Shown: positions 1-64,000 of the stretch, piece by piece
Position numbering within the stretch: the stretch's first letter is position 1
Layout of the letters: every line of letters starts with the position of its first letter
Assembly (NCBI RefSeq): GCF_027579695.1
Contig: NC_083583.1
Span: 18,812,257-18,876,256 of the forward strand
DNA: 64,000 nucleotides
Source of the DNA: Neoarius graeffei
Lineage: Eukaryota > Chordata > Actinopteri > Siluriformes > Ariidae
Reading direction: 5' to 3'
Position numbers and translations under genes: made by a program
The notes under the pieces: model-generated
The model's input: only the letters and a program-made list of their open reading frames with translations
What the model was told of the DNA's origin: nothing
Databases searched by the model: none

Positions 1-690
1 CTGGGAAAGTTTATTCCAGGGTGCTGGAAAGGAAGCTCCAACAATTGTTGAACCTCAAATTCAGGAGAAGCAATGCAGATTCCGTCCTGGCCATGGAACA
101 GTGGACCAGCTCTTTACCCTGGCAGGGTTGTTGGGGGGTTCATGGGAGTATGAGCAGCCAGTCTACATGTGTTTTGTAGATTTGGAAAAGGCTTACAATT
201 ATGTACCCTGGGGACTCTTGTGGGGGGCACTGCGGGAGTATGGGGCATCGGGGCCCTACGAGCCATCCGATCCTTGTACAACCAAAGTAAGAGCTGCGTC
301 CGAATTTTCGGCACAAAGTCAAACAAGTTTCCAGTGGGCGTTGGACTCTGCCAAGGCTGTCCCTTGTCACCGATCCTGTTTGTGATATTCATGGATGGGA
401 TCTCAAGGCACAGCCGGGGTGAGGAGGGCGTCTGGTTTGGGAACCTCAGAATTGCATCTCTGCTTTTTGCAGATGATGTGGTTCTGTTGGCTTCTTCAAA
501 GCAAGACATTCAGCAAGCACTGGAACAGTTTGCAGCCGAGAGTGAAGCAGCTGGGATGAGAGTCAGCACCTCCAAGTCTGAGGCCATAGTTCTCTGCCGG
601 AAAACAGTGGAGTGCTCCCTCCAGGTTGGGAGTGAGTTGCTGCCCCAAGTGAAGGAGCTCAAGTATCTCAGGGTTTTGTTCATGAGTGAT
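1..690 (+). pseudogene. Non-LTR retrotransposon reverse transcriptase fragment
   Basis: Decayed piece of a LINE reverse transcriptase, entered at the left edge of the window. Readable blocks are FVDLEKAYNYVPW (about 175-215), a GCPLSPILFVIFMD block (about 355-395) and the catalytic FADDVVLL box (about 466-489), ending near LKYLRVLFMS (about 690). These lie in more than one frame, so at least one frameshift is present. The same blocks occur in the much better preserved minus-strand LINE at 21675-23454, so the two belong to one family. The copy has no visible 3' tail and is taken to be dead. Confidence 0.8.
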
Positions 691-788
691 TTTATTTATA
701 TAATTCAAAGTTATGCCATGGGTGAAGTTAGACTCAGAGGTGTGGGTGAAGTTACACTTTAAATATTTTTTAGGAGATAAGTGAAGCC
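691..788. other. Unassigned spacer
   Basis: AT-rich sequence after the LINE fragment. It ends with the 15-bp direct repeat GAGATAAGTGAAGCC (774-788) that flanks the next SINE. No gene seen. Confidence 0.5.
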
Positions 789-928
789 ACACTGGCAAGT
801 GGCCTAGTGGTTAGTATGTCTGCCTCTCGATTGAGAGATCGTGAGTTCTACTCACAGTCAGGTCATACCAAAGACCATCCAAAAAATGGTGCCTGCTGCC
901 ATCTGGCAAGGCACGCTGCAATACAGAT
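789..928 (+). mobile_element. tRNA-derived SINE, short family (SINE-D)
   Basis: Starts with a tRNA-like promoter: a GGCCTAGTGGTTAG A-box-like stretch, then a degenerate GAGTTCTACTC B-box-like stretch (family form would be GAGTTCGA). A body with CATCTGGCAAGGCACGCTG follows. Flanked by perfect 15-bp duplications GAGATAAGTGAAGCC at 774-788 and 929-943, which fixes the insertion limits. It differs in sequence from the abundant SINE elsewhere in the window. Confidence 0.8.
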
Positions 929-965
929 GAGATAAGTGAAGCCTGAGAATTTCCTTTACATTTAA

Positions 966-1736
966 AGGAGATACGCAAAACCTTTATTTTTAAATACATT
1001 TCCGAGTGGATAGTATCTCCATCCTTGACTCTTGTATGCTGCATAATTGGGAATAAAAAATATATTTTTGAGAGTTAAAATCATCCAAGAAATCTGACAA
1101 CTGGTCCACTCATTCTCCATTTTCTCCATACTGAGTACTCCGCCATTACTGCTCGGCTCACACTCCGGGAGAACTGGTGCAACTGAACTTTCTTTCCTTT
1201 TCTTGTACTTTTCTTTTCCTTTAATTGTTGGTACTGCACCCTCTTTCAATACAGGCTTATAGCCAACACTCCTCAATAGATCAAAGGTTTTGTACGAGTC
1301 CTCAGTAAAATGTGCAGAGCAGAGGAGAGACCACTTCGTAGGTGCCCAATCCGTGACTTTCTCACAAAACGCATCCAAATCTTTGCAGTTTGAACATTCT
1401 TGGGCCATGAATGCAACATAAATCCACCTTCTGTCATGTTGCTGCACTGGCCAGCAACACATCTACGTGGCATGGCAATAAATTAGCTCAAAATGGAGGA
1501 TCGGAGTTGCAGTCAACTCTGTGTTTTCGTATAGCGGAAATGGCGATGAGACCGATAGCCTTCCCGCTGTGACGTCACAGATGTCAAAATCATTCACTCA
1601 GACCGCTACCTATATGAATCACTTTAATCATAAAAATTACCACATTAGATTAATGCTTAAAACTATTCCTGTGCCATTCTTGAGGTCTTAAGGCATTTAT
1701 AAACAAAAAGTGAGGCCATGGTTCTGCGTATCTCCT
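966..1736 (-). mobile_element. TTAA-flanked DNA transposon with THAP domain (Kolobok-like)
   Basis: The ends are inverted repeats: AGGAGATACGCAAAACC at the left, and at the right the complement of AGGAGATACGCAGAACC. Each is bounded by TTAA (962-965 and 1737-1740). A TTAA target duplication together with an encoded THAP zinc finger is the known combination of the Kolobok superfamily. At 771 bp with only a broken THAP exon, this is an internally deleted copy. It lies in the bco1 intron, about 130 bp before the first visible bco1 exon. Confidence 0.7.
1130..1473 (-). pseudogene. THAP-domain zinc finger of the Kolobok-like element
   Basis: Reading on the minus strand from ATG at 1473, the protein opens with MPRRCVAGQCSN, giving the first two cysteines of a C2CH THAP zinc finger. 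A WMRFV segment follows. After a single-base frameshift near 1355 it continues with W-x-P, CSAHF (third Cys and the His) and the closing AVPTI motif. THAP domains bind DNA at transposon ends or promoters. A basic stretch KGKEKYKKRKES follows. The rest of the transposase is absent, so the element could not move unaided. Confidence 0.75.
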
Positions 1737-1863
1737 TTAAGATTGTTCACATTTTTGTCTCCTATTAAGCTCCATTGTAATTGTGCTAGCAATGCGCCCC
1801 TTTTTATCTTTCAACATAAACATATTTAGTGTTTCAGGGTGGAGTTTTCTTTTAACACTGAAG

Positions 1864-2815
1864 CTGTAACATTGATCCATTTTATCCAAAGTGTGCTGAA
1901 AAAGGAGAAAACCTGATCAAGTTGAAATACACAACAGCGACTGCTGTGAAAGAAAAAGAAGGAAAGCTATTCTGCCAGCCAGAGGTTATTAGTGAAGGTA
2001 ACTCGCCAGTATTATTACAACAATTCATGCAGCTCTGCACTGTAACATTGACTGATTTTGTTTGGAAACCAGGTATTGAAGTTCCCAGAATCAATTACAA
2101 CTACAATGGACAGAAGCACAGATATGCATATATGACCAAGGCGAGGACTGTATTCACGACAAAGGTGAATATAGACTTTTAATAATGTAATCAAATTTTC
2201 ATCTCATCTCATCTCATTATCTCTAGCTGCTTTATCCTGTTCTACAGGGTCGCAGGCAAGCTGGAGCCTATCCCAGCTGACTACGGGTGAAAGGCAAATT
2301 TATCATTAAAAAATGTCTTTTTGGATTGTATCACTATAAAATATGGTGAAATTGTTGTTTCAGATTATCAAGTTGGATGTTGAAACAAAGCTGCAGGTTG
2401 AATGGAGTGCAGAGAACTGCAGGCTTACTGAGCCTGTGTTTGTTCCCCGACCTAGTGCAAGTGAAGAGGATGATGGTGAGCTGTTTAAGAATCCTGACTT
2501 TTCATGTTCTTGTTAGTATTCTATGTAGCAGGCATTGAGTAGTTATCATATTGTAAACTTATTGGTCATGAGTTTTAATGACTTGTCCTTGTCTGCTTGT
2601 TATGTTTAGGTGTAGTCCTCATGTCAGTCATAAATGGTAATCCTGGTGAGTCTGACTTCCTTCTAGTACTTGATGGGAAGTCATTCCAAGAAATAGCACG
2701 GGCTAGCGTGAACGTAGAGCTACATATAGACATGCATGGCTTCTTTATACCACAACAAGATCTGGAACATCCACCTGCTGATGGCACAGCTAAAGAATCT
2801 TCAACTGACTGTTGA
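1864..2815 (+). CDS. bco1: Beta-carotene 15,15'-dioxygenase, last four exons
   Basis: C-terminal part of a carotenoid cleavage dioxygenase. The cytosolic, Fe(II)-dependent BCO1 enzyme splits beta-carotene at the central double bond into two retinal molecules. Exons: about 1864-1997, 2073-2164, 2364-2475 and 2610-2815 (stop TGA). All visible junctions are GT-AG and keep one frame. The first intron is only 75 bp. Readable conserved blocks are ENLIKL, ATAVKEKEGKLFCQPE, EVPRINYNYNG, EPVFVPRP, EEDDGVVL, FLLVLDGKSF and ASVNVELHIDMHGFFI. The His in MHGFF corresponds to the fourth iron-ligand histidine of the family. The FLL-LD-KSF-E-ARASV-V block is closer to BCO1 than to BCO2 as I remember them, so BCO1 is preferred. 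The 5' exons lie outside the window, and the 1864 boundary is inferred from a pyrimidine-rich stretch before AAG. Confidence 0.85.
2201..2295 (-). mobile_element. SINE-A 3'-tail fragment in bco1 intron
   Basis: Only the last 95 bp or so of the abundant SINE is present: CTCATCTCATTATCTCTAG through CCCAGCTGACTACGGGTGA. It has no tRNA-like head, as expected of a 5'-truncated copy. It lies in the 199-bp intron between 2164 and 2364. Confidence 0.8.
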
Positions 2816-2883
2816 ACATGTACTTTGGATTAGCATGTGATGGTATAACTTTAAAAATGACTAAAATCCAAAGTGGACATGTT
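2815..2883 (+). other. Stem-loop just after the bco1 stop codon
   Basis: AACATGTACTTTGGATTAG (2815-2833) can pair with CTAAAATCCAAAGTGGACATGTT (2861-2883) apart from small bulges, leaving a loop of about 27 nt. It lies in the presumed 3' UTR. It may be a small MITE remnant or an RNA hairpin; nothing here shows function. Confidence 0.55.
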
Positions 2884-3274
2884 AAAAGCATGACATGTAC
2901 AGTGGCATGCAAAAGTTTTGGCACCCTTGCTGAAAATGTCTGTTACTGTGAATAGTTAAGTGAGTAGAAGAACTGATCACCAAAAGGCATTAAGGTAAAG
3001 ATGAGGCATTTATTTTCAGTGTTGTATGCAAGATTTGTGTATTATTTTTGTTTTGTACAATTGGAGAGTGAAAAAAGAAAAGGAACACCATGCGAAAGTT
3101 TGGGCACCCCAATACATTTGAGTTCTCAGGTAACTTTTACCAAGGTTCCAGACCTTAATTAGCTTATTGAGTTGTGGATTGTTCAAATTCTTCATTAGGA
3201 AAGGTCAGATGATACAGATTTCAAAGCTGTATAAATTCTCTGACTCCTCAAACTTGTCCCTCAAATCAACAGCC

Positions 3275-5729
3275 ATGGGCTCCTCTAAGCAACTCCCTCG
3301 CATTCTGAATAATAAAATAATTGATACTCTCAAAGCAGGAGAAGGCTACAAGAACGTAGCAAAGTGTTTTCAGGTAGCTGTTTCCTCAGATTGTAATGTT
3401 ATTAAGAAATGGCAGTTAACAGAAACAGTGGAGATCAAGGTGAGGTCTGGAAGATGAAGAAAACTTTCTGAAAGAACTGCTCATTGGATTGCTAGAAAGG
3501 CAAATAAAAACCCGTTTGACTGCAGAAGGCCTTCAGAAAGATTTAACAGACCCTGGAGTGGTGGTGCACTGTTCTACTATGCAGCGACACCTGAACAAAT
3601 ATGACCTTCATGGGAGAGTCATCAGAAGAAAACCTTTCCTGCATCCTAGCCACAAAATTCAGCGTCTGAAGTTTGCAAATGAACATCTAAGCAAGCCTGA
3701 TGCATTTTGGAAACAAGTCCTGTGGACTGATCAGTGGCAGCTGCTGGTTTTTAAAACAGGGGAAGCCCATTTTACGCATTCATCGTAAAACCTGTAGGCC
3801 GGATATCAAAGCATAGAAAGGTGTGCCCCATTAGCATAGTGAACTAGACAACCCTACCTAGTGGCAGAAAGTATTTTTGCTTGTACATTTCATGTTATAG
3901 TCTGGCTTGCCAGGCTAGTGCCTCATATCCTTAATCAAAAATATCAAACATCCAAAAATCACTGGCTATTCAATGAAGAGCCTTGAACATCATACCCTGA
4001 TATGCAACACAGAGTCTTTAACACAACACCCAGCTGTGCAACACATCCTTGAACATCTTCTGCAACACAGTCTGGAAATTCATAACCAGGTAGGCTATGC
4101 AACACACAGAACCTTGAATATTATACCCAGGTATAACCTATAACACAGAGCCCACCATTCTCTTAACATTACTGAACAATATACACACTTCAGATTCATG
4201 AACATTATATGATGCACACTATTTATACACAAATTCTGCCCTCCGCTCCTTTTCCAGAAAATGGTCTGTGACCCTGTCATACTAGCTGGTTGTGCTTTCC
4301 AGAGACTTCACCAATTTCTGTTAGCAGCTAGTACTGCAGATCCCAATAAGGCTCAAGCTAGCCTACAACCAGATTGAACTACAAATGAAATAAACGAGTG
4401 AATTCACGAATGATCAAACTGATAGAATGAATGAAAATTAACGGAACACAACGAGTAATATTTACATTTATTTACAGAGTAATGTACAGAGACATCAATG
4501 AGAAGAAACGTTTATATGAAAAGAAATTCGGACAGCACTTTGGCACACGACTACACTTTCTCGACATCCGCTAGGGACTGATCATACTTCCGTGTTCCTT
4601 GCCGAAGTACCGCCCTCCTCATGTCTTTCAAACACTACCTCCAATAATCCTTCATCAGCCCGGCTTCTTGTCCCGCCCACTGTCTCGTTTAGTCCCAGAG
4701 AAGCCCGGCTTCCCTGGAAGTGACGATTTTGTTGATTTTAACCAATAACAACTAGCCGAAATTGGCTGTTCAGAGCCGTCTCGTAGACTGCAACGGATAC
4801 CTGGCTGCCAGTCAGTGTTGCCAGAAACTGCTGACGTTTTCCATCCCAAAATATGTTCAAAATCCGCCAAAATGCACTTAAAACCGCCCAATCTGGCAAC
4901 ACTGCTGCCGGTCCATAGAGCGCATTGAAATAAGAAAGGTTACAGCCTGGCAGCAAAGGTGATTCTCGTAGCAAACTGCAAGTTCGTCAGACATCACTCA
5001 ACTAAGTTACAGGATAGTTATGAACATAAATACAATCTTGGGCATATATTATGTTATGCAAGTTATTGTTTTAATGAGAATTCAACGTCATAGACGCCGC
5101 AGTTTGGGGAGAGAATTTTAGGGGAAGCTCGGCTTCCCTTGTTGTCTCTGAGAAATCGCCCCTGGGACTGATGAAATAAAAATAGAACTTTTTGGCCACA
5201 ATGTGCAAAGGTATGTTTGGAGAAAAAAGGGTGCCAAATTCCAGGAAAAGAACACCTCTCCAACTCTGAAGCATGGGTATGGGTCAATCATGCTTTGGGG
5301 TTGTGTTGCAGCCAGTGGCACAGGGCACATTTCATTGGTCGAGGGACGCAGGGATTCGAATAAATACCAGCAAATTCTGGAAGCAAACCATCTGTAAAAA
5401 AGTTGAAGTTAAAAAGAGGATGGGTCCTACAATAAGACGATGATCCAAAACACACCTCAAAATCTACAATGGAATACCTCAAGAGGCACAAGCTGAAGGT
5501 TTTGCCCTGGCCCTCACAGTCCCCTCACCTAAACATCATTGAAAATCTGTCGATAGATCTCAAAAGAGCAGTGCATGCAAGACAGCCCAAGAAACTTGCA
5601 GAACTGGAAGCCTTTTGCAAGGATGAATGCACGAAAATCCCCCAGGTAAGAACTGAAAGATTATTAGCTGGCTACAAAAAGTGTTTACAAACTGTGATAC
5701 TTGCCAAAGGGGGTGTTACTAAGTACTGA
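3275..5729 (+). pseudogene. Tc1 transposase, interrupted and frameshifted
   Basis: Starts MGSSKQLP at 3275. It has an N-terminal helix-turn-helix region (GEGYKNVAKCF), then ANEHLSKPDAFWKQVLWTD before the hAT insertion at 3732. The frame resumes after 5172 with an RYVWRKKG block, LKHGYGSIMLWGCVAASGTG, WPSQSPHLNIIENL (holding the last catalytic Glu) and the C-terminal GVTKY, with stop at 5727-5729. Premature stops and shifts occur near 3455 and 5397-5430. It would have encoded a DDE-type transposase of about 340 residues and is now inactive. Confidence 0.85.
3732..5164. mobile_element. Non-autonomous hAT element inside the Tc1 transposase
   Basis: An 8-bp duplication GGACTGAT flanks it (3724-3731 and 5165-5172). 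Ends are CAGTGGC at the left and CCCCTG at the right (CAGGGGC in complement), typical of hAT termini. Removing it and one duplication restores the transposase reading through TGGACTGATGAAAT. The body of 1433 bp has no transposase. It includes degenerate repeats of the type CAACACAGAGTCTTTAACA (about 3985-4160). Confidence 0.88.
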
Positions 5730-5950
5730 CCATGTCAGGTGCCCAAACTTTTGCTTCAGGTCCTTTTCATTTTTGGGTATTTTATGCCTGTAAATGATGG
5801 AAATAAAATGTAATCTTGCAGAAAATATTAAAGAAATGTGTCATTTTTACCTTTATGCCTTTTGGTGATCAGTTCATCTTCTGCTCACTTAACGATTCAC
5901 AGTAACAGACATTTTCAGCAAGGGTGCCCAAACTTTTGCATGCCACTGTA

Positions 5951-6719
5951 TGTATAAATTGTGATGTGTACAGCTTTTTTTTTTTGGCATTATTAAAGGT
6001 AGACTGCCTTTCAGATTTTTCAAGTTTAGGTCATAAAAAGAATTTTCCCGACACCCAATTATTTTTGTTTAGTGGACCGAAAGCTACTGAATTTAAATCA
6101 CAGACTTCCAATTTTATTCGGTTTTTATTTTTTTAAATAGAACAATTAATGAATTTAGGACCATGTGGCCCTAAATTCTCTGCTATTTTTTCCTGCTTCA
6201 ACATGATCCAATTCAAGATACTACGTCATGCATCATGTGGTGGGCTTTCCCCATTCACACAAGGCATTGTGGGATACAAATTTGAAACAGAAGAGAAAAA
6301 TGGAGGATGTGTGTGCGCAAATGAAACGTGAAAGACCGACTACAGTAACAAAGCGAGAAGAAAATACGTTACGTTGCGAAGGAAAGGAAACACAGGACCA
6401 AACTAATAAATATCGGTGGTCAGCGAGCACCTTGGTGTGATCAGCTATTCGTTTAGCAACAGAATGATGTAACTGTCAGTGCACGGTCAAAAGTAAACCT
6501 GTAGATGGCAGTAATGTAACACTGTGGATGCCAGCTGCCGTAAAACCCAAAAGAAGAAGAAGCACGTAAACCTGTGCATGTGCACACGGACTTCCTCTGT
6601 CTGCTTGAAGCGAGCGATTTCATGCACATTATTTGCTCGAGAATCCCTTCAAATTAAATAACTTCCCAGCCACAGAATGGACTGATTTTTTTTTTTTTAG
6701 ATATTACAGAAACATACAT
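5951..6719. other. AT-rich spacer, possible old TIR element
   Basis: No exon recognised. A TTAA followed by AGGTAGACTGCC near 5994-6009 resembles a transposon end, but no matching right end was found. The TSD of the following SINE occupies 6709-6719. Confidence 0.4.
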
Positions 6720-7083
6720 GGGCGGCACGGTGGTGTAGTGGTTAGCGCTGTCGCCTCACAGCAAGAAGGTCCTGGGTTCGAGCCCCGGGGCCGGCGAGGG
6801 CCTTTCTGTGTGGAGTTTGCATATTCTCCCCGTGTCCGCGTGGGTTTCCTCCGGGTGCTCCGGTTTCCCCCACAGTCCAAAGACATGCAGGTTAGGTTAA
6901 CTGGTGGCTCTAAATTGACCGTAGGTGTGAATGGTTGTCTGTGTCTATGTGTCGGCCCTGTGATGACCTGGAGACTTGTCCAGGGTGTACCCCGCCTTTC
7001 GCCCGTAGTCAGCTGGGATAGGCTCCAGCTTGCCTGCGACCCTGTAGAAGGATGAAGCGGCTAGAGATGATGAGATGAGATGA
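6720..7083 (+). mobile_element. SINE-A, full length
   Basis: Reference copy of the abundant SINE. It has a tRNA-like head (GGCGGCACGGTGGTGTAGTG, then a B-box in GGGTTCGAGCCCC), a central region (CATGCAGGTTAGGTTAACTG) and a 3' tail (CCAGCTTGCCTGCGACCCTG, then GATGAGATGAGA). It is flanked by GAAACATACAT (6709-6719) and GAAACGTACAT (7084-7094), a TSD with one difference. Confidence 0.93.
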
Positions 7084-7094
7084 GAAACGTACAT

Positions 7095-7478
7095 CACAAT
7101 GACCAAATTTCAGAGGGAACTAAATCTCACCAGTTTAATGAAATCAAAAGGCCGTTTAGGTTTGAAGATTATATATAAGGCCCCTTTGGATACAGGTACC
7201 TGCCAATAAATAAATGGAGCAATATATTAATATAATATCAAAATGCAATTTTTTTTTGTACAAAAAACAGAAGTTTTGTGGTTTCTTGCACTGTATATAA
7301 ACACACTGGAGCAAACAACAGTGTGAAACGCTATCATTTTAACTCCAGTGATGACACTAGTATATGTGCTGCATGTATGTGAATGTGTGATTTGAAGATG
7401 CACTCTGTGTGTAGTTGTGTACATTGTCACTCAAAGCATCAAATCCAAGAAAAATTTCCTTGAGGAGACAATAAAGTT
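7095..7478. other. Unassigned spacer
   Basis: AT-rich sequence without a recognisable exon, RNA gene or element end. Confidence 0.4.
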
Positions 7479-7849
7479 CAACCACAAATCAGAAAAAGTT
7501 GGGCCAGTATGTTGAAATTAAAACTGAAAACAATGATTTGTAGATAATCTTGAACCTGTATTGCACTCAAAACAATACAACAGCACATTATTTGATGCTT
7601 TACCTCTGAGTTTTATTGTCTTTTTTTTCCAAAATAAACATTTCAAAAAAAAAAGTTTTACCACTTTATAATGTTGCCATTCCTTCTCACAACACTTAAA
7701 AGATGTGTAGAGACTGAAGACACCAAGTGATGCTGTTTCAGGTGTTATTTTGTCCCATTCTTCCTGCAACAGTACGGGGTCATGATTGTCATATTTTTCA
7801 TTTAAAAATTTGCCACACATTCTCTATTAGGGACAGAGGGGACTGGCAC

Positions 7850-8691
7850 CATCGGCGTCGCCAGGGGTATTTTACTGGGGCACGTGCCCCAGTATAGATC
7901 TGTAGTGCCCCAGTAAAAAAAATCCAGTGACGAAACGCTCTGAATTTTAAACTTGGGAATAGCTGCAATTTAATTAATTCATAACGTGGGGTAGGCTAAC
8001 CGATGCGCGAAGAAGACCATCTACAATGCTTTTACATTGGTAGTTTTGGCTGGCCTCGCGCACACTAAGCAATGTGAAAAAAGTGTGCGCGTGACATGAG
8101 TAACATCTTGGTTGCTATGGGGACCGCAGACTCCAGCAGCCCTCAGATGCAATGAAATTCAGAGCAGGGGAAACCATCTCTCCGTGTTTTTCAACTGTTT
8201 ACAGGTTAGTAGACAGTAATTCCACTGTCATTTTTGTAACGCTGTAGAATTAATATGTGTTGGGACATTGTTTTCGTGTTGTCTTGATTTTTTGTTTGAA
8301 ACGAAGGGATATTGAAAAGTTTGCATTCATTCCGTCGTCTGCAACGTGGCAAGCCGCGAGCCCTCAGTTTGCGTGTTGCCAGATCGCGTTGATAGTTTTG
8401 TGATGGACTGTGTGAAGATAGCCACCTAACGTAATGACACACAACTGTTGTTTTGGAGGCTACGTCCAGTTGAGTATACAGGCCGTTTCTAAATATAAAT
8501 ATCAATATATAAATATATATTACATAAAATATAATATATATTACATAAAATGTAATATATATTATATAAAAAATATAAATATAAATATAAATATAGTGCA
8601 AAATTTTTAGCTCGCGCGCTTCGCGCGCTCGCATACATTTCCTGTGCCCCTTTTGTGCCCCAGTATGGTCTTGGGTCTAGTGACGCCCCTG
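7850..8691. mobile_element. Non-autonomous hAT-like element
   Basis: Flanked by the 8-bp duplication ACTGGCAC (7842-7849 and 8692-8699). Ends CATCGGCGTC and, in complement, CAGGGGCGTC. A GGGGCACGTGCCCCAG palindrome lies near the left end, and an AT-rich self-complementary stretch lies at 8497-8596. No transposase. Confidence 0.82.
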
Positions 8692-8950
8692 ACTGGCACC
8701 CTCTTCTTCCACAGCTGCCTTTGTAATGTGTGCAGAATGTGGTTTTGCACTGTCTTCTTAAAATACAGTTAGGTCTATATATATTTGGACACTGACACAA
8801 CTTTTGTGGTTTTTTACCTGTTTACTGAAACATATTCAAGTTATAGTTATATAATGGACATGGACATAAAGTCCAGACTTTCAGCTTTCATTTGAGGGTA
8901 TCCACATTAAAATTGGATGAAGGGTTTAGGAGTTTCAGCTTCTTAACATG

Positions 8951-9309
8951 GGGCGGCACGGTGGTGTAGTGGTTAGCGCTGTCGCCTCACAGCAAGAAGG
9001 TCCTGGGTTCGAGCCCCGGGGCTGGCGAGGGCCTTTCTGTGTGGAGTTTGCATGTTCTCCCCGTGTCCGCGTGGGTTTCCTCCGGGTGCTCCGGTTTCCC
9101 CCACAGTCCAAAGACATGCAGGTTAGGTTAACTGGTGACTCTAAATTGACCGTAGGTGTGAATGGTTGTCTGTGTCTATGTGTCAGCCCTGTGATGACCT
9201 GGCGACTTGTCCAGGGTGTACCCTGCCTTTCGCCCGTAGTCAGCTGGGATAGGCTCCAGCTTGCCTGCGACCCTGTAGAAGGATAAAGCGGCTAGAGATA
9301 ATGAGAATG
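8951..9309 (+). mobile_element. SINE-A inside the nested Tc1
   Basis: Perfect 14-bp duplications AGCTTCTTAACATG at 8937-8950 and 9310-9323. Full head and tail are present. It lies in the 5' untranslated part of the Tc1. Confidence 0.93.
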
Positions 9310-9497
9310 AGCTTCTTAACATGTGCCACCCTGTTTTTAAAGGGACCAAAAGTAATTGGACAATTGACTCAAAGGCTATTTCATGGGCAGGTGTGGGCAA
9401 TTCCTTCGTTATGTCATTCTCAATTAAGCAGATAAAAGACCTGGAGTTTATTTGAGGTGTGGTGCTTGCATTTGGAAGATTTTGCTGTGAAGAAAAC

Positions 9498-10526
9498 ATG
9501 TGGTCAAAGGAGCTCTCCATGCAGGTGAAACAAGCCATCCTTAAGCAGAAAAAACCCACCCGAGAAATTGCTACAATATTAGGAGTGGCAAAATCTACAG
9601 TTTGGTACATCCTGAGAAAGAAAGAAAGCACTGGTGAACTCATCAATGCAAAAAGACCTGGACGCCCACAGAAGACAACAGTGGTGGATGATCGCAGAAT
9701 ATTTCCATGGTGAAGAGAAACCCCTTCACAACAGCCAACCAAGTGAACAACATTCTCCAGGAGGTCGGCGTATCAATATCCAAATCTACCATAAAGAGAA
9801 GACTGCATGAAAGTAAATACAGAGGGTTCACTGCATGGTGCAAGACATTCATAAGCCTCAAGAATAAAAAGGCTAGATTGGACTTTGCTAAAAAAACATC
9901 TAAAAAAGCCAGCACAGTTCTGGAAGAACATTCTTTGGACAGATGAAACCAAGATCAACCTCTACCAGAATGATGGAAAGAAAAAAGTATGGCAAAGGCG
10001 TGGTACAGCTCATGATCCAAAGCATACCACATCATCTGTAAAACACGGCGGAGGCAGTGTGATGGCTTGGGCATGCATGGCTGCCAGTGGCACTGGGTCA
10101 CTAGTGTTTATTGATGATGTGACACAGGACAGAAGCAGCCGGATGAATTCTGAGGTATTCAGAGACATACTGTGTGCTCAAATCCAGCCAAATGCAGCCA
10201 AACTGATTGGTCGGCGTTTCATAATACAGATGGGCAGTGACCCAAAACATAAAACCAAAGCAACCCAGGAGTTTATTCAAGCAAAGAAGTGGAATGTTCT
10301 TGAATGGTCAAGTCAGTCACCTGATCTCAACCCGATTGAGCATGCATTTCACTTGTTAAAGACTAAACTTCAGACAGAAAGGCCCACAAACAGACAGCAA
10401 CTGAAAACCGCTGCAGTAAAGGCCTGGCAGAGCATTAAAAAGGAGGAAACACAGTGTCTGGTGATGTCCATGAGTTCAAGACTTCAGGCAGTCATTGCCA
10501 ACAAAGGGTTTTCAACCAAGAATTAG
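9498..10526 (+). pseudogene. Tc1 transposase with two frameshifts
   Basis: Starts MWSKELSMQVKQ at 9498. It has a helix-turn-helix region (TREIATILGVAKSTVWYIL), a GRPQKT linker, WTDETK (first catalytic Asp), GGGSVMAWACMAASGTG, then SDPKHKT and SPDLNPIEHAF (catalytic Glu), and stops at 10524-10526. The frame changes near 9713 and returns near 9940. The residue expected to be the second catalytic Asp is Gly (QMGSDPKH instead of QMDNDPKH-like). The protein is therefore inactive as written. Confidence 0.85.
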
Positions 10527-10787
10527 AAATGAACATTTTATTTACAATTATTTAATTTGTCCAATTACTTTTGAGCCCCTAAAATGAAGGGATTGTGTTT
10601 AAAAAATGCTTTAGTTCCTCACATTTTTATGCAATCATTTTGTTCAACCCACTGAATTAAAGCGGAAAGTCTGAACTTCAACTTCAACTGCATCTGAATT
10701 GTTTTGTTCAAAATTCATTGTGGTAATGTACAGAACCAAAATTAGAAAAATGTTGTCTCTGTCCAAATATTTATGGACCTAACTGTA

Positions 10788-11206
10788 TCCCTGGAAAAGA
10801 TGTCGGCTTAAAGGCAGCATATACTGCTCCAAAATCTCAATGTACTTTTCTGCATTAATGCTGCTGTCACAGAAGTGTAAGTTACCTTTGCCAAGGGCAA
10901 TGACACAACCCCATACCATGATGACAGTCCCTAGCTTTTGGACTTGTTGCTTGTAACAGTCTGGATGGTCCTTTTTGTCTTTGGTCCGGATCACAAAGTG
11001 TCCATTTCTTACAAAAAAAGACCTGGAATACTGATTTGTCTGACCACAATACACATTTCCACTGTGTGATTGTAAAATAACAGATGTCTCCAAGCCCAGA
11101 GATGTTGATGGTGCTTCTGGACACAGTTAACATAAGTCTTCCTTTTTGCGTAGTCAGGTTTTAACTGGTATTTGTGGATGTAACTCTGTATTGTAGTGCT
11201 TGACAA
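10788..11206 (-). pseudogene. Remnant transposase of the older Tc1-like host
   Basis: Minus-strand pieces in shifted frames: YAKRKTYVNCVQKHHQHLWA, VLWSDKSVFQ (first Asp box), MVWGCV and EQYMLPLSRHLFQG. They align by eye with the better transposase at 34874-35947. Many stops are present. Confidence 0.7.
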
Positions 11207-11823
11207 AGGTTTGCCAAAGTAATCCTGAGCCCATGTGGTTATATCAGCTATAGATGAATGACGGTTCTTGATGCAGTGCCATCTAAGGGATCAGAGATCA
11301 CGGGTGTTCAGCTTAGGCTTGGGCCCTTGCCCTTTACACACCAAAATTCCTCCAGATTCCTTGAGTCATTTAATGATATGCACCGTAGAGGGCAAAATAT
11401 CCAAATCCCTGCATATTTTTCTTTGAGGAACATTCCTTTTAAACATTTCAATAATTTTCTCATGCATTTGTTGACAAAATAGAGATCCTCAGCCCGTCTT
11501 TGCTCATCAAATACTAGGCCTTTCCTGGATATTGATTTTGTACCAAATCATGATTACAATCACATCATTGTTTAATTGTTTTACCTCATTACTAGGCCTA
11601 AATTGTCCCCGTCCCAACTTTTTTTGGAATGTGTTGCAGGTCTGAAATGCAGGAATGGATCTACATTAACAAATGAAATGAAATTGACCAGACATAACAT
11701 GAAATATCTTGAGTTTGTACTGTCTGCAATGATTTACAAGTCAGAGTGCATTTAGAAATCACTGCTTTCTTTCTTTATTTGCATTTTTCATGCCATGCCA
11801 ACCTCTTCTGATTTGGGGTTGTA

Positions 11824-12038
11824 TATCTTATCTTATAATACTTTCATAAATACACTGCAGACTGCTTTGCATGCTGTCCCCATGGGTTTTCTCTGGTTTC
11901 TCTCCACCTCCCAAAAACAAGCCAAGAAGACATTGGCTTGTCTTTATGTTAACAAAAGACTGGTAATATAACATGTTTTCTATCTGCAGAAGTAAGTAAG
12001 TAAGCAAGCAAGTAAATAAGTAAGTAAGTAAGTGTTCA
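11824..12038. repeat. Spacer with a TAAG microsatellite
   Basis: About 40 bp of AAGT/AAGC units at 11990-12032. No gene. Confidence 0.7.
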
Positions 12039-12818
12039 CCCAGATAGCAAAAATCAGTTGAATCAACATTGAAATAGCGTTTGGCAGAAAACATTGAAAT
12101 AATGTTGAAATGATATTGAAAGTGTCCCCTTGAATTTGGGTTGAATCAATGTTGAATTTTCAACCCTATCAGCATTGAATCAATAGTGATTCAACCATCA
12201 TCTAAATAGAAACTTACATTTAAATTTCTGTTGATTTCATGTTGAAATAATATACTGAATCAATGGTGATTCAGCCATCATCTAAATGGAAATCGACATG
12301 TCATGATACTGAATCGATATCTGTTTGACCGTTATCGAAAAGTTCTTCTGAGAGACGGTTATTTGGACCATTCCAAATAGCGGCCGGTACGGTAGAAAAC
12401 GGAGATGTTTGTTTTTCTGTTCGTTTTTTCCTTACATGTTGCACACACAAGATTTGCACATAACCATAAATAATAATCTATTCTTCATAGTTCCTTGTGC
12501 TCTATTAAAATTCTAAATTAAATAAATGAAATTCAATGAAATATAGGAAACCCCCCTCCCACAAAATGGTCTCACCCAGAGTGCACCCCAGGCTCCCGTC
12601 CAGTGGTGCAGTGTATGATGACAACAAAATCAACATATATTCAACATTGATCAAATGTTTCCTTCAACCATTACATTGATTCGAACACATTTTTTCAACT
12701 TTTTTATTTTATCAGTGGTTGATTAATGGTTGATCCACCATCAGTGTTCAACTATAACTGTAAATCAACCATCTTGACCAAATATCAACATTGAAATAAC
12801 ATCATTTGCTATCTGGGC
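12039..12818. mobile_element. Unclassified TIR element rich in CAACATTGA motifs
   Basis: Ends CCCAGATAGCAAA (12039) and TTTGCTATCTGGG (12818) are perfect inverted repeats of 13 bp or so. The interior repeatedly uses variants of TTGAATCAACATTGA in both orientations. There is no coding sequence and no clear target duplication. It may be a non-autonomous DNA transposon whose superfamily I cannot name. Confidence 0.65.
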
Positions 12819-13810
12819 ATAAGTCTGACTGCATATGGAAAAAAGCTACTCTAGTACGTGGTAGTTTTGGACACACATTGATCTAAAGCAGCTAGAGGGA
12901 AGGAATCCTTATACGTGGTAACCTGGATCCAACAGTTCAGCAGTGATTTTTTTTTTGTTACTATTCTGGCTCTGGATCACAAGTCCTTGAGAGAGGACAT
13001 ATTTCTCCCAATCAATTTTTTTTTTTTTGCTGACATGACAATACATTGCAGTTTGTTCAGCTCATTTGTGGTTGCACAGCTGAATTAGAACACCACTGAA
13101 GTGGCAAGTATAAAGCTAACTCTTTTATTTCTAAGCTGAAATGTGTGTAAATTCTGTTATTTTGCAATTTATTTTGTATGCTGTTCCCTGTGAAATTCAT
13201 TATACAACGACTATATACAGTATATGGTAGGTCATAATCCATCGATATTCAGCTATATGAACCTGAAGTATGCTGAATTTACAGCCCATGTGCAATGATG
13301 TGGCTGGAAAGCAAATATCTGACCGCTCAAAGTGGGCTGCAGAGGGTTTGTAGCCACATCAACATCAAGGCTACTGTGGGAAATGGAGATGCGAGGGAAG
13401 GCTAACTAGCAAGCAGTCAAAAACCTCTCTAGAGCTGCTGAAAAGGGTAGTCAGTGACTCTGGATGAAGAGGATTCAACTTGGGCCATCAAGTGAGTAAA
13501 TGGCATCTAGGGGGTGAGCTTGGGATGCCAGAATTCACTGCTGAACCCCATGGAGGTGTCATGGACCTATCAGTGAAACATTGAAGGACTGCACCAACTT
13601 GATAACCCAGAAGATGCCATCTGCAGAGTCTATATGTAGGAGTGGTTTTACTTAGGAACAACATTAGAAACATTGCTGGTTGGATCACCAAAGGTCACAG
13701 AAGAAGACCTTTGCTGAATGGAACATGAATGGCCACAGTAAAAGCAGAACATCCATTGACTTAGACATCTCGCAGTCTCGGCAGCATGTCTCAGGTGTGC
13801 AATTTGGGGA
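12819..13810. other. Unassigned sequence
   Basis: No exon or element end could be supported. Low-complexity T runs occur at 12949-12957 and 13018-13029. The 13265-13690 part has a LINE-like composition, but no motif could be read. Confidence 0.35.
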
Positions 13811-14155
13811 TATTAACATAGGGTGACCAGATTTCCTGAGTCTGAAACCGGGACACTTTTGCGCGCGACCATGCTCGTGCACGCACACCTTTTTTTTACG
13901 TAAATGTGATACTCAGAGAGGTGCTCTTATCATTTTGTTGAAGCTCACATTTATCAACATCTCACATGAAATAAAACAAACAGGCATTTTGTTGTCTAGT
14001 AGCATAGTGGTATACAGATCAGTTAAATTATGGTCAGACAACAGATTTTGTAATGGCTGAGAATAGGCCAGGCTATGTCCATAGGCCAAATTTAAACTGA
14101 TTTATTTCACCTGTTTGCGAGAACACCAAGAAGAATGCATATGCACATGTAGGCT

Positions 14156-14502
14156 CATCTCATCTCATTATCTCTAGCCGCTTTATCCTTCTACAGGGTC
14201 GCAGGCAAGCTGGAGCCTATCCCAGCTGACTACGGGCGAAAGGCGGGGTACACCCTGGACAAGTCGCCAGGTCATCACAGGGCCGACACATAGACAACCA
14301 TTCACACTCACACCTACGGTCAATTTAGAGTCACCAGTTAACCTAACCTGCATGTCTTTGGACTGTGGGGGAAACCGGAGCACCCCCACGCGGACAACAT
14401 GCAAACTCCACACAGAAAGGCCCTCGCCGGCCCCGGGGCTCGAACCCAGGACCTTCTTGCTGTGAGGCAACAGCGCTAACCACTACACCACCGTGCCGCC
14501 CC
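14156..14502 (-). mobile_element. SINE-A
   Basis: Flanked by ACATGTAGGCT at 14145-14155 and 14503-14513. Full length apart from small deletions, including a missing CCGGAGGAAAC segment. Confidence 0.92.
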
Positions 14503-14936
14503 ACATGTAGGCTATATCTCTAAAATTGTATGCACTATAGCATGAACTTAAAAAGTAGATATGTGACCTCAACGTAGCCTAGGTCAGAATCAACCTTACT
14601 AACCATTCCCCACAACTGCATGAATAAAGCAAGAAGATGTGTACAAAAGTGAACACTTTAATGGAAGGTGCAACAAGCTGTTCAACACAGCAATATGCCC
14701 AAACTGTCAGAATGGTATGTTAAACAGAAACAAAAAAAGAAACAAGTGATTTGAGAATATACACTCAAACAAAAGAGCAGTAAAGGAGGAGAGGGGCGAC
14801 AGCCCGAGGAAAGCCCCCACAGGAGCGCACATCATTTGCAACATAGGCTACCCAACTCAGTACAGGAACAAAGCTAAGGCGACTGTCAATCCACCCACCC
14901 TAAACAAAATGCATTAGCCTACGTATATAAGAAGAG

Positions 14937-15110
14937 TGAATCTTTTCCAGTTTTAATGTGATCCTGTATATCGGCGTTACCACCGTGGACTACGGAGAAG
15001 GAACACTTACAGTGTGTGCAGTAGGCTTCGTGCGCATTGTTCTGCACCTCTCGGAGGAAGGGGTAGGTGCCCTGTAAATCTTTGGAAAAGGTACATTTTC
15101 TTTTCGGCAT
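14937..15110 (-). pseudogene. hAT transposase N-terminal zinc finger fragment
   Basis: Minus-strand ATG at 15110 gives MPKRKCTFSKDL, then AYCTHCKCSFSV and a histidine-rich DIQDHIKTGK. This is a BED-like C2H2 arrangement as found at the start of hAT transposases. It breaks down just after the finger, and the DDE core is absent from the element. Confidence 0.6.
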
Positions 15111-15299
15111 AATTGCTGCGGCATTACTGCTGCTAGCTGCTACACAAAGAACATTCATGCCAGTTAATGTTTATTTTATTGTTGCATGGTAACACGTTCT
15201 GTTGTCTGGAATAATGTGGCTAAATAAACACCCATGCTACAGGGCCAGAGGGCAGTAACCAGGAAAGTTTGCGATTCCTGTCAATTCATCAAAATAGTA

Positions 15300-16190
15300 A
15301 ATGCAGGGCCCTATGAAAGATTACAATTTAGGGCCCCCCCCTGGTAAAATTTTCAAGCTCAAGCAACTGAATTTGAAGTCTGTTTTTGGCTGGCACTTCT
15401 ACTTTACTATGCATGTGATCAGCTACCTAGCAAGTTTAGGTGATACAATTATTTGGTATATGAACATTTTAAATGCAGAACTGTCAGAACTAGACTGAAT
15501 AGACTGTTGCCTTAAAATGAAAATTCCATGATATATATTATGGAAGATATATATTTCTTTTATTAGCAACTATTATTAGGCCACTCAGTAGCCTATGGAG
15601 TTCATTCAATCCAAATGTTTGTGTTGAGAGAAATTGCATGCATCACTGTATCAGTATGGATTTATAGCATTCTGTATGCACATTATGGATACTCCAGAGC
15701 CCTCCAGCAAACATCATCAATAATCAGGATTACAAAATGTATTCCTTTATCTCCTCCATTTATTGACTTATTGTATGCGATCAAATGTATGCCTTGATGA
15801 ATAACTACACTAGTTTTTTTGATACAATTACATAGTGCACTGCAAGAAATCCACTAGGTGTTTTTGGTTTCTTTTAGGCATCACACATTTATTAGAAAAC
15901 ACAGCAAATGTTCAAATATTCAAGTTAAATACTTAGCAACAGTATCAATAAATCCACACATGAACAATAGCAATGATATCTATGACCACAGCTAATGTGC
16001 AAAATATTAAAGTTAAATACTTAACAATATCAACAAATCCACACATGAACAATGGCAAAACATCTAGACTTAATTATACAATAAAGATACCTATGAAAAA
16101 AGGTGATTTTTTTTTTCACACACAGTGTGATATCTGGACTTCATAACTCATCACACCTGCTCCTGCTTAGCAACTTCTAGAATGTTCACC
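15300..16190. other. Non-coding interior of the hAT element
   Basis: AT-rich, no gene. A GGCCC-rich CAGGGCCCTA near 15303 and CCCCTAGCGGCGCCCCTG ending near 16851 look like ends of a further hAT insertion. Their flanking 8-mers do not match, so this is not called as a separate element. Confidence 0.35.
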
Positions 16191-16201
16191 TCTGTTGCGC
16201 A

Positions 16202-16573
16202 TAGGTGGCACGGTGGTGTAGTGGTTAGCGCTGTCGCCTCACAGCAAGAAGGTCCTGGGTTCGAGCCCCGGGGCCGGCGAGGGCCTTTCTGTGCGGAGTT
16301 TGCATGTTCTCCCCGTGTCCGCGTGGGTTTCCTCCGGGTGCTCCGGTTTCCCCCACAGTCCAAAGACATGCAGGTTAGGTTAACTGGTGACTCTAAATTG
16401 ACCGTAGGTGTGAATAAGAATGGTTGTCTGTGTCTATGTGTCAGCCCTGTGATGACCTGGCGACTTGTCCAGGGTGTACCCCGCCTTTCGCCCGTAGTCA
16501 GCTGGGATGGGCTCCGGCTTGCCTGCGACCCTGTAGAAGGATAAAGCGGCTAGAGATAATGAGATGAGATGAA
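16202..16573 (+). mobile_element. SINE-A
   Basis: Flanked by ACCTCTGTTGCGCA at 16188-16201 and 16574-16587. Head starts GGTGGCACGG (one change from GGCGGCACGG). Confidence 0.92.
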
Positions 16574-17386
16574 ACCTCTGTTGCGCACATAGCGCGCCCA
16601 GAATCAGACTGTACCATTAGTAAAAAGGGTAGAGGGGTGAAATGACAATATCATAAATAATTCAAGAAAAATGTTATAGCAAATCATAACCATGTATAAT
16701 TTGCATATTTTAACAGATGAAATGAAATATTTTATTTCAAAAACTTACACAAGGCAATACTATTAAAATAATATTAATATCCCTCACAGGCCCCCCTGTC
16801 AGTGCCAGGCCCTTAGAATCGTCCTAACTTTCCCCCCCTAGCGGCGCCCCTGACATCGCGAGTGGCGAAAACCGGGACATATCCGTGTCCCGACAGACTT
16901 TTGTCGGGACTGTCCCGGTAAAACCGGGACGTCTGGTCACCCTATATTAACATCTAGTCCTACATAATAGACTTATGTACGCAAGTGTAGGAAGGTTATA
17001 TACTTTCTGGGGCACTACTAGAGGTTTGTGGTGTGGTGAGGTGAGTTCAGTTGAAACAAGACAAGAAGCCTTTATTTATCACACATACACTCAAGCACAG
17101 ACTTAAGCACGCAGTGAAATTCCTCCTCTGCATTTAACCCATCTGAAGCAGTGAACACACACACATGCACGCACAAGTGAGCAATGAGCACACACATACC
17201 CAGAACAGTGGGCAGCTACAGCACCCAGGGAGCAGTTGGGGTTTAGGTGCCTTGCTCAAGGGCACTTCAGTCCAACCTTCAGGCCATGGCTGCCCCACGT
17301 TAACCTAACCTTTTTACTGTGGGGGAAACCAAAGCACCCAGAGGAAACCCATGCAGACACAGGGAGAACATGCAAACTCCACACAG

Positions 17387-18860
17387 CAGGCCTTGCGCCA
17401 GGAACAGTTTACTAAGGGGGCAATTAGAAATCGTAAGGGGGCAAATATTTTTTCATATAGTGTGTAGTAGTGATGGTGGTCTGACAACGTGTTTCAAACA
17501 ATTAACTGCGCCAACCACAAAACCACGGCCCCGAAGGTTGCTTTAGTCCGGGAAAATCATGTGACATGTTACCAGGGCAGTTGCGCTTTATCAACACCCG
17601 TGCCCACCTGTTACCCCTCCCCTCCGATTTTCTCACAGACACGCGTTACAACCGGAAAGATGCCAAACATACAACAACACACACAAACCTACAGGCAAGT
17701 CCTCATCTCTCATTCTCATCTCATTATCTCTAGCCGCTTTATCCTTCTACAGGGTCGCAGGCAAGCTGGAGCCTATCCCAGCTGACTACGGGCGAAAGGC
17801 GGGGTACACCCTGGACAAGTCGCCAGGTCATCACAGGGCTGATACATAGACACAGACAACCATTCACACTCACATTCACACCTACGGTCAATTTAGAGTC
17901 ACCAGTTAACCTAACCTGCATGTCTTTGGACTGTGGGGGAAACCGGAGCACCCGGAGGAAACCCACACGGACACGGGGAGAACATGCAAACTCCACACAG
18001 AAAGGCCCTCGCCGGCCCCGGGGCTCGAACCCAGGACCTTCTTGCTGTGAGGCGACAGCGCTAACCACTACACCACCGTGCTGCCACAGGCAAGTCCTTT
18101 AAATTTAAAATACATACAAATAGCTCCGCGGCATGAAAACAAAACGTCAATGCAAGTCTAAGGTACTTGGCTCGGCAGCCAAAATCATAATTTAAAAAAA
18201 TCAACAGACCCCGCAGCTGCACCAGTAATAGCCTTCCTGACTCGCACCGAGTCAACGCTAACCACTTAATCCGTGATCCCAGTTTAGGCGTGTAGGGGAC
18301 TAAACACTCTGAAGTGATGAATTTTCACCCCTGCTGCATGGGGGTGACGTCAACGACACATATTCTTACGCTATTTGCGCACAAAGCGGACCATATATGA
18401 ACACATACACCAACATAAACGGAGATAAACTTAGCCTACAAAGAAAGAAAATGGATTCACAATATTGTGATTGAATTCATTTAATTCGGTGGGGGAAAGA
18501 CTACTCCCGTAAACTGACTGCATATTACAGGATATTGCAGAGACAGTGCACTTGTAAGTGTACATGTAAAACCCCTGCCCGCACGACCCCGCCCCTTGTC
18601 CTTATCACAAGTCTGTGTGTGCGCGGCTGTGTCAGCATTACATATCTATGTCTAAAACAGGTGATTTATGTGAAATGTATTTTTGTGCAATGCGCAACCA
18701 CTTAATATTTCGTATTTGAAAATGCAAATTATTAATACGTCTATAATACATTATATTTTCATAAGAAAACAATTAAGTGATCTGAGTCTCTGTTGAGGGG
18801 GCGGGGCTGTAGCCACGAGGGGGCGACGCCCCCTTTTGCCCCCCCATGGCGCCGGGCCTG
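17387..18860. mobile_element. hAT element inside SINE-B
   Basis: 8-bp duplication CCACACAG at 17379-17386 and 18861-18868. Ends CAGGCCTTGCGCC and, in complement, CAGGCCCGGCGCC. Removing it restores SINE-B through CTCCACACAGAAAGGCC. No transposase, but a SINE-A is nested at 17704-18085. Confidence 0.9.
17704..18085 (-). mobile_element. SINE-A inside the hAT element
   Basis: Flanked by ACAGGCAAGTCCT at 17691-17703 and 18086-18098. Full length. Confidence 0.92.
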
Positions 18861-19230
18861 CCACACAGAAAGGCCCCCATCGGCCACTGTGCTTGAACCC
18901 AGAACCTTCTTGTTGTGAGGCGACAGTGCTAACCACTGTACCACCATGCCACCCATACAGATTGCTTCTACTGTAAGAGGATTCTAAATAAATTCTGAGC
19001 TTAACTGCCAATGTGAAAAGCTGAAGCTCCTCTCAGCACCATGTTCTTTTGTTTATAATAAACTTTTGTCATAATGATCAGTTTATGCTGTTACAGAGCT
19101 GGTTTACAAATCAAAATCTGACAATGAGTAGTGCTTTATTTTATATATGTACAAATATTACAAAATATTTACATCACCCGCAAAATTCATAAATGTATTA
19201 ATTTGCCCATATAGCTCTTTTGGACTGGTC

Positions 19231-19254
19231 CTTTCCAAAATGGCGGACGTATCT
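19231..19254 (+). promoter_or_regulatory. Displaced upstream part of the bola3 promoter region
   Basis: CTTTCCAAAATGGCGGAC includes AAAATGGCGGAC, close to the YY1 consensus AANATGGCGGC. The 15-bp ATGGCGGACGTATCT (19240-19254) is repeated at 29889-29903, and both flank the L1. Before that insertion this motif would have lain about 150 bp upstream of the bola3 start codon. Function is inference. Confidence 0.5.
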
Positions 19255-19417
19255 TTTTTTTTTTTAATTTAGACAACACATATCAGACTAGACAAGTACG
19301 TACGTGTGTCGGGATACAATATAGACATATCACAAGGCATATGTAAGCCACAGGTATAGGCAAGAGGACAAGAAATAATAATAAAAATAAATAAATAAAT
19401 AAAAAGTCACAAGTGAG

Positions 19418-19779
19418 TTATACAATAGTTCCATACAAAAGTACAGTTCTCTGGGCTTTAGCATTATTGGAGTGTCTTATTGTTTCAATGTAGTTATTCA
19501 CATCGATTATGAAGGCTGGAAAATAAGGTTTTCCACCACTAAACTTGCATTTGTGGATGTGGTACTTGGCAAACAAAAATAACAAGTTTATAATGAAGTA
19601 TTTGCTCTCATAGTCTTTTTCATAGTCAAATATACCAAAGAATACATCTTTAAAATAAAATGAAAGATTGATAATTAGGTCAGTGTAGATAAATTCTTGG
19701 ACCTCTGACCAAAATTTCACAGTGTGAGGACAGTTCCAAAACAGATGTGAAGTGTTTTCTAGCAGTACATTCCAAAAGG
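19418..19779 (-). pseudogene. L1 ORF2 C-terminal fragment
   Basis: Reads FWSEVQEFIYTDLI, then LLFLFAKYHIHKCKFSGGKP and FIIDVNNYIETI, the typical end of an L1/Tx1-group ORF2. Truncated by the SINE at 19780. The upstream part of the reading continues on the other side of that SINE (KSFLKCYKQDIDANCSFC near 20180-20280). Confidence 0.75.
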
Positions 19780-20177
19780 GGGCGGCACGGTGGTGTAGTG
19801 GTTAGCGCTGTTGCCTCACAGCAAGAAGGTCCGGGTTCGAGTCCCGTGGCCGGCGAGGGCCTTTCTGTGCGGAGTTTGCATGTTCTCCCCGTGTCTGCAT
19901 GGGTTTCCTCCGGGTGCTCCGGTTTCCCCCACAGTCCAAAGACATGCAGGTTAGGTTAACTGGTGACTCTAAATTGACCGTACCCGTAGGTGTGAATGTG
20001 AGTGTGAATGGTTGTGTGTCTATGTGTCAGCCCTGTGATGACCTGGTGACTTGTCCAGGGTGTACCCCGCCTTTCGCCCGTAGTCAGCTGGGATAGGCTC
20101 CAGCTTGCCTGCGACCCTGTAGAAGGATAAAGCGGCTAGAGATAATGAGATGATATGAGATGATGAGATGAGATGAG
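19780..20177 (+). mobile_element. SINE-A in the L1
   Basis: Flanked by ACATTCCAAAAGG (19767-19779) and ACATTACAAAAGG (20178-20190), one mismatch. Full head and tail; the tail has extra GATGAGAT units. Confidence 0.9.
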
Positions 20178-20308
20178 ACATTACAAAAGGAGCAATTAGC
20201 ATCAATGTCTTGTTTATAACATTTAAGGAAGGATTTCACAGGGTAAAATCTATGAATTAACTTAAAGGTGACTTGTAACAAAGTACTTGAATGGTAAAGT
20301 CCATACGA

Positions 20309-20675
20309 GAAAAAAAAAGAGAAACATTTATTATTCATCACATGCACACTTCAAGCACAGTGAAATTCATCCTCTGCATTTAACCCATCTGAAGCAGTGA
20401 ACACACGCACACACCCAGAGCAGTGGGCAGCCCAGAGCACCTGGGGAGCAGTCAGGGGTTCAGTACCTTGCTCAAGGGCACCTCAGCCCAAGGCCACCCC
20501 ACATCAACCTAACTGCATGTCTTTGGGTTGTGGGGGAAACCAGGGCACCCGGAGGAAACCCACGCAGAGAACATGCAAACTCCACACAGAAAGGCCCTTG
20601 CTGGCCGCTGGGTTCGAACCCGGAACCTTCTTGCTGTGAGGCGACCGTGCTAACCACTACACCACCGTGCCGCCC
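20309..20675 (-). mobile_element. SINE-B, well preserved
   Basis: On the minus strand it has the same tRNA-like head and CACAGCAAGAAGGTTCCGGG block as SINE-A, and the same central part to CATGCAGTTAGG. It then has a different tail (complement of CATTTAACCCATCTGAAGCA and TTATTATTCATCACATGCAC). It is the clean example of the alternative-tail subfamily. Confidence 0.85.
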
Positions 20676-21010
20676 GTACCTTCATGAAGGTATGTATGAG
20701 AAGGTATGTTCTCTACATACCATACAATGGTATTTAGAGAACATACTTTCCTCCAATGTATGTTCTCTACAATACCATTCCAGAAATGGACAACATATGG
20801 GAGAGAAACAACATCACTTTGAAATACAGCTCTGATTTTTCTATTGATGTTGTGATGTTTTGAGGATAAGCACAGATTGCCTATAACCGTGTCAGATAAA
20901 GAGGTCAAGAGAGCAAAGTGTGATGGCAAGTTGCCCTTTAACAGCATAATGATCCCTGCAGGAATTGCATCGAAAACAATCGCATATTCCTTAACAGTAA
21001 TAGGTATACC
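20676..21010 (-). pseudogene. L1 reverse-transcriptase fragment with local duplications
   Basis: Minus-strand reading PITVKEYAIVFDAIPAGI, then LTSLSDTVIGNLCLSSKHHN and VVSLPYVVHFW, is typical of L1/Tx1-group reverse transcriptase. GTATGTTCTCTAC-type units near 20700-20775 are repeated about three times. The hAT at 21011 interrupts it. Confidence 0.7.
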
Positions 21011-21425
21011 CAGAGCCGGCCCGTGGAATAGGCAATATAGGCAAATTCTAAGGGCGCTGCGTCCACCCAGGGGCGCAGAAACGGGGGGAGAAAAATTATG
21101 ACTTCCACTATTCTGAAAACGAGTCAGCATTATAATGTCTTAGCCTAATTTAATTGTACAGCAAAGCATGTAGTCAGGGCGCGATTTGTCAAAAAAAGTG
21201 GGGTGGGGTGGTGGTTGTTAATCATGAAACAATAAGCGCTCAACAGTGGTTCGCCCTGTCTATAGTGTGTCTTCGGGCGCGCAAGTGCGCATCCGCGGCT
21301 ATTCTCTGTTTTGGCCAATTGCCTAGAGCGCAAAGTGTGCCCAGGGGCGCCAAGGGCGACCAAAACCCCACCAAAAAGGAGGGATGGAGTTATTGAATGT
21401 TACCAAGTGCATCAGTGGTGTACAG

Positions 21426-21650
21426 TGTTTTCAACCACTGTGCTGCTGAACTCTAGTACCGCGGAACACTAGTGTGCCGTGAGAGATCACCAAGTGTACT
21501 GTGGAAAATTATAGAATGACTGTATATTGTAAATATTGGCAACAGCGTTTTAGTTTCAGTCAACATTTTCTACTGGTGATGTGCCTTGAGATTTTTTCTT
21601 TGAAAAAAGTGCGCCCTGGCTCAAAAAGGTTGAAAAACAAGTGTAGCCTA
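21426..21650. mobile_element. Possible small hAT-type MITE
   Basis: CAGTGTTTTCAACCACTGTGC at the left, and TGGCTCAAAAAGGTTGAAAAA at the right, whose complement TTTTTCAACCTTTTTGAGCC partly matches. GTGTGCCGTGAGAGATC in the middle is the kind of body seen in Charlie-group MITEs. No clean target duplication. Confidence 0.45.
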
Positions 21651-21674
21651 CGCAGTAGTGGTCGGTGATTTCCT

Positions 21675-23454
21675 CTCGTCTCGTCTCGTCTTCTTCCGCT
21701 TATCCGGGACCGGGTCGTGGAGGCAGCAGTCTAAGCATGGAAGCCCAAATGTCCCTTTCCCCAGACACCTCGGCCAGCTCCTCGGGAAGAACACCGAGGC
21801 GTTCCCAGGCCAGCCGAGAGACATAGTCCTTCCAGCGTGTCCTGGGTCTTCCCCGGGGCCTCCTCCCGGGGGGACATGCCTGGAACACCTCCCCAGGGAG
21901 GCATCCAGGAGGCATCCGAAAAAGATGCCCGAGCCACCTCAGCTGATTCCTCTCGATGTGGAGGAGCAGCGGCTCTACTCCGAGCTCCTCCCGAGTGACT
22001 GTGCTTCTCACCCTATCTCTAAGGGAGCGCCCAGCCACCCTGCGAAGGAAACTCATTTCAGCCGCTTGTATCCGCGATCTTGTTCTTTCTGTCACTACCC
22101 AAAGCTCATGACCATAGGTGAGAGTTGGAACGTAGATCGACCGGTAAATTGAGAGCTTCGCCTTTTGGCTCAGCTCCTTCTTCACCACGACGGACCGGTA
22201 AAGTGACCGCATCACTGCGGAGGCTGCACCGATCCGCCTGTCGATCTCACGCTCCATCCTTCCCTCACTCATGAACAAGAGCCCGAGATACTTAAACTCC
22301 TCCACTTGAGGCAGGACTTCTCCACCAACCTGGAGAGGGCAAGCCACCCTTTTCCGGTCGAGAACCATGGCCTCGGACTTGGAGGTGCTGATTCTCATCC
22401 CAGCCGCTTCACACTTGACTGCAAACCGCCCCAGTGCATGCTGAAGGTCCTGGTTTGAAGAAGCCAACAGGACAACATCATCCGCAAAAAGCAGAGATGA
22501 AATCCTGTGGTTCCCAAACAGGATTCCTTCCGGCCCCTGGCTGCGCCTAGAAATTCTGTCCATAAAAATTATGAACAGAACCGGTGACAAAGGGCAGCCC
22601 TGCCGGAGTCCAACATGCACTGGGAACAGGTCTGACTTACTGCCGGCAATGCGAACCAGACTCCTGCTCCATTCGTACAGGGACCAGACAGCCCTTAGCA
22701 AAGAGCCCCGAACCCCATACTCCCGAAGCACCCCCCACAGAATACCACGGGGGACATGGTCGAATGCCTTCTCCAGATCCACAAAGCACATGTGGACTGG
22801 TTGGGCAAACTCCCATGAACCCTCGAGCACCCTATGAAGGGTATAGAGCTGGTCCAGTGTTCCGCGACCAGGACGAAAACCGCATTGTTCCTCCTGGATC
22901 CGAGGTTCGACTATTGGTCGAATTCTCCTCTCCAGTACCCTGGAGTAAACTTTCCCTGGGAGGCTGAGAAGTGTGATTCCCCTATAATTGGAGCACACTC
23001 TCCGGTCCCCTTTCTTAAAAAGAGGGACCACCACCCCAGTCTGCCACTCCAGAGGCACTGTCCCCGACCGCCACGTGATGTTGCAGAGGCGTGTCAACCA
23101 AGACAGCCCCACATCATCCAGAGACTTGAGATACTCAGGGCGGATCTCATCCATCCCCGGTGCCTTGCCACCGAGGAGCTTGCAAACGACCTCAGTGACT
23201 TCGGCTTGGGTAATGGACGAGTCCACCTCTGAGTCATCAGCCTCAGTCTCCTCAGTGGAAGACATGACGGTGGGATTGAGGAGATCCTCAAAGTATTCCT
23301 TCCACCGCCCGACAATGTCCCCAGTCGAGGTCAACAGCTCCCCACCCGCACCGTAAACAGTGTTGGCAGAGTACTGCTTCCCCCTCATGAGGCGCCGGAC
23401 GGTTTGCCAGAATTTCTTCGAGGCCGATCGATAGTCCTTCTCCATGGCGTCCAT
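21675..23454 (-). mobile_element. 5'-truncated LINE with a long open reverse-transcriptase frame
   Basis: Perfect 11-bp duplication GGTGATTTCCT at 21664-21674 and 23455-23465. The minus-strand frame is open from about 23454 to 21700 (about 580 residues). Blocks in order: YFEDLLNP, GKAPGMDEIRPEYLK, GVVVPLFKKGDRRVCSNYRG, CGFRPGRGTLDQLYTL, MCFVDLEKAFDHVPR, RQGCPLSPVLF, LLFADDVVLLAS (catalytic), KYLGLLF, the C-terminal RWLGHLFRMP and GRRPRGRPRTRWKDYV, ending LLPPRPGPG. The intact frame implies a young insertion. The endonuclease part is missing. The clade is not decided (RTE/I-like by its C-terminal motif). Confidence 0.88.
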
Positions 23455-25000
23455 GGTGATTTCCTTATGCCTACTAAAAATGCACAATGATAGGTTATAA
23501 GGGGGGCAGGGGGAGCGGTGTTCATCGGGGAATGAGAATGGCTATCCACTGCAAAAAGTAGCCCAGACTACAAGTGCTTAAATGAAGAAATCCAAACTCT
23601 CGGGTGCGCAAGGGCGCAAACGAAGGCTACAGGAAGAAACAAATAGAGCCAAGTATAGAGGTAAGCAGAGTGCGAATTACCCCACCATAATTGGGGGGTA
23701 CCATCATGGTCCACTATTATATCAATCGCCCCCCCGGTCCTGTCCCGTCTCGTCTATGGAAGTCGGTGTCAGTAACTCAACACAATAACTCTGAACAATA
23801 ATTTTTAATGTCATTAAGAAGCATGACAAACCATACAGCACTACCACAGAAGAAAAACAGCAGTACAACCTGATAACCTTCTTTGTCAGAACAAACTGGG
23901 TATCAACACTACAAATGAGTCACATACAGTATATACACACATGCAGAACAGTCCTGCTGAACGTCTTGCTCTCTTTCGTCCTGCTGTGCCTCTCCTGTCT
24001 GCTGGGAACCCATTTTCTTTATTCACATGAACAGTGTATAAAACCTAACTGCACCTACACTTGTACTGTAATTGTCTGTAGATCTTAGTGCTAATATTTA
24101 CTACTTACTCTTTTAGCACCAAAAAAATGCCTGATGTCTGGCCCTTTTCTTTTCCTCATGTTTGGCCTACTGTCTCTGTGAATAAACTCAAACAGGGTAC
24201 TCAGATGAAACTATGACTATCTTAAAAATAATACAAAAGGAATGTAAGTAAAAACAATAGAAAACATCCATGTACTAGGCTATTTTGCCTAGGCTAGCCT
24301 ACTACCTGGCTCTTTTTATGTTGCCCCCAGTCCCCAGAGGTTCTGATTGTAATTTTACATAGGCTTAGCTCGGCCTACATCAGAAATTCTTGTGCCTTAT
24401 CACACACACAGGATGGGCCTATGTGCCAAATGAATTTCAGAAGGGCACAATTTATTCATGATAAAATGAGAATGGAAACATATGGAGTTCTTCTCCTTTG
24501 AAATGAGAATCGTTTCTATACCACACTGTAATAAGCTTGATTTAAATAGAGACTTAGCTTATCTTGCTAACTAACGTTGGTAACTAACGTTAATGTCTGT
24601 CCACTGTAGCCTTCTGGCCTCAGTGGGTAAGTAATTCAATGTATAAAGATGTGACATGAGCTGAAAGAACAAATCACTTTAATAAATGAAACTTGTAAAA
24701 TAACACATTTTCAACAGGCTAAAAGTTGGTTAGCAACTAACATTACCAATGCACGTCTTCTGCTGCAAACCACAGACTGTATAAATTGCTGCAAACCCAT
24801 GGACTGTATCTGATGAATCAACTGAATACGGTGTGGAGTAGAAGCTGTTGCTTCTAGCGCAGGGTTTTTCAAAGTGTGGGGCGTGTCTCCCCTAGGGGGC
24901 GCCAGAGTTCTTCGGGGGGGCAACGTGAGGAAAAATAAACCAGAATAAGTTACTATTGCGGACATTTAGCGAACTTCAGCTAGCCTTTGCCAGAGACAAA

Positions 25001-25213
25001 ATGGATCGATTTTTAGTACCTAAAGCTACAGTGAGTGAGGAGACAGAGTCTGGGCCAAGCAAAAAAAGAAGGAAGTATGACCACGATTATTTAAAGTTTG
25101 GATTTTCATGGACTGGATCTGAAGATGCTCCACTGCCACAGTGTGTTGTCTGCCAAGAGGTGCTAGTTAATGATGCTATGAGATGTTTAAAATGTGTAAA
25201 ACAAGATGTTTAA
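25001..25213 (+). pseudogene. hAT transposase N-terminal BED-type finger (copy 1)
   Basis: ATG at 25001 gives MDRFLVPKATVSEETESG, a basic SKKRRKYDHDYLKFGFSW block and then PQCVVCQEVLVNDAM. The CVVC pair is the first half of a BED zinc finger in ZBED/Charlie-type hAT proteins. The finger is cut before its histidines and is followed by an ATGTTTAAAATGTGTAAAA-type tandem repeat (25178-25380). Confidence 0.65.
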
Positions 25214-25380
25214 AAAAAGCACAGATGTTTAAAATGTGTAAAAAAAAAGAGGTTTTCAAAAAGCACAGATGTTTAAAATGTGTAAAAAAAGATGTTTTAA
25301 TAAAGCTCATATGTTTTAAATATGTAAAAAAAAAGATGCTTTCAAAAAGCACAGATGTTTAAAATGTGTAAAAGAAAAAA
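25178..25380. repeat. Tandem AGATGTTTAAAATGTGTAAA units
   Basis: Several imperfect units of about 35-65 bp follow the transposase fragment. The same array is present in inverse orientation at 28055-28205 in copy 2, so it belongs to the element. Confidence 0.7.
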
Positions 25381-25450
25381 ATAAAAATGTGTACAACACC
25401 CATTTTTTAAAATACGAATGGAACATTAAGTATAGCAACAACAAAAATTG

Positions 25451-25809
25451 GCGGCACGGTGGTGTAGTGGTTAGCGCTGTCGCCTCACAGCAAGAAGGTC
25501 CTGGGTTCAAGCCCCGGGGCCGGCGAGGGCCTTTCTGTGTGTTCTGTGCATGTTCTCCCCGTGTCCGCATGGGTTTCCTCCGGGTGCTCCGGTTTCCCCC
25601 ACAGTCCAAAGACATGCGGGTTAGGTTAACTGGTGACTCTAAATTGACCGTAGGTGTGAATGGTTGTCTGTGTCTATGTGTCAGCCCTGTGATGACCTGG
25701 CGACTTGTCCAGGGTGTACCCCGCCTTTCGCCCGTAGTCAGCTGGGATAGGCTCCAGCTTGCCTGCGACCCTGTAGAAGGATAAAGCGGCTAGAGATAAT
25801 GAGATGAGA
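25451..25809 (+). mobile_element. SINE-A in hAT copy 1
   Basis: Flanked by CAACAAAAATTG at 25439-25450 and 25810-25821. Absent from hAT copy 2 at the matching place, so it inserted after the two copies separated. Confidence 0.93.
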
Positions 25810-26029
25810 CAACAAAAATTGTAAAGGGGGGGGCTGACTCTCCCACACTTTGAAAACCCCTGTACTAGCGCATTCTAGCGCTGCCGTGACTAAAAATGGT
25901 GCGGTCCACAATAGGGGTGTCTGTCTGAAATCAATTTACATTAAAATGTTCCTACAATAAGAATGCCGAATGGGAGTTGGTTTGAATTATATATTCCTTT
26001 TCACAATATCAGAAAAAATATCGGAACCC

Positions 26030-26060
<31 letters not shown>

Positions 26061-27289
26061 AAAAAAAAAAAACTTATATTTTTGTCTCTTTGGGGGGGTA
26101 CTGGGTCTTCATTGGGGGGTATAGTACCCCCCAGTACCCCCCGTAATTCGAACTATGGAAGTCTGATCTAATCTCTCCTATCAACCATTATAGTGGCAAA
26201 TTAATATTTTAGACGCCTGAATCAATGTCTGCCTAGCTAACTAGATGCAAACAGCAGTAGACTTCAATAACAAAGTACCCATAATTGCACTTTTGTTTGA
26301 AAATACAGCCCATTGATGTCCTAACAGGGTGCTTAAGTTTGCACAATTTAGAATTGTAGAATTTTTTATTCATTTAATTTGTTAATTCTTCAGAGATGAC
26401 TTAACTTTTAATAGCAAAAAGGGAACTAAAAATAATTTCTTGTTTATTGTCCATGCACTACACTTTGAACAGGGTGCGGAAGAGTTTTTGCCCATTATAT
26501 GGAGATATGTATTGAATTTGTGTGGTCATTTTACTTTGTGACACTTTATGTTAATAATGATAACAATAATAACAATAATGAAAAAGATAAAAATGACTTC
26601 TTGTTTATTGTCCATGCACCATACATTGTTTAATAGTAATAGAATAGAGTGATTAGATTAAAGTGTTATTTAGATGTTATTAGAGGTTTTTTTTCTTGGG
26701 GGGGGGCAAAACTCACTCTCGCCTAGGGCAGCCAAAGACCTAGAGCTGGCCCTGGGTATACCATACGTTCTTAAAAAATCAGAGTATTCATATTGTCTAC
26801 CATTGGAATCAAAAAGCTACACTACCGTTCAAAAGTTTGGGGTCACCCAGACAATTTTGTGTTTTCCATGAAAAGTCACATTTTTATTTACCACCATAAG
26901 TTGTAAAATGAATAGAAAATATAGTCAAGACATTTTTCTGGCCATTTTGAGCATTTAATCGACCCCACAAATGTGATGCTCCAGAAACTCAATCTGCTCA
27001 AAGGAAGGTGAGTTTTATAGCTTCTCTAAAGAGCTCAACTGTTTTCAGCTGTGCTAACATGATTGTACAAGGGTTTTCTAATCATCCATTAGCCTTCTGA
27101 GGCAATGAGCAAACACATTGTACCATTAGAACACTGGAGTGAGAGTTGCTGGAAATGGGCCTCTATACACCTATGGAGATATTGCACCAAAAACCAGACA
27201 TTTGCAGCTAGAATAGTCATTTACCACATTAGCAATGTATAGAGTGCATTTCTGATTAGTTTAAAGTGATCTTCATTGAAAAGAACAGT

Positions 27290-27553
27290 AAAGCAAAGGG
27301 GAGTCCCATATACGATTCGTACATTGGGGGAGTGCCTGTTAGAGAGCGCACTTGTCCTGGGCCATCGGCATAGTGAGGTAGGGTGGCCAGTTCCTTTCCT
27401 CGCCGCCTTTAACTTCCCCAGTGTTTCCACCAGGTCCCCATTCACTGCTGGGTGGACAGGGAGCGAGCCCCAGATCCCCGTCAAGCCAAGGCTCGAACCA
27501 GGGACCGTTCGCTTAGCGGTCAAGCGCTCTAACCACTTGGCCACCTGCGCTCC
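27290..27553 (-). mobile_element. tRNA-derived SINE, second family (SINE-C)
   Basis: Perfect 12-bp duplications GAAAAGAACAGT at 27278-27289 and 27554-27565. On the minus strand it begins GGAGCGCAGGTGGCCAAGTG with TTAGAGCGCTTGACCGC and a GGTTCGAGCC B-box, like a leucine- or serine-type tRNA. A unique body of about 190 bp follows. It has no similarity to SINE-A beyond the promoter boxes. Confidence 0.85.
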
Positions 27554-27609
27554 GAAAAGAACAGTGCTTTTCTTTCAAAAATAAGGACATTTCAAAGTGA
27601 CCCCAAACT

Positions 27610-29727
27610 CATAGTTCGAATTACGGGGGGTACTGGGGGGTACTATACCCCCCAATGAAGACCCAGTACCCCCCAAAGAGACAAAAATATAAGTTGTTTT
27701 TTTTTTTTTTTTGGGGGGGGGGGGGGGTCCGATATTTTTTCTGATATTGTGAAAAGGAATATACCTATAATTCAAACCAACTCCCATTCGGCATTCTTAT
27801 TGTAGGAACATTTTAATGTAAATTGATTTCAGACAGACACCCCTATTGTGGACCGTACCATTTTTAGTCACCGCAGCGCTAGAACGCGCTAGTACAGGGG
27901 TTTTCAAAGTGTGGGAGAGTCAGCCCCCCCCGCGTAGAGAGCAAATAAACAACAGCGCCCCCCCCCCCCCCCACAATTTTTGTTGTTGCTATACTTAATG
28001 TTCCATTCGTATTTTAAAAAATGGGTGTTGTACACATTTTTATTTTTTTCTTTTACACATTTTAAACATCTGTGCTTTTTGAAAGCATCTTTTTTTTTTT
28101 TTACATATTTAAAACATATGAGCTTTATTAAAACATCTTTTTTTTTTTACACATTTTAAACATCTGTGCTTTTTTTAAACATCTTGTTTTACACATTTTA
28201 AACATCTCATAGCATCGTTAGCTAGCACCTCTTGGCAGACAACACACTGTGGCAGTGGAGCATCTTCAGATCCAGTCCATGAAAATCCAAACTTTAAATA
28301 ATCATGGTCATACTTCCTTCTTTTTTTGCTTGGCCCAGACTCTGTCTCCTCACTCACTGTAGCTTTAGGTACTAAAAATCGATCCATTTTGTCTCTGGCA
28401 AAGGCTAGCTGAAGTTCGCTAAATGTCCGCAATAGTAACTTATTCTGGTTTATTTTTCCTCACGTTGCGCCCCCCCCCCCGAAGAACTCTGGCGCCCCCT
28501 AGGGGAGACGTGCCCCACACTTTGAAAAGCCCTGCGCTAGAAGCAACAGCTTCTACTCCACACCGTATTCAGTTGATTCATCAGATACAGTCCATGGGTT
28601 TGCAGCAATTTATACAGTCTGTGGTTTGCAGCAGAAGACGTGCATTGGTAATGTTAGTTGCTAACCAACTTTTAGCCTGTTGAAAATGTGTTATTTTACA
28701 AGTTTCATTTATTAAAGTGATTTGTTCTTTCAGCTCATGTCACATCTTTATACATTGAATTACTTACCCACTGAGGCCAGAAGGCTACAGTGGACGGACA
28801 TTAACGTTAGTTACCAACGTTAGTTAGCAAGATAAGCTAAGTCTCTATTTAAATCAAGCTTATTACAGTGTGGTATAGAAACGATTCTCATTTCAAAGGA
28901 GAAGAACTCCATATGTTTCCATTCTCATTTTATCATGAATAAATTGTGCCCTTCTGAAATTCATTTGGCACATAGGCCCATCCTGTGTGTGTGATTAGGC
29001 ACAAGAAGTTCTGATGTAGGCCGAGCTAAGCCTATGTAAAATTACAATCAGAACCTCTGGGGACTGGGGGCAACATAAAAAGAGCCAGGTAGTAGGCTAG
29101 CCTAGGCAAAATAGCCTAGTACATGGATGTTTTCTATTGTTTTTACTTACATTCCTTTTGTATTATTTTTAAGATAGTCATAGTTTCATCTGAGTACCCT
29201 GTTTGAGTTTATTCACAGAGACAGTAGGCCAAACATGAGGAAAAGAAAAGGGCCAGACATCAGGCATTTTTTTGGTGCTAAAAGAGTAAGTAGTAAATAT
29301 TAGCACTAAGATCTACAGACAATTACAGTACAAGTGTAGGTGCAGTTAGGTTTTATACACTGTTCATGTGAATAAAGAAAATGGGTTCCCAGCAGACAGG
29401 AGAGGCACAGCAGGACGAAAGAGAGCAAGACGTTCAGCAGGACTGTTCTGCATGTGTGTATATACTGTATGTGACTCATTTGTAGTGTTGATACCCAGTT
29501 TGTTCTGACAAAGAAGGTTATCAGGTTGTACTGCTGTTTTTCTTCTGTGGTAGTGCTGTATGGTTTGTCTTGCTTCTTAATGACATTAAAAATTATTGTT
29601 CAGAGTTATTGTGTTGAGTTACTGACACCGACTTCCATAGACGAGACGGGACAGGACCGGGGGGCGATTGATATAATAGTGGACCATGATGGTACCCCCC
29701 AGTTATGGTGGGGTAATTCGCACTCTG
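27610..29727 (-). mobile_element. hAT element (family H), copy 2
   Basis: Perfect 8-bp duplication CCCAAACT at 27602-27609 and 29728-29735, which proves an 8-bp (hAT-type) target. Ends CATAGTTCGAATTACGG and, in complement, CAGAGTGCGAATTACCCC. It lies in opposite orientation to copy 1, so the pair forms a long inverted repeat with a 1.45-kb spacer. Confidence 0.9.
28175..28387 (-). pseudogene. hAT transposase N-terminal BED-type finger (copy 2)
   Basis: Same 70-residue reading as at 25001-25213, from ATG at 28387. One residue differs (EVLAND versus EVLVND). Truncated at the same place, so truncation preceded amplification: both copies descend from a non-autonomous parent. Confidence 0.65.
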
Positions 29728-29912
29728 CCCAAACTTTTGAACGGTAGTGTAGCTAACTAGGGTGATGTTGTTTCTGAACCAGTTATCAAAGAATAACCTT
29801 GTTATTCCATATGTAATATCTATGCGGTGAGAAATTGTGTTTATATAGGAGAGACCAACCCAAGAGCATCTGTTTGTGAAAATTTGACATGGCGGACGTA
29901 TCTACTGCCTCT

Positions 29913-29917
29913 TTTTT

Positions 29918-29948
<31 letters not shown>

Positions 29949-30338
29949 TTGTCAGATAGCATTGCATACATTTTGTATAAAAAACATATATAACAGTCTG
30001 CCAGGGGTTATGGCATGGAAATAATAGTAAAACAACAACAACAACAACAACAACAACAAATAAACAGAAACAGGAAAATAAATAAATTGACATGAATGCA
30101 TTGTACAGCACAAAAAGGGAATAAGACTTCACAGCTTTCTTATTAAGAGAGCAAGAGATGGACGCTATATAATGATTTACATAAATGGAGAATTCAATAA
30201 AGGTTGGCTTTACATTTTGAAATTTTGACTTGTGTATATAATGTTTGGTTAAAATGATAATGAGGTTAATTAAGTAAAACTCAGAAGTGGCATTCCTGTC
30301 TTGAGTAACAAAACCAAAGAGTACATTTTCCCCACTTC
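29913..30338 (-). mobile_element. Second L1-type insertion upstream of bola3
   Basis: Perfect 17-bp duplication ACGTATCTACTGCCTCT at 29896-29912 and 30339-30355. A T-rich TTTA microsatellite at the left is the A-rich 3' tail on the minus strand. About 426 bp of 3' untranslated L1-like sequence, including a CAA microsatellite (30030-30060). Its target overlaps that of the larger L1 by eight bases. Confidence 0.85.
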
Positions 30339-30376
30339 ACGTATCTACTGCCTCTAACAGAACCATAGCGACAGAG

Positions 30377-30384
30377 TGACGTCA
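30377..30384 (+). promoter_or_regulatory. CRE-like TGACGTCA element before bola3
   Basis: A perfect palindromic TGACGTCA, the CREB/ATF consensus, lies 120 bp before the proposed bola3 start codon. Activity is inferred from motif and position only. Confidence 0.5.
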
Positions 30385-30503
30385 TATTTGTGCGACGACA
30401 GTCGTCCGGGTATGACTTTTGCTATCAAGTTTCTTGGCGTTCTGTGAAGATATTTATTTTGTTTTGTTTAATTATATCAGTGGGGACAGCGGGCAGGTTC
30501 GGA

Positions 30504-30747
30504 ATGTCTCTTCACAGGCTACTAAGATGCAAAGTAAATATCTGGAGTGACATTTATTTATGGCTGTTTGCTAGTTTGCTAGCTAGGAAGCTACAACTGT
30601 CTATGGAAGATTACTGTTAAAGGGTCGCACGTGCTTATTTATGTTTGTGCACAAAAGCCTTGTACAGATTAAATCACACATAAAAATCCTGATACTAATT
30701 TTGTGTGTTTTAGTGAGAATACACCTTCAAAATACCACCGTAAGCGC

Positions 30748-30778
<31 letters not shown>

Positions 30779-33700
30779 ACTCCATAATGGGAACTATGTT
30801 GCTGTTTTGGATATTTCAGGAGCTACTTAGCTACTTTGCATAGCAGTCAACTTGCTATAATATAAAATAATAAATTGTATATTATCAGAATCATGTTTAT
30901 TGGCCAAGTTTGTTGACACACACAAGGAATTTGGTTCTAGCAGTTTGTCTCCAGAAAATACATAATATACAGTACCTACATTATATACAATATGTCTAAG
31001 ATATCTGTATTAGGAGTTTCTGTGTTTATCAGTACAGTTGAATCGTTTAACCCTTGTCATCGGCACACACAGACTCTTAAGCTGTCATCGTGCAGACAGA
31101 TACAGAGATCTTTTTCGACCAGCACTGAAGGAGAGGTCCGCATTACCAAAATACTGAAAGAGAAGTTTCCCCAAGCCTCATCTCTCAAAGTTGTGGATAT
31201 ATCTGGTAAGCATTTGCATTATTAACATCTCATCTCATTATCTCTAGCCGCTTTATCCTGTTCTACAGGGTCGCAGGCAAGCTGGAGCCTATCCCAGCTG
31301 ACTACGGGCGAAAGGCGGGGTACACCCTGGACAAGTCGCCAGGTCATTACAGGGCCGACACATAGACACAGACAACCATTCTGACACACATTCACACTTA
31401 TGGTCAATTTAGAGCCACCAGTTAACCTAACCTGCATGTCTTTGGACTGTGGGGGAAACCGGAACACCTGGAGGAAACCCACGCGGACACGGGGAGAACA
31501 TGCAAACTCCACACAGAGAGGCCCTCGCCGGCCCCGGGGCTCGAACCCGGACCTTCTTGCTGTGAGGCGACAGCGCTAACCACTACACCACCGTGCCGCC
31601 CATCCTTATAAATATAAGGATAAATCCTTATAAGGATTTATAAATAAATATATATGCCATGTATGATTCACCATAATCGGGTGGTCCGTGCCGTCCCATT
31701 ATTAACATCTATGATCTGCAATATTTTGTAATAATTTGTCTGCTTGTACCTTTGGTTGATTCCAGGTGGCTGTGGAGCGATGTATGAAATCCATATCGAG
31801 TCTGATGAATTTAGAGGGAAAAGAATAGTGCAGCAGCACCAGGTAGTGAATCAGGTATGTTCCAAATACAGATCTGAAATAGAAGTCTGTTTAAAATCAG
31901 GGGCACAAAATGTGTGTAAGCATGTCTAGTGCTGCATACAGTGTTGTCAACTTTTTTCAGGGGAAAGTAGCTAAAATATGCTCCAGAACACGTCACAAAT
32001 TTGCATATTATTTGCTTCGTCATGATTATTTGCATATTAAATGTGTTGCACGAAGAAAGACAGACAGTCTTTTTCAGGATATTTTTTTTGGAAGACACTA
32101 ATTTGAACAGAGTAGTTTTATTAGAATACAATACTTTATCCCGCACGCCATCAGACTGTACAACTCCTCTCTGGGGGGGAGGAGGGGTAACAGGAGGACC
32201 GAGGATGGGAAGGAGCAGTAGCCTAGCCTGATAAAAAGCAATACTGGGCAATGTGCAATATAATGTGCATTACCTCTCCTGCTAGATTTTTTTTTCATAT
32301 TTTATTTTTTATGTTTGTATATCTCATCTCATTATCTCTAGCCGCTTTATCCTTCTACAGGGTCGCAGGCAAGCTGGAGCCTATCCCAGCTGACTACGGG
32401 CGAAAGGCGGGGTACACCCTGGACAAGTCGCCAGGTCATCACAGGGCTGACACATAGACACAGACAACCATTCACACTCACATTCACACCTACGGTCAAT
32501 TTAGAGTCACCAGTTAACCTAACCTGCATGTCTTTGGACTGTGGGGGAAACCGGAGCACCCGGAGGAAACCCACGCGGACACGGGGAGAACATGCAAACT
32601 CCACACAGAAAGGCCCTCGCCGGCCCCGGGGCTCGAACCCAGGACCTTCTTGCTGTGAGGCGACAGCGCTAACCACTACACCACCGTGCCGCCCATGTTT
32701 GTATATGTTAATACTTTTTTAATTTATCTAGAAGTTTTTTCTATTTTCTGTTTATTTGGTAATGATGCTGCTGGAATTTTAATTTCCCTGAGGGAACCCT
32801 CCCAAAGGGATCAATAAAATTTTATCTAATCTAATAGAATAGCACTTTATTGGAAAAGAATCGTGTCTTTTCGAGTCTCATAGACTTCCATCATAATAAA
32901 ATAGTTTTATTCGAATAGAATATGTTTTTATCAGATCAGAATATAGAATGTAAGTTTGGGCAAAACAGAATAGTGAATAGAACCAAACAAGCATTGATTG
33001 ACTGAAGATACAAGAAGGCCATGAAAATTTCTGGCGGATGGAAGGACAGGAGGTTACATGGTCATTGTTCATCTGTGTGCAGTGTTTGGCTCCCTGAAAT
33101 TTCATTAAAAGTCGCTAAATTGGCAACACTGATGTTCTGTTACTGTTGCTTTGGTCTGAGTGTGTAAGACATCCATGCCTCATTCATTTGAATATAACAC
33201 ATGGAAATAAAAAGAGCTGGGAAATAAAATCCCCTGAAATAAATAATGCCGCTTTTCCACTACAAACGCGGCTGAGCCGTGCCGTGCCGAGTCGAGCTGA
33301 GTCGGGCTGAGCGGGGCTGTTGGAGTTGCATTTCGACTACAACCGCGCTGAACCGTGCTGGCTGGAAGTGGGTGGACACATTGGGTGGAGTTAGCGAAAG
33401 TGGGTGGACGTCATGTGATGTCGTTAAGCAGCGCAAACAGTGACATCAGTGACAGTGGCGGAACAAGTCAGAGCCGGGCCGGGGGCGGGGCAAATGACCG
33501 GGCCCTTTATTAAAGCTTATCATAACATCATTTTAGGCTACAAAATGTCCGCAACTGCGGTGTTTACCAATTTCAACACTACCGGGTGCAACTATGTTAT
33601 TTAGTACATCAAGTCCTTCAAACGAACATGTAACTCAGAAACAAAAAACATTAGGATACTGTACATGGCTCATAATAAAACATCAATAGCCTATACTGCG

Positions 33701-36478
33701 CACATTATTTGAAGGGCATACGAATGAGCGCTCAGAGTGGTGACAGGAAGAGTCAGAAATAAAAGGAGGGCGGTGCAAACCTCACTGAATGCACTGTGTT
33801 TACCAATTTCAACACTACGGGGTGCAACTATGTTATTTTGTACATTAAGTCCTTCAAACGAGCATGTAACTCAGAAACAAAAAAAAACATTAGGCGACAT
33901 ACTGTACATGGCTCATAATAAAACATCAATAGCCTACTGCGCGCATTATTTGAAGGGCATACGACGAGCCTTGCGCTCCGCGAACTCGTCCACGATGCTC
34001 TGTATTATATGTCACTGATTCAGTGAGCTTTTAAGCGGTAGTCTCACGACCCGAATAGTAAACAATAAACATGGAGGACATGGAGTCGTTAGTGTTGCTG
34101 GTCTTGGTGCTGTGGCTTGACAACGCCAACAGATACTGGCAAGAGCGTATAGATGAGGCGAGGCGCATAAGGCTTCAGAAATTCTCGTAATTCGTAATTC
34201 TTCTCCTTCCGGGTTTGCGGTGTTTACAGATCCCAGCACGCTTGCGGGGCGTGTGTGGGCATGTGAGGACACTCCTCCTCACCAATCAGTGCACAGGGGA
34301 GTGTCTGCTCACGCCCCCAACCTCAGTCAGCACGGTTTGGCTCGCTTCAGCCCCACTCCAAAACGGTGCGAGTTTTAGGGGCTAAGCAGGGCTGAAACGA
34401 GCTGAGTCGTGCTGGTTTTTGGTAGTCGAAACGCGAGCCGTGTCGGGCTGAAGCGAGCTGAAGTGAGCTGAAAAAGGGTAGTGGAAAAGGGCCATAAATG
34501 TTTTGAATTATGAAATAAATGTTCCCTGCAATAAATAAAGGTAATCCTTTGAAAAATATCATTTTTAAATAATTAAAAAAACCCTTTATTTACTGAACTA
34601 TATCGACTCATTTATGTATGTATTTACATTTATTTATATATTTCTCATTTACAACCCTGATTCCAAAAAAGTTGGGACAAAGTACAAATTGTAAATAAAA
34701 ACAGAATGCAATGATGTGGAAGTTTCAAAATTCCATATTTTATTCAGAATAGAACATAGATGACATATCAAATGTTTAAACTGAGAAAATGTATCATTTA
34801 AAGAGAAAAATTAGGTGATTTTTTAAATTTCATGACAACAACACATCTCAAAAAAGTTGGGACAAGGCCATGTTTACCACTGTGAGACATCCCCTTTTCT
34901 CTTTACAACAGTCTGTAAACGTCTGGGGACTGAGGAGACAAGTTGCTCAAGTTTAGGGATAGGAATGTTAACCCATTCTTGTCTAATGTAGGATTCTAGT
35001 TGCTCAACTGTCTTAGGTCTTTTTTGTCGTATCTTCCGTTTTATGATGCGCCAAATGTTTTCTATGGCTGAAAGATCTGGACTGTAGGCTGGCCAGTTCA
35101 GTACCCGGACCCTTCTTCTACGCAGCCATGATGCTGTAATTGACGCAGTATGTGGTTTAGCATTGTCATGTTGGAAAATGTAAGGCCTTCCCTGAAAGAG
35201 ATGTCGTCTGGATGGGAGCATATGTTGCTCTAGAACCTGGATATACCTTTCAGCATTGATGGTGTCTTTCCAGATGTGTAAGCTGCCCATGCCACACGCA
35301 CTAATGCAACCCCATACCATCAGAGATGCAGGCTTCTGAACTGAGCGCTGATAACAACTTGGGTCGTCCTTCTCCTCTTTAGTCCAAATGACACGGCGTC
35401 CCTGATTTCCATAAAGAACTTCAAATTTTGATTCGTCTGACCACAGAACAGTTTTCCACTTTGCCACAGTCCATTTTAAATGAGCCTTGGCCCAGAGAAG
35501 ACGTCTGCGCTTCTGGATCATGTTTAGATACGGCTTCTTCTTTGAACTATAGAGTTTTAGCTGGCAACGGCGGATGGCACGGTGAATTGTGTTCACAGAT
35601 AATGTTCTCTGGAAATATTCCTGAGCCTATTTTGTGATTTCCAATACAGAAGCATGCCTGTATGTGATGCAGTGCCGTCTAAGGGCCCGAAGATCACGGG
35701 CACCCAGTATGGTTTTGCGGCCTTGACCCTTACGCACAGAGATTCTTCCAGATCCTCTGAATCTTTTGATGATATTATGCACTGTAGATGATATGTTCAA
35801 ACTCTTTGCAATTTTACACTGTCGAACTCCTTTCTGATATTGCTCCACTATTTGTCGGCGCAGAATTAGGGGGATTGGTGATCCTCTTCCCATCTTTACT
35901 TCTGAGAGCCGCTGCCACTCCAAGATGCTCTTTTTATACCCAGTCATGTTAATGACCTATTGCCAGTTGACCTAATGAGTTGCAATTTGGTCCTCCAGCT
36001 GTTCCTTTTTTGTACCTTTAACTTTTCCAGCCTCTTATTGCCCCTGTCCCAACTTTTTTGAGATGTGTTGCTGTCATGAAATTTCAAATGAGCCAATATT
36101 TGGCATGAAATTTCAAAATGTCTCACTTTCGACATTTGATATGTTGTCTATGTTCTATTGTGAATACAATATCAGTTTTTGAGATTTGTAAATTTTTGCA
36201 TTCCGTTTTTATTTACAATTTGTACTTTGTCCCAACTTTTTTGGAATCGGGGTTGTATTTCATGGCCATATTTGTTTATTTCATAGGCATATTTATTTTT
36301 CTTTATTTTATATTGACTAAAATTGCATTCTGTATTATTTTTGCCCTGAACTAATAATGTCATATAAAGTTGTTAGTTATTCACTGTTGAAATGTGTTAT
36401 TTACTGTAACAGGCACTCAAAGAAGAGATTAAAGGAATGCACGGACTGCGGATATTCACAGCTGTTCCCAAAAAGTAG
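30504..36478 (+). CDS. bola3: BolA family member 3, mitochondrial Fe-S cluster factor
   Basis: BOLA3 acts in the mitochondrial matrix with GLRX5 and NFU1 to place 4Fe-4S clusters in lipoate synthase and complexes I and II. Exons: ATG at 30504 ([10 protein letters not shown], to 30533, donor GTAAAT), exon 2 ending 31205, exon 3 31766-31854 and exon 4 36413-36478 (TAG). Protein blocks are [56 protein letters not shown] and [20 protein letters not shown], matching the BolA fold, with the cluster-ligand Cys in GGCGAMYE and the invariant His in MHGLRIF. The start of exon 2 is uncertain: the usual-looking AG at 31037 does not fit the phase of exon 1, while an AG at 31000 does. Intron 3 (4.6 kb) is mostly transposons. 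Confidence 0.9.
31231..31696 (-). mobile_element. SINE-A with a 95-bp 5' extension
   Basis: Perfect 14-bp duplication CATTATTAACATCT at 31217-31230 and 31697-31710. The SINE head ends near 31602, and about 95 bp of extra sequence lies between it and the right duplication. That extra part is rich in ATCCTTATAA palindromes and ends near GGTGGTCCGTGCCGTCC, resembling a diverged head. Lies in bola3 intron 2. Confidence 0.85.
32323..32694 (-). mobile_element. SINE-A in bola3 intron 3
   Basis: Flanked by ATGTTTGTATAT at 32311-32322 and 32695-32706. Full length and close to consensus. Confidence 0.93.
32707..33243. other. bola3 intron 3 sequence
   Basis: AT-rich intronic sequence. CCCTGAGGGAACCCTCCCAA followed by GATCAATAAAA near 32788-32822 looks like the 3' end of an old LINE. 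No exon. Confidence 0.4.
33247..34494. mobile_element. PIF/Harbinger-like non-autonomous element
   Basis: Ends TGCCGCTTTTCCACTAC and, in complement, TGGCCCTTTTCCACTAC, flanked by the 3-bp duplication TAA (33244-33246, 34495-34497), as in PIF/Harbinger. Both ends continue into GC-rich GAGCTGAGTCG-type repeats. Interior carries a direct duplication (33558-33727 and 33797-33965). No transposase found. Confidence 0.72.
33558..33965. repeat. Direct duplication inside the PIF-like element
   Basis: About 170 bp beginning GTGTTTACCAATTTCAACAC and ending TTGAAGGGCATACGA occurs twice, 239 bp apart, with only a few differences. Confidence 0.8.
34652..36255 (-). mobile_element. Tc1-like transposon, almost intact, in bola3 intron 3
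   Basis: TIRs CAACCCTGATTCCAAAAAAG / complement CAACCCCGATTCCAAAAAAG. TA on both sides (34650-34651, 36256-36257). Length 1604 bp. Its end lies 157 bp before the last bola3 exon. Sub-terminal sequence (GTTGGGACAAAGTACAAATT) is also repeated in inverse at the other end. Confidence 0.93.
34874..35947 (-). pseudogene. Tc1 transposase with a single premature stop
   Basis: Minus strand from ATG at 35947 (a later ATG gives [19 protein letters not shown]). The parts are a helix-turn-helix region ([20 protein letters not shown]), an RKGQGRKT linker, WSDESKF (first Asp), [27 protein letters not shown] (second Asp) and [11 protein letters not shown] (Glu, 34 residues later, so DD34E), ending GDVSQW at 34874. 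The frame is continuous apart from one in-frame TAG at about 35627-35629 (EITK-stop-AQEY). All three catalytic residues are present. About 357 residues, the normal family length. Confidence 0.9.
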
Positions 36479-36621
36479 ACTCTGCACTAACGTTCTTCAT
36501 CAAGATCAGATTCATCGGATCAAACCTGATTATCGCACGCATACACAAAAACTATTACACGATGATATTACATGAAAGAAGTCAGAAACATCAGGGAAAC
36601 CTTTGAAAGAAAATGTTTAAT
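36479..36621 (+). other. Presumed bola3 3' UTR
   Basis: Follows the TAG stop. No AATAAA signal is seen before the next transposon at 36622, so the polyadenylation site is not located. Confidence 0.4.
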
Positions 36622-37014
36622 GGGCCTCATTTATCAATCGTTTAATACAGCTGTGTGTAAGCCAGTTAGTCGTAAATGACCAAGTCTGCTCATGACAGAA
36701 CTGATTTACAGTTAGTGATGCCCACAAAACTGCATAAAAAGTAAAGCTCACAGAGCTGAAGATGACCAAAAATGATGACTAAACGGTGAAAGATCACCTC
36801 CTGATTATGGCGTGCAGTAAATCTCCCAGTATTTCAGCTCTGCCGCTGCAGCATGTAAACACAGCACTATAAAGACACACTACACTCCCCCCTTTTATAG
36901 AGTGTCATTACTTTTGTCCTAATTGAATGGCTAGGCTTATTCGTCTTAATTTATGGATTTGTTGTAGACTGTTTTCTTTCAAATTCATTAATCTGAAGTG
37001 ACTAAATATACATA

Positions 37015-37697
37015 CACACACACTCACTGGCCACTTTATTAGGAACACTCATCCACCTGCTGTTTCGTGCAGTTATCTAATCAGCCAATCTCTTGACAGC
37101 AGCACAATGCATCAAATCATGCAGATACAAATCAAGAGCTTCAGTTAATGTTCACAATGTTCAGACATCGGAATGGGAAAAATTGTGATCTCAGAGTGTG
37201 ACTTTCAATGTGGCATGGGTATTGGTTTGAGCCAGATGGACTGGTTTGAGTATTTCAGAAACTGTCAGTCTCCTGGGGTTTTCACACAAAACAATCTCTA
37301 GAATTTACACAGAATGGTGTGAAAAACAAAAAACACTGGGTGAGCGACAGTTCTGTGGGTGGACATGCTTTGGTGATAAGAGAGGTCAGAGGAAAACGGA
37401 CAGTGCCGAGTTTCCCAAAAGCATCGTAGCACAAAGATCATTGTTAAATGGTAGAGCGAGCAGCATAATGAACACTCGCTCTCCTGGTTAAGATGTTCTT
37501 AGCGCTAAGAGGCTTTTGGGAAACCCACCCCAGATTGATTCAAGCTACCAGGAAGGATATAGCAACTCTTTCAACCGCAGCAAGCAGAAAAGCATCTCAG
37601 CAGGCAACAGCAGAAGACCCCATTGGGTTCCAATCCTGCCAGCCAGTAACAGGAATCTTAGAATCAAGAATAAGTTCCTATTAAAGTGGCCGGTGTG
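37015..37697 (+). mobile_element. Deleted Tc1-like element
   Basis: Left end has CACTGGCCACTTTATTAGGA, right end the complement of CACCGGCCACTTTAATAGGA, with TA flanks at 37013-37014 and 37698-37699. Holds a transposase N-terminal piece (SISETVSLLGFSHKTISRIY, about 37249-37308, a helix-turn-helix). The catalytic part is missing. A small MITE is nested at 37411-37523. Confidence 0.78.
37411..37523. mobile_element. 113-bp MITE
   Basis: Perfect inverted ends TTTCCCAAAAGC / GCTTTTGGGAAA. It contains CGCTCTCC and TAGCGCTAAG palindromic parts and breaks the Tc1 transposase remnant. Confidence 0.7.
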
Positions 37698-37746
37698 TAT
37701 AAAACAACAAAAAAATTCTATATATCCAGTTTGATAAATGAGGCCC

Positions 37747-38135
37747 GTTGTTGTTGCTGGAATTCTACAATACGCACAAAATATGACTTGAATGCTGCAC
37801 TGCGCACAAAAATGCCACGATATCTTAAAGCCACTGTTGTAACCTGGAAAGCAACTCAGAATAGCTATGTGTTATTCATAACACCAGTGATACTTGACTA
37901 AACATAAATAATTGCTTTCAAACACTTCTGTATTTATGACACTTCTATGTTTTTCTCTCTGCTTTAACGGATTATGATGATTATGAACCAAAAGCCATTA
38001 AATCCCATTTCTTTGTGATTTTCTTGATTCTTATATATGATCAAATTGTATGGATCCTGGAAAAATATAATGTGTGCACTGATAAAACATATAATCATGA
38101 ACAAGCATGATGTGAATGACACGTCTATCCACTAG
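37747..38135. other. Unassigned AT-rich spacer
   Basis: No exon or element end recognised. Confidence 0.4.
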
Positions 38136-38674
38136 ATGTCAGGTTTCCTTTCAAGTCCTGAAATGTTAATGTTCCTGGAATCATCTACTGAACTTATTTT
38201 CATAAGGATAAAACATTACAGAATAAATTGTATTTGGTTAAACAAGTGCACTTTTCTTCATCTCATCTCATTATCTCTAGCCGCTTTATCCTTCTACAGG
38301 GTCGCAGGCAAGCTGGAGCCTATCCCAGCTGACTACGGGCGAAAGGCGGGGTACACCCTGGACAAGTCGCCAGGTCATCACAGGGCTGACACATAGACAC
38401 AGACAACCATTCACACTCACATTCACACCTACGGTCAATTTAGAGTCACCAGTTAACCTAACCTGCATGTCTTTGGACTGTGGGGGAAACCGGAGCACCC
38501 GGAGGAAACCCACGCGGACACGGGGAGAACATGCAAACTCCACACAGAAAGGCCCTCGCCGGCCACGGGGCTCGAACCCAGGACCTTCTTGCTGTGAGGC
38601 GACAGCGCTAACCACTACACCACCGTGCCGCCCCGTGCACTTTTCTTTTCAGTAGTAAAATGGAAACCTGACAT
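38136..38674. mobile_element. Small TIR element split by a SINE
   Basis: ATGTCAGGTTTCC (38136-38148) and GGAAACCTGACAT (38662-38674) are perfect inverted repeats. After removing the SINE at 38259-38634, about 150 bp remains, a MITE-like size. Confidence 0.6.
38259..38634 (-). mobile_element. SINE-A
   Basis: Flanked by GTGCACTTTTCTT at 38246-38258 and 38635-38647. Full length. Confidence 0.93.
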
Positions 38675-38752
38675 AATTGGATGACTTACAACTCGGTGAC
38701 CCCAAGATTCATTCATTCATTAGTGTCGTCGTCTTCTCCAGAAGGTCGACAA

Positions 38753-39290
38753 TCATGGATCTCTATTTCTGTCTTGAGCTGTCCGGACACATTGGACATA
38801 GTTCATTTTTGTCCAGTCTGTAATTTCACTCATCCATGTCCTTCGTTGTTTCCCTCTTCTCCGCTTACCCTCTACTTTGCCTTCTAAAAGCTGCCGTTGC
38901 ATCTCATCTACTCTTATGATGTGTCCAATGTATTGTATCTTCCTTTCCTTAATGTCACATACCAGCTTTCTCTTTTCTTCCACCATATCCAGGACTTCTT
39001 CATTTGTCTTTCTTTCAGTATATGAGATGCACATCGTTCTTCTGTATGTCCACATTTCAAAAGCCTCCAAATTATCTATAGTCTTCTTGTTTGCGGTCCA
39101 TGTCTCTGATGCATACAATAGAGTAGATAACATGTAGCATCTGAGCATCCTCTTTTGGAGAGCTAACTTGAGCTTTCTTGATGTTAACCCATCTTTTTTT
39201 CTTGTTGAAATTTGACCCCAAGATACTACATGTTCAAATGATCCAGAAGAGAAAATCAGTGTGACCATCTCAGTCTGTGGCTTTGAACCC
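38753..39290 (-). pseudogene. LINE reverse-transcriptase C-terminal fragment
   Basis: Minus-strand frame reads RKLKLALQKRMLRCYMLSTL, LLYASETWTANKK, LEAFEMWTYRR, RKTNEEVLDMV and KIQYIGHIIRVD, then KVEGKRRRGKQRRTWM. This is the thumb and C-terminal region of LINE polymerases, with the usual GKR-RGR-R-W motif. It lacks the palm with the catalytic YADD box, so it is 5' truncated. It differs from the LINE family at 21675-23454. Confidence 0.75.
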
Positions 39291-39419
39291 GATTAACTGC
39301 TCTGCATGCTTTTAAAAGGTTTCCTAGAAGTTTATGTACTGTACATGTCCAAAGGTAAGAAGGAGTTTGTGATGATGTATAGTACAGGGAGGAGTGCTTC
39401 CAGATTCTTTTCAGGTGTC

Positions 39420-39790
39420 TACATTCTCATTAACTAAACCAGAGGAGGCCTCGCCCGTTAGCAGGGGGAGGAGGCACGCCGCGCACTGTTCCACCGGCCA
39501 CCCCGAGGCCTCTGCTGCTTGTTCAAATAGCGTGAGGAAGGCCTCGGGGTTGAGGTGAGGTGGAGTGGGCCCGCAGCGGTGGAGATGGTGGACCCCACCG
39601 ACGCGAGGAGGTGCCGGAATGCCTGACGATCTTCCTGTTGCGCCAGCACAAGGGCCTCGAACCGTTGTCCTTGCTCCTTTCAGAGGGCGAGCAGCACCTG
39701 GTGCTGGCTCTATTGGGCCATGGTGAGGGCGTGGATCAGGTCTGCGAAGGGGGAGGACTCCATGGGGCTGTTCTCTTCTGTGCTTGGTCC
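39420..39790 (-). pseudogene. LTR retrotransposon gag fragment
   Basis: Minus-strand, broken between frames: HQVLLALRKEQGQRFEALVL, QQEDRQAFRHLL, and PEAFLTLFEQAAEASGWPVE followed by LLPLLTGEAS. These resemble the Gag start of fish Ty3/Gypsy-type elements. It begins just after the LTR and primer-binding site and ends near 39420. No protease or polymerase is present here. Confidence 0.65.
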
Positions 39791-39806
39791 CGAGTTTCAG
39801 CACCAC

Positions 39807-40103
39807 TGTAGAAGTCAGAGCGGGTGGGTGGAGCACAGAAGGACAGCAGGCCAGAACTGAGCTCCAAAACACTTTTTATTTGCACTTTTCAGTACTAACA
39901 TTCACTCTCCCAGCCACACACGTCATCTGGTGCGGGAGAGACCTCACTTCCTCTGCTCTCTCTCTCCTTATATAGGGTGTGGTTGCTGGGAAGACACACA
40001 AACACAGGTTAATTCACATCAGGTGTAGTGATTCTGCCACTTACCTTCCCTGACTCCGCCCTCCAGTCACAGACTGACGCTTGACCACACCCCCACTGCC
40101 ACA
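39807..40103 (-). mobile_element. 5' LTR of a Ty3/Gypsy-like retrotransposon
   Basis: On the minus strand it begins TGTGGCAGTGGGGG (40103) and ends CTTCTACA (39807). It carries a CCTATATAAGG TATA-like box (39967-39977 on the + strand as CCTTATATAGG). Immediately inside lies TGGTGCTGAAACTCGGGA, which fits a tRNA primer-binding site. The matching 3' LTR is not in this window. Confidence 0.7.
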
Positions 40104-40276
40104 CATTGTTTTCAGTTTTAATTTCAATTTTGCAAGGTGCTGTTTTTGGAAACAAAGAAACATTCGTGTTGTCACAGTAACTCCTCATCACATTGGAACA
40201 GCACTTGTGCCATGTTTAATTCCTCACTTGTTACAACCAAAAAGATTATTTATCCAAAAGTATTGCTTTACTGGGG

Positions 40277-40642
40277 TGTGACACGGTGGTGTAGTGGTTA
40301 GCGCTGTCGCCTCACAGCAAGAAGGTTCTGGGTTCGAGCCCAGCGGCCGGCAAGGGCCTTTCTGTATGGAGTTTGCATGCTCTCCCTGTGTCTGCATGGG
40401 TTTCCTCTGGGTGCTCCGGTTTCCCCCAGTCCAAAGACATGCAGGTTAGGCTAACTGGTGACTCTAAATTGACTGTAGGTGTGAATGTGAGCGTGAATGG
40501 TTGTCTATGTGTTAGCCCTGCGATGACCTGGTGACTTGTCCAGGGTGTACTCTGCCTCTTGCCCGTAGTCAGCTGGGATAGGCTCCAGCTTGCCTGTGAC
40601 CCTGTAGGATAGGATAAGCAGCTACAGATGATGGATGGATGG
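40277..40642 (+). mobile_element. SINE-A, diverged subfamily with GATGGATGG tail
   Basis: Flanked by ATTGCTTTACTGGG-like and ATTGTTTTACCGGG-like sequence, two differences. The tail ends GATGATGGATGGATGG rather than GATGAGATGAG, and several CpG positions are mutated, so it is an older copy. Confidence 0.85.
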
Positions 40643-40903
40643 ATTGTTTTACCGGGCGAGCTGACTAAATGAGGAAGCAGTGTCAATTGATTTTTTACTT
40701 TGAGGCAGCCATTAATCCAAACACTATTGATCTTAATAGAGCGAAATTAGGTGCTATTTTCTCTCCTTTCATCAGATTTATTATGGGCGATTTATTTATT
40801 TATTTGGAGAAAAGTATTTTAAGTTTTTGCTGACAGTCCACAGAACCAGGCTGTGTATAAATACGAATAGTGAGAAACCTTGAGGGAGAGTCTATCACAA
40901 GTC
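40643..40903. other. Unassigned AT-rich spacer
   Basis: No exon or element end recognised. Confidence 0.35.
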
Positions 40904-40915
40904 TGTGAAGAACAT

Positions 40916-41310
40916 CTCATCTCATTATCTCGCTGTAAAAAAGAATAGTTGAGAATACTTGAAATTTCAAGGCAACAGTCTGCATTAATAATTTTATGTT
41001 TTGCCAACGATGTGCCCATGATAATCCAAACTATGATAACACTGTTATCTTTATTAAGAATTCTTAATTAAGTCAATTTTCAATTCCTCATTCTGCCAAC
41101 ATAGATTTCTCTTTTTGCTGAACAGTGGCATTCACAGTAGTACAAAAAGGCAATTGAGGTTATCACAATTTTTTGGGGGGCTTTTTTCACCTTTCACACA
41201 GGGAGAACATGCAAACTCCACACAGAAAGGCCCTTGCCGGCCCCGGGGCTCGAACCCAGGACCTTCTTGCTGTGAGGCGACAGCGCTAACCACTACACCA
41301 CCGTGCCGCC
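40916..41310 (-). mobile_element. SINE-A with its middle replaced
   Basis: Flanked by TGTGAAGAACAT at 40904-40915 and 41311-41322. Only the terminal CTCATCTCATTATCTC (40916-40931) and the head from AGGGAGAACATGCAAACTCC (41201) to 41310 are SINE. About 270 bp between them begins GCTGTAAAAAAGAATAG and is unrelated. It may be a TIR element that inserted and deleted the SINE centre. Confidence 0.8.
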
Positions 41311-41322
41311 TGTGAAGAACAT

Positions 41323-41640
41323 AAGATTTCAATTATTTTTATCTCAGGCAAAGTCTATTATATGGACACGAGTGTTTTACTGGGAAATACGCCACTCATA
41401 TTTTTCATACGAGCTACATCTGGGACACGGAGAACCAAAACTGTGACATAAATCTCTATGTCACTCGTGAGGAAATCAATTAATTGTTTTGATAAATTTG
41501 GATACTTTTTGTTTGTGAATGTGTTGATATAATAAAAAAAATCACATGTTGGCTTGAAGATATGAAGTTTATCCTCTTGTGTTGAAAATCTCACATTTTT
41601 CATATGAAACACATTGCGGATCTGAGTGACATATTTAAAT
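41323..41640. other. AT-rich repeat with GAAGATATGAAGTTTATC motif
   Basis: No gene. The motif GAAGATATGAAGTTTATC near 41558 also occurs, as an inverted pair, at 52333-52420, so part of this stretch is probably a shared MITE family. Confidence 0.45.
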
Positions 41641-41782
41641 AATATTGGCTGGCTTTTTTCATGGTATATTAGATATATTCCATTCAGCTAGCATGATATT
41701 GAACGAGTCTTTGACTCGTTCAATATCATGCTAGCTGAATGGAATATATCTGACATACCATGAAAAAAGCCAGCCAATATTA
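41641..41782. mobile_element. Near-perfect 142-bp hairpin MITE
   Basis: The whole segment is one inverted repeat centred on GAACGAGTC-TTT-GACTCGTTC at about 41711. It runs from AATATTGGCTGGCTTTTTTC to its complement ending CCAGCCAATATT. Only one or two mismatches (TTAGATATA versus TATCTGACA) were noticed. A TTA microsatellite follows. Confidence 0.9.
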
Positions 41783-42369
41783 TTATTATTATTATTATTA
41801 TACATACACGCTCTCTTTTCCAGTTTTTCGATCTCCGTTGGTATGTTTTTCTCTTGTAAATATGCGTGAAGAATATCTAATGAAGTTTTGGTAGCCTTTC
41901 AGGTGTTCAATGTGTCTTTCTCTTTCTTGGTGAATAAAGAAATGCTTCTGCGCATGCATAGCAGAAAACTTTCTGATTGAATATTCGCATCAGTTCCGAC
42001 GTGTGATGTCATGTTGTCTTGAAACCATACAATATCGGAAAGCATATTCAACGCTCATTCTCCATTGGGCAGAGTGACATAATACACATAGGATAAGCGA
42101 TAAGCTAACAATATTGCATGCTATCAAACCAAATGAGTGAAACTCTCTAGAAGGGAATGGAATACATGTTTTTATTCCATTGAAAAGGTGTCCTGTATGT
42201 ATAATAGTTCCTGATATTTCACTCTGATGATGTCACTACCAGTGTTTTCCTGCTGACTAGACATGTGTTGTCAAAATAGCGAACCGGTTCAAAATTAAAA
42301 TTCTTTTGATTAACTTGTGTTTTTTCTTTTTGTGGATGTGTCCGTATAATATAAAGAACATTATGAATG
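41783..42369. other. Unassigned spacer
   Basis: No exon recognised. Starts with a TTA microsatellite (41780-41800). Confidence 0.4.
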
Positions 42370-42583
42370 AATAAATGAATTTATTTATTTTCGAACATGT
42401 ATAAAAAATGTATGTAACTATTTGTACATACAGAAGAAAGAAAACGAGAAATAAAAAAAAACAAAGAGCTAAGACATTACAAAATACCGCACATTGTTCG
42501 AAAAAGGAGTGGGAAGAAGTACAATACTTTTTTAATTTCCCACCCCTTATTAACTACCCCGAAATCCTAACTACATTAATACA

Positions 42584-43195
42584 CCTATAAAATATATACC
42601 ATCTATACAATTCATGAATATCTATATAATTACAAAAATAAATATATACTACATACATAGCCCTGTAAATATAAATATATAAACTATCCCCATAAATAAA
42701 TATATACCATATATACACTTCATGAATATCTATATAAATATACACAGCAAATTCCTCAGTGTTGAATTAACACTTTCAGAGTTAACCTGGGTCCAGTTGG
42801 ACCTATATAAACACTCTGGGTGTTAATTCAACACTGGGGATTTTGCTGTGTATAATTACAAAAATAAATATATACTACATACCATATATACACTTCATAA
42901 ATATCTACATAAATATATAATTACAAAAATATATACTACATACATAACCCTGTAAATATAAATATATAAACAATCCCCATAAATATATACCATATATACA
43001 CTTCACAAATATCTATATAAATATATAACTACAAAAAAAATATATATATACTATATACCATATATACACTTCATGAATATCTATATAAATATATAATTAC
43101 AAAAATAAATATATACTACATACATAGCCCTGTAAATATAAATATATAAACTATCCCCATAAATAAATATATACCATATATACCATATACTAAGT
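42584..43195. repeat. AT-rich tandem array near the LINE 3' end
   Basis: Four or so imperfect units of about 130-160 bp built on ATATACCATATATACACTTC, ATGAATATCTATATAA, AATTACAAAAATAAATATAT and CATAGCCCTGTAAATATAAA. One unit is broken by the MITE at 42743-42850. Confidence 0.85.
42743..42850. mobile_element. 108-bp MITE in the tandem array
   Basis: Inverted ends CACAGCAAATTCC and, in complement, CACAGCAAAATCCCC, continuing inward with AGTGTTGAATTAACAC. TA on both sides. Confidence 0.78.
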
Positions 43196-43646
43196 TAGTT
43201 CTAATATAACAATCAACCCTATTCTATTTGTAGATTTATCCCTCATCATCCTCCGTTAACATACTTCCTCTTCCATGTACTTGTTTAAAATATTTTTTGT
43301 ACCTTTTTTTTAAACAGATTTATATTTGCACTTCGTTTTATTTCTGTCTCCAGTCTGTTCCATAAAGTCACCCCACAGCTCGATACACACATGCCTTTCA
43401 TATTTGTTCGAACCTTTGGTTTTTTAAAATTTAGGTCTCCCCTTAGATTATATCCCCCCTTTCTCTCACTAAACATTCCTTGTATATTTTTTGGCAATAG
43501 ATTATTTCTCGCTTTGTACATTATTTGTGCTGTTCTGAATTTGACCAGATCCATAAATTTCAACGTGTGATTTTATGAATAGTGGGTTTGTGTGATCTCT
43601 GTATCCTGTTTTGTTTATTGTCCTTATTGTTCTTTTCTGTATTGTA

Positions 43647-45253
43647 CAGTGGTGCTTGAAAGTTTGTGAACCCTTTAGAATTTTCTATATTTCTGCATAA
43701 ATATGACCTAAAACATCATCAGATTTTCACACAAGTCCTAAAAGTAGATAAACAGAACCCAGTTAAACAAATGAGATAAAAATATTATACTTGGTCATTT
43801 ATTTATTGAGGAAAATGATCCAATATTACATATCTGTGAGTGGCAAAAGTAAGTGAACCTCTAGGATTAGCAGTTAATTTGAAGGTGAAATTAGAGTCAG
43901 GTGTTTTCAATCAATGGGATGACAATCAGGTGTGAGTGGGCACCCTGTTTTATTTAAAGAACAGGGATCTATCAAAGTCTGATCTTCACAACACGTTTGT
44001 GGAAGTGTATCATGGCACGAACAAAGGAGATTTCTGAGGACCTCAAAAAAAGCATTGTTGATGCTCATCAGGCTGGAAAAGGTTACAAAACCATCTCTAA
44101 AGAGTTTGGACTCCACCAATCCACAGTCAGACAGATTGTGTACAAATGGAGGAAATTCAAGTCCATTGTTACCCTCCCCAGGAGTGGTCGACCAACAAAG
44201 ATCACTCCAAGAGTAAGGCATGTAATAGTCGGCGAGGTCACAAAGGACCCCGGGGTAACTTCTAAGCAACTGAAGGCCTCTCTCACATTGGCTAATGTTA
44301 ATGTTCATGAATCCACCACCAGGAGAACACTGAACAACAGTGGTGTGCATGACAGAGTTGCAAGGAGGAAGCCACTGCTCTCCAAAAAGAACATTGCTGC
44401 TCATCTACAGTTTGCTAAAGAGCACGTGGACAAGCCAGAAGGCTATTGGAAAAATGTTTTGTGGACGGAGGAGACCAAAATAGAACTTTTGGTTTAAATG
44501 AGAAGCGTTATGTTTGGAGAAAGGAAAACACTGCATTCCAGCATAAGAACCTTATCCCATCTGTGAAACATGGTGGTGGTAATGTCATGGTTTGGGCCTG
44601 TTTTGCTGCATCTTGGCCAGGACGGCTTGACATCATTGATGGAACAATGAATTCTGAATTATACCAGCGAATTCTAAAGGAAAATGTCAGGACATCTGTC
44701 CATGAACTGAATCTCAAGAGAAGGTGGGTCATGCAGCAAGACAACGACCCTAAGCACACAAGTCGTTCTACCAAAGAATGGTTAAAGAAGAATAAAGTTA
44801 ATGTTTTGGAATGGCCAAGTCAAAATCCTGACCTTAATCCAATCGAAATGTTGTGGAAGGACCTGAAGCGAGCAGTTCATGTGAGGAAACCCACCAACAT
44901 CCCAGAGTTGAAGCTGTTCTGTATGGAGGAACGGGCTAAAATTCCTCCAAGCCAGTGTGCAGGACTGATCAACAGTTACCGCAAACGTTTAGTTGCAGTT
45001 ATTGCTGCACAAGGGGGTCACACCAGATACTGAAAGCAAAGGTTCACATACTTTTGCCACTCATAGATATGTAATATTGGATCATTTTCCTCAATAAATA
45101 AATGACCAAGTATAATATTTTTGTCTCATTTGTTTAACTGGGTTCTGTTTATCTACTTTTAGGACTTGTGTGAAAATCTGATGATGTTTTAGGTCATATT
45201 TATGCAGAAATATAGAAAATTCTAAAGGGTTCACAAACTTTCAAGCACCACTG
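43647..45253 (+). mobile_element. Tc1-like transposon inside the LINE RT region
   Basis: TIRs CAGTGGTGCTTGAAAGTTTG and complement, with TA at 43645-43646 and 45254-45255. Length 1607 bp. Terminal about 210-bp regions are near-complementary, including CAGTTAAACAAATGAGA. LINE sequence flanks it on both sides. Same family as 55138-57909. Confidence 0.94.
44012..45033 (+). pseudogene. Tc1 transposase with one 1-base deletion
   Basis: MARTKEISEDLKKSIVDAHQ start, paired helix-turn-helix region (KTISKEFGLHQSTVRQIV), SGRPTKITPR linker, [35 protein letters not shown] (second Asp), NPDLNPIEMLW (Glu, DD34E spacing), ending GGHTRY. A deletion in the T run of CTTTTGG near 44490 shifts the frame; otherwise open over 340 residues. 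The first catalytic Asp is replaced by Glu (WTEETK instead of WTDETK). Confidence 0.9.
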
Positions 45254-45899
45254 TACATATCGGCTGCAGAGTGGTTTTGTAGGTGTTTCCCCAGACTTCG
45301 ACACAGTAAGTCAGATATGGCAAAAATAATGAGTAATATAGAGTATGCAAAGATTTGCAATCAAGAATATGTTTTGTTTTCCACAGAATTGCCGAGCACT
45401 TTGCTAGTTTTGCTGGTACGTATCCTACATGAGGTTTCCAGCAGACTTTATGATCCAAAATCACACCAAGAAATTTAATTTCCTGTACCATTTCTATCTT
45501 AGTATTGTCTATTATCAATTCTACATTACAATCTATTTTGTGTCTCCCAAACAACATGATCTTTGTTTTGCTTAGATTTAATGATAATTTATTTTTGTCA
45601 AACCATAGTTTTAGTTTATTTATTTCAGTTGTGATTGTCTCCAAAGTCTGCTGCAAATTCTCACCAGAACAAAAAATATTGCTGTCGTCTGCAAACAAAA
45701 CAAATTTCAGTACTTGCGAAATTCTACATATGTCATTGATATATAATATGAATAATTTCGGACCTAATATTGACCCCTGTGGTACCCTGCATGTAATGTT
45801 CATGAAATCAGATTTATGGTCACCTATCTGCACAAACTGTTGCCTGTTTCTTAGCTCGACAGCCAGCTCCACCCAACTCCCCTAACACCACACTTTTCT

Positions 45900-46268
45900 C
45901 ATCTCATCTCATTATCTGTAGCCGCTTTATCCTGTTCTACAGGGTCGCAGGCAAGCTGGAGCCTATCCCAGCTGACTACGGGCAAAAGGTGGGGTACACC
46001 CTGGACAAGTCGCCAGGTCATCACAGGGCTGACACATAGACACAGACAACCATTCACATTCACACCTACGGTCAATTTAGAGTCACCAGTTAACCTAACC
46101 TGCATGTCTTCGGACTGTGGGGGAAACCGGAGCACCCAGAGGAAACCCACGCGGACACGGGGAGAACATGCAAACTCCACACAGAAAGGCCCTCGCCACC
46201 AACAGGGCTCGAACCCGGACCTTCTTGCTGTGAGGCGACCGCGCTAACCACTACACCACCATGCCGCC
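45900..46268 (-). mobile_element. SINE-A in the LINE
   Basis: Flanked by CACCACACTTTTCT at 45886-45899 and 46269-46282. The head has a small change (CCTCGCCACCAACAGGG). Confidence 0.92.
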
Positions 46269-47709
46269 CACCACACTTTTCTACTTAATAATGTACTGTG
46301 ATCAATGGTATCGAATGCTATTTTGAGGTCCACAAATACTCCAATTGCTATTTTCTTATTGTCTACACAGTTTGTGATTTCTTCTATTAGTTCCATTAGT
46401 GCCATCGATGTTGATCTGTCCGTTCTGAATCCATACTGTCTGTAAGGAGGTTGTGTTTTTCAATGAATTTGTCCAGTCTATCTGAAAAAAGTTTTTTGAG
46501 TATTTTGGAGAATTGGGGGAGTAAAGAAACAGGCCTGTAGTTTGTGAAATGGTGTCTATCTCCGGTTTTAAACGATGCTATCACTTTTGCAATTTTCATT
46601 TTGTCTGGAAATGTACCTGATTGAAAAGATAAATTGCAGATGTGGGTGAGTGGTTTCACAATTCCCTCAATAACTGTCTTTACTGTTGACATGTCTATAT
46701 CATTCCAGTCTGCAGAGGTTTTGTTTTTACATTTTCTTACAATTTGCATAATTTCTTCATCATCAGTTGCAGTTAGAAAAATTGTACTTGGATTTCTGTC
46801 CCCCATATCTTCTATGTCCCCACATTGTGTTGTCTCGGGTTCCTTTATTTTTGCCGCTAAATCTGGTCCCACATTTACAAAGAATTGGTTAAAACCATTC
46901 ACCACATCCTCCATATTATTTATGGTCTTGTCATTTTCAGTGTAGTACTCCGGGCAATTTGTAGTTTTGGATCCATTTCTCACAATGCCATTTAGTACAG
47001 TCCGTATACCTTTAATATTGTTTTTATTTTTCTCCACTAATTTATTATAATAGTCTTTCTTACATATCCTTATAATATTAGTTAATTTATTTTTATATTT
47101 TTCCTCTGCCTCTATAGTTCAATGCTTTAAGAATTGTCTGTATAATATATTTTTCTTTTTGCAGGCATTTTGTAGCCCCTTGGTGACCCATGGACTATTT
47201 GTATATTTATGTATATTACTGTATTTCTTTATAGGACAATTTTTATTATATAGTTCATGAATAGGGGCAGCACGGTGGTGTAGTGGTTAGCACTGTCACC
47301 TCACAGCAAGAAGGTCCGGGTTCGAGCCCCGTGGCCGGCGAGGGCCTTTCTGTGTGGAGTTTGCATGTTGTCCACATGGGTTTGCATGTTGTCCGGGTGC
47401 TCCGGTTTCCCCCACAGTCCAACGACATGCAGGTTAGGTTAACTCAGTGGTTCCCAAACTTTTTGGCTGGGGACCCCCTTTTGGACTTCAGAATATTTTT
47501 GGGACCCCCTGACATCGACCCCCCCCCCCCCCCCCCCCCCACCACCCATTATGCAGTGTGTAGTGTAGTAATAATAACCATAATAATAATAATAATAACC
47601 AGACGGATATTAAAGTTGCTATTTTTTATTCACAGAAGAGCATTATCCACAAAAGAGCATTGCACATCATAATAAAACAGAACATTACACAGAACATCAG
47701 AATATTTTT

Positions 47710-49933
47710 TCAGTGACTTGTGTGTGCTTGCTTTTCAGTACAGAGTTTTTCAAATCTTGGTGATAACTGTGAGATCGCCACCCTTAGTTCGTTTTCAATG
47801 TTCAACTTTGCCCTGTATTTGGTCTTGATGGAGGCCACTGCAGAAAAGCCCACCTCACAGAGGTAGGATGTGGCAAAAGGGAGGAGTATGGCCACAGCCT
47901 TTCCACCCAACAGTGGGTAGTCTTTTTCCACCCCAATCCAAAAGGCAGACAGTGACTTGGCCCTAAACTGCTGTTTGTATCCTATGTCTGAGGTCACATC
48001 AATGAACTGTTCCTGTTCAGTAACACTGAGATGAGCAGGTGGCCTTGTATTGAAGGGGTCTGTGATCCATTCATCTCATCTCATCTCATTATCTCTAGCC
48101 GCTTTATCCTGTTCTACAGGGTCGCAGGCAAGCTGGAGCCTATCCCAGCTGACTACGGGCGAAAGGCGGGGTACACCCTGGACAAGTCGCCAGGTCATCA
48201 CAGGGCTGACACATAGACACAGACAACCACTCACACTCACACCTACGGTCAATTTAGAGTCACCAGTTAACCTAACCTGCATGTCTTTGGACTGTGGGGG
48301 AAACCGGAGCACCCGGAGGAAACCCACGCGGACACGGGGAGAACATGCAAACTCCACACAGAAAGGCCCTCGCCGGCCCCGGGGCTCGAACCCAGGACCT
48401 TCTTGCTGTGAGGCGACAGCGCTAACCACTACACCACCGTGCCGCCCTGATCCATTCATAGTGTGCCAAATCCATAACAGGAAAGTACCTCTGAAAATGT
48501 TGTTGGAGGGCAAAAATGTGTGAACGAATGCATGGCATGATTGTGTTGTGACTGTTGGTGTTATGGAGAAATGAATGCAAGTTCTGAAACCAATCTGTTG
48601 TTCCGTCCTCAATCATCTTTCCCCACAGTTCCAATTTCCTTGTAAATGACTGCATTTTAGCGACAAGCTGAGGGAGATGGGTGTTGGGTCCTTGCATTTG
48701 CAGATTCAGTTCGTTCAGTTTTTGGAAAATGTCACTGAGGTAGGCAACTGTCATCAGGAACCATTCGTCGTTGTAACAGAGTGCCAGTGCATGATTCTCC
48801 TCCTCGAGAAAAATCCGTATCTCCTCTCGCAGCTCAAACACCCTGTTCAATACCTTCCCACGTGACAGCCATCGCGCTTCGCTGTGAAACAGAACTGCCG
48901 TGTGTTTGGAGCCCATTTCTTCACAGAGAGCAGCAAAGAGTTGAGCTTTAACAGGGCGCGTTTTGATATAATTGACAGTGGCGATTACGTCCGTCATCAC
49001 CTTGTTCAGTTCGGGACTCAGCTGCTTCGATGCCAATGCTTCTCGCCGAATCATACAGTGGGTTCACTGCACATTGGGGGACACACGCTTTATGAGTGCT
49101 TGTAGCCCACTGCGCTTCCCAGCCATAGCCTGAGCCCCGTCCGTACACACTCCAACACAGCACTCCCACTTCAATTTTGCCTCTTGCAAATAAGTGTCAA
49201 TCACTCGGAACAGTTCATCAGCAGTGGCTCGTGTTTTCACCTCCTTGCAGAATAGCAGATCCTCTCTCATGTCCTCTGTATCAACGAAACGGATGTATGT
49301 GATTAATAAACAGTCTCGGTTGCTGTCAGTGGCTTCGTCGACCTGCAGAGCAAACCGGGTGCTTGCACGTACTCGGTCGGTGAGCTGCTCCTCAATGTCG
49401 CCAGCGATGTCATGTATGTGTCTTCCAATCGTATTATTTGAGAGGGGGATCGCCCGTAACTTGTTTGCTGTTGCCTCGTCGACCATGGTCCTCACCATTT
49501 CAATGGCACAGGGCAGGATCACCTCCTCCGCTTCTGTGTGTGGCTTCTTGCTCTGCGCAAGGAGGTAGGCCACTTTGTAGGAGGCGAGCTGGGCATTGAC
49601 ATTGACAGACGCAACTTTAGTGAAGTTCACCCGTTGTGCCTGAAAGTTCAAAAGTTTCCGCGGAAAGAATTCAACCGGCTTGTCCTTGTGCTCGGGGTGT
49701 GCCGTGTCCAGGTGACGCTTCAGCTTGTTTGGGTTTAAACTTTCTGTCGTCAGCACCTTCAGACAGAGAACACACTGCGGTCGTTCCTCACCACCCACCA
49801 ATGTGCTCGTAAAGCCCATTTCGATGTATGCATCATCATACCGCCTTATCTTTTTCGCTGCCCAAGTGCATGGGAACTCGTCCTGTGCAGCAGCCTTGCG
49901 TTTTGTAGGAAGCACACGTAGAAACTTGTCCAT
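47710..49933 (-). pseudogene. hAT transposase, one stop codon and one SINE insertion
   Basis: ATG at 49933 (MDKFLRVLPTKRKAA). A BED zinc finger follows (PQCVLCLKVLTTESLNPNKL then HLDTAHPEH), then the hAT core with LQVDEATDSN, CVGVCTDGAQAMAGKRSGL and LFHSEARWLSRGKVLNRVFE, and the C-terminal dimerisation region LPFATSYLCEVGFSAVASIK. Two defects: an in-frame TGA at about 49064-49066 (PNVQ-stop-THCM) and the SINE at 48074-48447. Removing the SINE and one 11-bp duplication (385 bp) puts both sides in the same frame. Length would be about 610 residues, typical of ZBED5/SCAND3-like proteins. Confidence 0.9.
48074..48447 (-). mobile_element. SINE-A inside the hAT transposase gene
   Basis: Flanked by perfect 11-bp TGATCCATTCA at 48063-48073 and 48448-48458. 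Full length, close to consensus, so it is the youngest event in this nest. Confidence 0.94.
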
Positions 49934-50627
49934 GTTGTCATAAAATCGCCGTCCAATGTTTTGTTCTGAATCTCAAAATAGGGACCTGTTTTATACAGTT
50001 TGTATTCACAGGAGGAGGGTTTGCTAATAACAACAACAATATCAGAGCAATCCAACAGATTGGCGGTTTAGCATAAATTGAATGGAATTAATATTCAAGG
50101 CCGGAGCGCGATTACTGAGTGAAAGGGAGCAATTGAATTCTAATGACCGTGGCAGCTATACACTGAATGAAATTCATATTCATATTATTCAAAACATTCC
50201 AATGCCCGTTTTTTTTTCTGTGTTATGCAAACAGTCCCGTCTCTCCGCGACCCCCCTGGAGTCCCTCCGCGACCCCCAAAGGGGTCGCGACCCCCACTTT
50301 GGGAACCGCTGGGTTAACTGGTGACTCTAAATTGACCGTAGGTGTGAATGTGGGTGTGAATGGTTGTCTGTGTCTATGTGTCAGCCCTGTGATGACCTGG
50401 CGACTTGTCCAGGGTGTACCCCGCCTTTCGCCCGTAGTCAGCTGGGATAGGCTCCAGCTTGCCTGCGACCCTGTAGAACAGGATAAAGCGGCTAGAGATA
50501 ATGAGATGAGATGAGTTCATTGAATATTATTAAAAATTCCTCATATGCTTTATCAACATCTTTTTCTTTATAAACTACATTCCAGTCCTGTATCATTAAG
50601 TCATTTTTTAGTGCAATCATGGTTTCT

Positions 50628-51644
50628 TCAGTTTTCACTCTTATAATTTTTAGTATCCTTTTTCTTGCTATAATTACAGTAATGTACATTAAAAATAAGT
50701 AGGTGGTCACTGATGTCTGTTAATAGTAGTCCACTCTCTGTATTATTTTCCAGGATATTAGTAAATATATTATCTATTAAAGTGGTGCTGTGAGAAGTGA
50801 TCCTGCTTGGTCTGGTAATAGTTGGATACAGTCCCATACTGAACATTGAATTAATGAACTCTTCTGTCATTTTATGTTTCTTATGATTTAAGAGGTCAAT
50901 GTTAAAATCACCACAGATGTACATGACCTTCTGTGTTGATTTTATAAACATACTTTCCATCCAGTCTATAAAAACTTCTATGCTTGATCCAGGAGATCTG
51001 TATATACAGCTCACCGTTATATTTTTCATTTTTTTACAACATATTTCTACTGTAATACACTCCATCCAATCATCAACAGCTACCGTCATTTTTTTAAAAT
51101 TAATTTTATATTCCAAACTATTATCAACCTATATTGCCACTCCCCCTCCTCTTTTGTTCTTTCTGTTGATATAATTAAGTTCATACCCGTTTAGCTCAAA
51201 ATCTGCTCCCATCTCATCATTGATCCAAGTTTCTGATATGGCTATTATATTGAATGGAGTATTGAATTGACTGAGATATTCCTTCATTTTATGGAAATTG
51301 TCATACAGACTTCTGGTATTGAAATGAATAATTGATATCTTATTTCCTTCTCTGATCGTTGCATTGTATTGATTTTCAGTGTAATACCGGCAGCTGATAT
51401 TGATGTTGCTGAAAAGATTATTTTCCGGATAAATATTATTTTCCATATCTTGTGTTTTATGCTCAGGAAAAAAAAAAGTGTCCAGTTCTTGTGTCCAGTG
51501 TCCTGTCCTTGTGTCATGATTGTAAGTTGCTTTGATTGGCTCCCTCAGAATTTGTCCAGTTCCCCAATATCTCGGATGACCAGGATCTTGGCCTCTTCTG
51601 GAGATCCCTTCAGCTTTATGAATATTTTGCAGTTTTGTGTCCAA
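50628..51644 (-). pseudogene. LINE apurinic-like endonuclease domain
   Basis: Minus strand: ISIIHFNTRSLYDNF (Asn motif), FNIIAISETWIND (catalytic Glu), RGGGVAI, then after one stop (TAG near 51126) CIYRSPGSSIEVF, YICGDFNIDLL (Asp/Asn), TLIDNIFTN and DISDHLLIF (final Asp-His). These are the conserved steps of the APE-type endonuclease that nicks the target. Broken by the stop and by the downstream insertion. Confidence 0.85.
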
Positions 51645-52241
51645 ATGCTTTGGATTTTCCCCTGTTTCCTCAGGAGTCTCGCCTTTCTTGCAATGTCTGC
51701 ATTTTTTTTGGTTAAGTGCTCATTTAGAAAAAACATCTGAGCCTTTCAGTTTCCTCCCTTGCTTTAACAGTTGCATTTTATACTTTCTGTTGGCAAATCT
51801 TATTATTATAGCTGGTTTGTCTGTGTTGCTTCTCCATGGGAGAGGGTGACATGCTTCGATGTTTGTACTTTTTACCTCTATCCCTTTGGAGTGCAGGAAT
51901 GCTGTCACCTGTTGCTCCACAGAGTTAGCATCCTCCTCGTTCTGCTCCTCTCCGTCTCCTCTTGCCACTGCTCCAGCATATGACCGGGGTTTAATCTGCA
52001 GTCCGGTCACAATGATGTTATTTATCTGGGTGTATTGCTCCAGATCCTCCACTTGGTTCTCGAGAAAGGCGATCCTCTTTGCCTTCTCTGTGTTCTGCAG
52101 CCACAGAACTTTGACTTCTTCCACCAGGTCCAGGATGGTCTTCTGCTGCATCCTGACAGCAGAGATTTCATCACCCAGAAAGTCGAGGGATTTTTTGATG
52201 TCCTCAATCTCCTCGACCGTAGGAGCTCTCTTCGGGGGCAT
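51545..52241 (-). pseudogene. LINE ORF1 (coiled coil plus RRM-like)
   Basis: Minus strand from ATG at 52241 (MPPKRAPTVEEIEDIKKSLD). It has a heptad-like stretch IAFLENQVEDLEQYTQINNI, then an RRM-like part (NIIVTGLQIKP, then KPAIIIRFANRKYKMQLLKQ) and, after a frameshift near 51735, LNEHLTKKNADIARKARLL and KIFIKLKGSPEEAKILVI. The layout matches L1-like ORF1 RNA-binding proteins. A KLDKF-type end is at 51545. Confidence 0.75.
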
Positions 52242-52332
52242 TGCGTTTGTTGTTGTTACACAGCCCGCAGGTAGCTCTCAGCCCGCTCCCGTGCAGCCTC
52301 TCAGCCCGCTCTCACGCAGCCCGCACCATTAC

Positions 52333-52420
52333 ACGGTGGTGCGAAGATATGAAGTTTATCTTCTCTTGTTGAAAATCTGTTCACCACTAGAAGATAAACT
52401 TCATATCTTCGCGCAACCGT
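52333..52420. mobile_element. 88-bp hairpin element
   Basis: Arms ACGGTGGTGCGAAGATATGA and GTTTATCTTCT at the left are complementary to the right part, which ends CATATCTTCGCGCAACCGT. The shared GAAGATATGAAGTTTATC also occurs near 41558. Confidence 0.75.
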
Positions 52421-52562
52421 ATAATATCCTCTATGGACCCTTTTCACGTGACGTCACGACAAACGCGGCCGCCATTTTGGACGTGTACTACCAGTAGTTT
52501 ACCACAGCCAACATTGAGGAACGGCAGCAAAGAAAGTTTTTACTTTCAGCAAGACTTCCATC

Positions 52563-52721
52563 ATGCCACTATATTGTTGTGCACCTGGATGTAGTAACCG
52601 TCAACAAACAAGGCAAGGTTTATCATTTTATCGGATCCCGACGGAGAAGATGGATAGCGGCCATTAACAGATTGGCAGCCCTCGGCATACCAACGCTTGT
52701 GTAGTGACCACTTTGTTGGAG
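52563..52721 (+). pseudogene. THAP-domain first exon
   Basis: ATG at 52563 gives MPLYCCAPGCSNRQQTRQGL then SFYRIP, with the first two THAP cysteines (C-x4-C). After a shift the reading continues RRRWIAAINR, and CSDHFVGG supplies the Cys and His of the zinc site. A good donor GGTAAGA follows at 52721-52727. At least two frameshifts within the exon make it non-functional. Confidence 0.75.
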
Positions 52722-53026
52722 GTAAGACGAATAAAATTAGCCAGAAAAGGCATTACATTGCTGTTAACATTCTGTGGCGGCGAGTGTGTAACCAAATAGG
52801 CTAAAATAACCCATTGTAACCTCTTTGTTCTTCTGTAGTAGCTATTGTTGACTAGCTAATGTCAACAAGTAGCTGGTATGTTACTGTAGCAATGTTTACG
52901 TTCAGTCATTTGGATGACTGTTAAAACCTTTCAGTCTCAAGTTTTTCCTTTACTGTATTTACTAGTTTACTGTAATTATGATCCGGCAGCTATTTACACC
53001 GGATCCAGTATAAATAGCTGCCGGAG

Positions 53027-53263
53027 CCAACGTCCGAGGTTCCGGAGCGCGCTCCGGCTTGCTCTCCCTCAAATTAAGCAGCGCGCGCCGGCTTGCTCCC
53101 GGAGTGCTCCGGCCGAGGTTCCGGAGCACACTCCGGCCGAGGTTGCCCTCAAATTAAGCAGCACGCTCCGGCTTGCTCCGGAGCAAGCCGGAGCGCGCTC
53201 CGTAACCTCGGCCGGAACACTCCTGGAGCAAGCCGGAGCGCGCTCCGGAACCTCGGACGTTGG
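53027..53263. repeat. GC-rich inverted repeat of CCGGAGCGCGCTCCGG units
   Basis: Outer arms CCAACGTCCGAGGTTCCGGA (53027) and the complement ending TCCGAGG-type CCTCGGACGTTGG (53263). Between them GGAGCGCGCTCC, GCTTGCTCC and CCGAGGTTCC recur in both orientations. Composition is very unlike the AT-rich surroundings. Confidence 0.85.
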
Positions 53264-53271
53264 TGTGTATG

Positions 53272-53545
53272 TGTATGGCGATGGGTTTTTAACGACATAG
53301 GTATACAGATCATGTGGGCCGAAGTCAGGTAAAGACGAGGGCTTCGTGTACTTCCGTACGTCAGTGAACAATCCTGGTGGAAGCAGGTAAACGTCGTTCT
53401 CTAAGCCTGCTAACCTCAATTTTTGCAAATACCTCTCCCTCTGCTCGCCCTGTAAATGCCCTACGTCGCTGGATAGTGAAGGTGTTTTCTGCATCTCGCT
53501 CCTTTTTCTTTTATGTTTTTCGTTTGTCGCCTTCCTCGCATTCAA
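53272..53545 (-). pseudogene. Second protein of the THAP element, N-terminal part
   Basis: Minus-strand frame from ATG at 53545: MNARKATNEKHKRKRSEMQK, RERYLQKLRLAGLENDVYLL, FTDVRKYTKPSSLPDFGPHD and LYTYVVKNPSPYTYTPTS. It then runs into the GC-rich repeat, where it ceases to look like protein. The RYLQKL-L-GL--D-Y-LP ... DLYTYLV pattern resembles the start of YqaJ-nuclease-associated proteins of fish transposons. The nuclease domain is absent. Assignment is tentative. Confidence 0.45.
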
Positions 53546-53625
53546 ACTGATTCGAGCCGAAGTCCACTACATGTCCAAAATGGCGGTCGCGTTTACGAAG
53601 GTCACGTGACTGAAAAGGGTCTATA

Positions 53626-54149
53626 TATTATAGCCTACACCTGCTTCAAGGATTATTTTACATTGTGTTAACATACAAAGTAAAAAGAAAAAAAAGACAT
53701 GGCCTCGTATCTTAATGAACTTTTTTTGGAATGAAATGCTAGCAAAAACAATGTTTTATTGAGGTGAAAGATACAGTACAGTAGGACTGCTTGTGAGGAG
53801 GCTAACACTTCAACACTTTTCACAACAGGCTTAGCCTAGCTAATAACCTACAACAACAGCTGGTTGTAAACTATTTGTTTTGGTTTCAAGACGTATTTCA
53901 AACAAACTTCGAGAAAAGGGAATAAGTTGAAAAATAATCTTTCAGTATCAGCACAGAGAGTCTGTATTCAGGTTCTATATCATTCTTTACAGAAGAAGGA
54001 GTTCAGTTTGTATAAAAAATGTATCTGTTCCTTTGTTCAGTAGAGTAAGCTAGCACTTCTGGAAAGTCTGATACTGTATGTTGCAGATGTTCTGAAGTAC
54101 TTCTTGACAATAGGCTTCTGTGTTTTCTTTTAATTTTCTATTAATATTT
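53626..54149. other. Unassigned AT-rich spacer
   Basis: No exon or element end recognised. Confidence 0.4.
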
Positions 54150-54600
54150 TATGTGATGCAGTGGTTAACACTGTCGCCTCGCAACAAGAAGTTTCTGGGT
54201 TCGAACCTTATGGCTGATTGGGGCCTTTTTGTGTGGTTGTTTGCATGTTCTCCCCTCACTTTGTTGGAGGAGGTTATATGTTTTCACCTCTGTTTGTTTG
54301 TTTGTCTGTTCCCGACGTAAATCAAAAATTAGTGAACAGCTTTTTATGAAATTTTGAGGAAATTTGAGCCATGGGCCAAGGAACAACTGATTATATTTTG
54401 ATGCAAATCCGGATATGTATGTGGAGCCAGGATTTTTTTTGTCTGTTCCCAACATAACTCAAAATCGTAACTCAAAACCATGTGCCCTGCTAGTTTGTCT
54501 CTGTGTTAGATTGGTGACCTGCCCAGGATGTACCCTGCCTCTCGCTCGAAGTGAAGTGGGTTTGGCTCTAGCTTTCCCCACATGAATGCTGATGGATAAG
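54150..54600 (+). mobile_element. Old degenerate SINE-A with an internal insertion
   Basis: Head GATGCAGTGGTTAACACTGT and GGGTTCGAACC are mutated at many sites. A piece of about 230 bp rich in CTGTTCCCGACGTAAATCA-type repeats (54258-54480) lies in the middle. The tail is recognisable as GACCTGCCCAGGATGTACCC. Confidence 0.7.
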
Positions 54601-54735
54601 CCCATATGGTCCAATCCCACAGAAGAGCTATTGTAGCACGAAATGCTGAAAAAGTTAATGCTGACACATTTCTGTTTTAGCATTAACTTTTTACCAGCAT
54701 TAACTTTTTACCAGCATTAACTTTTTCAGCAGTTT

Positions 54736-54790
54736 GGGCAACACAGTGGTGCAGTGGTTAGCTCTGTTGCCTCACAGCAAGAAAGTTCCG
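54736..54790 (+). mobile_element. SINE head fragment
   Basis: GGGCAACACAGTGGTGCAGT and CCTCACAGCAAGAAAGTTCC only, no body. Preceded by three TTTTTACCAGCATTAAC-like repeats (54675-54730). Confidence 0.7.
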
Positions 54791-55135
54791 GCAATGTCAT
54801 CAGCAAAGTCCAGATCTTCAAGTGATCACTTGTAACAAAATATTAGATCTTAGAAAATATGTCACAGTACCACAGTTCTTCTAAACACACCCTAACTGTT
54901 CCATTTGATTTCTTTTTTCAGCCTTGATTATGTTTTTTTTTGTCTGAAGAGTGGTCTGTTATATAAAGTATTGCTTTCTTTATTTATACACAAACATTCT
55001 TCTTGATCACTTAATTTTTGGTTGAAAAAGTAATGTTTGAAGATCTAAAATGTTTTTTTTGTACTGACTCAATAATGCAGAAGTCAGTATTCATACACTC
55101 TCAGAAAATAAAGTTCATTACTGTACCTTTAGGGG
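54791..55135. other. Unassigned spacer with a MITE end
   Basis: No exon. CTCAGAAAATAAAGTTCATT and CTGTACCTTTAGGGGTA near 55098-55137 resemble the sequence at 60778-60815, so a shared small repeat is likely. Confidence 0.4.
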
Positions 55136-55168
55136 TACAGTGGTGCTTGAAAATTTGTGAACCCTTTA

Positions 55169-56370
55169 AGTCAAGTCAACTTAACTTTATTGTCAAATAT
55201 ACTATACATGCTCGACATACAGCACAGATGAAATTTCAGTCCTCTCTGACCCACGGTGCAAACAGGCAATGCAATAAATAAAAATAAAAATAGAATAATT
55301 GAAAAAACAAACTATATAAAAACAGTATAAACACTCTAGATAAGAACTAGACATAGACTAAACACTCAAACAAACAATATAAACAGTATAAACACTAGAT
55401 AAGAACTAGACAGACTAAACAAACAAACAATATAAACAGTATAAACACTCTAGATAAGAACTAGACATAGACTAAACGCTCATATATACATACACTACCG
55501 TTCAAAAGTTTGGGGTCACCCAGACAATTTTGTGTTTTCCATGAAAAGTCACACTTTTATTTACCACCATAAGTTGTAAAATGAATAGAAAATATAGTCA
55601 AGACATTTTTCTGGCCATTTTGAGCATTTAATCGACCCCACAAATGTGATGCTCCAGAAACTCAATCTGCTCAAAGGAAGGTCAGTTTTATAGCTTCTCT
55701 AAAGAGCTAAACTGTTTTCAGCTGTGCTAACATGATTGTACAAGGGTTTTCTAATCATCCATTAGCCTTCTGAGGCAATGAGCAAACACATTGTACCATT
55801 AGAACACTGGAGTGAGAGTTGCTGGAAATGGGCCTCTATACACCTATGGAGATATTGCACCAAAAACCAGACATTTGCAGCTAGAATAGTCATTTACCAC
55901 ATTAGCAATGTATAGAGTGGATTTCTGATTAGTTTAAAGTGATCTTCATTGAAAAGGACAGTGCTTTTCTTTCAAAAATAAGGACATTTCAAAGTGACCC
56001 CAAACTTTTGAACGGTAGTGTACACACACACACGTAAATTGGTGCAAATAAACAAACAGTCAAGGGCACTTGAGGTATAGCAGGTAAACATGAAATAAGC
56101 AGTATAAACAAACTAGCAGCTGTTAAGGTGAGGTAGTGCGGAATAGTGCAAATGAGCGAGGTAAAGTGAGATGTACGGTCCCTGAGTTCAGTTGTTAATG
56201 AACGATGAGATGTATGTATGTGTGTGTTTGGGGGGGGGGAACTGTGAGGATGACATGTCAGATGCTGAAGGGGGGGCAGGGGGCAGAGGGGGGAGGGGGC
56301 CCCCCTGCCACAGATTCTGCTCGCAAACCCCCCTGCCCCCCCTTCAGCATCTGACATGTCATCCTCACAG
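55169..56370. mobile_element. Composite insertion at the Tc1 end
   Basis: Begins GTCAAGTCAACTTAACTTTA and carries a tandem of about 60-bp units (AACAGTATAAACACTCTAGA, 55318-55475) and a nested Tc1-type MITE (55493-56020). It ends with an inverted repeat (56241-56372). TTTA stands on both sides (55165-55168 and 56371-56374), which may be a 4-bp duplication or chance. Confidence 0.65.
55493..56020. mobile_element. Tc1-type MITE, 528 bp, intact
   Basis: TIRs CACTACCGTTCAAAAGTTTG and complement, TA on both sides. Non-coding. Serves as the uninterrupted reference for the element at 26820-29749. Confidence 0.92.
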
Positions 56371-56372
56371 TT
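56241..56372. repeat. Inverted repeat with G-rich loop
   Basis: AACTGTGAGGATGACATGTC then AGATGCTGAAGGGGGG at the left, complement at the right. The loop is G/C-homopolymer rich. Confidence 0.85.
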
Positions 56373-56560
56373 TAGAATTTTCTATATTTTTGCATAAATA
56401 TGACCTAAAACATCATCAGATTTTCACACAAGTCCTAAAAGTAGATAAAGAGAACCCAGTTAAACAAATGAGACAAAAATATTATACTTGGTCATTTATT
56501 TGAGGAAAATGATCCAATATTACATATCTGTGAGTGGCAAAAGTATGTGAACCTTTGCTT

Positions 56561-57561
56561 TCAGTATCTGGTGTGACCCACTTGTGCAGCAATAACTGCA
56601 ACTAAATGTTTCCGGTAACTGTCAATCAGTCCTGCACACCGGCTTGGAGGAATTTTAGCCCATTCCTCTGTACAGAACAGCTTCAACTCTGGGATGTTGG
56701 TGGGTTTCCTCACCTGAACTGTTCACTTCAGGTCCTTCCACAACATTTCGATTGATTAAGGTCAGGACTTTGACTTGGCCATTCCAAAACATTAACTTTA
56801 TTCTTCTTTAACCATTCTTTGGTAGAGCGACTTGTGTGCTTAGGGTCGTTGTCTTGCTGCATGACCCACCTTCTCTTGAGATTCAGTTCATGGACAGATA
56901 TCTTGATGTTTTCCTTTAGAATTCGCTGGTATAATTCATTGTTCTATCGATGATGGCAAGCCGTCCTAGCCCAGATGCAGCGAAACAGGCCCAAACCATG
57001 ATACTACCACCACCACCGTTTCATAGATGGGATAAGGTTCTTATGCTGGAATGCAGTGTTTTCGATTCTCCAAACATAACACTTCTCATTTAAACCAAAA
57101 AGTTCTATTTTGGTCTCATCCGTCCACAAAACATTTTTCCAATAGCCTTCTGGCTTGTCCACGTAATCTTTAGCAAACTGCAGACAAGCAGCAGTGTTCT
57201 TTTTGGAGAGCAGCGGCTTTCTCCTTGCAACCCTGCTATGCACACCATTGTTGTTCAGTGTTCTCCTGATGGTGGACTCATGAACATTAGCCAATGTGAG
57301 AGAGGCCTTCAGTTGCTCAGAAGTTACCCTGGGGTCCTTTGTGACCTCGCCGACTATTACATGCCTTGCTCTTGGAGTGATCTTTGTTGGTCGACCACTC
57401 CTGGGGAGGGTAACAATGGTCTTGAATTTCTACACAATCTGTCTGACTGTGGATTGGTGGAGTCCAAACTCTTTAGAGATGGTTTTGTAACCTTTTCCAG
57501 CCTGATGAGCATCAACAACACTTTTTCTGAGGTCCTCAGAAATCTCCTTTGTTCGTGCCAT
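56561..57561 (-). pseudogene. Tc1 transposase with several defects
   Basis: Minus-strand ATG at 57561 (MARTKEISEDLRKSVVDAHQ). A stop follows HQSTVRQIV; further on come VARRKPLLSKKNTAACLQFA, WTDETKIELFGLNE (first Asp intact), [10 protein letters not shown] and then a shift within [10 protein letters not shown] that destroys the Glu region. Stop at 56561. More decayed than the related copy at 44012-45033. Confidence 0.85.
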
Positions 57562-58034
57562 GATACACTTCCACAAACATGTGTTGTGAAGATCAGACTT
57601 TGATAGATCTTTAAATAAAACAGGGTGCCCACTCACACCTGATTGCCATCCCATTGATTGAAAACACCTGACTCTGATTTCACCTTCCAATTAACTGCTA
57701 ATCCTAGAGGTTCACATACTTTTGCCAGTCACAGATGTGTAACATTGGATCATTTTCCTCAATAAATAAATGACCAAGTATAATATTGTTTAACTGGGTT
57801 CTCTTGATCTACTTTTAGGACTTGTGTGAAAATCTGATGATGTTTTAGGTCATATTTATACAGAAATATAGAAAATTCTAAAGGGTTCACAAACTTTCAA
57901 GCACCACTGTAGGTGAGGAATGCCCGAAAGACTTTACTGGAGGAACAAACAGAGACTGGTGGGAATTACGAATACTAATGGAAGATGTTAGATACTGAGG
58001 AGCTTTATCATATACATCCATCCATCCATTATCT

Positions 58035-58416
58035 CATGTCATTCTCATCTCATTATCTCTAGCCGCTTTATCCTGTTCTACAGGGTCGCAGGCAAGCTGG
58101 AGCCTATCCCAGCTGACTACGGGCGAAAGGCGGGGTACACCCTGGACAAGTCGCCAGGTCATCACAGGGCTGACATATAGACACAGACAACCATTCACAC
58201 TCACATTCACACCTACGGTCAATTTAGAGTCACCAGTTAACCTAACCTGCATGTCTTTGGACTGTGGGGGAAACCGGAGCACCCGGAGGAAACCCACGCG
58301 GACACGGGGAGAACATGCAAACTCCACACAGAAGGCCCTCGCCGGCCCCGGGGCTCGAACCCGGACCTTCTTGCTGTGAGGCGACAGCGCTAACCACTAC
58401 ACCACCGTGCCGCCCC
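58035..58416 (-). mobile_element. SINE-A inserted in the tail of an older SINE-A
   Basis: Flanked by CATCCATTATCT at 58023-58034 and 58417-58428, which is itself the tail of the neighbouring SINE. Confidence 0.9.
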
Positions 58417-58428
58417 CATCCATTATCT

Positions 58429-58712
58429 GTAGCCGCTTATCCTGTCCTACAGGGTTGCAGGCAAGCTGGAGCCTATCCCCGCTGACTATGGGTGAGAGGT
58501 GGCCGGGGTACACCCTGGACAAGTCACCAGGTCATCACAGGGCTGACACATAGAGACAAATAACCATTCATACTCAATTTAGAGCCACCAATTAGCCTAA
58601 CCTTTGGACTGTGGGGGAATGCAGACATGGGGAGAAAAGGCCCTCACCAGCCACTGGGCTCGAACCCAAGACCTTCTTGCTGTGAGGTGACAGTGCTAAC
58701 CACTACACCACC
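58429..58712 (-). mobile_element. Older SINE-A copy
   Basis: Recognisable from GTAGCCGCTTATCCTGTCCT to the head GTGCTAACCACTACACCACC, with many substitutions and a lost segment near 58620. Its CATCCATCCAT tail is at 58015-58034. Confidence 0.8.
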
Positions 58713-58973
58713 TGATAGTTATGAGATAATCACTTCATCTCTCAGTGGTTTTAAAAAGACGAACGAGTCGCTGATCAGTTCAGTTTCAGTTGTGTGATTC
58801 ATTCAACAAAAATGATTCATTCGAAAAGATTCATCCATTCGCCAGCTCTAGTCTACCGTAAATCTCGTAATAGCCCGAGCTGAGTTGGCTCGCTCCTATT
58901 GAACAGCAGAGCTAAAGTCGCCCCAGACTTGCTGAAGAAGCACAGTGAGGTGAGGACCGTCTGAGAAACAGAG
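58713..58973 (+). promoter_or_regulatory. Presumed vat1l promoter and 5' UTR
   Basis: About 260 bp directly before the vat1l ATG. GATTCATTC repeats at 58795-58842 look like a MITE remnant. No TATA box was seen, and the start site is not located. Confidence 0.4.
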
Positions 58974-59797
58974 ATGGCGAAGGAAGGAACGGAGACGGCG
59001 GAGGAAACCGAGCAGATGATCGAGAAAAACCGAGCTAAAGAGCCGGAGAGCGCCGTTAATGCGCCAGATTCAAAGGAAATGCGCGCTGTGCTGCTTTCAG
59101 GTTTTGGGGGTTTAAACAAACTCAAAGTGACCAAGAAAGCCATGCCTGAACCCCAAGAAGGAGAAGTCAAAATTCGGGTTAAAGCATGGTACAGCATGTT
59201 TAATCATCTTCTTGTTTGTGGTTTTAAAATGGGTTTGGAGATGTGACAGGGCTGTGCGCTTTAAAGCAACATGTTGCAGTAAAACTACCATAATGAACAG
59301 CTGATTAATGATGAATGACATGAGAGCAGAAGAAATGGCATGGCATGGCATGGTTTCTAAATAGTTCTAATAATCCTGAATATTTTCTTTTACAGTCCAG
59401 AGGTGTTTGAAATATGCTGATTCATATGAACCATTTCAGTTTTCATAGGCTCCCTTATCCCTTATCCCTTATAAATATCATTAGTCTAGATAAAATGGGC
59501 TATATTTACATATAAATGAGTAGATATCCAGAGTGTGCCAAGGATTTCAGGTTAAAGTTATTGCATTGTAGCTGTTAAACACTGTCATCAGCACCATTTT
59601 GTCCACCCAAATGATATCAAAAAGACTCATTATGATTTTTACAGCGGCTTGAATTTCCTTGATCTCATGGTACGTCAAGGAAATATTGATAATCCTCCCA
59701 AAACCCCTCTCGTTCCTGGATTTGAATGTTCTGGAATAGTGGAAGCTGTGGGAGAAAATACAAAAGGCTTCGAGGTATGTGACATTGCAGACTTTCA

Positions 59798-59848
<51 letters not shown>

Positions 59849-60444
59849 GAGTGATTCCACGCTTATGGGTACTGAAATGCGGACATGAACTTATTCACCT
59901 AAAACCATTTCTTTTTTTACCATCAGGTCACAAAACATGTAATCTTTAATGAATGATGTGTTAAAAGATAACTTTAATTTTCTGAGATGTAATAAAAACC
60001 TATTTATATGCCAAAGTCAAGCCTATGAGTTCCAAAATTATGTCTGTTCCATTACTTCTGTTACGATTGTCCATCTCGCGTCTGTTACAAATTAATTACA
60101 ATCTAGCTATATACCGTGTTAATCTTCTTGAAAGAATGTGTATGTTTATTCTACTACACGTTTATTAATTGTATTTGCTAAAACATCACCTTCCTATGTT
60201 TCAAAAAGTAATTCTACATTGTTAAAATTGAGAATATATATGTCCACAACACTTCTGTTACGTTCTGACTTTGGCATATAAATATGTTTTTATTACATCT
60301 CAGAAAATTAAAGTTATCTTTTAACATATCATTCATTAAAGATTACATGTTTTGTGACCTGATGGTAAAAAAAAGAAATGGTTTTAGGTGAATTTTTAAA
60401 AATAAGTTCATGTCCCCATTTCAGTACCCATAAGCGTGGAATCA

Positions 60445-60512
<68 letters not shown>

Positions 60513-62320
60513 GAACTGTAAACCTATAATCTATTGCTAAATGTACTTGACAATGAGAAAATTGTTCTTTAGGTTAAAAGTCTTTGCTGAAACTGATAAC
60601 ATGTGACGTGCTGTATTGCACAGACATATGGTTAAATCTTTAGCTCGTCTCTGTAGCAGAACCATTTGAAGACTCGTAGTAGTGGTTTTTATTTATTTAT
60701 TTTTTTTAATCGGAGGGATCTCTACATAGGATTTCAAGTCGTAGAACCCTGTTAGGAAGCTTTAGGAACTCTTTACGCTGAGAAAATAAAGTACGTTATT
60801 GTACCTTTAGGGGTATAACAGCTCGTCACTGGGAAAGGACCCGCTAAGGTATGTATTTGCGACCGTTATACACTCCTTAGGAACGTTTATATGTACCTTT
60901 TTAATCCGAAAAAGGCACACATAGTTACCTCGAGGTCCAATAATGAGCCTTAGGGAGTAGTATGGATTGTACCTTGGGGGACAGAAATGGACTTCGACTA
61001 TACTCCGATTTCTGACAGCGTTAAGTATTCAAAGAACCCGTGAAGAACCGTGTGTGTTACATATACTGATCCAACTTGCCACTTTATATCAGCGTTAGAT
61101 GATGATGATGATGATGATGATGATCACCATGATCATTCAGCATCTGTTTTCATTCTTCATAACATCAGTAGTTTATAACGACTGAATATCTGCATCATGT
61201 TATCGTTCTACAGAATCCGTTCTCTTCGTCATACATGACGGATATGTGCATAAAATGAAATGTGTGAAATGTAATCAGTGTGAACTAGTGTTGTAAGATT
61301 CAAGACCAGTCTCAAGACCACTTTTTGAAGGTCTTGGTCTCGTCTCGGATACAATCGTATTTTTACTCGGTCTTGCCTTGGTCTCGGAAATGGAGGATTC
61401 GGGATTTTTTTTTTGAAGACCGGTCGAGAACACAACCGCAGGGATTTCACTAAATTGCCTTTACATTGTTTGATTTATTTGTTAACATTGTCACTATGAT
61501 TGTATGTAAAATTTGAAAATGTGCTCATTTGAAATTTTTCTTCCTTTTAACGGCGTCGCCCCTCCCCCACCCCCTTCACACCCACTGGTCTGGTCCTGGT
61601 CTTGACTCAGTCTCGTCCTGCCTTGGTCTTTGGTCTTGACTTGATCTCAACCCCTCACAGTTTTGGTCTTGATCTGGATGCATTTTGGTCTTGGTCATGA
61701 CTTGGTCTCGGTTTAGGTGGTCTCGACTACAGCACTAGCCTGAACTAGGGAAACCTTGTCTGATTTGATTACTTTGAAATCACCTACAAATACAACGTTT
61801 CTAATAATGCGTACTCTATTGAGGGTGAGAAAGCTTAAACGTTTTACAGTAGTTGAGAACCCTTGAACGTTCTCTGGAGAGAACCCTGTAACAGAAAGAG
61901 TTCAATTTAGAACCTTATTTTTTTTTGTTTGGAAGCAAAGTATTTATCCCAAGCACCTGCGAGGAACGTCTTAGAATAGATTAGATTTTAAGCGCTTATG
62001 AAAATGAGATTTCACTGACTCACCCCTCCAATTTTTTTTTCTGAATTCCTTCTACATTATTGGAGAAGTGTACATTTTTTTTTTAATTTATGATGTGCTT
62101 TCAGATCGGTGACCGGGTCATGGCCTTTACGAACTACAACGCTTGGGCCGAGGTGGTGTGCACGCTGCAGGATTGGGTTTATAAGATACCTGATGAGATG
62201 ACTTTCCCTGAGGCCGCTGCTTTTTCGATGAACTTTGTGGCTGCGTACATGATGCTGTTTGAAGTGGCCAATCTCCGGGAGGGGATGTCTGTATTAGTTC
62301 ACTCAGCAGGGGGAGGAGTG
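58974..62320 (+). CDS. vat1l: Vesicle amine transport protein 1-like, first three exons
   Basis: VAT1L belongs to the quinone-oxidoreductase branch of the zinc-free MDR family. Its substrate is not established. Exons: 58974-59188 (MAKEGTETAEETEQMIEKN, then EMRAVLLSGFGGLNKLKVTK and AMPEPQEGEVKIRVKA), 59645-59774 (GLNFLDLMVRQGNIDNPPKT, PLVPGFECSGIVEAVGE) and 62105-62320 (IGDRVMAFTNYNAWAEVVCT, PEAAAFSMNFVAAYMMLFEV, LREGMSVLVHSAGGGV). Junctions are GT-AG and in frame; the Cys codon TG/C is split across intron 1. The end of exon 3 enters the glycine-rich nucleotide-binding loop (SAGGGV). The acidic EETEQMIEK start separates VAT1L from VAT1. About 190 residues are present, and the remaining exons lie outside the window. 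Confidence 0.93.
59189..59644 (+). other. vat1l intron 1
   Basis: GTACAG donor to TTTTTACAG acceptor. AT-rich; a GGCATGGCAT microsatellite lies at 59336-59352. No element recognised. Confidence 0.7.
59801..59848. repeat. (AC)n(AT)n microsatellite in vat1l intron 2
   Basis: Dinucleotide run directly before the long-TIR element. A (TA)n run at 60448-60509 follows that element, so both were probably one tract. Confidence 0.9.
59849..60447. mobile_element. Long inverted-repeat element in vat1l intron 2
   Basis: Arms of about 170 bp: GAGTGATTCCACGCTTATGG at the left and the complement ending CCACGC-type GTGGAATCACTC at the right. Both contain ACATGTAATCTTTAATGAAT and ATGCCAAAGTCA. The centre of about 250 bp has ACTTCTGTTACG repeats in both orientations. 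It is inserted in a TA/CA microsatellite, so TA is the likely target. Confidence 0.85.
60448..61285. other. vat1l intron 2: microsatellites and a MITE remnant
   Basis: (TA)n at 60448-60509. GAGAAAATAAAGTACGTTAT with TGTACCTTTAGGGGTATAAC near 60779-60820 resembles 55098-55137. (GAT)n lies at 61099-61123. No exon. Confidence 0.55.
61286..61737. mobile_element. hAT-like MITE built of GGTCTTGGTCTCG repeats
   Basis: Ends TAGTGTTGTAAGATTCAAGA and, in complement, TAGTGCTGTAGTCGAGACCA. Flanking 8-mers GTGTGAAC (61278-61285) and GCCTGAAC (61738-61745) match at 6 of 8. Sub-terminal GGTCTTGGTCTCG/AAGACCAGTCTCAAGACC units recur many times. Confidence 0.65.
61738..62104 (+). other. vat1l intron 2, 3' part
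   Basis: AT-rich, T-rich tract before the TTTCAG acceptor at 62099-62104. No element recognised. Confidence 0.6.
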
Positions 62321-62624
62321 GTAAGCCTCTCAGCCTGGGGTTATGGTTATAAGGACAGAGAAACAGCACGAAAATGGGGGGGGGGGAACACTTTAATACT
62401 AGGATTTTCTTATTTTAATATTTTAGGCTTATACCATAATTCTTGTCGTGGTTATGGGAACATAGCGTAGCATGAAAAACTTTGAAATAAGAGTGCCCTT
62501 ATTGGAGCGTTTTGCAGTTCTGCATTATGTAAGCAATAAAAAAAAATGGCCTGAAATGTTTTATTCCTATTATAGCACAGCGATTTGGGAACAATTAAAA
62601 ATTCCTGTCCATCGAAAAATGACA
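62321..62624 (+). other. vat1l intron 3, 5' part
   Basis: Starts with donor GTAAGC at 62321. A G run is at 62377-62386. No exon recognised. Confidence 0.6.
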
Positions 62625-64000
62625 CAGTGTCTTGTAAGAGTATTCATCCCCCTTGGTGTTTGTCCGGTTTTGTCGCATTCCAAGCTGGAATTAAAATGGA
62701 TTTTTGGGGGGTTAGCACCGTTTGATTTACAAAATATGCCTACCACTTTAAAGGTGAAAATTGTTGTTTTATTGTGACACAAGCAATAATTAAGTTGGAA
62801 AAAACAGAAATCTGGAGTGTGCATAGGTATTCACCCCCTTTTGTATGAAACCCCTCAATAAGAGCTGGTCCAACCAATTCACTTCATAAGTCACATAATT
62901 AACTGATTAAGACCCACCTGTGTGCAATCAAAGTGTCACATGATTTGTCACATGATGTCTGTATAAATCAACCTGTTCTGGAAGGACCCTGACTCTGCAA
63001 CACTACTAAGCAAGCAACATGAAAACCAAGCAGCACTCCAAACAGGTCAGAGACAAAGTTGTGGAGAAGTATAGATCAGGGTTGGGTTATAAAAAATATC
63101 CCAAACTTTGAATATCCCACAGAGCACCATTAAATCCATTATAGCAAAATAGAAAGAATATGGCACCACTACAAACCTGACAAGAGAAGGCCACCCACCA
63201 AAACTCACAGACCGGGCAAGGAGGGCATTAATCAGAGATGCAACAAAGATACCAAAGATAACAGTGAAGGAGCTGCAAAGATCCACAGCGGAGATGGGAG
63301 TATCTGTCCATAGGACCACTTTAAGCCATACACTCCACAGAGCAGGGTTTATGGAAGAGTGGCCAGAAAAAAAAAGCCATTTTTAAAAGAAAAAGCCACT
63401 AAGAAAGCACATTTGGAGTTTGCTCAACAGCATGTGGCAGACTCCCTGAACACATGGAAGAAGATTCTCTGGTCAGATGAGACTAAAGTTTATCTTTTTG
63501 GCCATCATGGCGCAAATGCCATGTGTGGTGCAAAGCCAACACCCTGAGAACACCATTCCTACAATGAAGCATGGTGGTGGCAGCATCATGCTGTGGGGAT
63601 GTTTTTCATCTGCAGGTACAGGAAAGCTGGTCAGGACTGAAAGAAAGATGGATGGCACTAAATTCAAGGCAATTCTGGAGGAAAACCTGTTTGAGTCGGC
63701 CAGAGGTTTGAGATTGGGACGAAGGTTCATGTTCCAGCAGGACAATGACCTGAAACATTGCTCAAGCTACGCTGGAGTGGTTTAAAGGGAAACATTTAAA
63801 TGTCTTGGAATGGCCTAGTCAAAGCCCAGACCTCGATCCAATTGAGAATCTGTGGCATAACTTGAAGATTGCTGTACACCAACGCAACCTATCTAACTTG
63901 AAGGAGTTGGAGCAGTTTTGCCTTGAGGAATGGGCAACAATCCCAGTGGCTAGATGTGCTAAGCTAATAGAGACATACCCCAAGAGACTTGCAACTGTAA
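62625..64000 (+). mobile_element. Tc1-like transposon running off the window
   Basis: Left end CAGTGTCTTGTAAGAGTATT with the ATTCATCCCCCTTGG sub-terminal stretch of a common fish Tc1 family. The flanking dinucleotide is CA instead of TA. The right end lies outside the window. Confidence 0.8.
63019..64000 (+). pseudogene. Tc1 transposase, decayed and incomplete at the edge
   Basis: ATG at 63019 gives MKTKQHSKQVRDKVVEKYRS and then a stop after about 30 residues. Later blocks lie in shifted frames: AHLEFAQQHVADSLNTWKKI then LWSDETKVYLFGHHG (first Asp), TMKHGGGSIMLWGCFSSAGT, FQQDNDLKHCS (second Asp) and [15 protein letters not shown] (Glu). Several frameshifts make it inactive. Confidence 0.82.

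Follow-up and report, generated by a model that had tools for sequence, protein, structure and literature searches.

The DNA immediately upstream of bola3 in Neoarius graeffei carries two L1 insertions, L1-a and L1-b, whose target-site duplications (TSDs) share 8 bp. The exact TSDs, the A-rich tails and the different lineages of the two elements bear out the proposal of the initial annotation that they arose independently at overlapping targets. We put at about 85% the probability that both were target-primed insertions which came together by coincidence in DNA dense in transposable elements and were filtered by tolerance. The features of the window, by which we mean the whole 64-kb stretch of DNA that was analysed, are collected in Table 1.

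Table 1. Coordinates of the features at the bola3 locus (positions in the window).
Feature	Position	Strand	Remarks
TSD1, left copy	19240-19254	.	Exact repeat; distal YY1/TISU-like motif starts at 19236
L1-a with nested insertions	19255-29888	-	Poly-A tail on the left; 5' truncation on the right
tRNA-SINE-like repeat (presumed type) in L1-a	19780-20177	.	TSD alike at 12/13 bp
Second repeat insertion in L1-a	20307-20741	.	Includes repeat 20345-20675
Putative hAT-like DNA transposon in L1-a	21011-26754	.	L1 contiguous across insertion point in sister copies
Non-LTR reverse transcriptase ORF within hAT-like element	21703-23541	-	RVT_1, E=9e-38
Element X copy 1 within hAT-like element	23669-26157	+	No clear TSD
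SINE-like insert in X copy 1	25451-25808		TSD ACAACAAAAATTG
MITE-like element in L1-a	26819-29752	.	Ends CACTACCGTTCAAAAGTTTGGGG; borders within about 3 bp
Element X copy 2 within MITE-like element	27610-29728	-	TSD CCCAAACT
TSD1, right copy	29889-29903	.	Exact repeat; carries the near YY1-like core
TSD2, left copy	29896-29912	.	Exact repeat; 8-bp overlap with TSD1
L1-b	29913-30338	-	426 bp, 3' end of other L1 lineage; (TTTA)n is the A-rich tail, at left
TSD2, right copy	30339-30355	.	Exact repeat
TSD2-to-ATG interval	30356-30503	+	148 bp; CRE-like site TGACGTCA at 30377-30384
bola3	30504-36478	+	ATG 30504; exons 30504-30533, 31073-31205, 31766-31854, 36413-36478 (predicted splice sites)

Overlapping duplications and the reconstructed empty site

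The repeats that had been claimed around a 10.6-kb insert and around a second L1 are both present, and both are exact and maximal: TSD1, ATGGCGGACGTATCT (15 bp), encloses L1-a with its nested insertions, and TSD2, ACGTATCTACTGCCTCT (17 bp), encloses L1-b. None of 100 dinucleotide shuffles contained two matches to either TSD pattern, even when 2 or 3 mismatches were allowed. The TSD1 15-mer occurs twice in the 2.34-Gb N. graeffei assembly, both times at the bola3 locus, and the reversed 15-mer, taken as a control, occurs nowhere in that genome. A filtered list for the window contains 10 isolated pairs of exact repeats, 14-26 bp in length; among these, mutual overlap was seen only for TSD1 and TSD2, and only in these two pairs is the first copy followed by a run of T (T at 13/15 and 12/15 positions). 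An A-rich tail accompanies the TSD at both L1-a and L1-b.

As the initial annotation had it, the original site can be read by joining the flanks: within this assembly, the joining of 19254 to 29904-29912, and of the latter to 30356, yields a contiguous site, CCAAAATGGCGGACGTATCTACTGCCTCTAACAGAACC, which ends 148 bp before the bola3 ATG. An exact search for this joined site gave no matches in either the viral or the prokaryote collection. Either order of insertion, L1-a first or L1-b first, gives identical final letters.

BOLA3 is a gene of mitochondrial function. Its identity and start codon at this locus were confirmed by the four exons, an open reading frame of 105 aa with a BolA domain (PF01722, E=8.4e-11) and its presence as a single copy, with three exon matches in its own genome, all of them here. 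The displacement of the upstream DNA of bola3 by more than 10 kb holds, as does the retention of the CRE-like site, which lies within the undisturbed 148 bp. The candidate neighbour mob1a was not supported, the best match of human MOB1A in the window having E=0.53.

L1-a, L1-b and the nested insertions

The description of the larger insert as a 10.6-kb L1 nest was correct as to the nest, but not all of the 10.6 kb is L1: the L1-a pieces (19255-19779, 20191-20306, 20742-21010, 26763-26818 and 29754-29888) sum to only 1,101 bp, and about 9.5 kb consists of later insertions, at least four of them direct and themselves invaded. These pieces are contiguous in four uninterrupted sister copies (L007, L008, L010 and L011), and five others (L036, L037, L039, L040 and L041) align up to the last base of L1-a and then continue as L1, which shows that L1-a is 5' truncated. 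The DNA of L1-a differs from that of six sister copies by 3.7-5.2%, and its private divergence is 18/918 columns, about 2%. The family numbers at least about 11 copies in 2.34 Gb.

On sequence grounds, L1-a belongs to L1 through these sister copies, in which Pfam matches to endonuclease, reverse transcriptase (RT) and zf-RVT were found. L1-a itself is without the RT core, and the RT evidence for the L1 clade comes from L040, the RT of which matches LINE-1 ORF2 chains with E=1.7e-29 as against 1.6e-6 for R2, the best-scoring chain being an entry named RNA-directed DNA polymerase (8.2e-30). L040 also carries an AP-type endonuclease (Exo_endo_phos, E=2.5e-7), which is missing from the truncated L1-a and L1-b. 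For a possible ORF1 with an L1 RBD-like domain, L040 gave a Transposase_22 score below the cut-off (E=0.0024; 18.6 bits against 22.4), with Syntaxin scoring higher (0.00025) and likewise below its cut-off. A Pfam search with the L1-a and L1-b peptides returned no families, and a PDB search with two L1-a peptides gave no L1 match.

The ORF2 C-terminus of L1-b is 38-40% identical to that of L1-a over 73 aa (E=1e-15 at 38%), and an identity as low as 38% over this length assigns L1-b to a separate lineage. Its length suggests that it is 5' truncated, and it probably represents an independent full insertion event; it matched nothing but itself among the DNA compared here.

Within L1-a, the largest insertion appears to be hAT-like, judging from its 8-bp TSD, GGTATACC, and its end sequence. 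No TSD was found at the borders of the repeat at 20307-20741, and none of 6 bp or more at the MITE-like element. The two copies of element X are inverted relative to each other, with main arms that are 96% identical.

The YY1/TISU-like motif

The claim that the insertions duplicated a YY1-like motif stands for the distal copy and for the core of the near copy only. Scored against the YY1-type consensus CAARATGGCGGC, the distal motif CAAAATGGCGGA at 19236, now 11.3 kb from the ATG, agrees at 11/12 positions, whereas the near copy at 29885, 615 bp from the ATG, is truncated and keeps the core ATGGCGGA but agrees at only 8/12. The latter score is at chance level, because the window holds 56 such sites against a Markov control mean of 64. 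The window has three sites of at least 11/12, where the control averages 0.33, and two of the three lie within transposon ends, which leaves one native site, near the chance rate. Both copies keep positions 5-11 and have A in place of C at position 12. In a study of the TISU/YY1 element, mutagenesis found positions 5-11 necessary for transcription, its discussion giving positions 5-12 (PMC2518114). Compared with the element as described there, the bola3 locus has the core ATGGCGG in both copies and an 11/12 distal match, but its motif lies away from the start codon, its near copy reaches only 8/12 and its position 12 is A. A derivation of the bola3 YY1/CRE pair from a transposon at 52.4-53.6 kb was rejected, as the likeness covers 16 bp (15/16; E=1.1).

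Two insertions at one site

Under the coincidental reading, two separate events of target-primed reverse transcription (TPRT), both antisense to bola3, would have nicked one strand at points 9 bp apart, each duplicating its target and leaving a 5'-truncated copy; L1-a would afterwards have received its direct insertions, which received further ones, and the survivors would be those insertions that spared the proximal 148 bp, presumably without harm to bola3. Four direct insertions per 1,101 bp of L1-a correspond, in this one small local sample, to a chance of roughly 6% of another within 9 bp on either side. On this figure coincidence suffices, and the special target preference that the initial annotation had entertained is unsupported as stated.

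Such a preference, by which L1s would favour open promoter DNA or TCT/A and so use one site twice, is unlikely but has points in its favour. The nicks TATCT/ACTGC and CCTCT/AACAG (157 and 148 bp before the ATG, counted in the empty site) lie 9 bp apart on the same strand, both between TCT and A; compared by eye with the TTTT/AA consensus, they agree at just 3/6 and 4/6 positions. Some 3' flanks of L1-a sisters look promoter-like, and 4/11 insertions have a CpG o/e of 0.8 or more over the first 200 bp, as do 16.4% of 1,290 background windows; this bias is, however, non-significant (P=0.09 in a binomial test, and P=0.07 for the mean o/e) in a test to which about 11 family copies give little power. 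Of the four flanks that hold promoter-type motifs, two have a low or middling CpG o/e (L008, 0.21; L012, 0.51), and L038 and L042 are located in AT-rich DNA. It is very unlikely that this small fish L1 lineage prefers promoter-like DNA (with sites of YY1, CRE, CCAAT and ETS type close to its 3' ends), although an L1 with promoter targeting would account for the two landings in front of bola3 and, if proved in N. graeffei, would bear on LINE site choice. Real site preference does occur, three sites in human NF1 having each been used twice (PMC3219598).

It is highly improbable that the insertions were instead retained by selection for a change in bola3 expression, brought about by carrying a YY1/TISU-type motif and its upstream ATG away from the gene. 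In the reconstructed empty site the ATG of the motif, 172 bp from that of bola3 and out of frame with it, opens a 15-codon upstream ORF, MADVSTASNRTIATE, with its stop inside the CRE-like site, and a TISU upstream of an ORF is described as inhibiting translation by competing with the downstream AUG (PMC2518114). Against this, a single native site of at least 11/12 is near the chance rate, and a former start site downstream of the motif would have left it out of the mRNA altogether. That the assembly is at fault, or that one complex rearrangement produced the semblance of two TSD pairs, is extremely improbable: one assembly underlies the analysis, but each repeat adjoins a proper L1 end, with the A-rich tail on one side and the end of the body on the other, and L1-a and L1-b are of different lineages.

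By itself the locus shows no new mechanism. It resembles LINE-1 TPRT insertions in its A-rich tails, 5' truncation and 15-17-bp TSDs, and in sister copies of L1-a that encode endonuclease and an RT matching LINE-1 ORF2 chains; nothing essential differs, the fish family being small. With the twice-used L1-endonuclease sites of human NF1 (PMC3219598) it shares independent insertions at or beside one site, but at bola3 a distance of 9 bp separates the nicks, the TSDs overlap, two L1 lineages are involved and both insertions are kept in one germline sequence upstream of a gene. The locus illustrates cleanly how a pair of L1 events can strike overlapping targets and leave the ancestral site directly readable, and the 148 bp and 17-bp TSD that precede the ATG hint that bola3 may need little native upstream DNA.

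Overlapping target-site duplications upstream of bola3

The initial annotation had placed repeats on either side of two L1 insertions upstream of bola3, and both repeats were confirmed in place as exact and maximal: the 15 bp TSD1 (19240–19254 and 29889–29903) flanks L1-a, a minus-strand L1 fragment with nested insertions, and the 17 bp TSD2 (29896–29912 and 30339–30355) flanks L1-b, a minus-strand L1 tail. The TSD1 15-mer occurs twice in the 2.34 Gb assembly of the species, both times at the bola3 locus. Filtering the isolated exact repeats of 14–26 bp across the window left ten pairs, two of which are TSD1 and TSD2; no other two pairs overlap one another, and no other pair is followed by a T-run. 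The empty site before insertion reads ...CCAAAATGGCGGACGTATCT+ACTGCCTCT+AACAG.... Insertion of L1-b into the right copy of TSD1 and insertion of L1-a into the left copy of TSD2 yield the identical sequence, so that either order of events fits.

The four predicted exons of bola3 give an open 105-amino-acid BolA protein, and a protein search of the same genome returned three exon matches, all at this locus. Native DNA from TSD2 to the bola3 ATG spans 148 bp and carries, at 30377, one of the four TGACGTCA sites in the whole window. ORF pieces at 59556–62467 resemble what we take to be a VAT1-like oxidoreductase.

Structure and relatives of the two L1 insertions

Features of L1-a and L1-b; SINE, hAT and MITE are names assigned on the basis of the ends and TSDs of the elements rather than by a repeat library
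Feature	Position	Length	Context	TSD or terminus
L1-a pieces	19255–19779, 20191–20306, 20742–21010, 26763–26818, 29754–29888	1,101 bp (sum)	within the 10.6 kb	
SINE-like repeat			directly in L1-a	TSD 12/13
Second repeat insertion			directly in L1-a	TSD looked for, none found
hAT-like element			directly in L1-a	TSD GGTATACC
MITE-like element			directly in L1-a	
Non-LTR RT ORF			within inserts of L1-a	
Further inserts			within L1-a insertions	exact TSDs of 13 and 12 bp
L1-b	29913–30338	426 bp		terminal (TTTA)n

L1-a was compared with nine sister copies from the same genome. Its pieces adjoin without intervening DNA in L007, L008, L010 and L011, and L009, which has acquired one insert, is otherwise consistent with this; other inserts break up L012 to L014, and L015 is short. 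Five of the six sisters aligned at the far end (L036, L037, L039, L040 and L041) share the last base of L1-a, 29889 (one ambiguous A), and continue as L1 past it, which shows a 5' truncation of L1-a at the start of TSD1; L038, the remaining sister, is interrupted before that point. L1-a diverges from six sisters by 3.7–5.2%, with 18 private substitutions in 918 columns, and at this age the two 15 bp TSD copies would still be identical with a probability of about one half (0.55).

The reverse transcriptase of one sister, L040, matched LINE-1 ORF2 chains with E = 1.7e-29; the top-scoring chain, which bears the name RNA-directed DNA polymerase, reached 8.2e-30, and the match to R2 was far weaker (1.6e-6). 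Exo_endo_phos, RVT_1 and zf-RVT matches in the sisters were over the cut-off and an ORF1 RBD match was under it; peptides of L1-a and L1-b themselves matched no Pfam family. The ORF2 C-termini of L1-b and L1-a are 38% identical over 73 amino acids, so that L1-b comes from a different L1 lineage. A direct repeat some 50 bp long, its copies diverged, borders L039 on both sides (2937–2990 and 7026–7080, reverse-complement coordinates); it is offset by 29 bp from the poly-A and is not an ordinary TSD.

Within the inserts of L1-a, element X is present in two inverted copies (23669–26157 and 27610–29728) about 1.5 kb apart, with main arms 96% identical; copy 1 has no clear TSD. Together they make an inverted repeat of 6 kb in front of bola3, with the potential for folding or recombination. 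The 64 kb window holds well over ten copies of a tRNA-SINE-like repeat beginning GGCGGCACGGTGGTGTAGTGG.

Two landings at overlapping targets

L1-a took four direct insertions over its 1,101 bp, a density that gives, as a rough local figure, a chance of about 6% for another within 9 bp either side. Insertion preference for promoter-like sequence is a weak lead from the L1-a family: by eye, the 3' flanks of L008, L010, L012 and L014 contain YY1-like, CRE-like, CCAAT and ETS-like motifs, respectively. Over the 200 bp that follow the L1 3' end in 11 insertions (ten sisters and that of the window), CpG o/e was at least 0.8 in four and just under 0.8 in L036; among 1,290 overlapping windows taken as background, 16.4% reached 0.8 (P = 0.09 by binomial test and 0.07 for the mean o/e, both uncorrected for repeats, whether in the flanks or in the background). 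Of the four flanks with motifs, those of L008 (0.21) and L012 (0.51) are not rich in CpG. With two mismatches allowed, the family 3'-end pattern was found at 14 places, ten of them copies already compared, that of the window included, and the other four at C2:41776136 and within a C27 cluster; the reversed pattern, used as a control, returned 0 and 5. With 14 matches in all, the family offers little further statistical power. Two of the promoter-like 3' flanks, those of L007 and L012, are followed by ORFs that resemble hAT transposases.

The YY1/TISU-like motif

Sites were scored against the YY1-type consensus CAARATGGCGGC, with ATGG required. Of the two copies in the proposed duplication of a YY1-like motif, the distal one at 19236 scores 11/12 and the near one at 29885 scores 8/12; the target was cut within the motif, so that the near copy lacks its beginning. 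Sites of at least 11/12 number three in the window, the other two being the ends of a transposon at 52.4–53.6 kb, and a Markov control gave, per 64 kb, 0.33 sites of 11/12 and no site of 12/12. Sites of 8/12 number 56, versus 64 in the control. According to a mutagenesis study of the TISU element (PMC2518114), both transcription and YY1 binding require positions 5–11 (5–12 in its discussion); positions 1–4 are dispensable. On that basis the near copy may possibly keep residual activity, although position 12 deviates in it, as it does in the distal copy. In the empty site the ATG of the motif lies 172 bp from the bola3 ATG and opens MADVSTASNRTIATE*, the stop of which overlaps TGACGTCA.

The DNA transposon (52436–53625, borders by eye) carries one 12/12 and one 11/12 YY1-type site in its inverted ends, with TGACGTCA in one end and CACGTGAC-like words in both; the ends resemble promoters, and the start of its ORF appears THAP-like.
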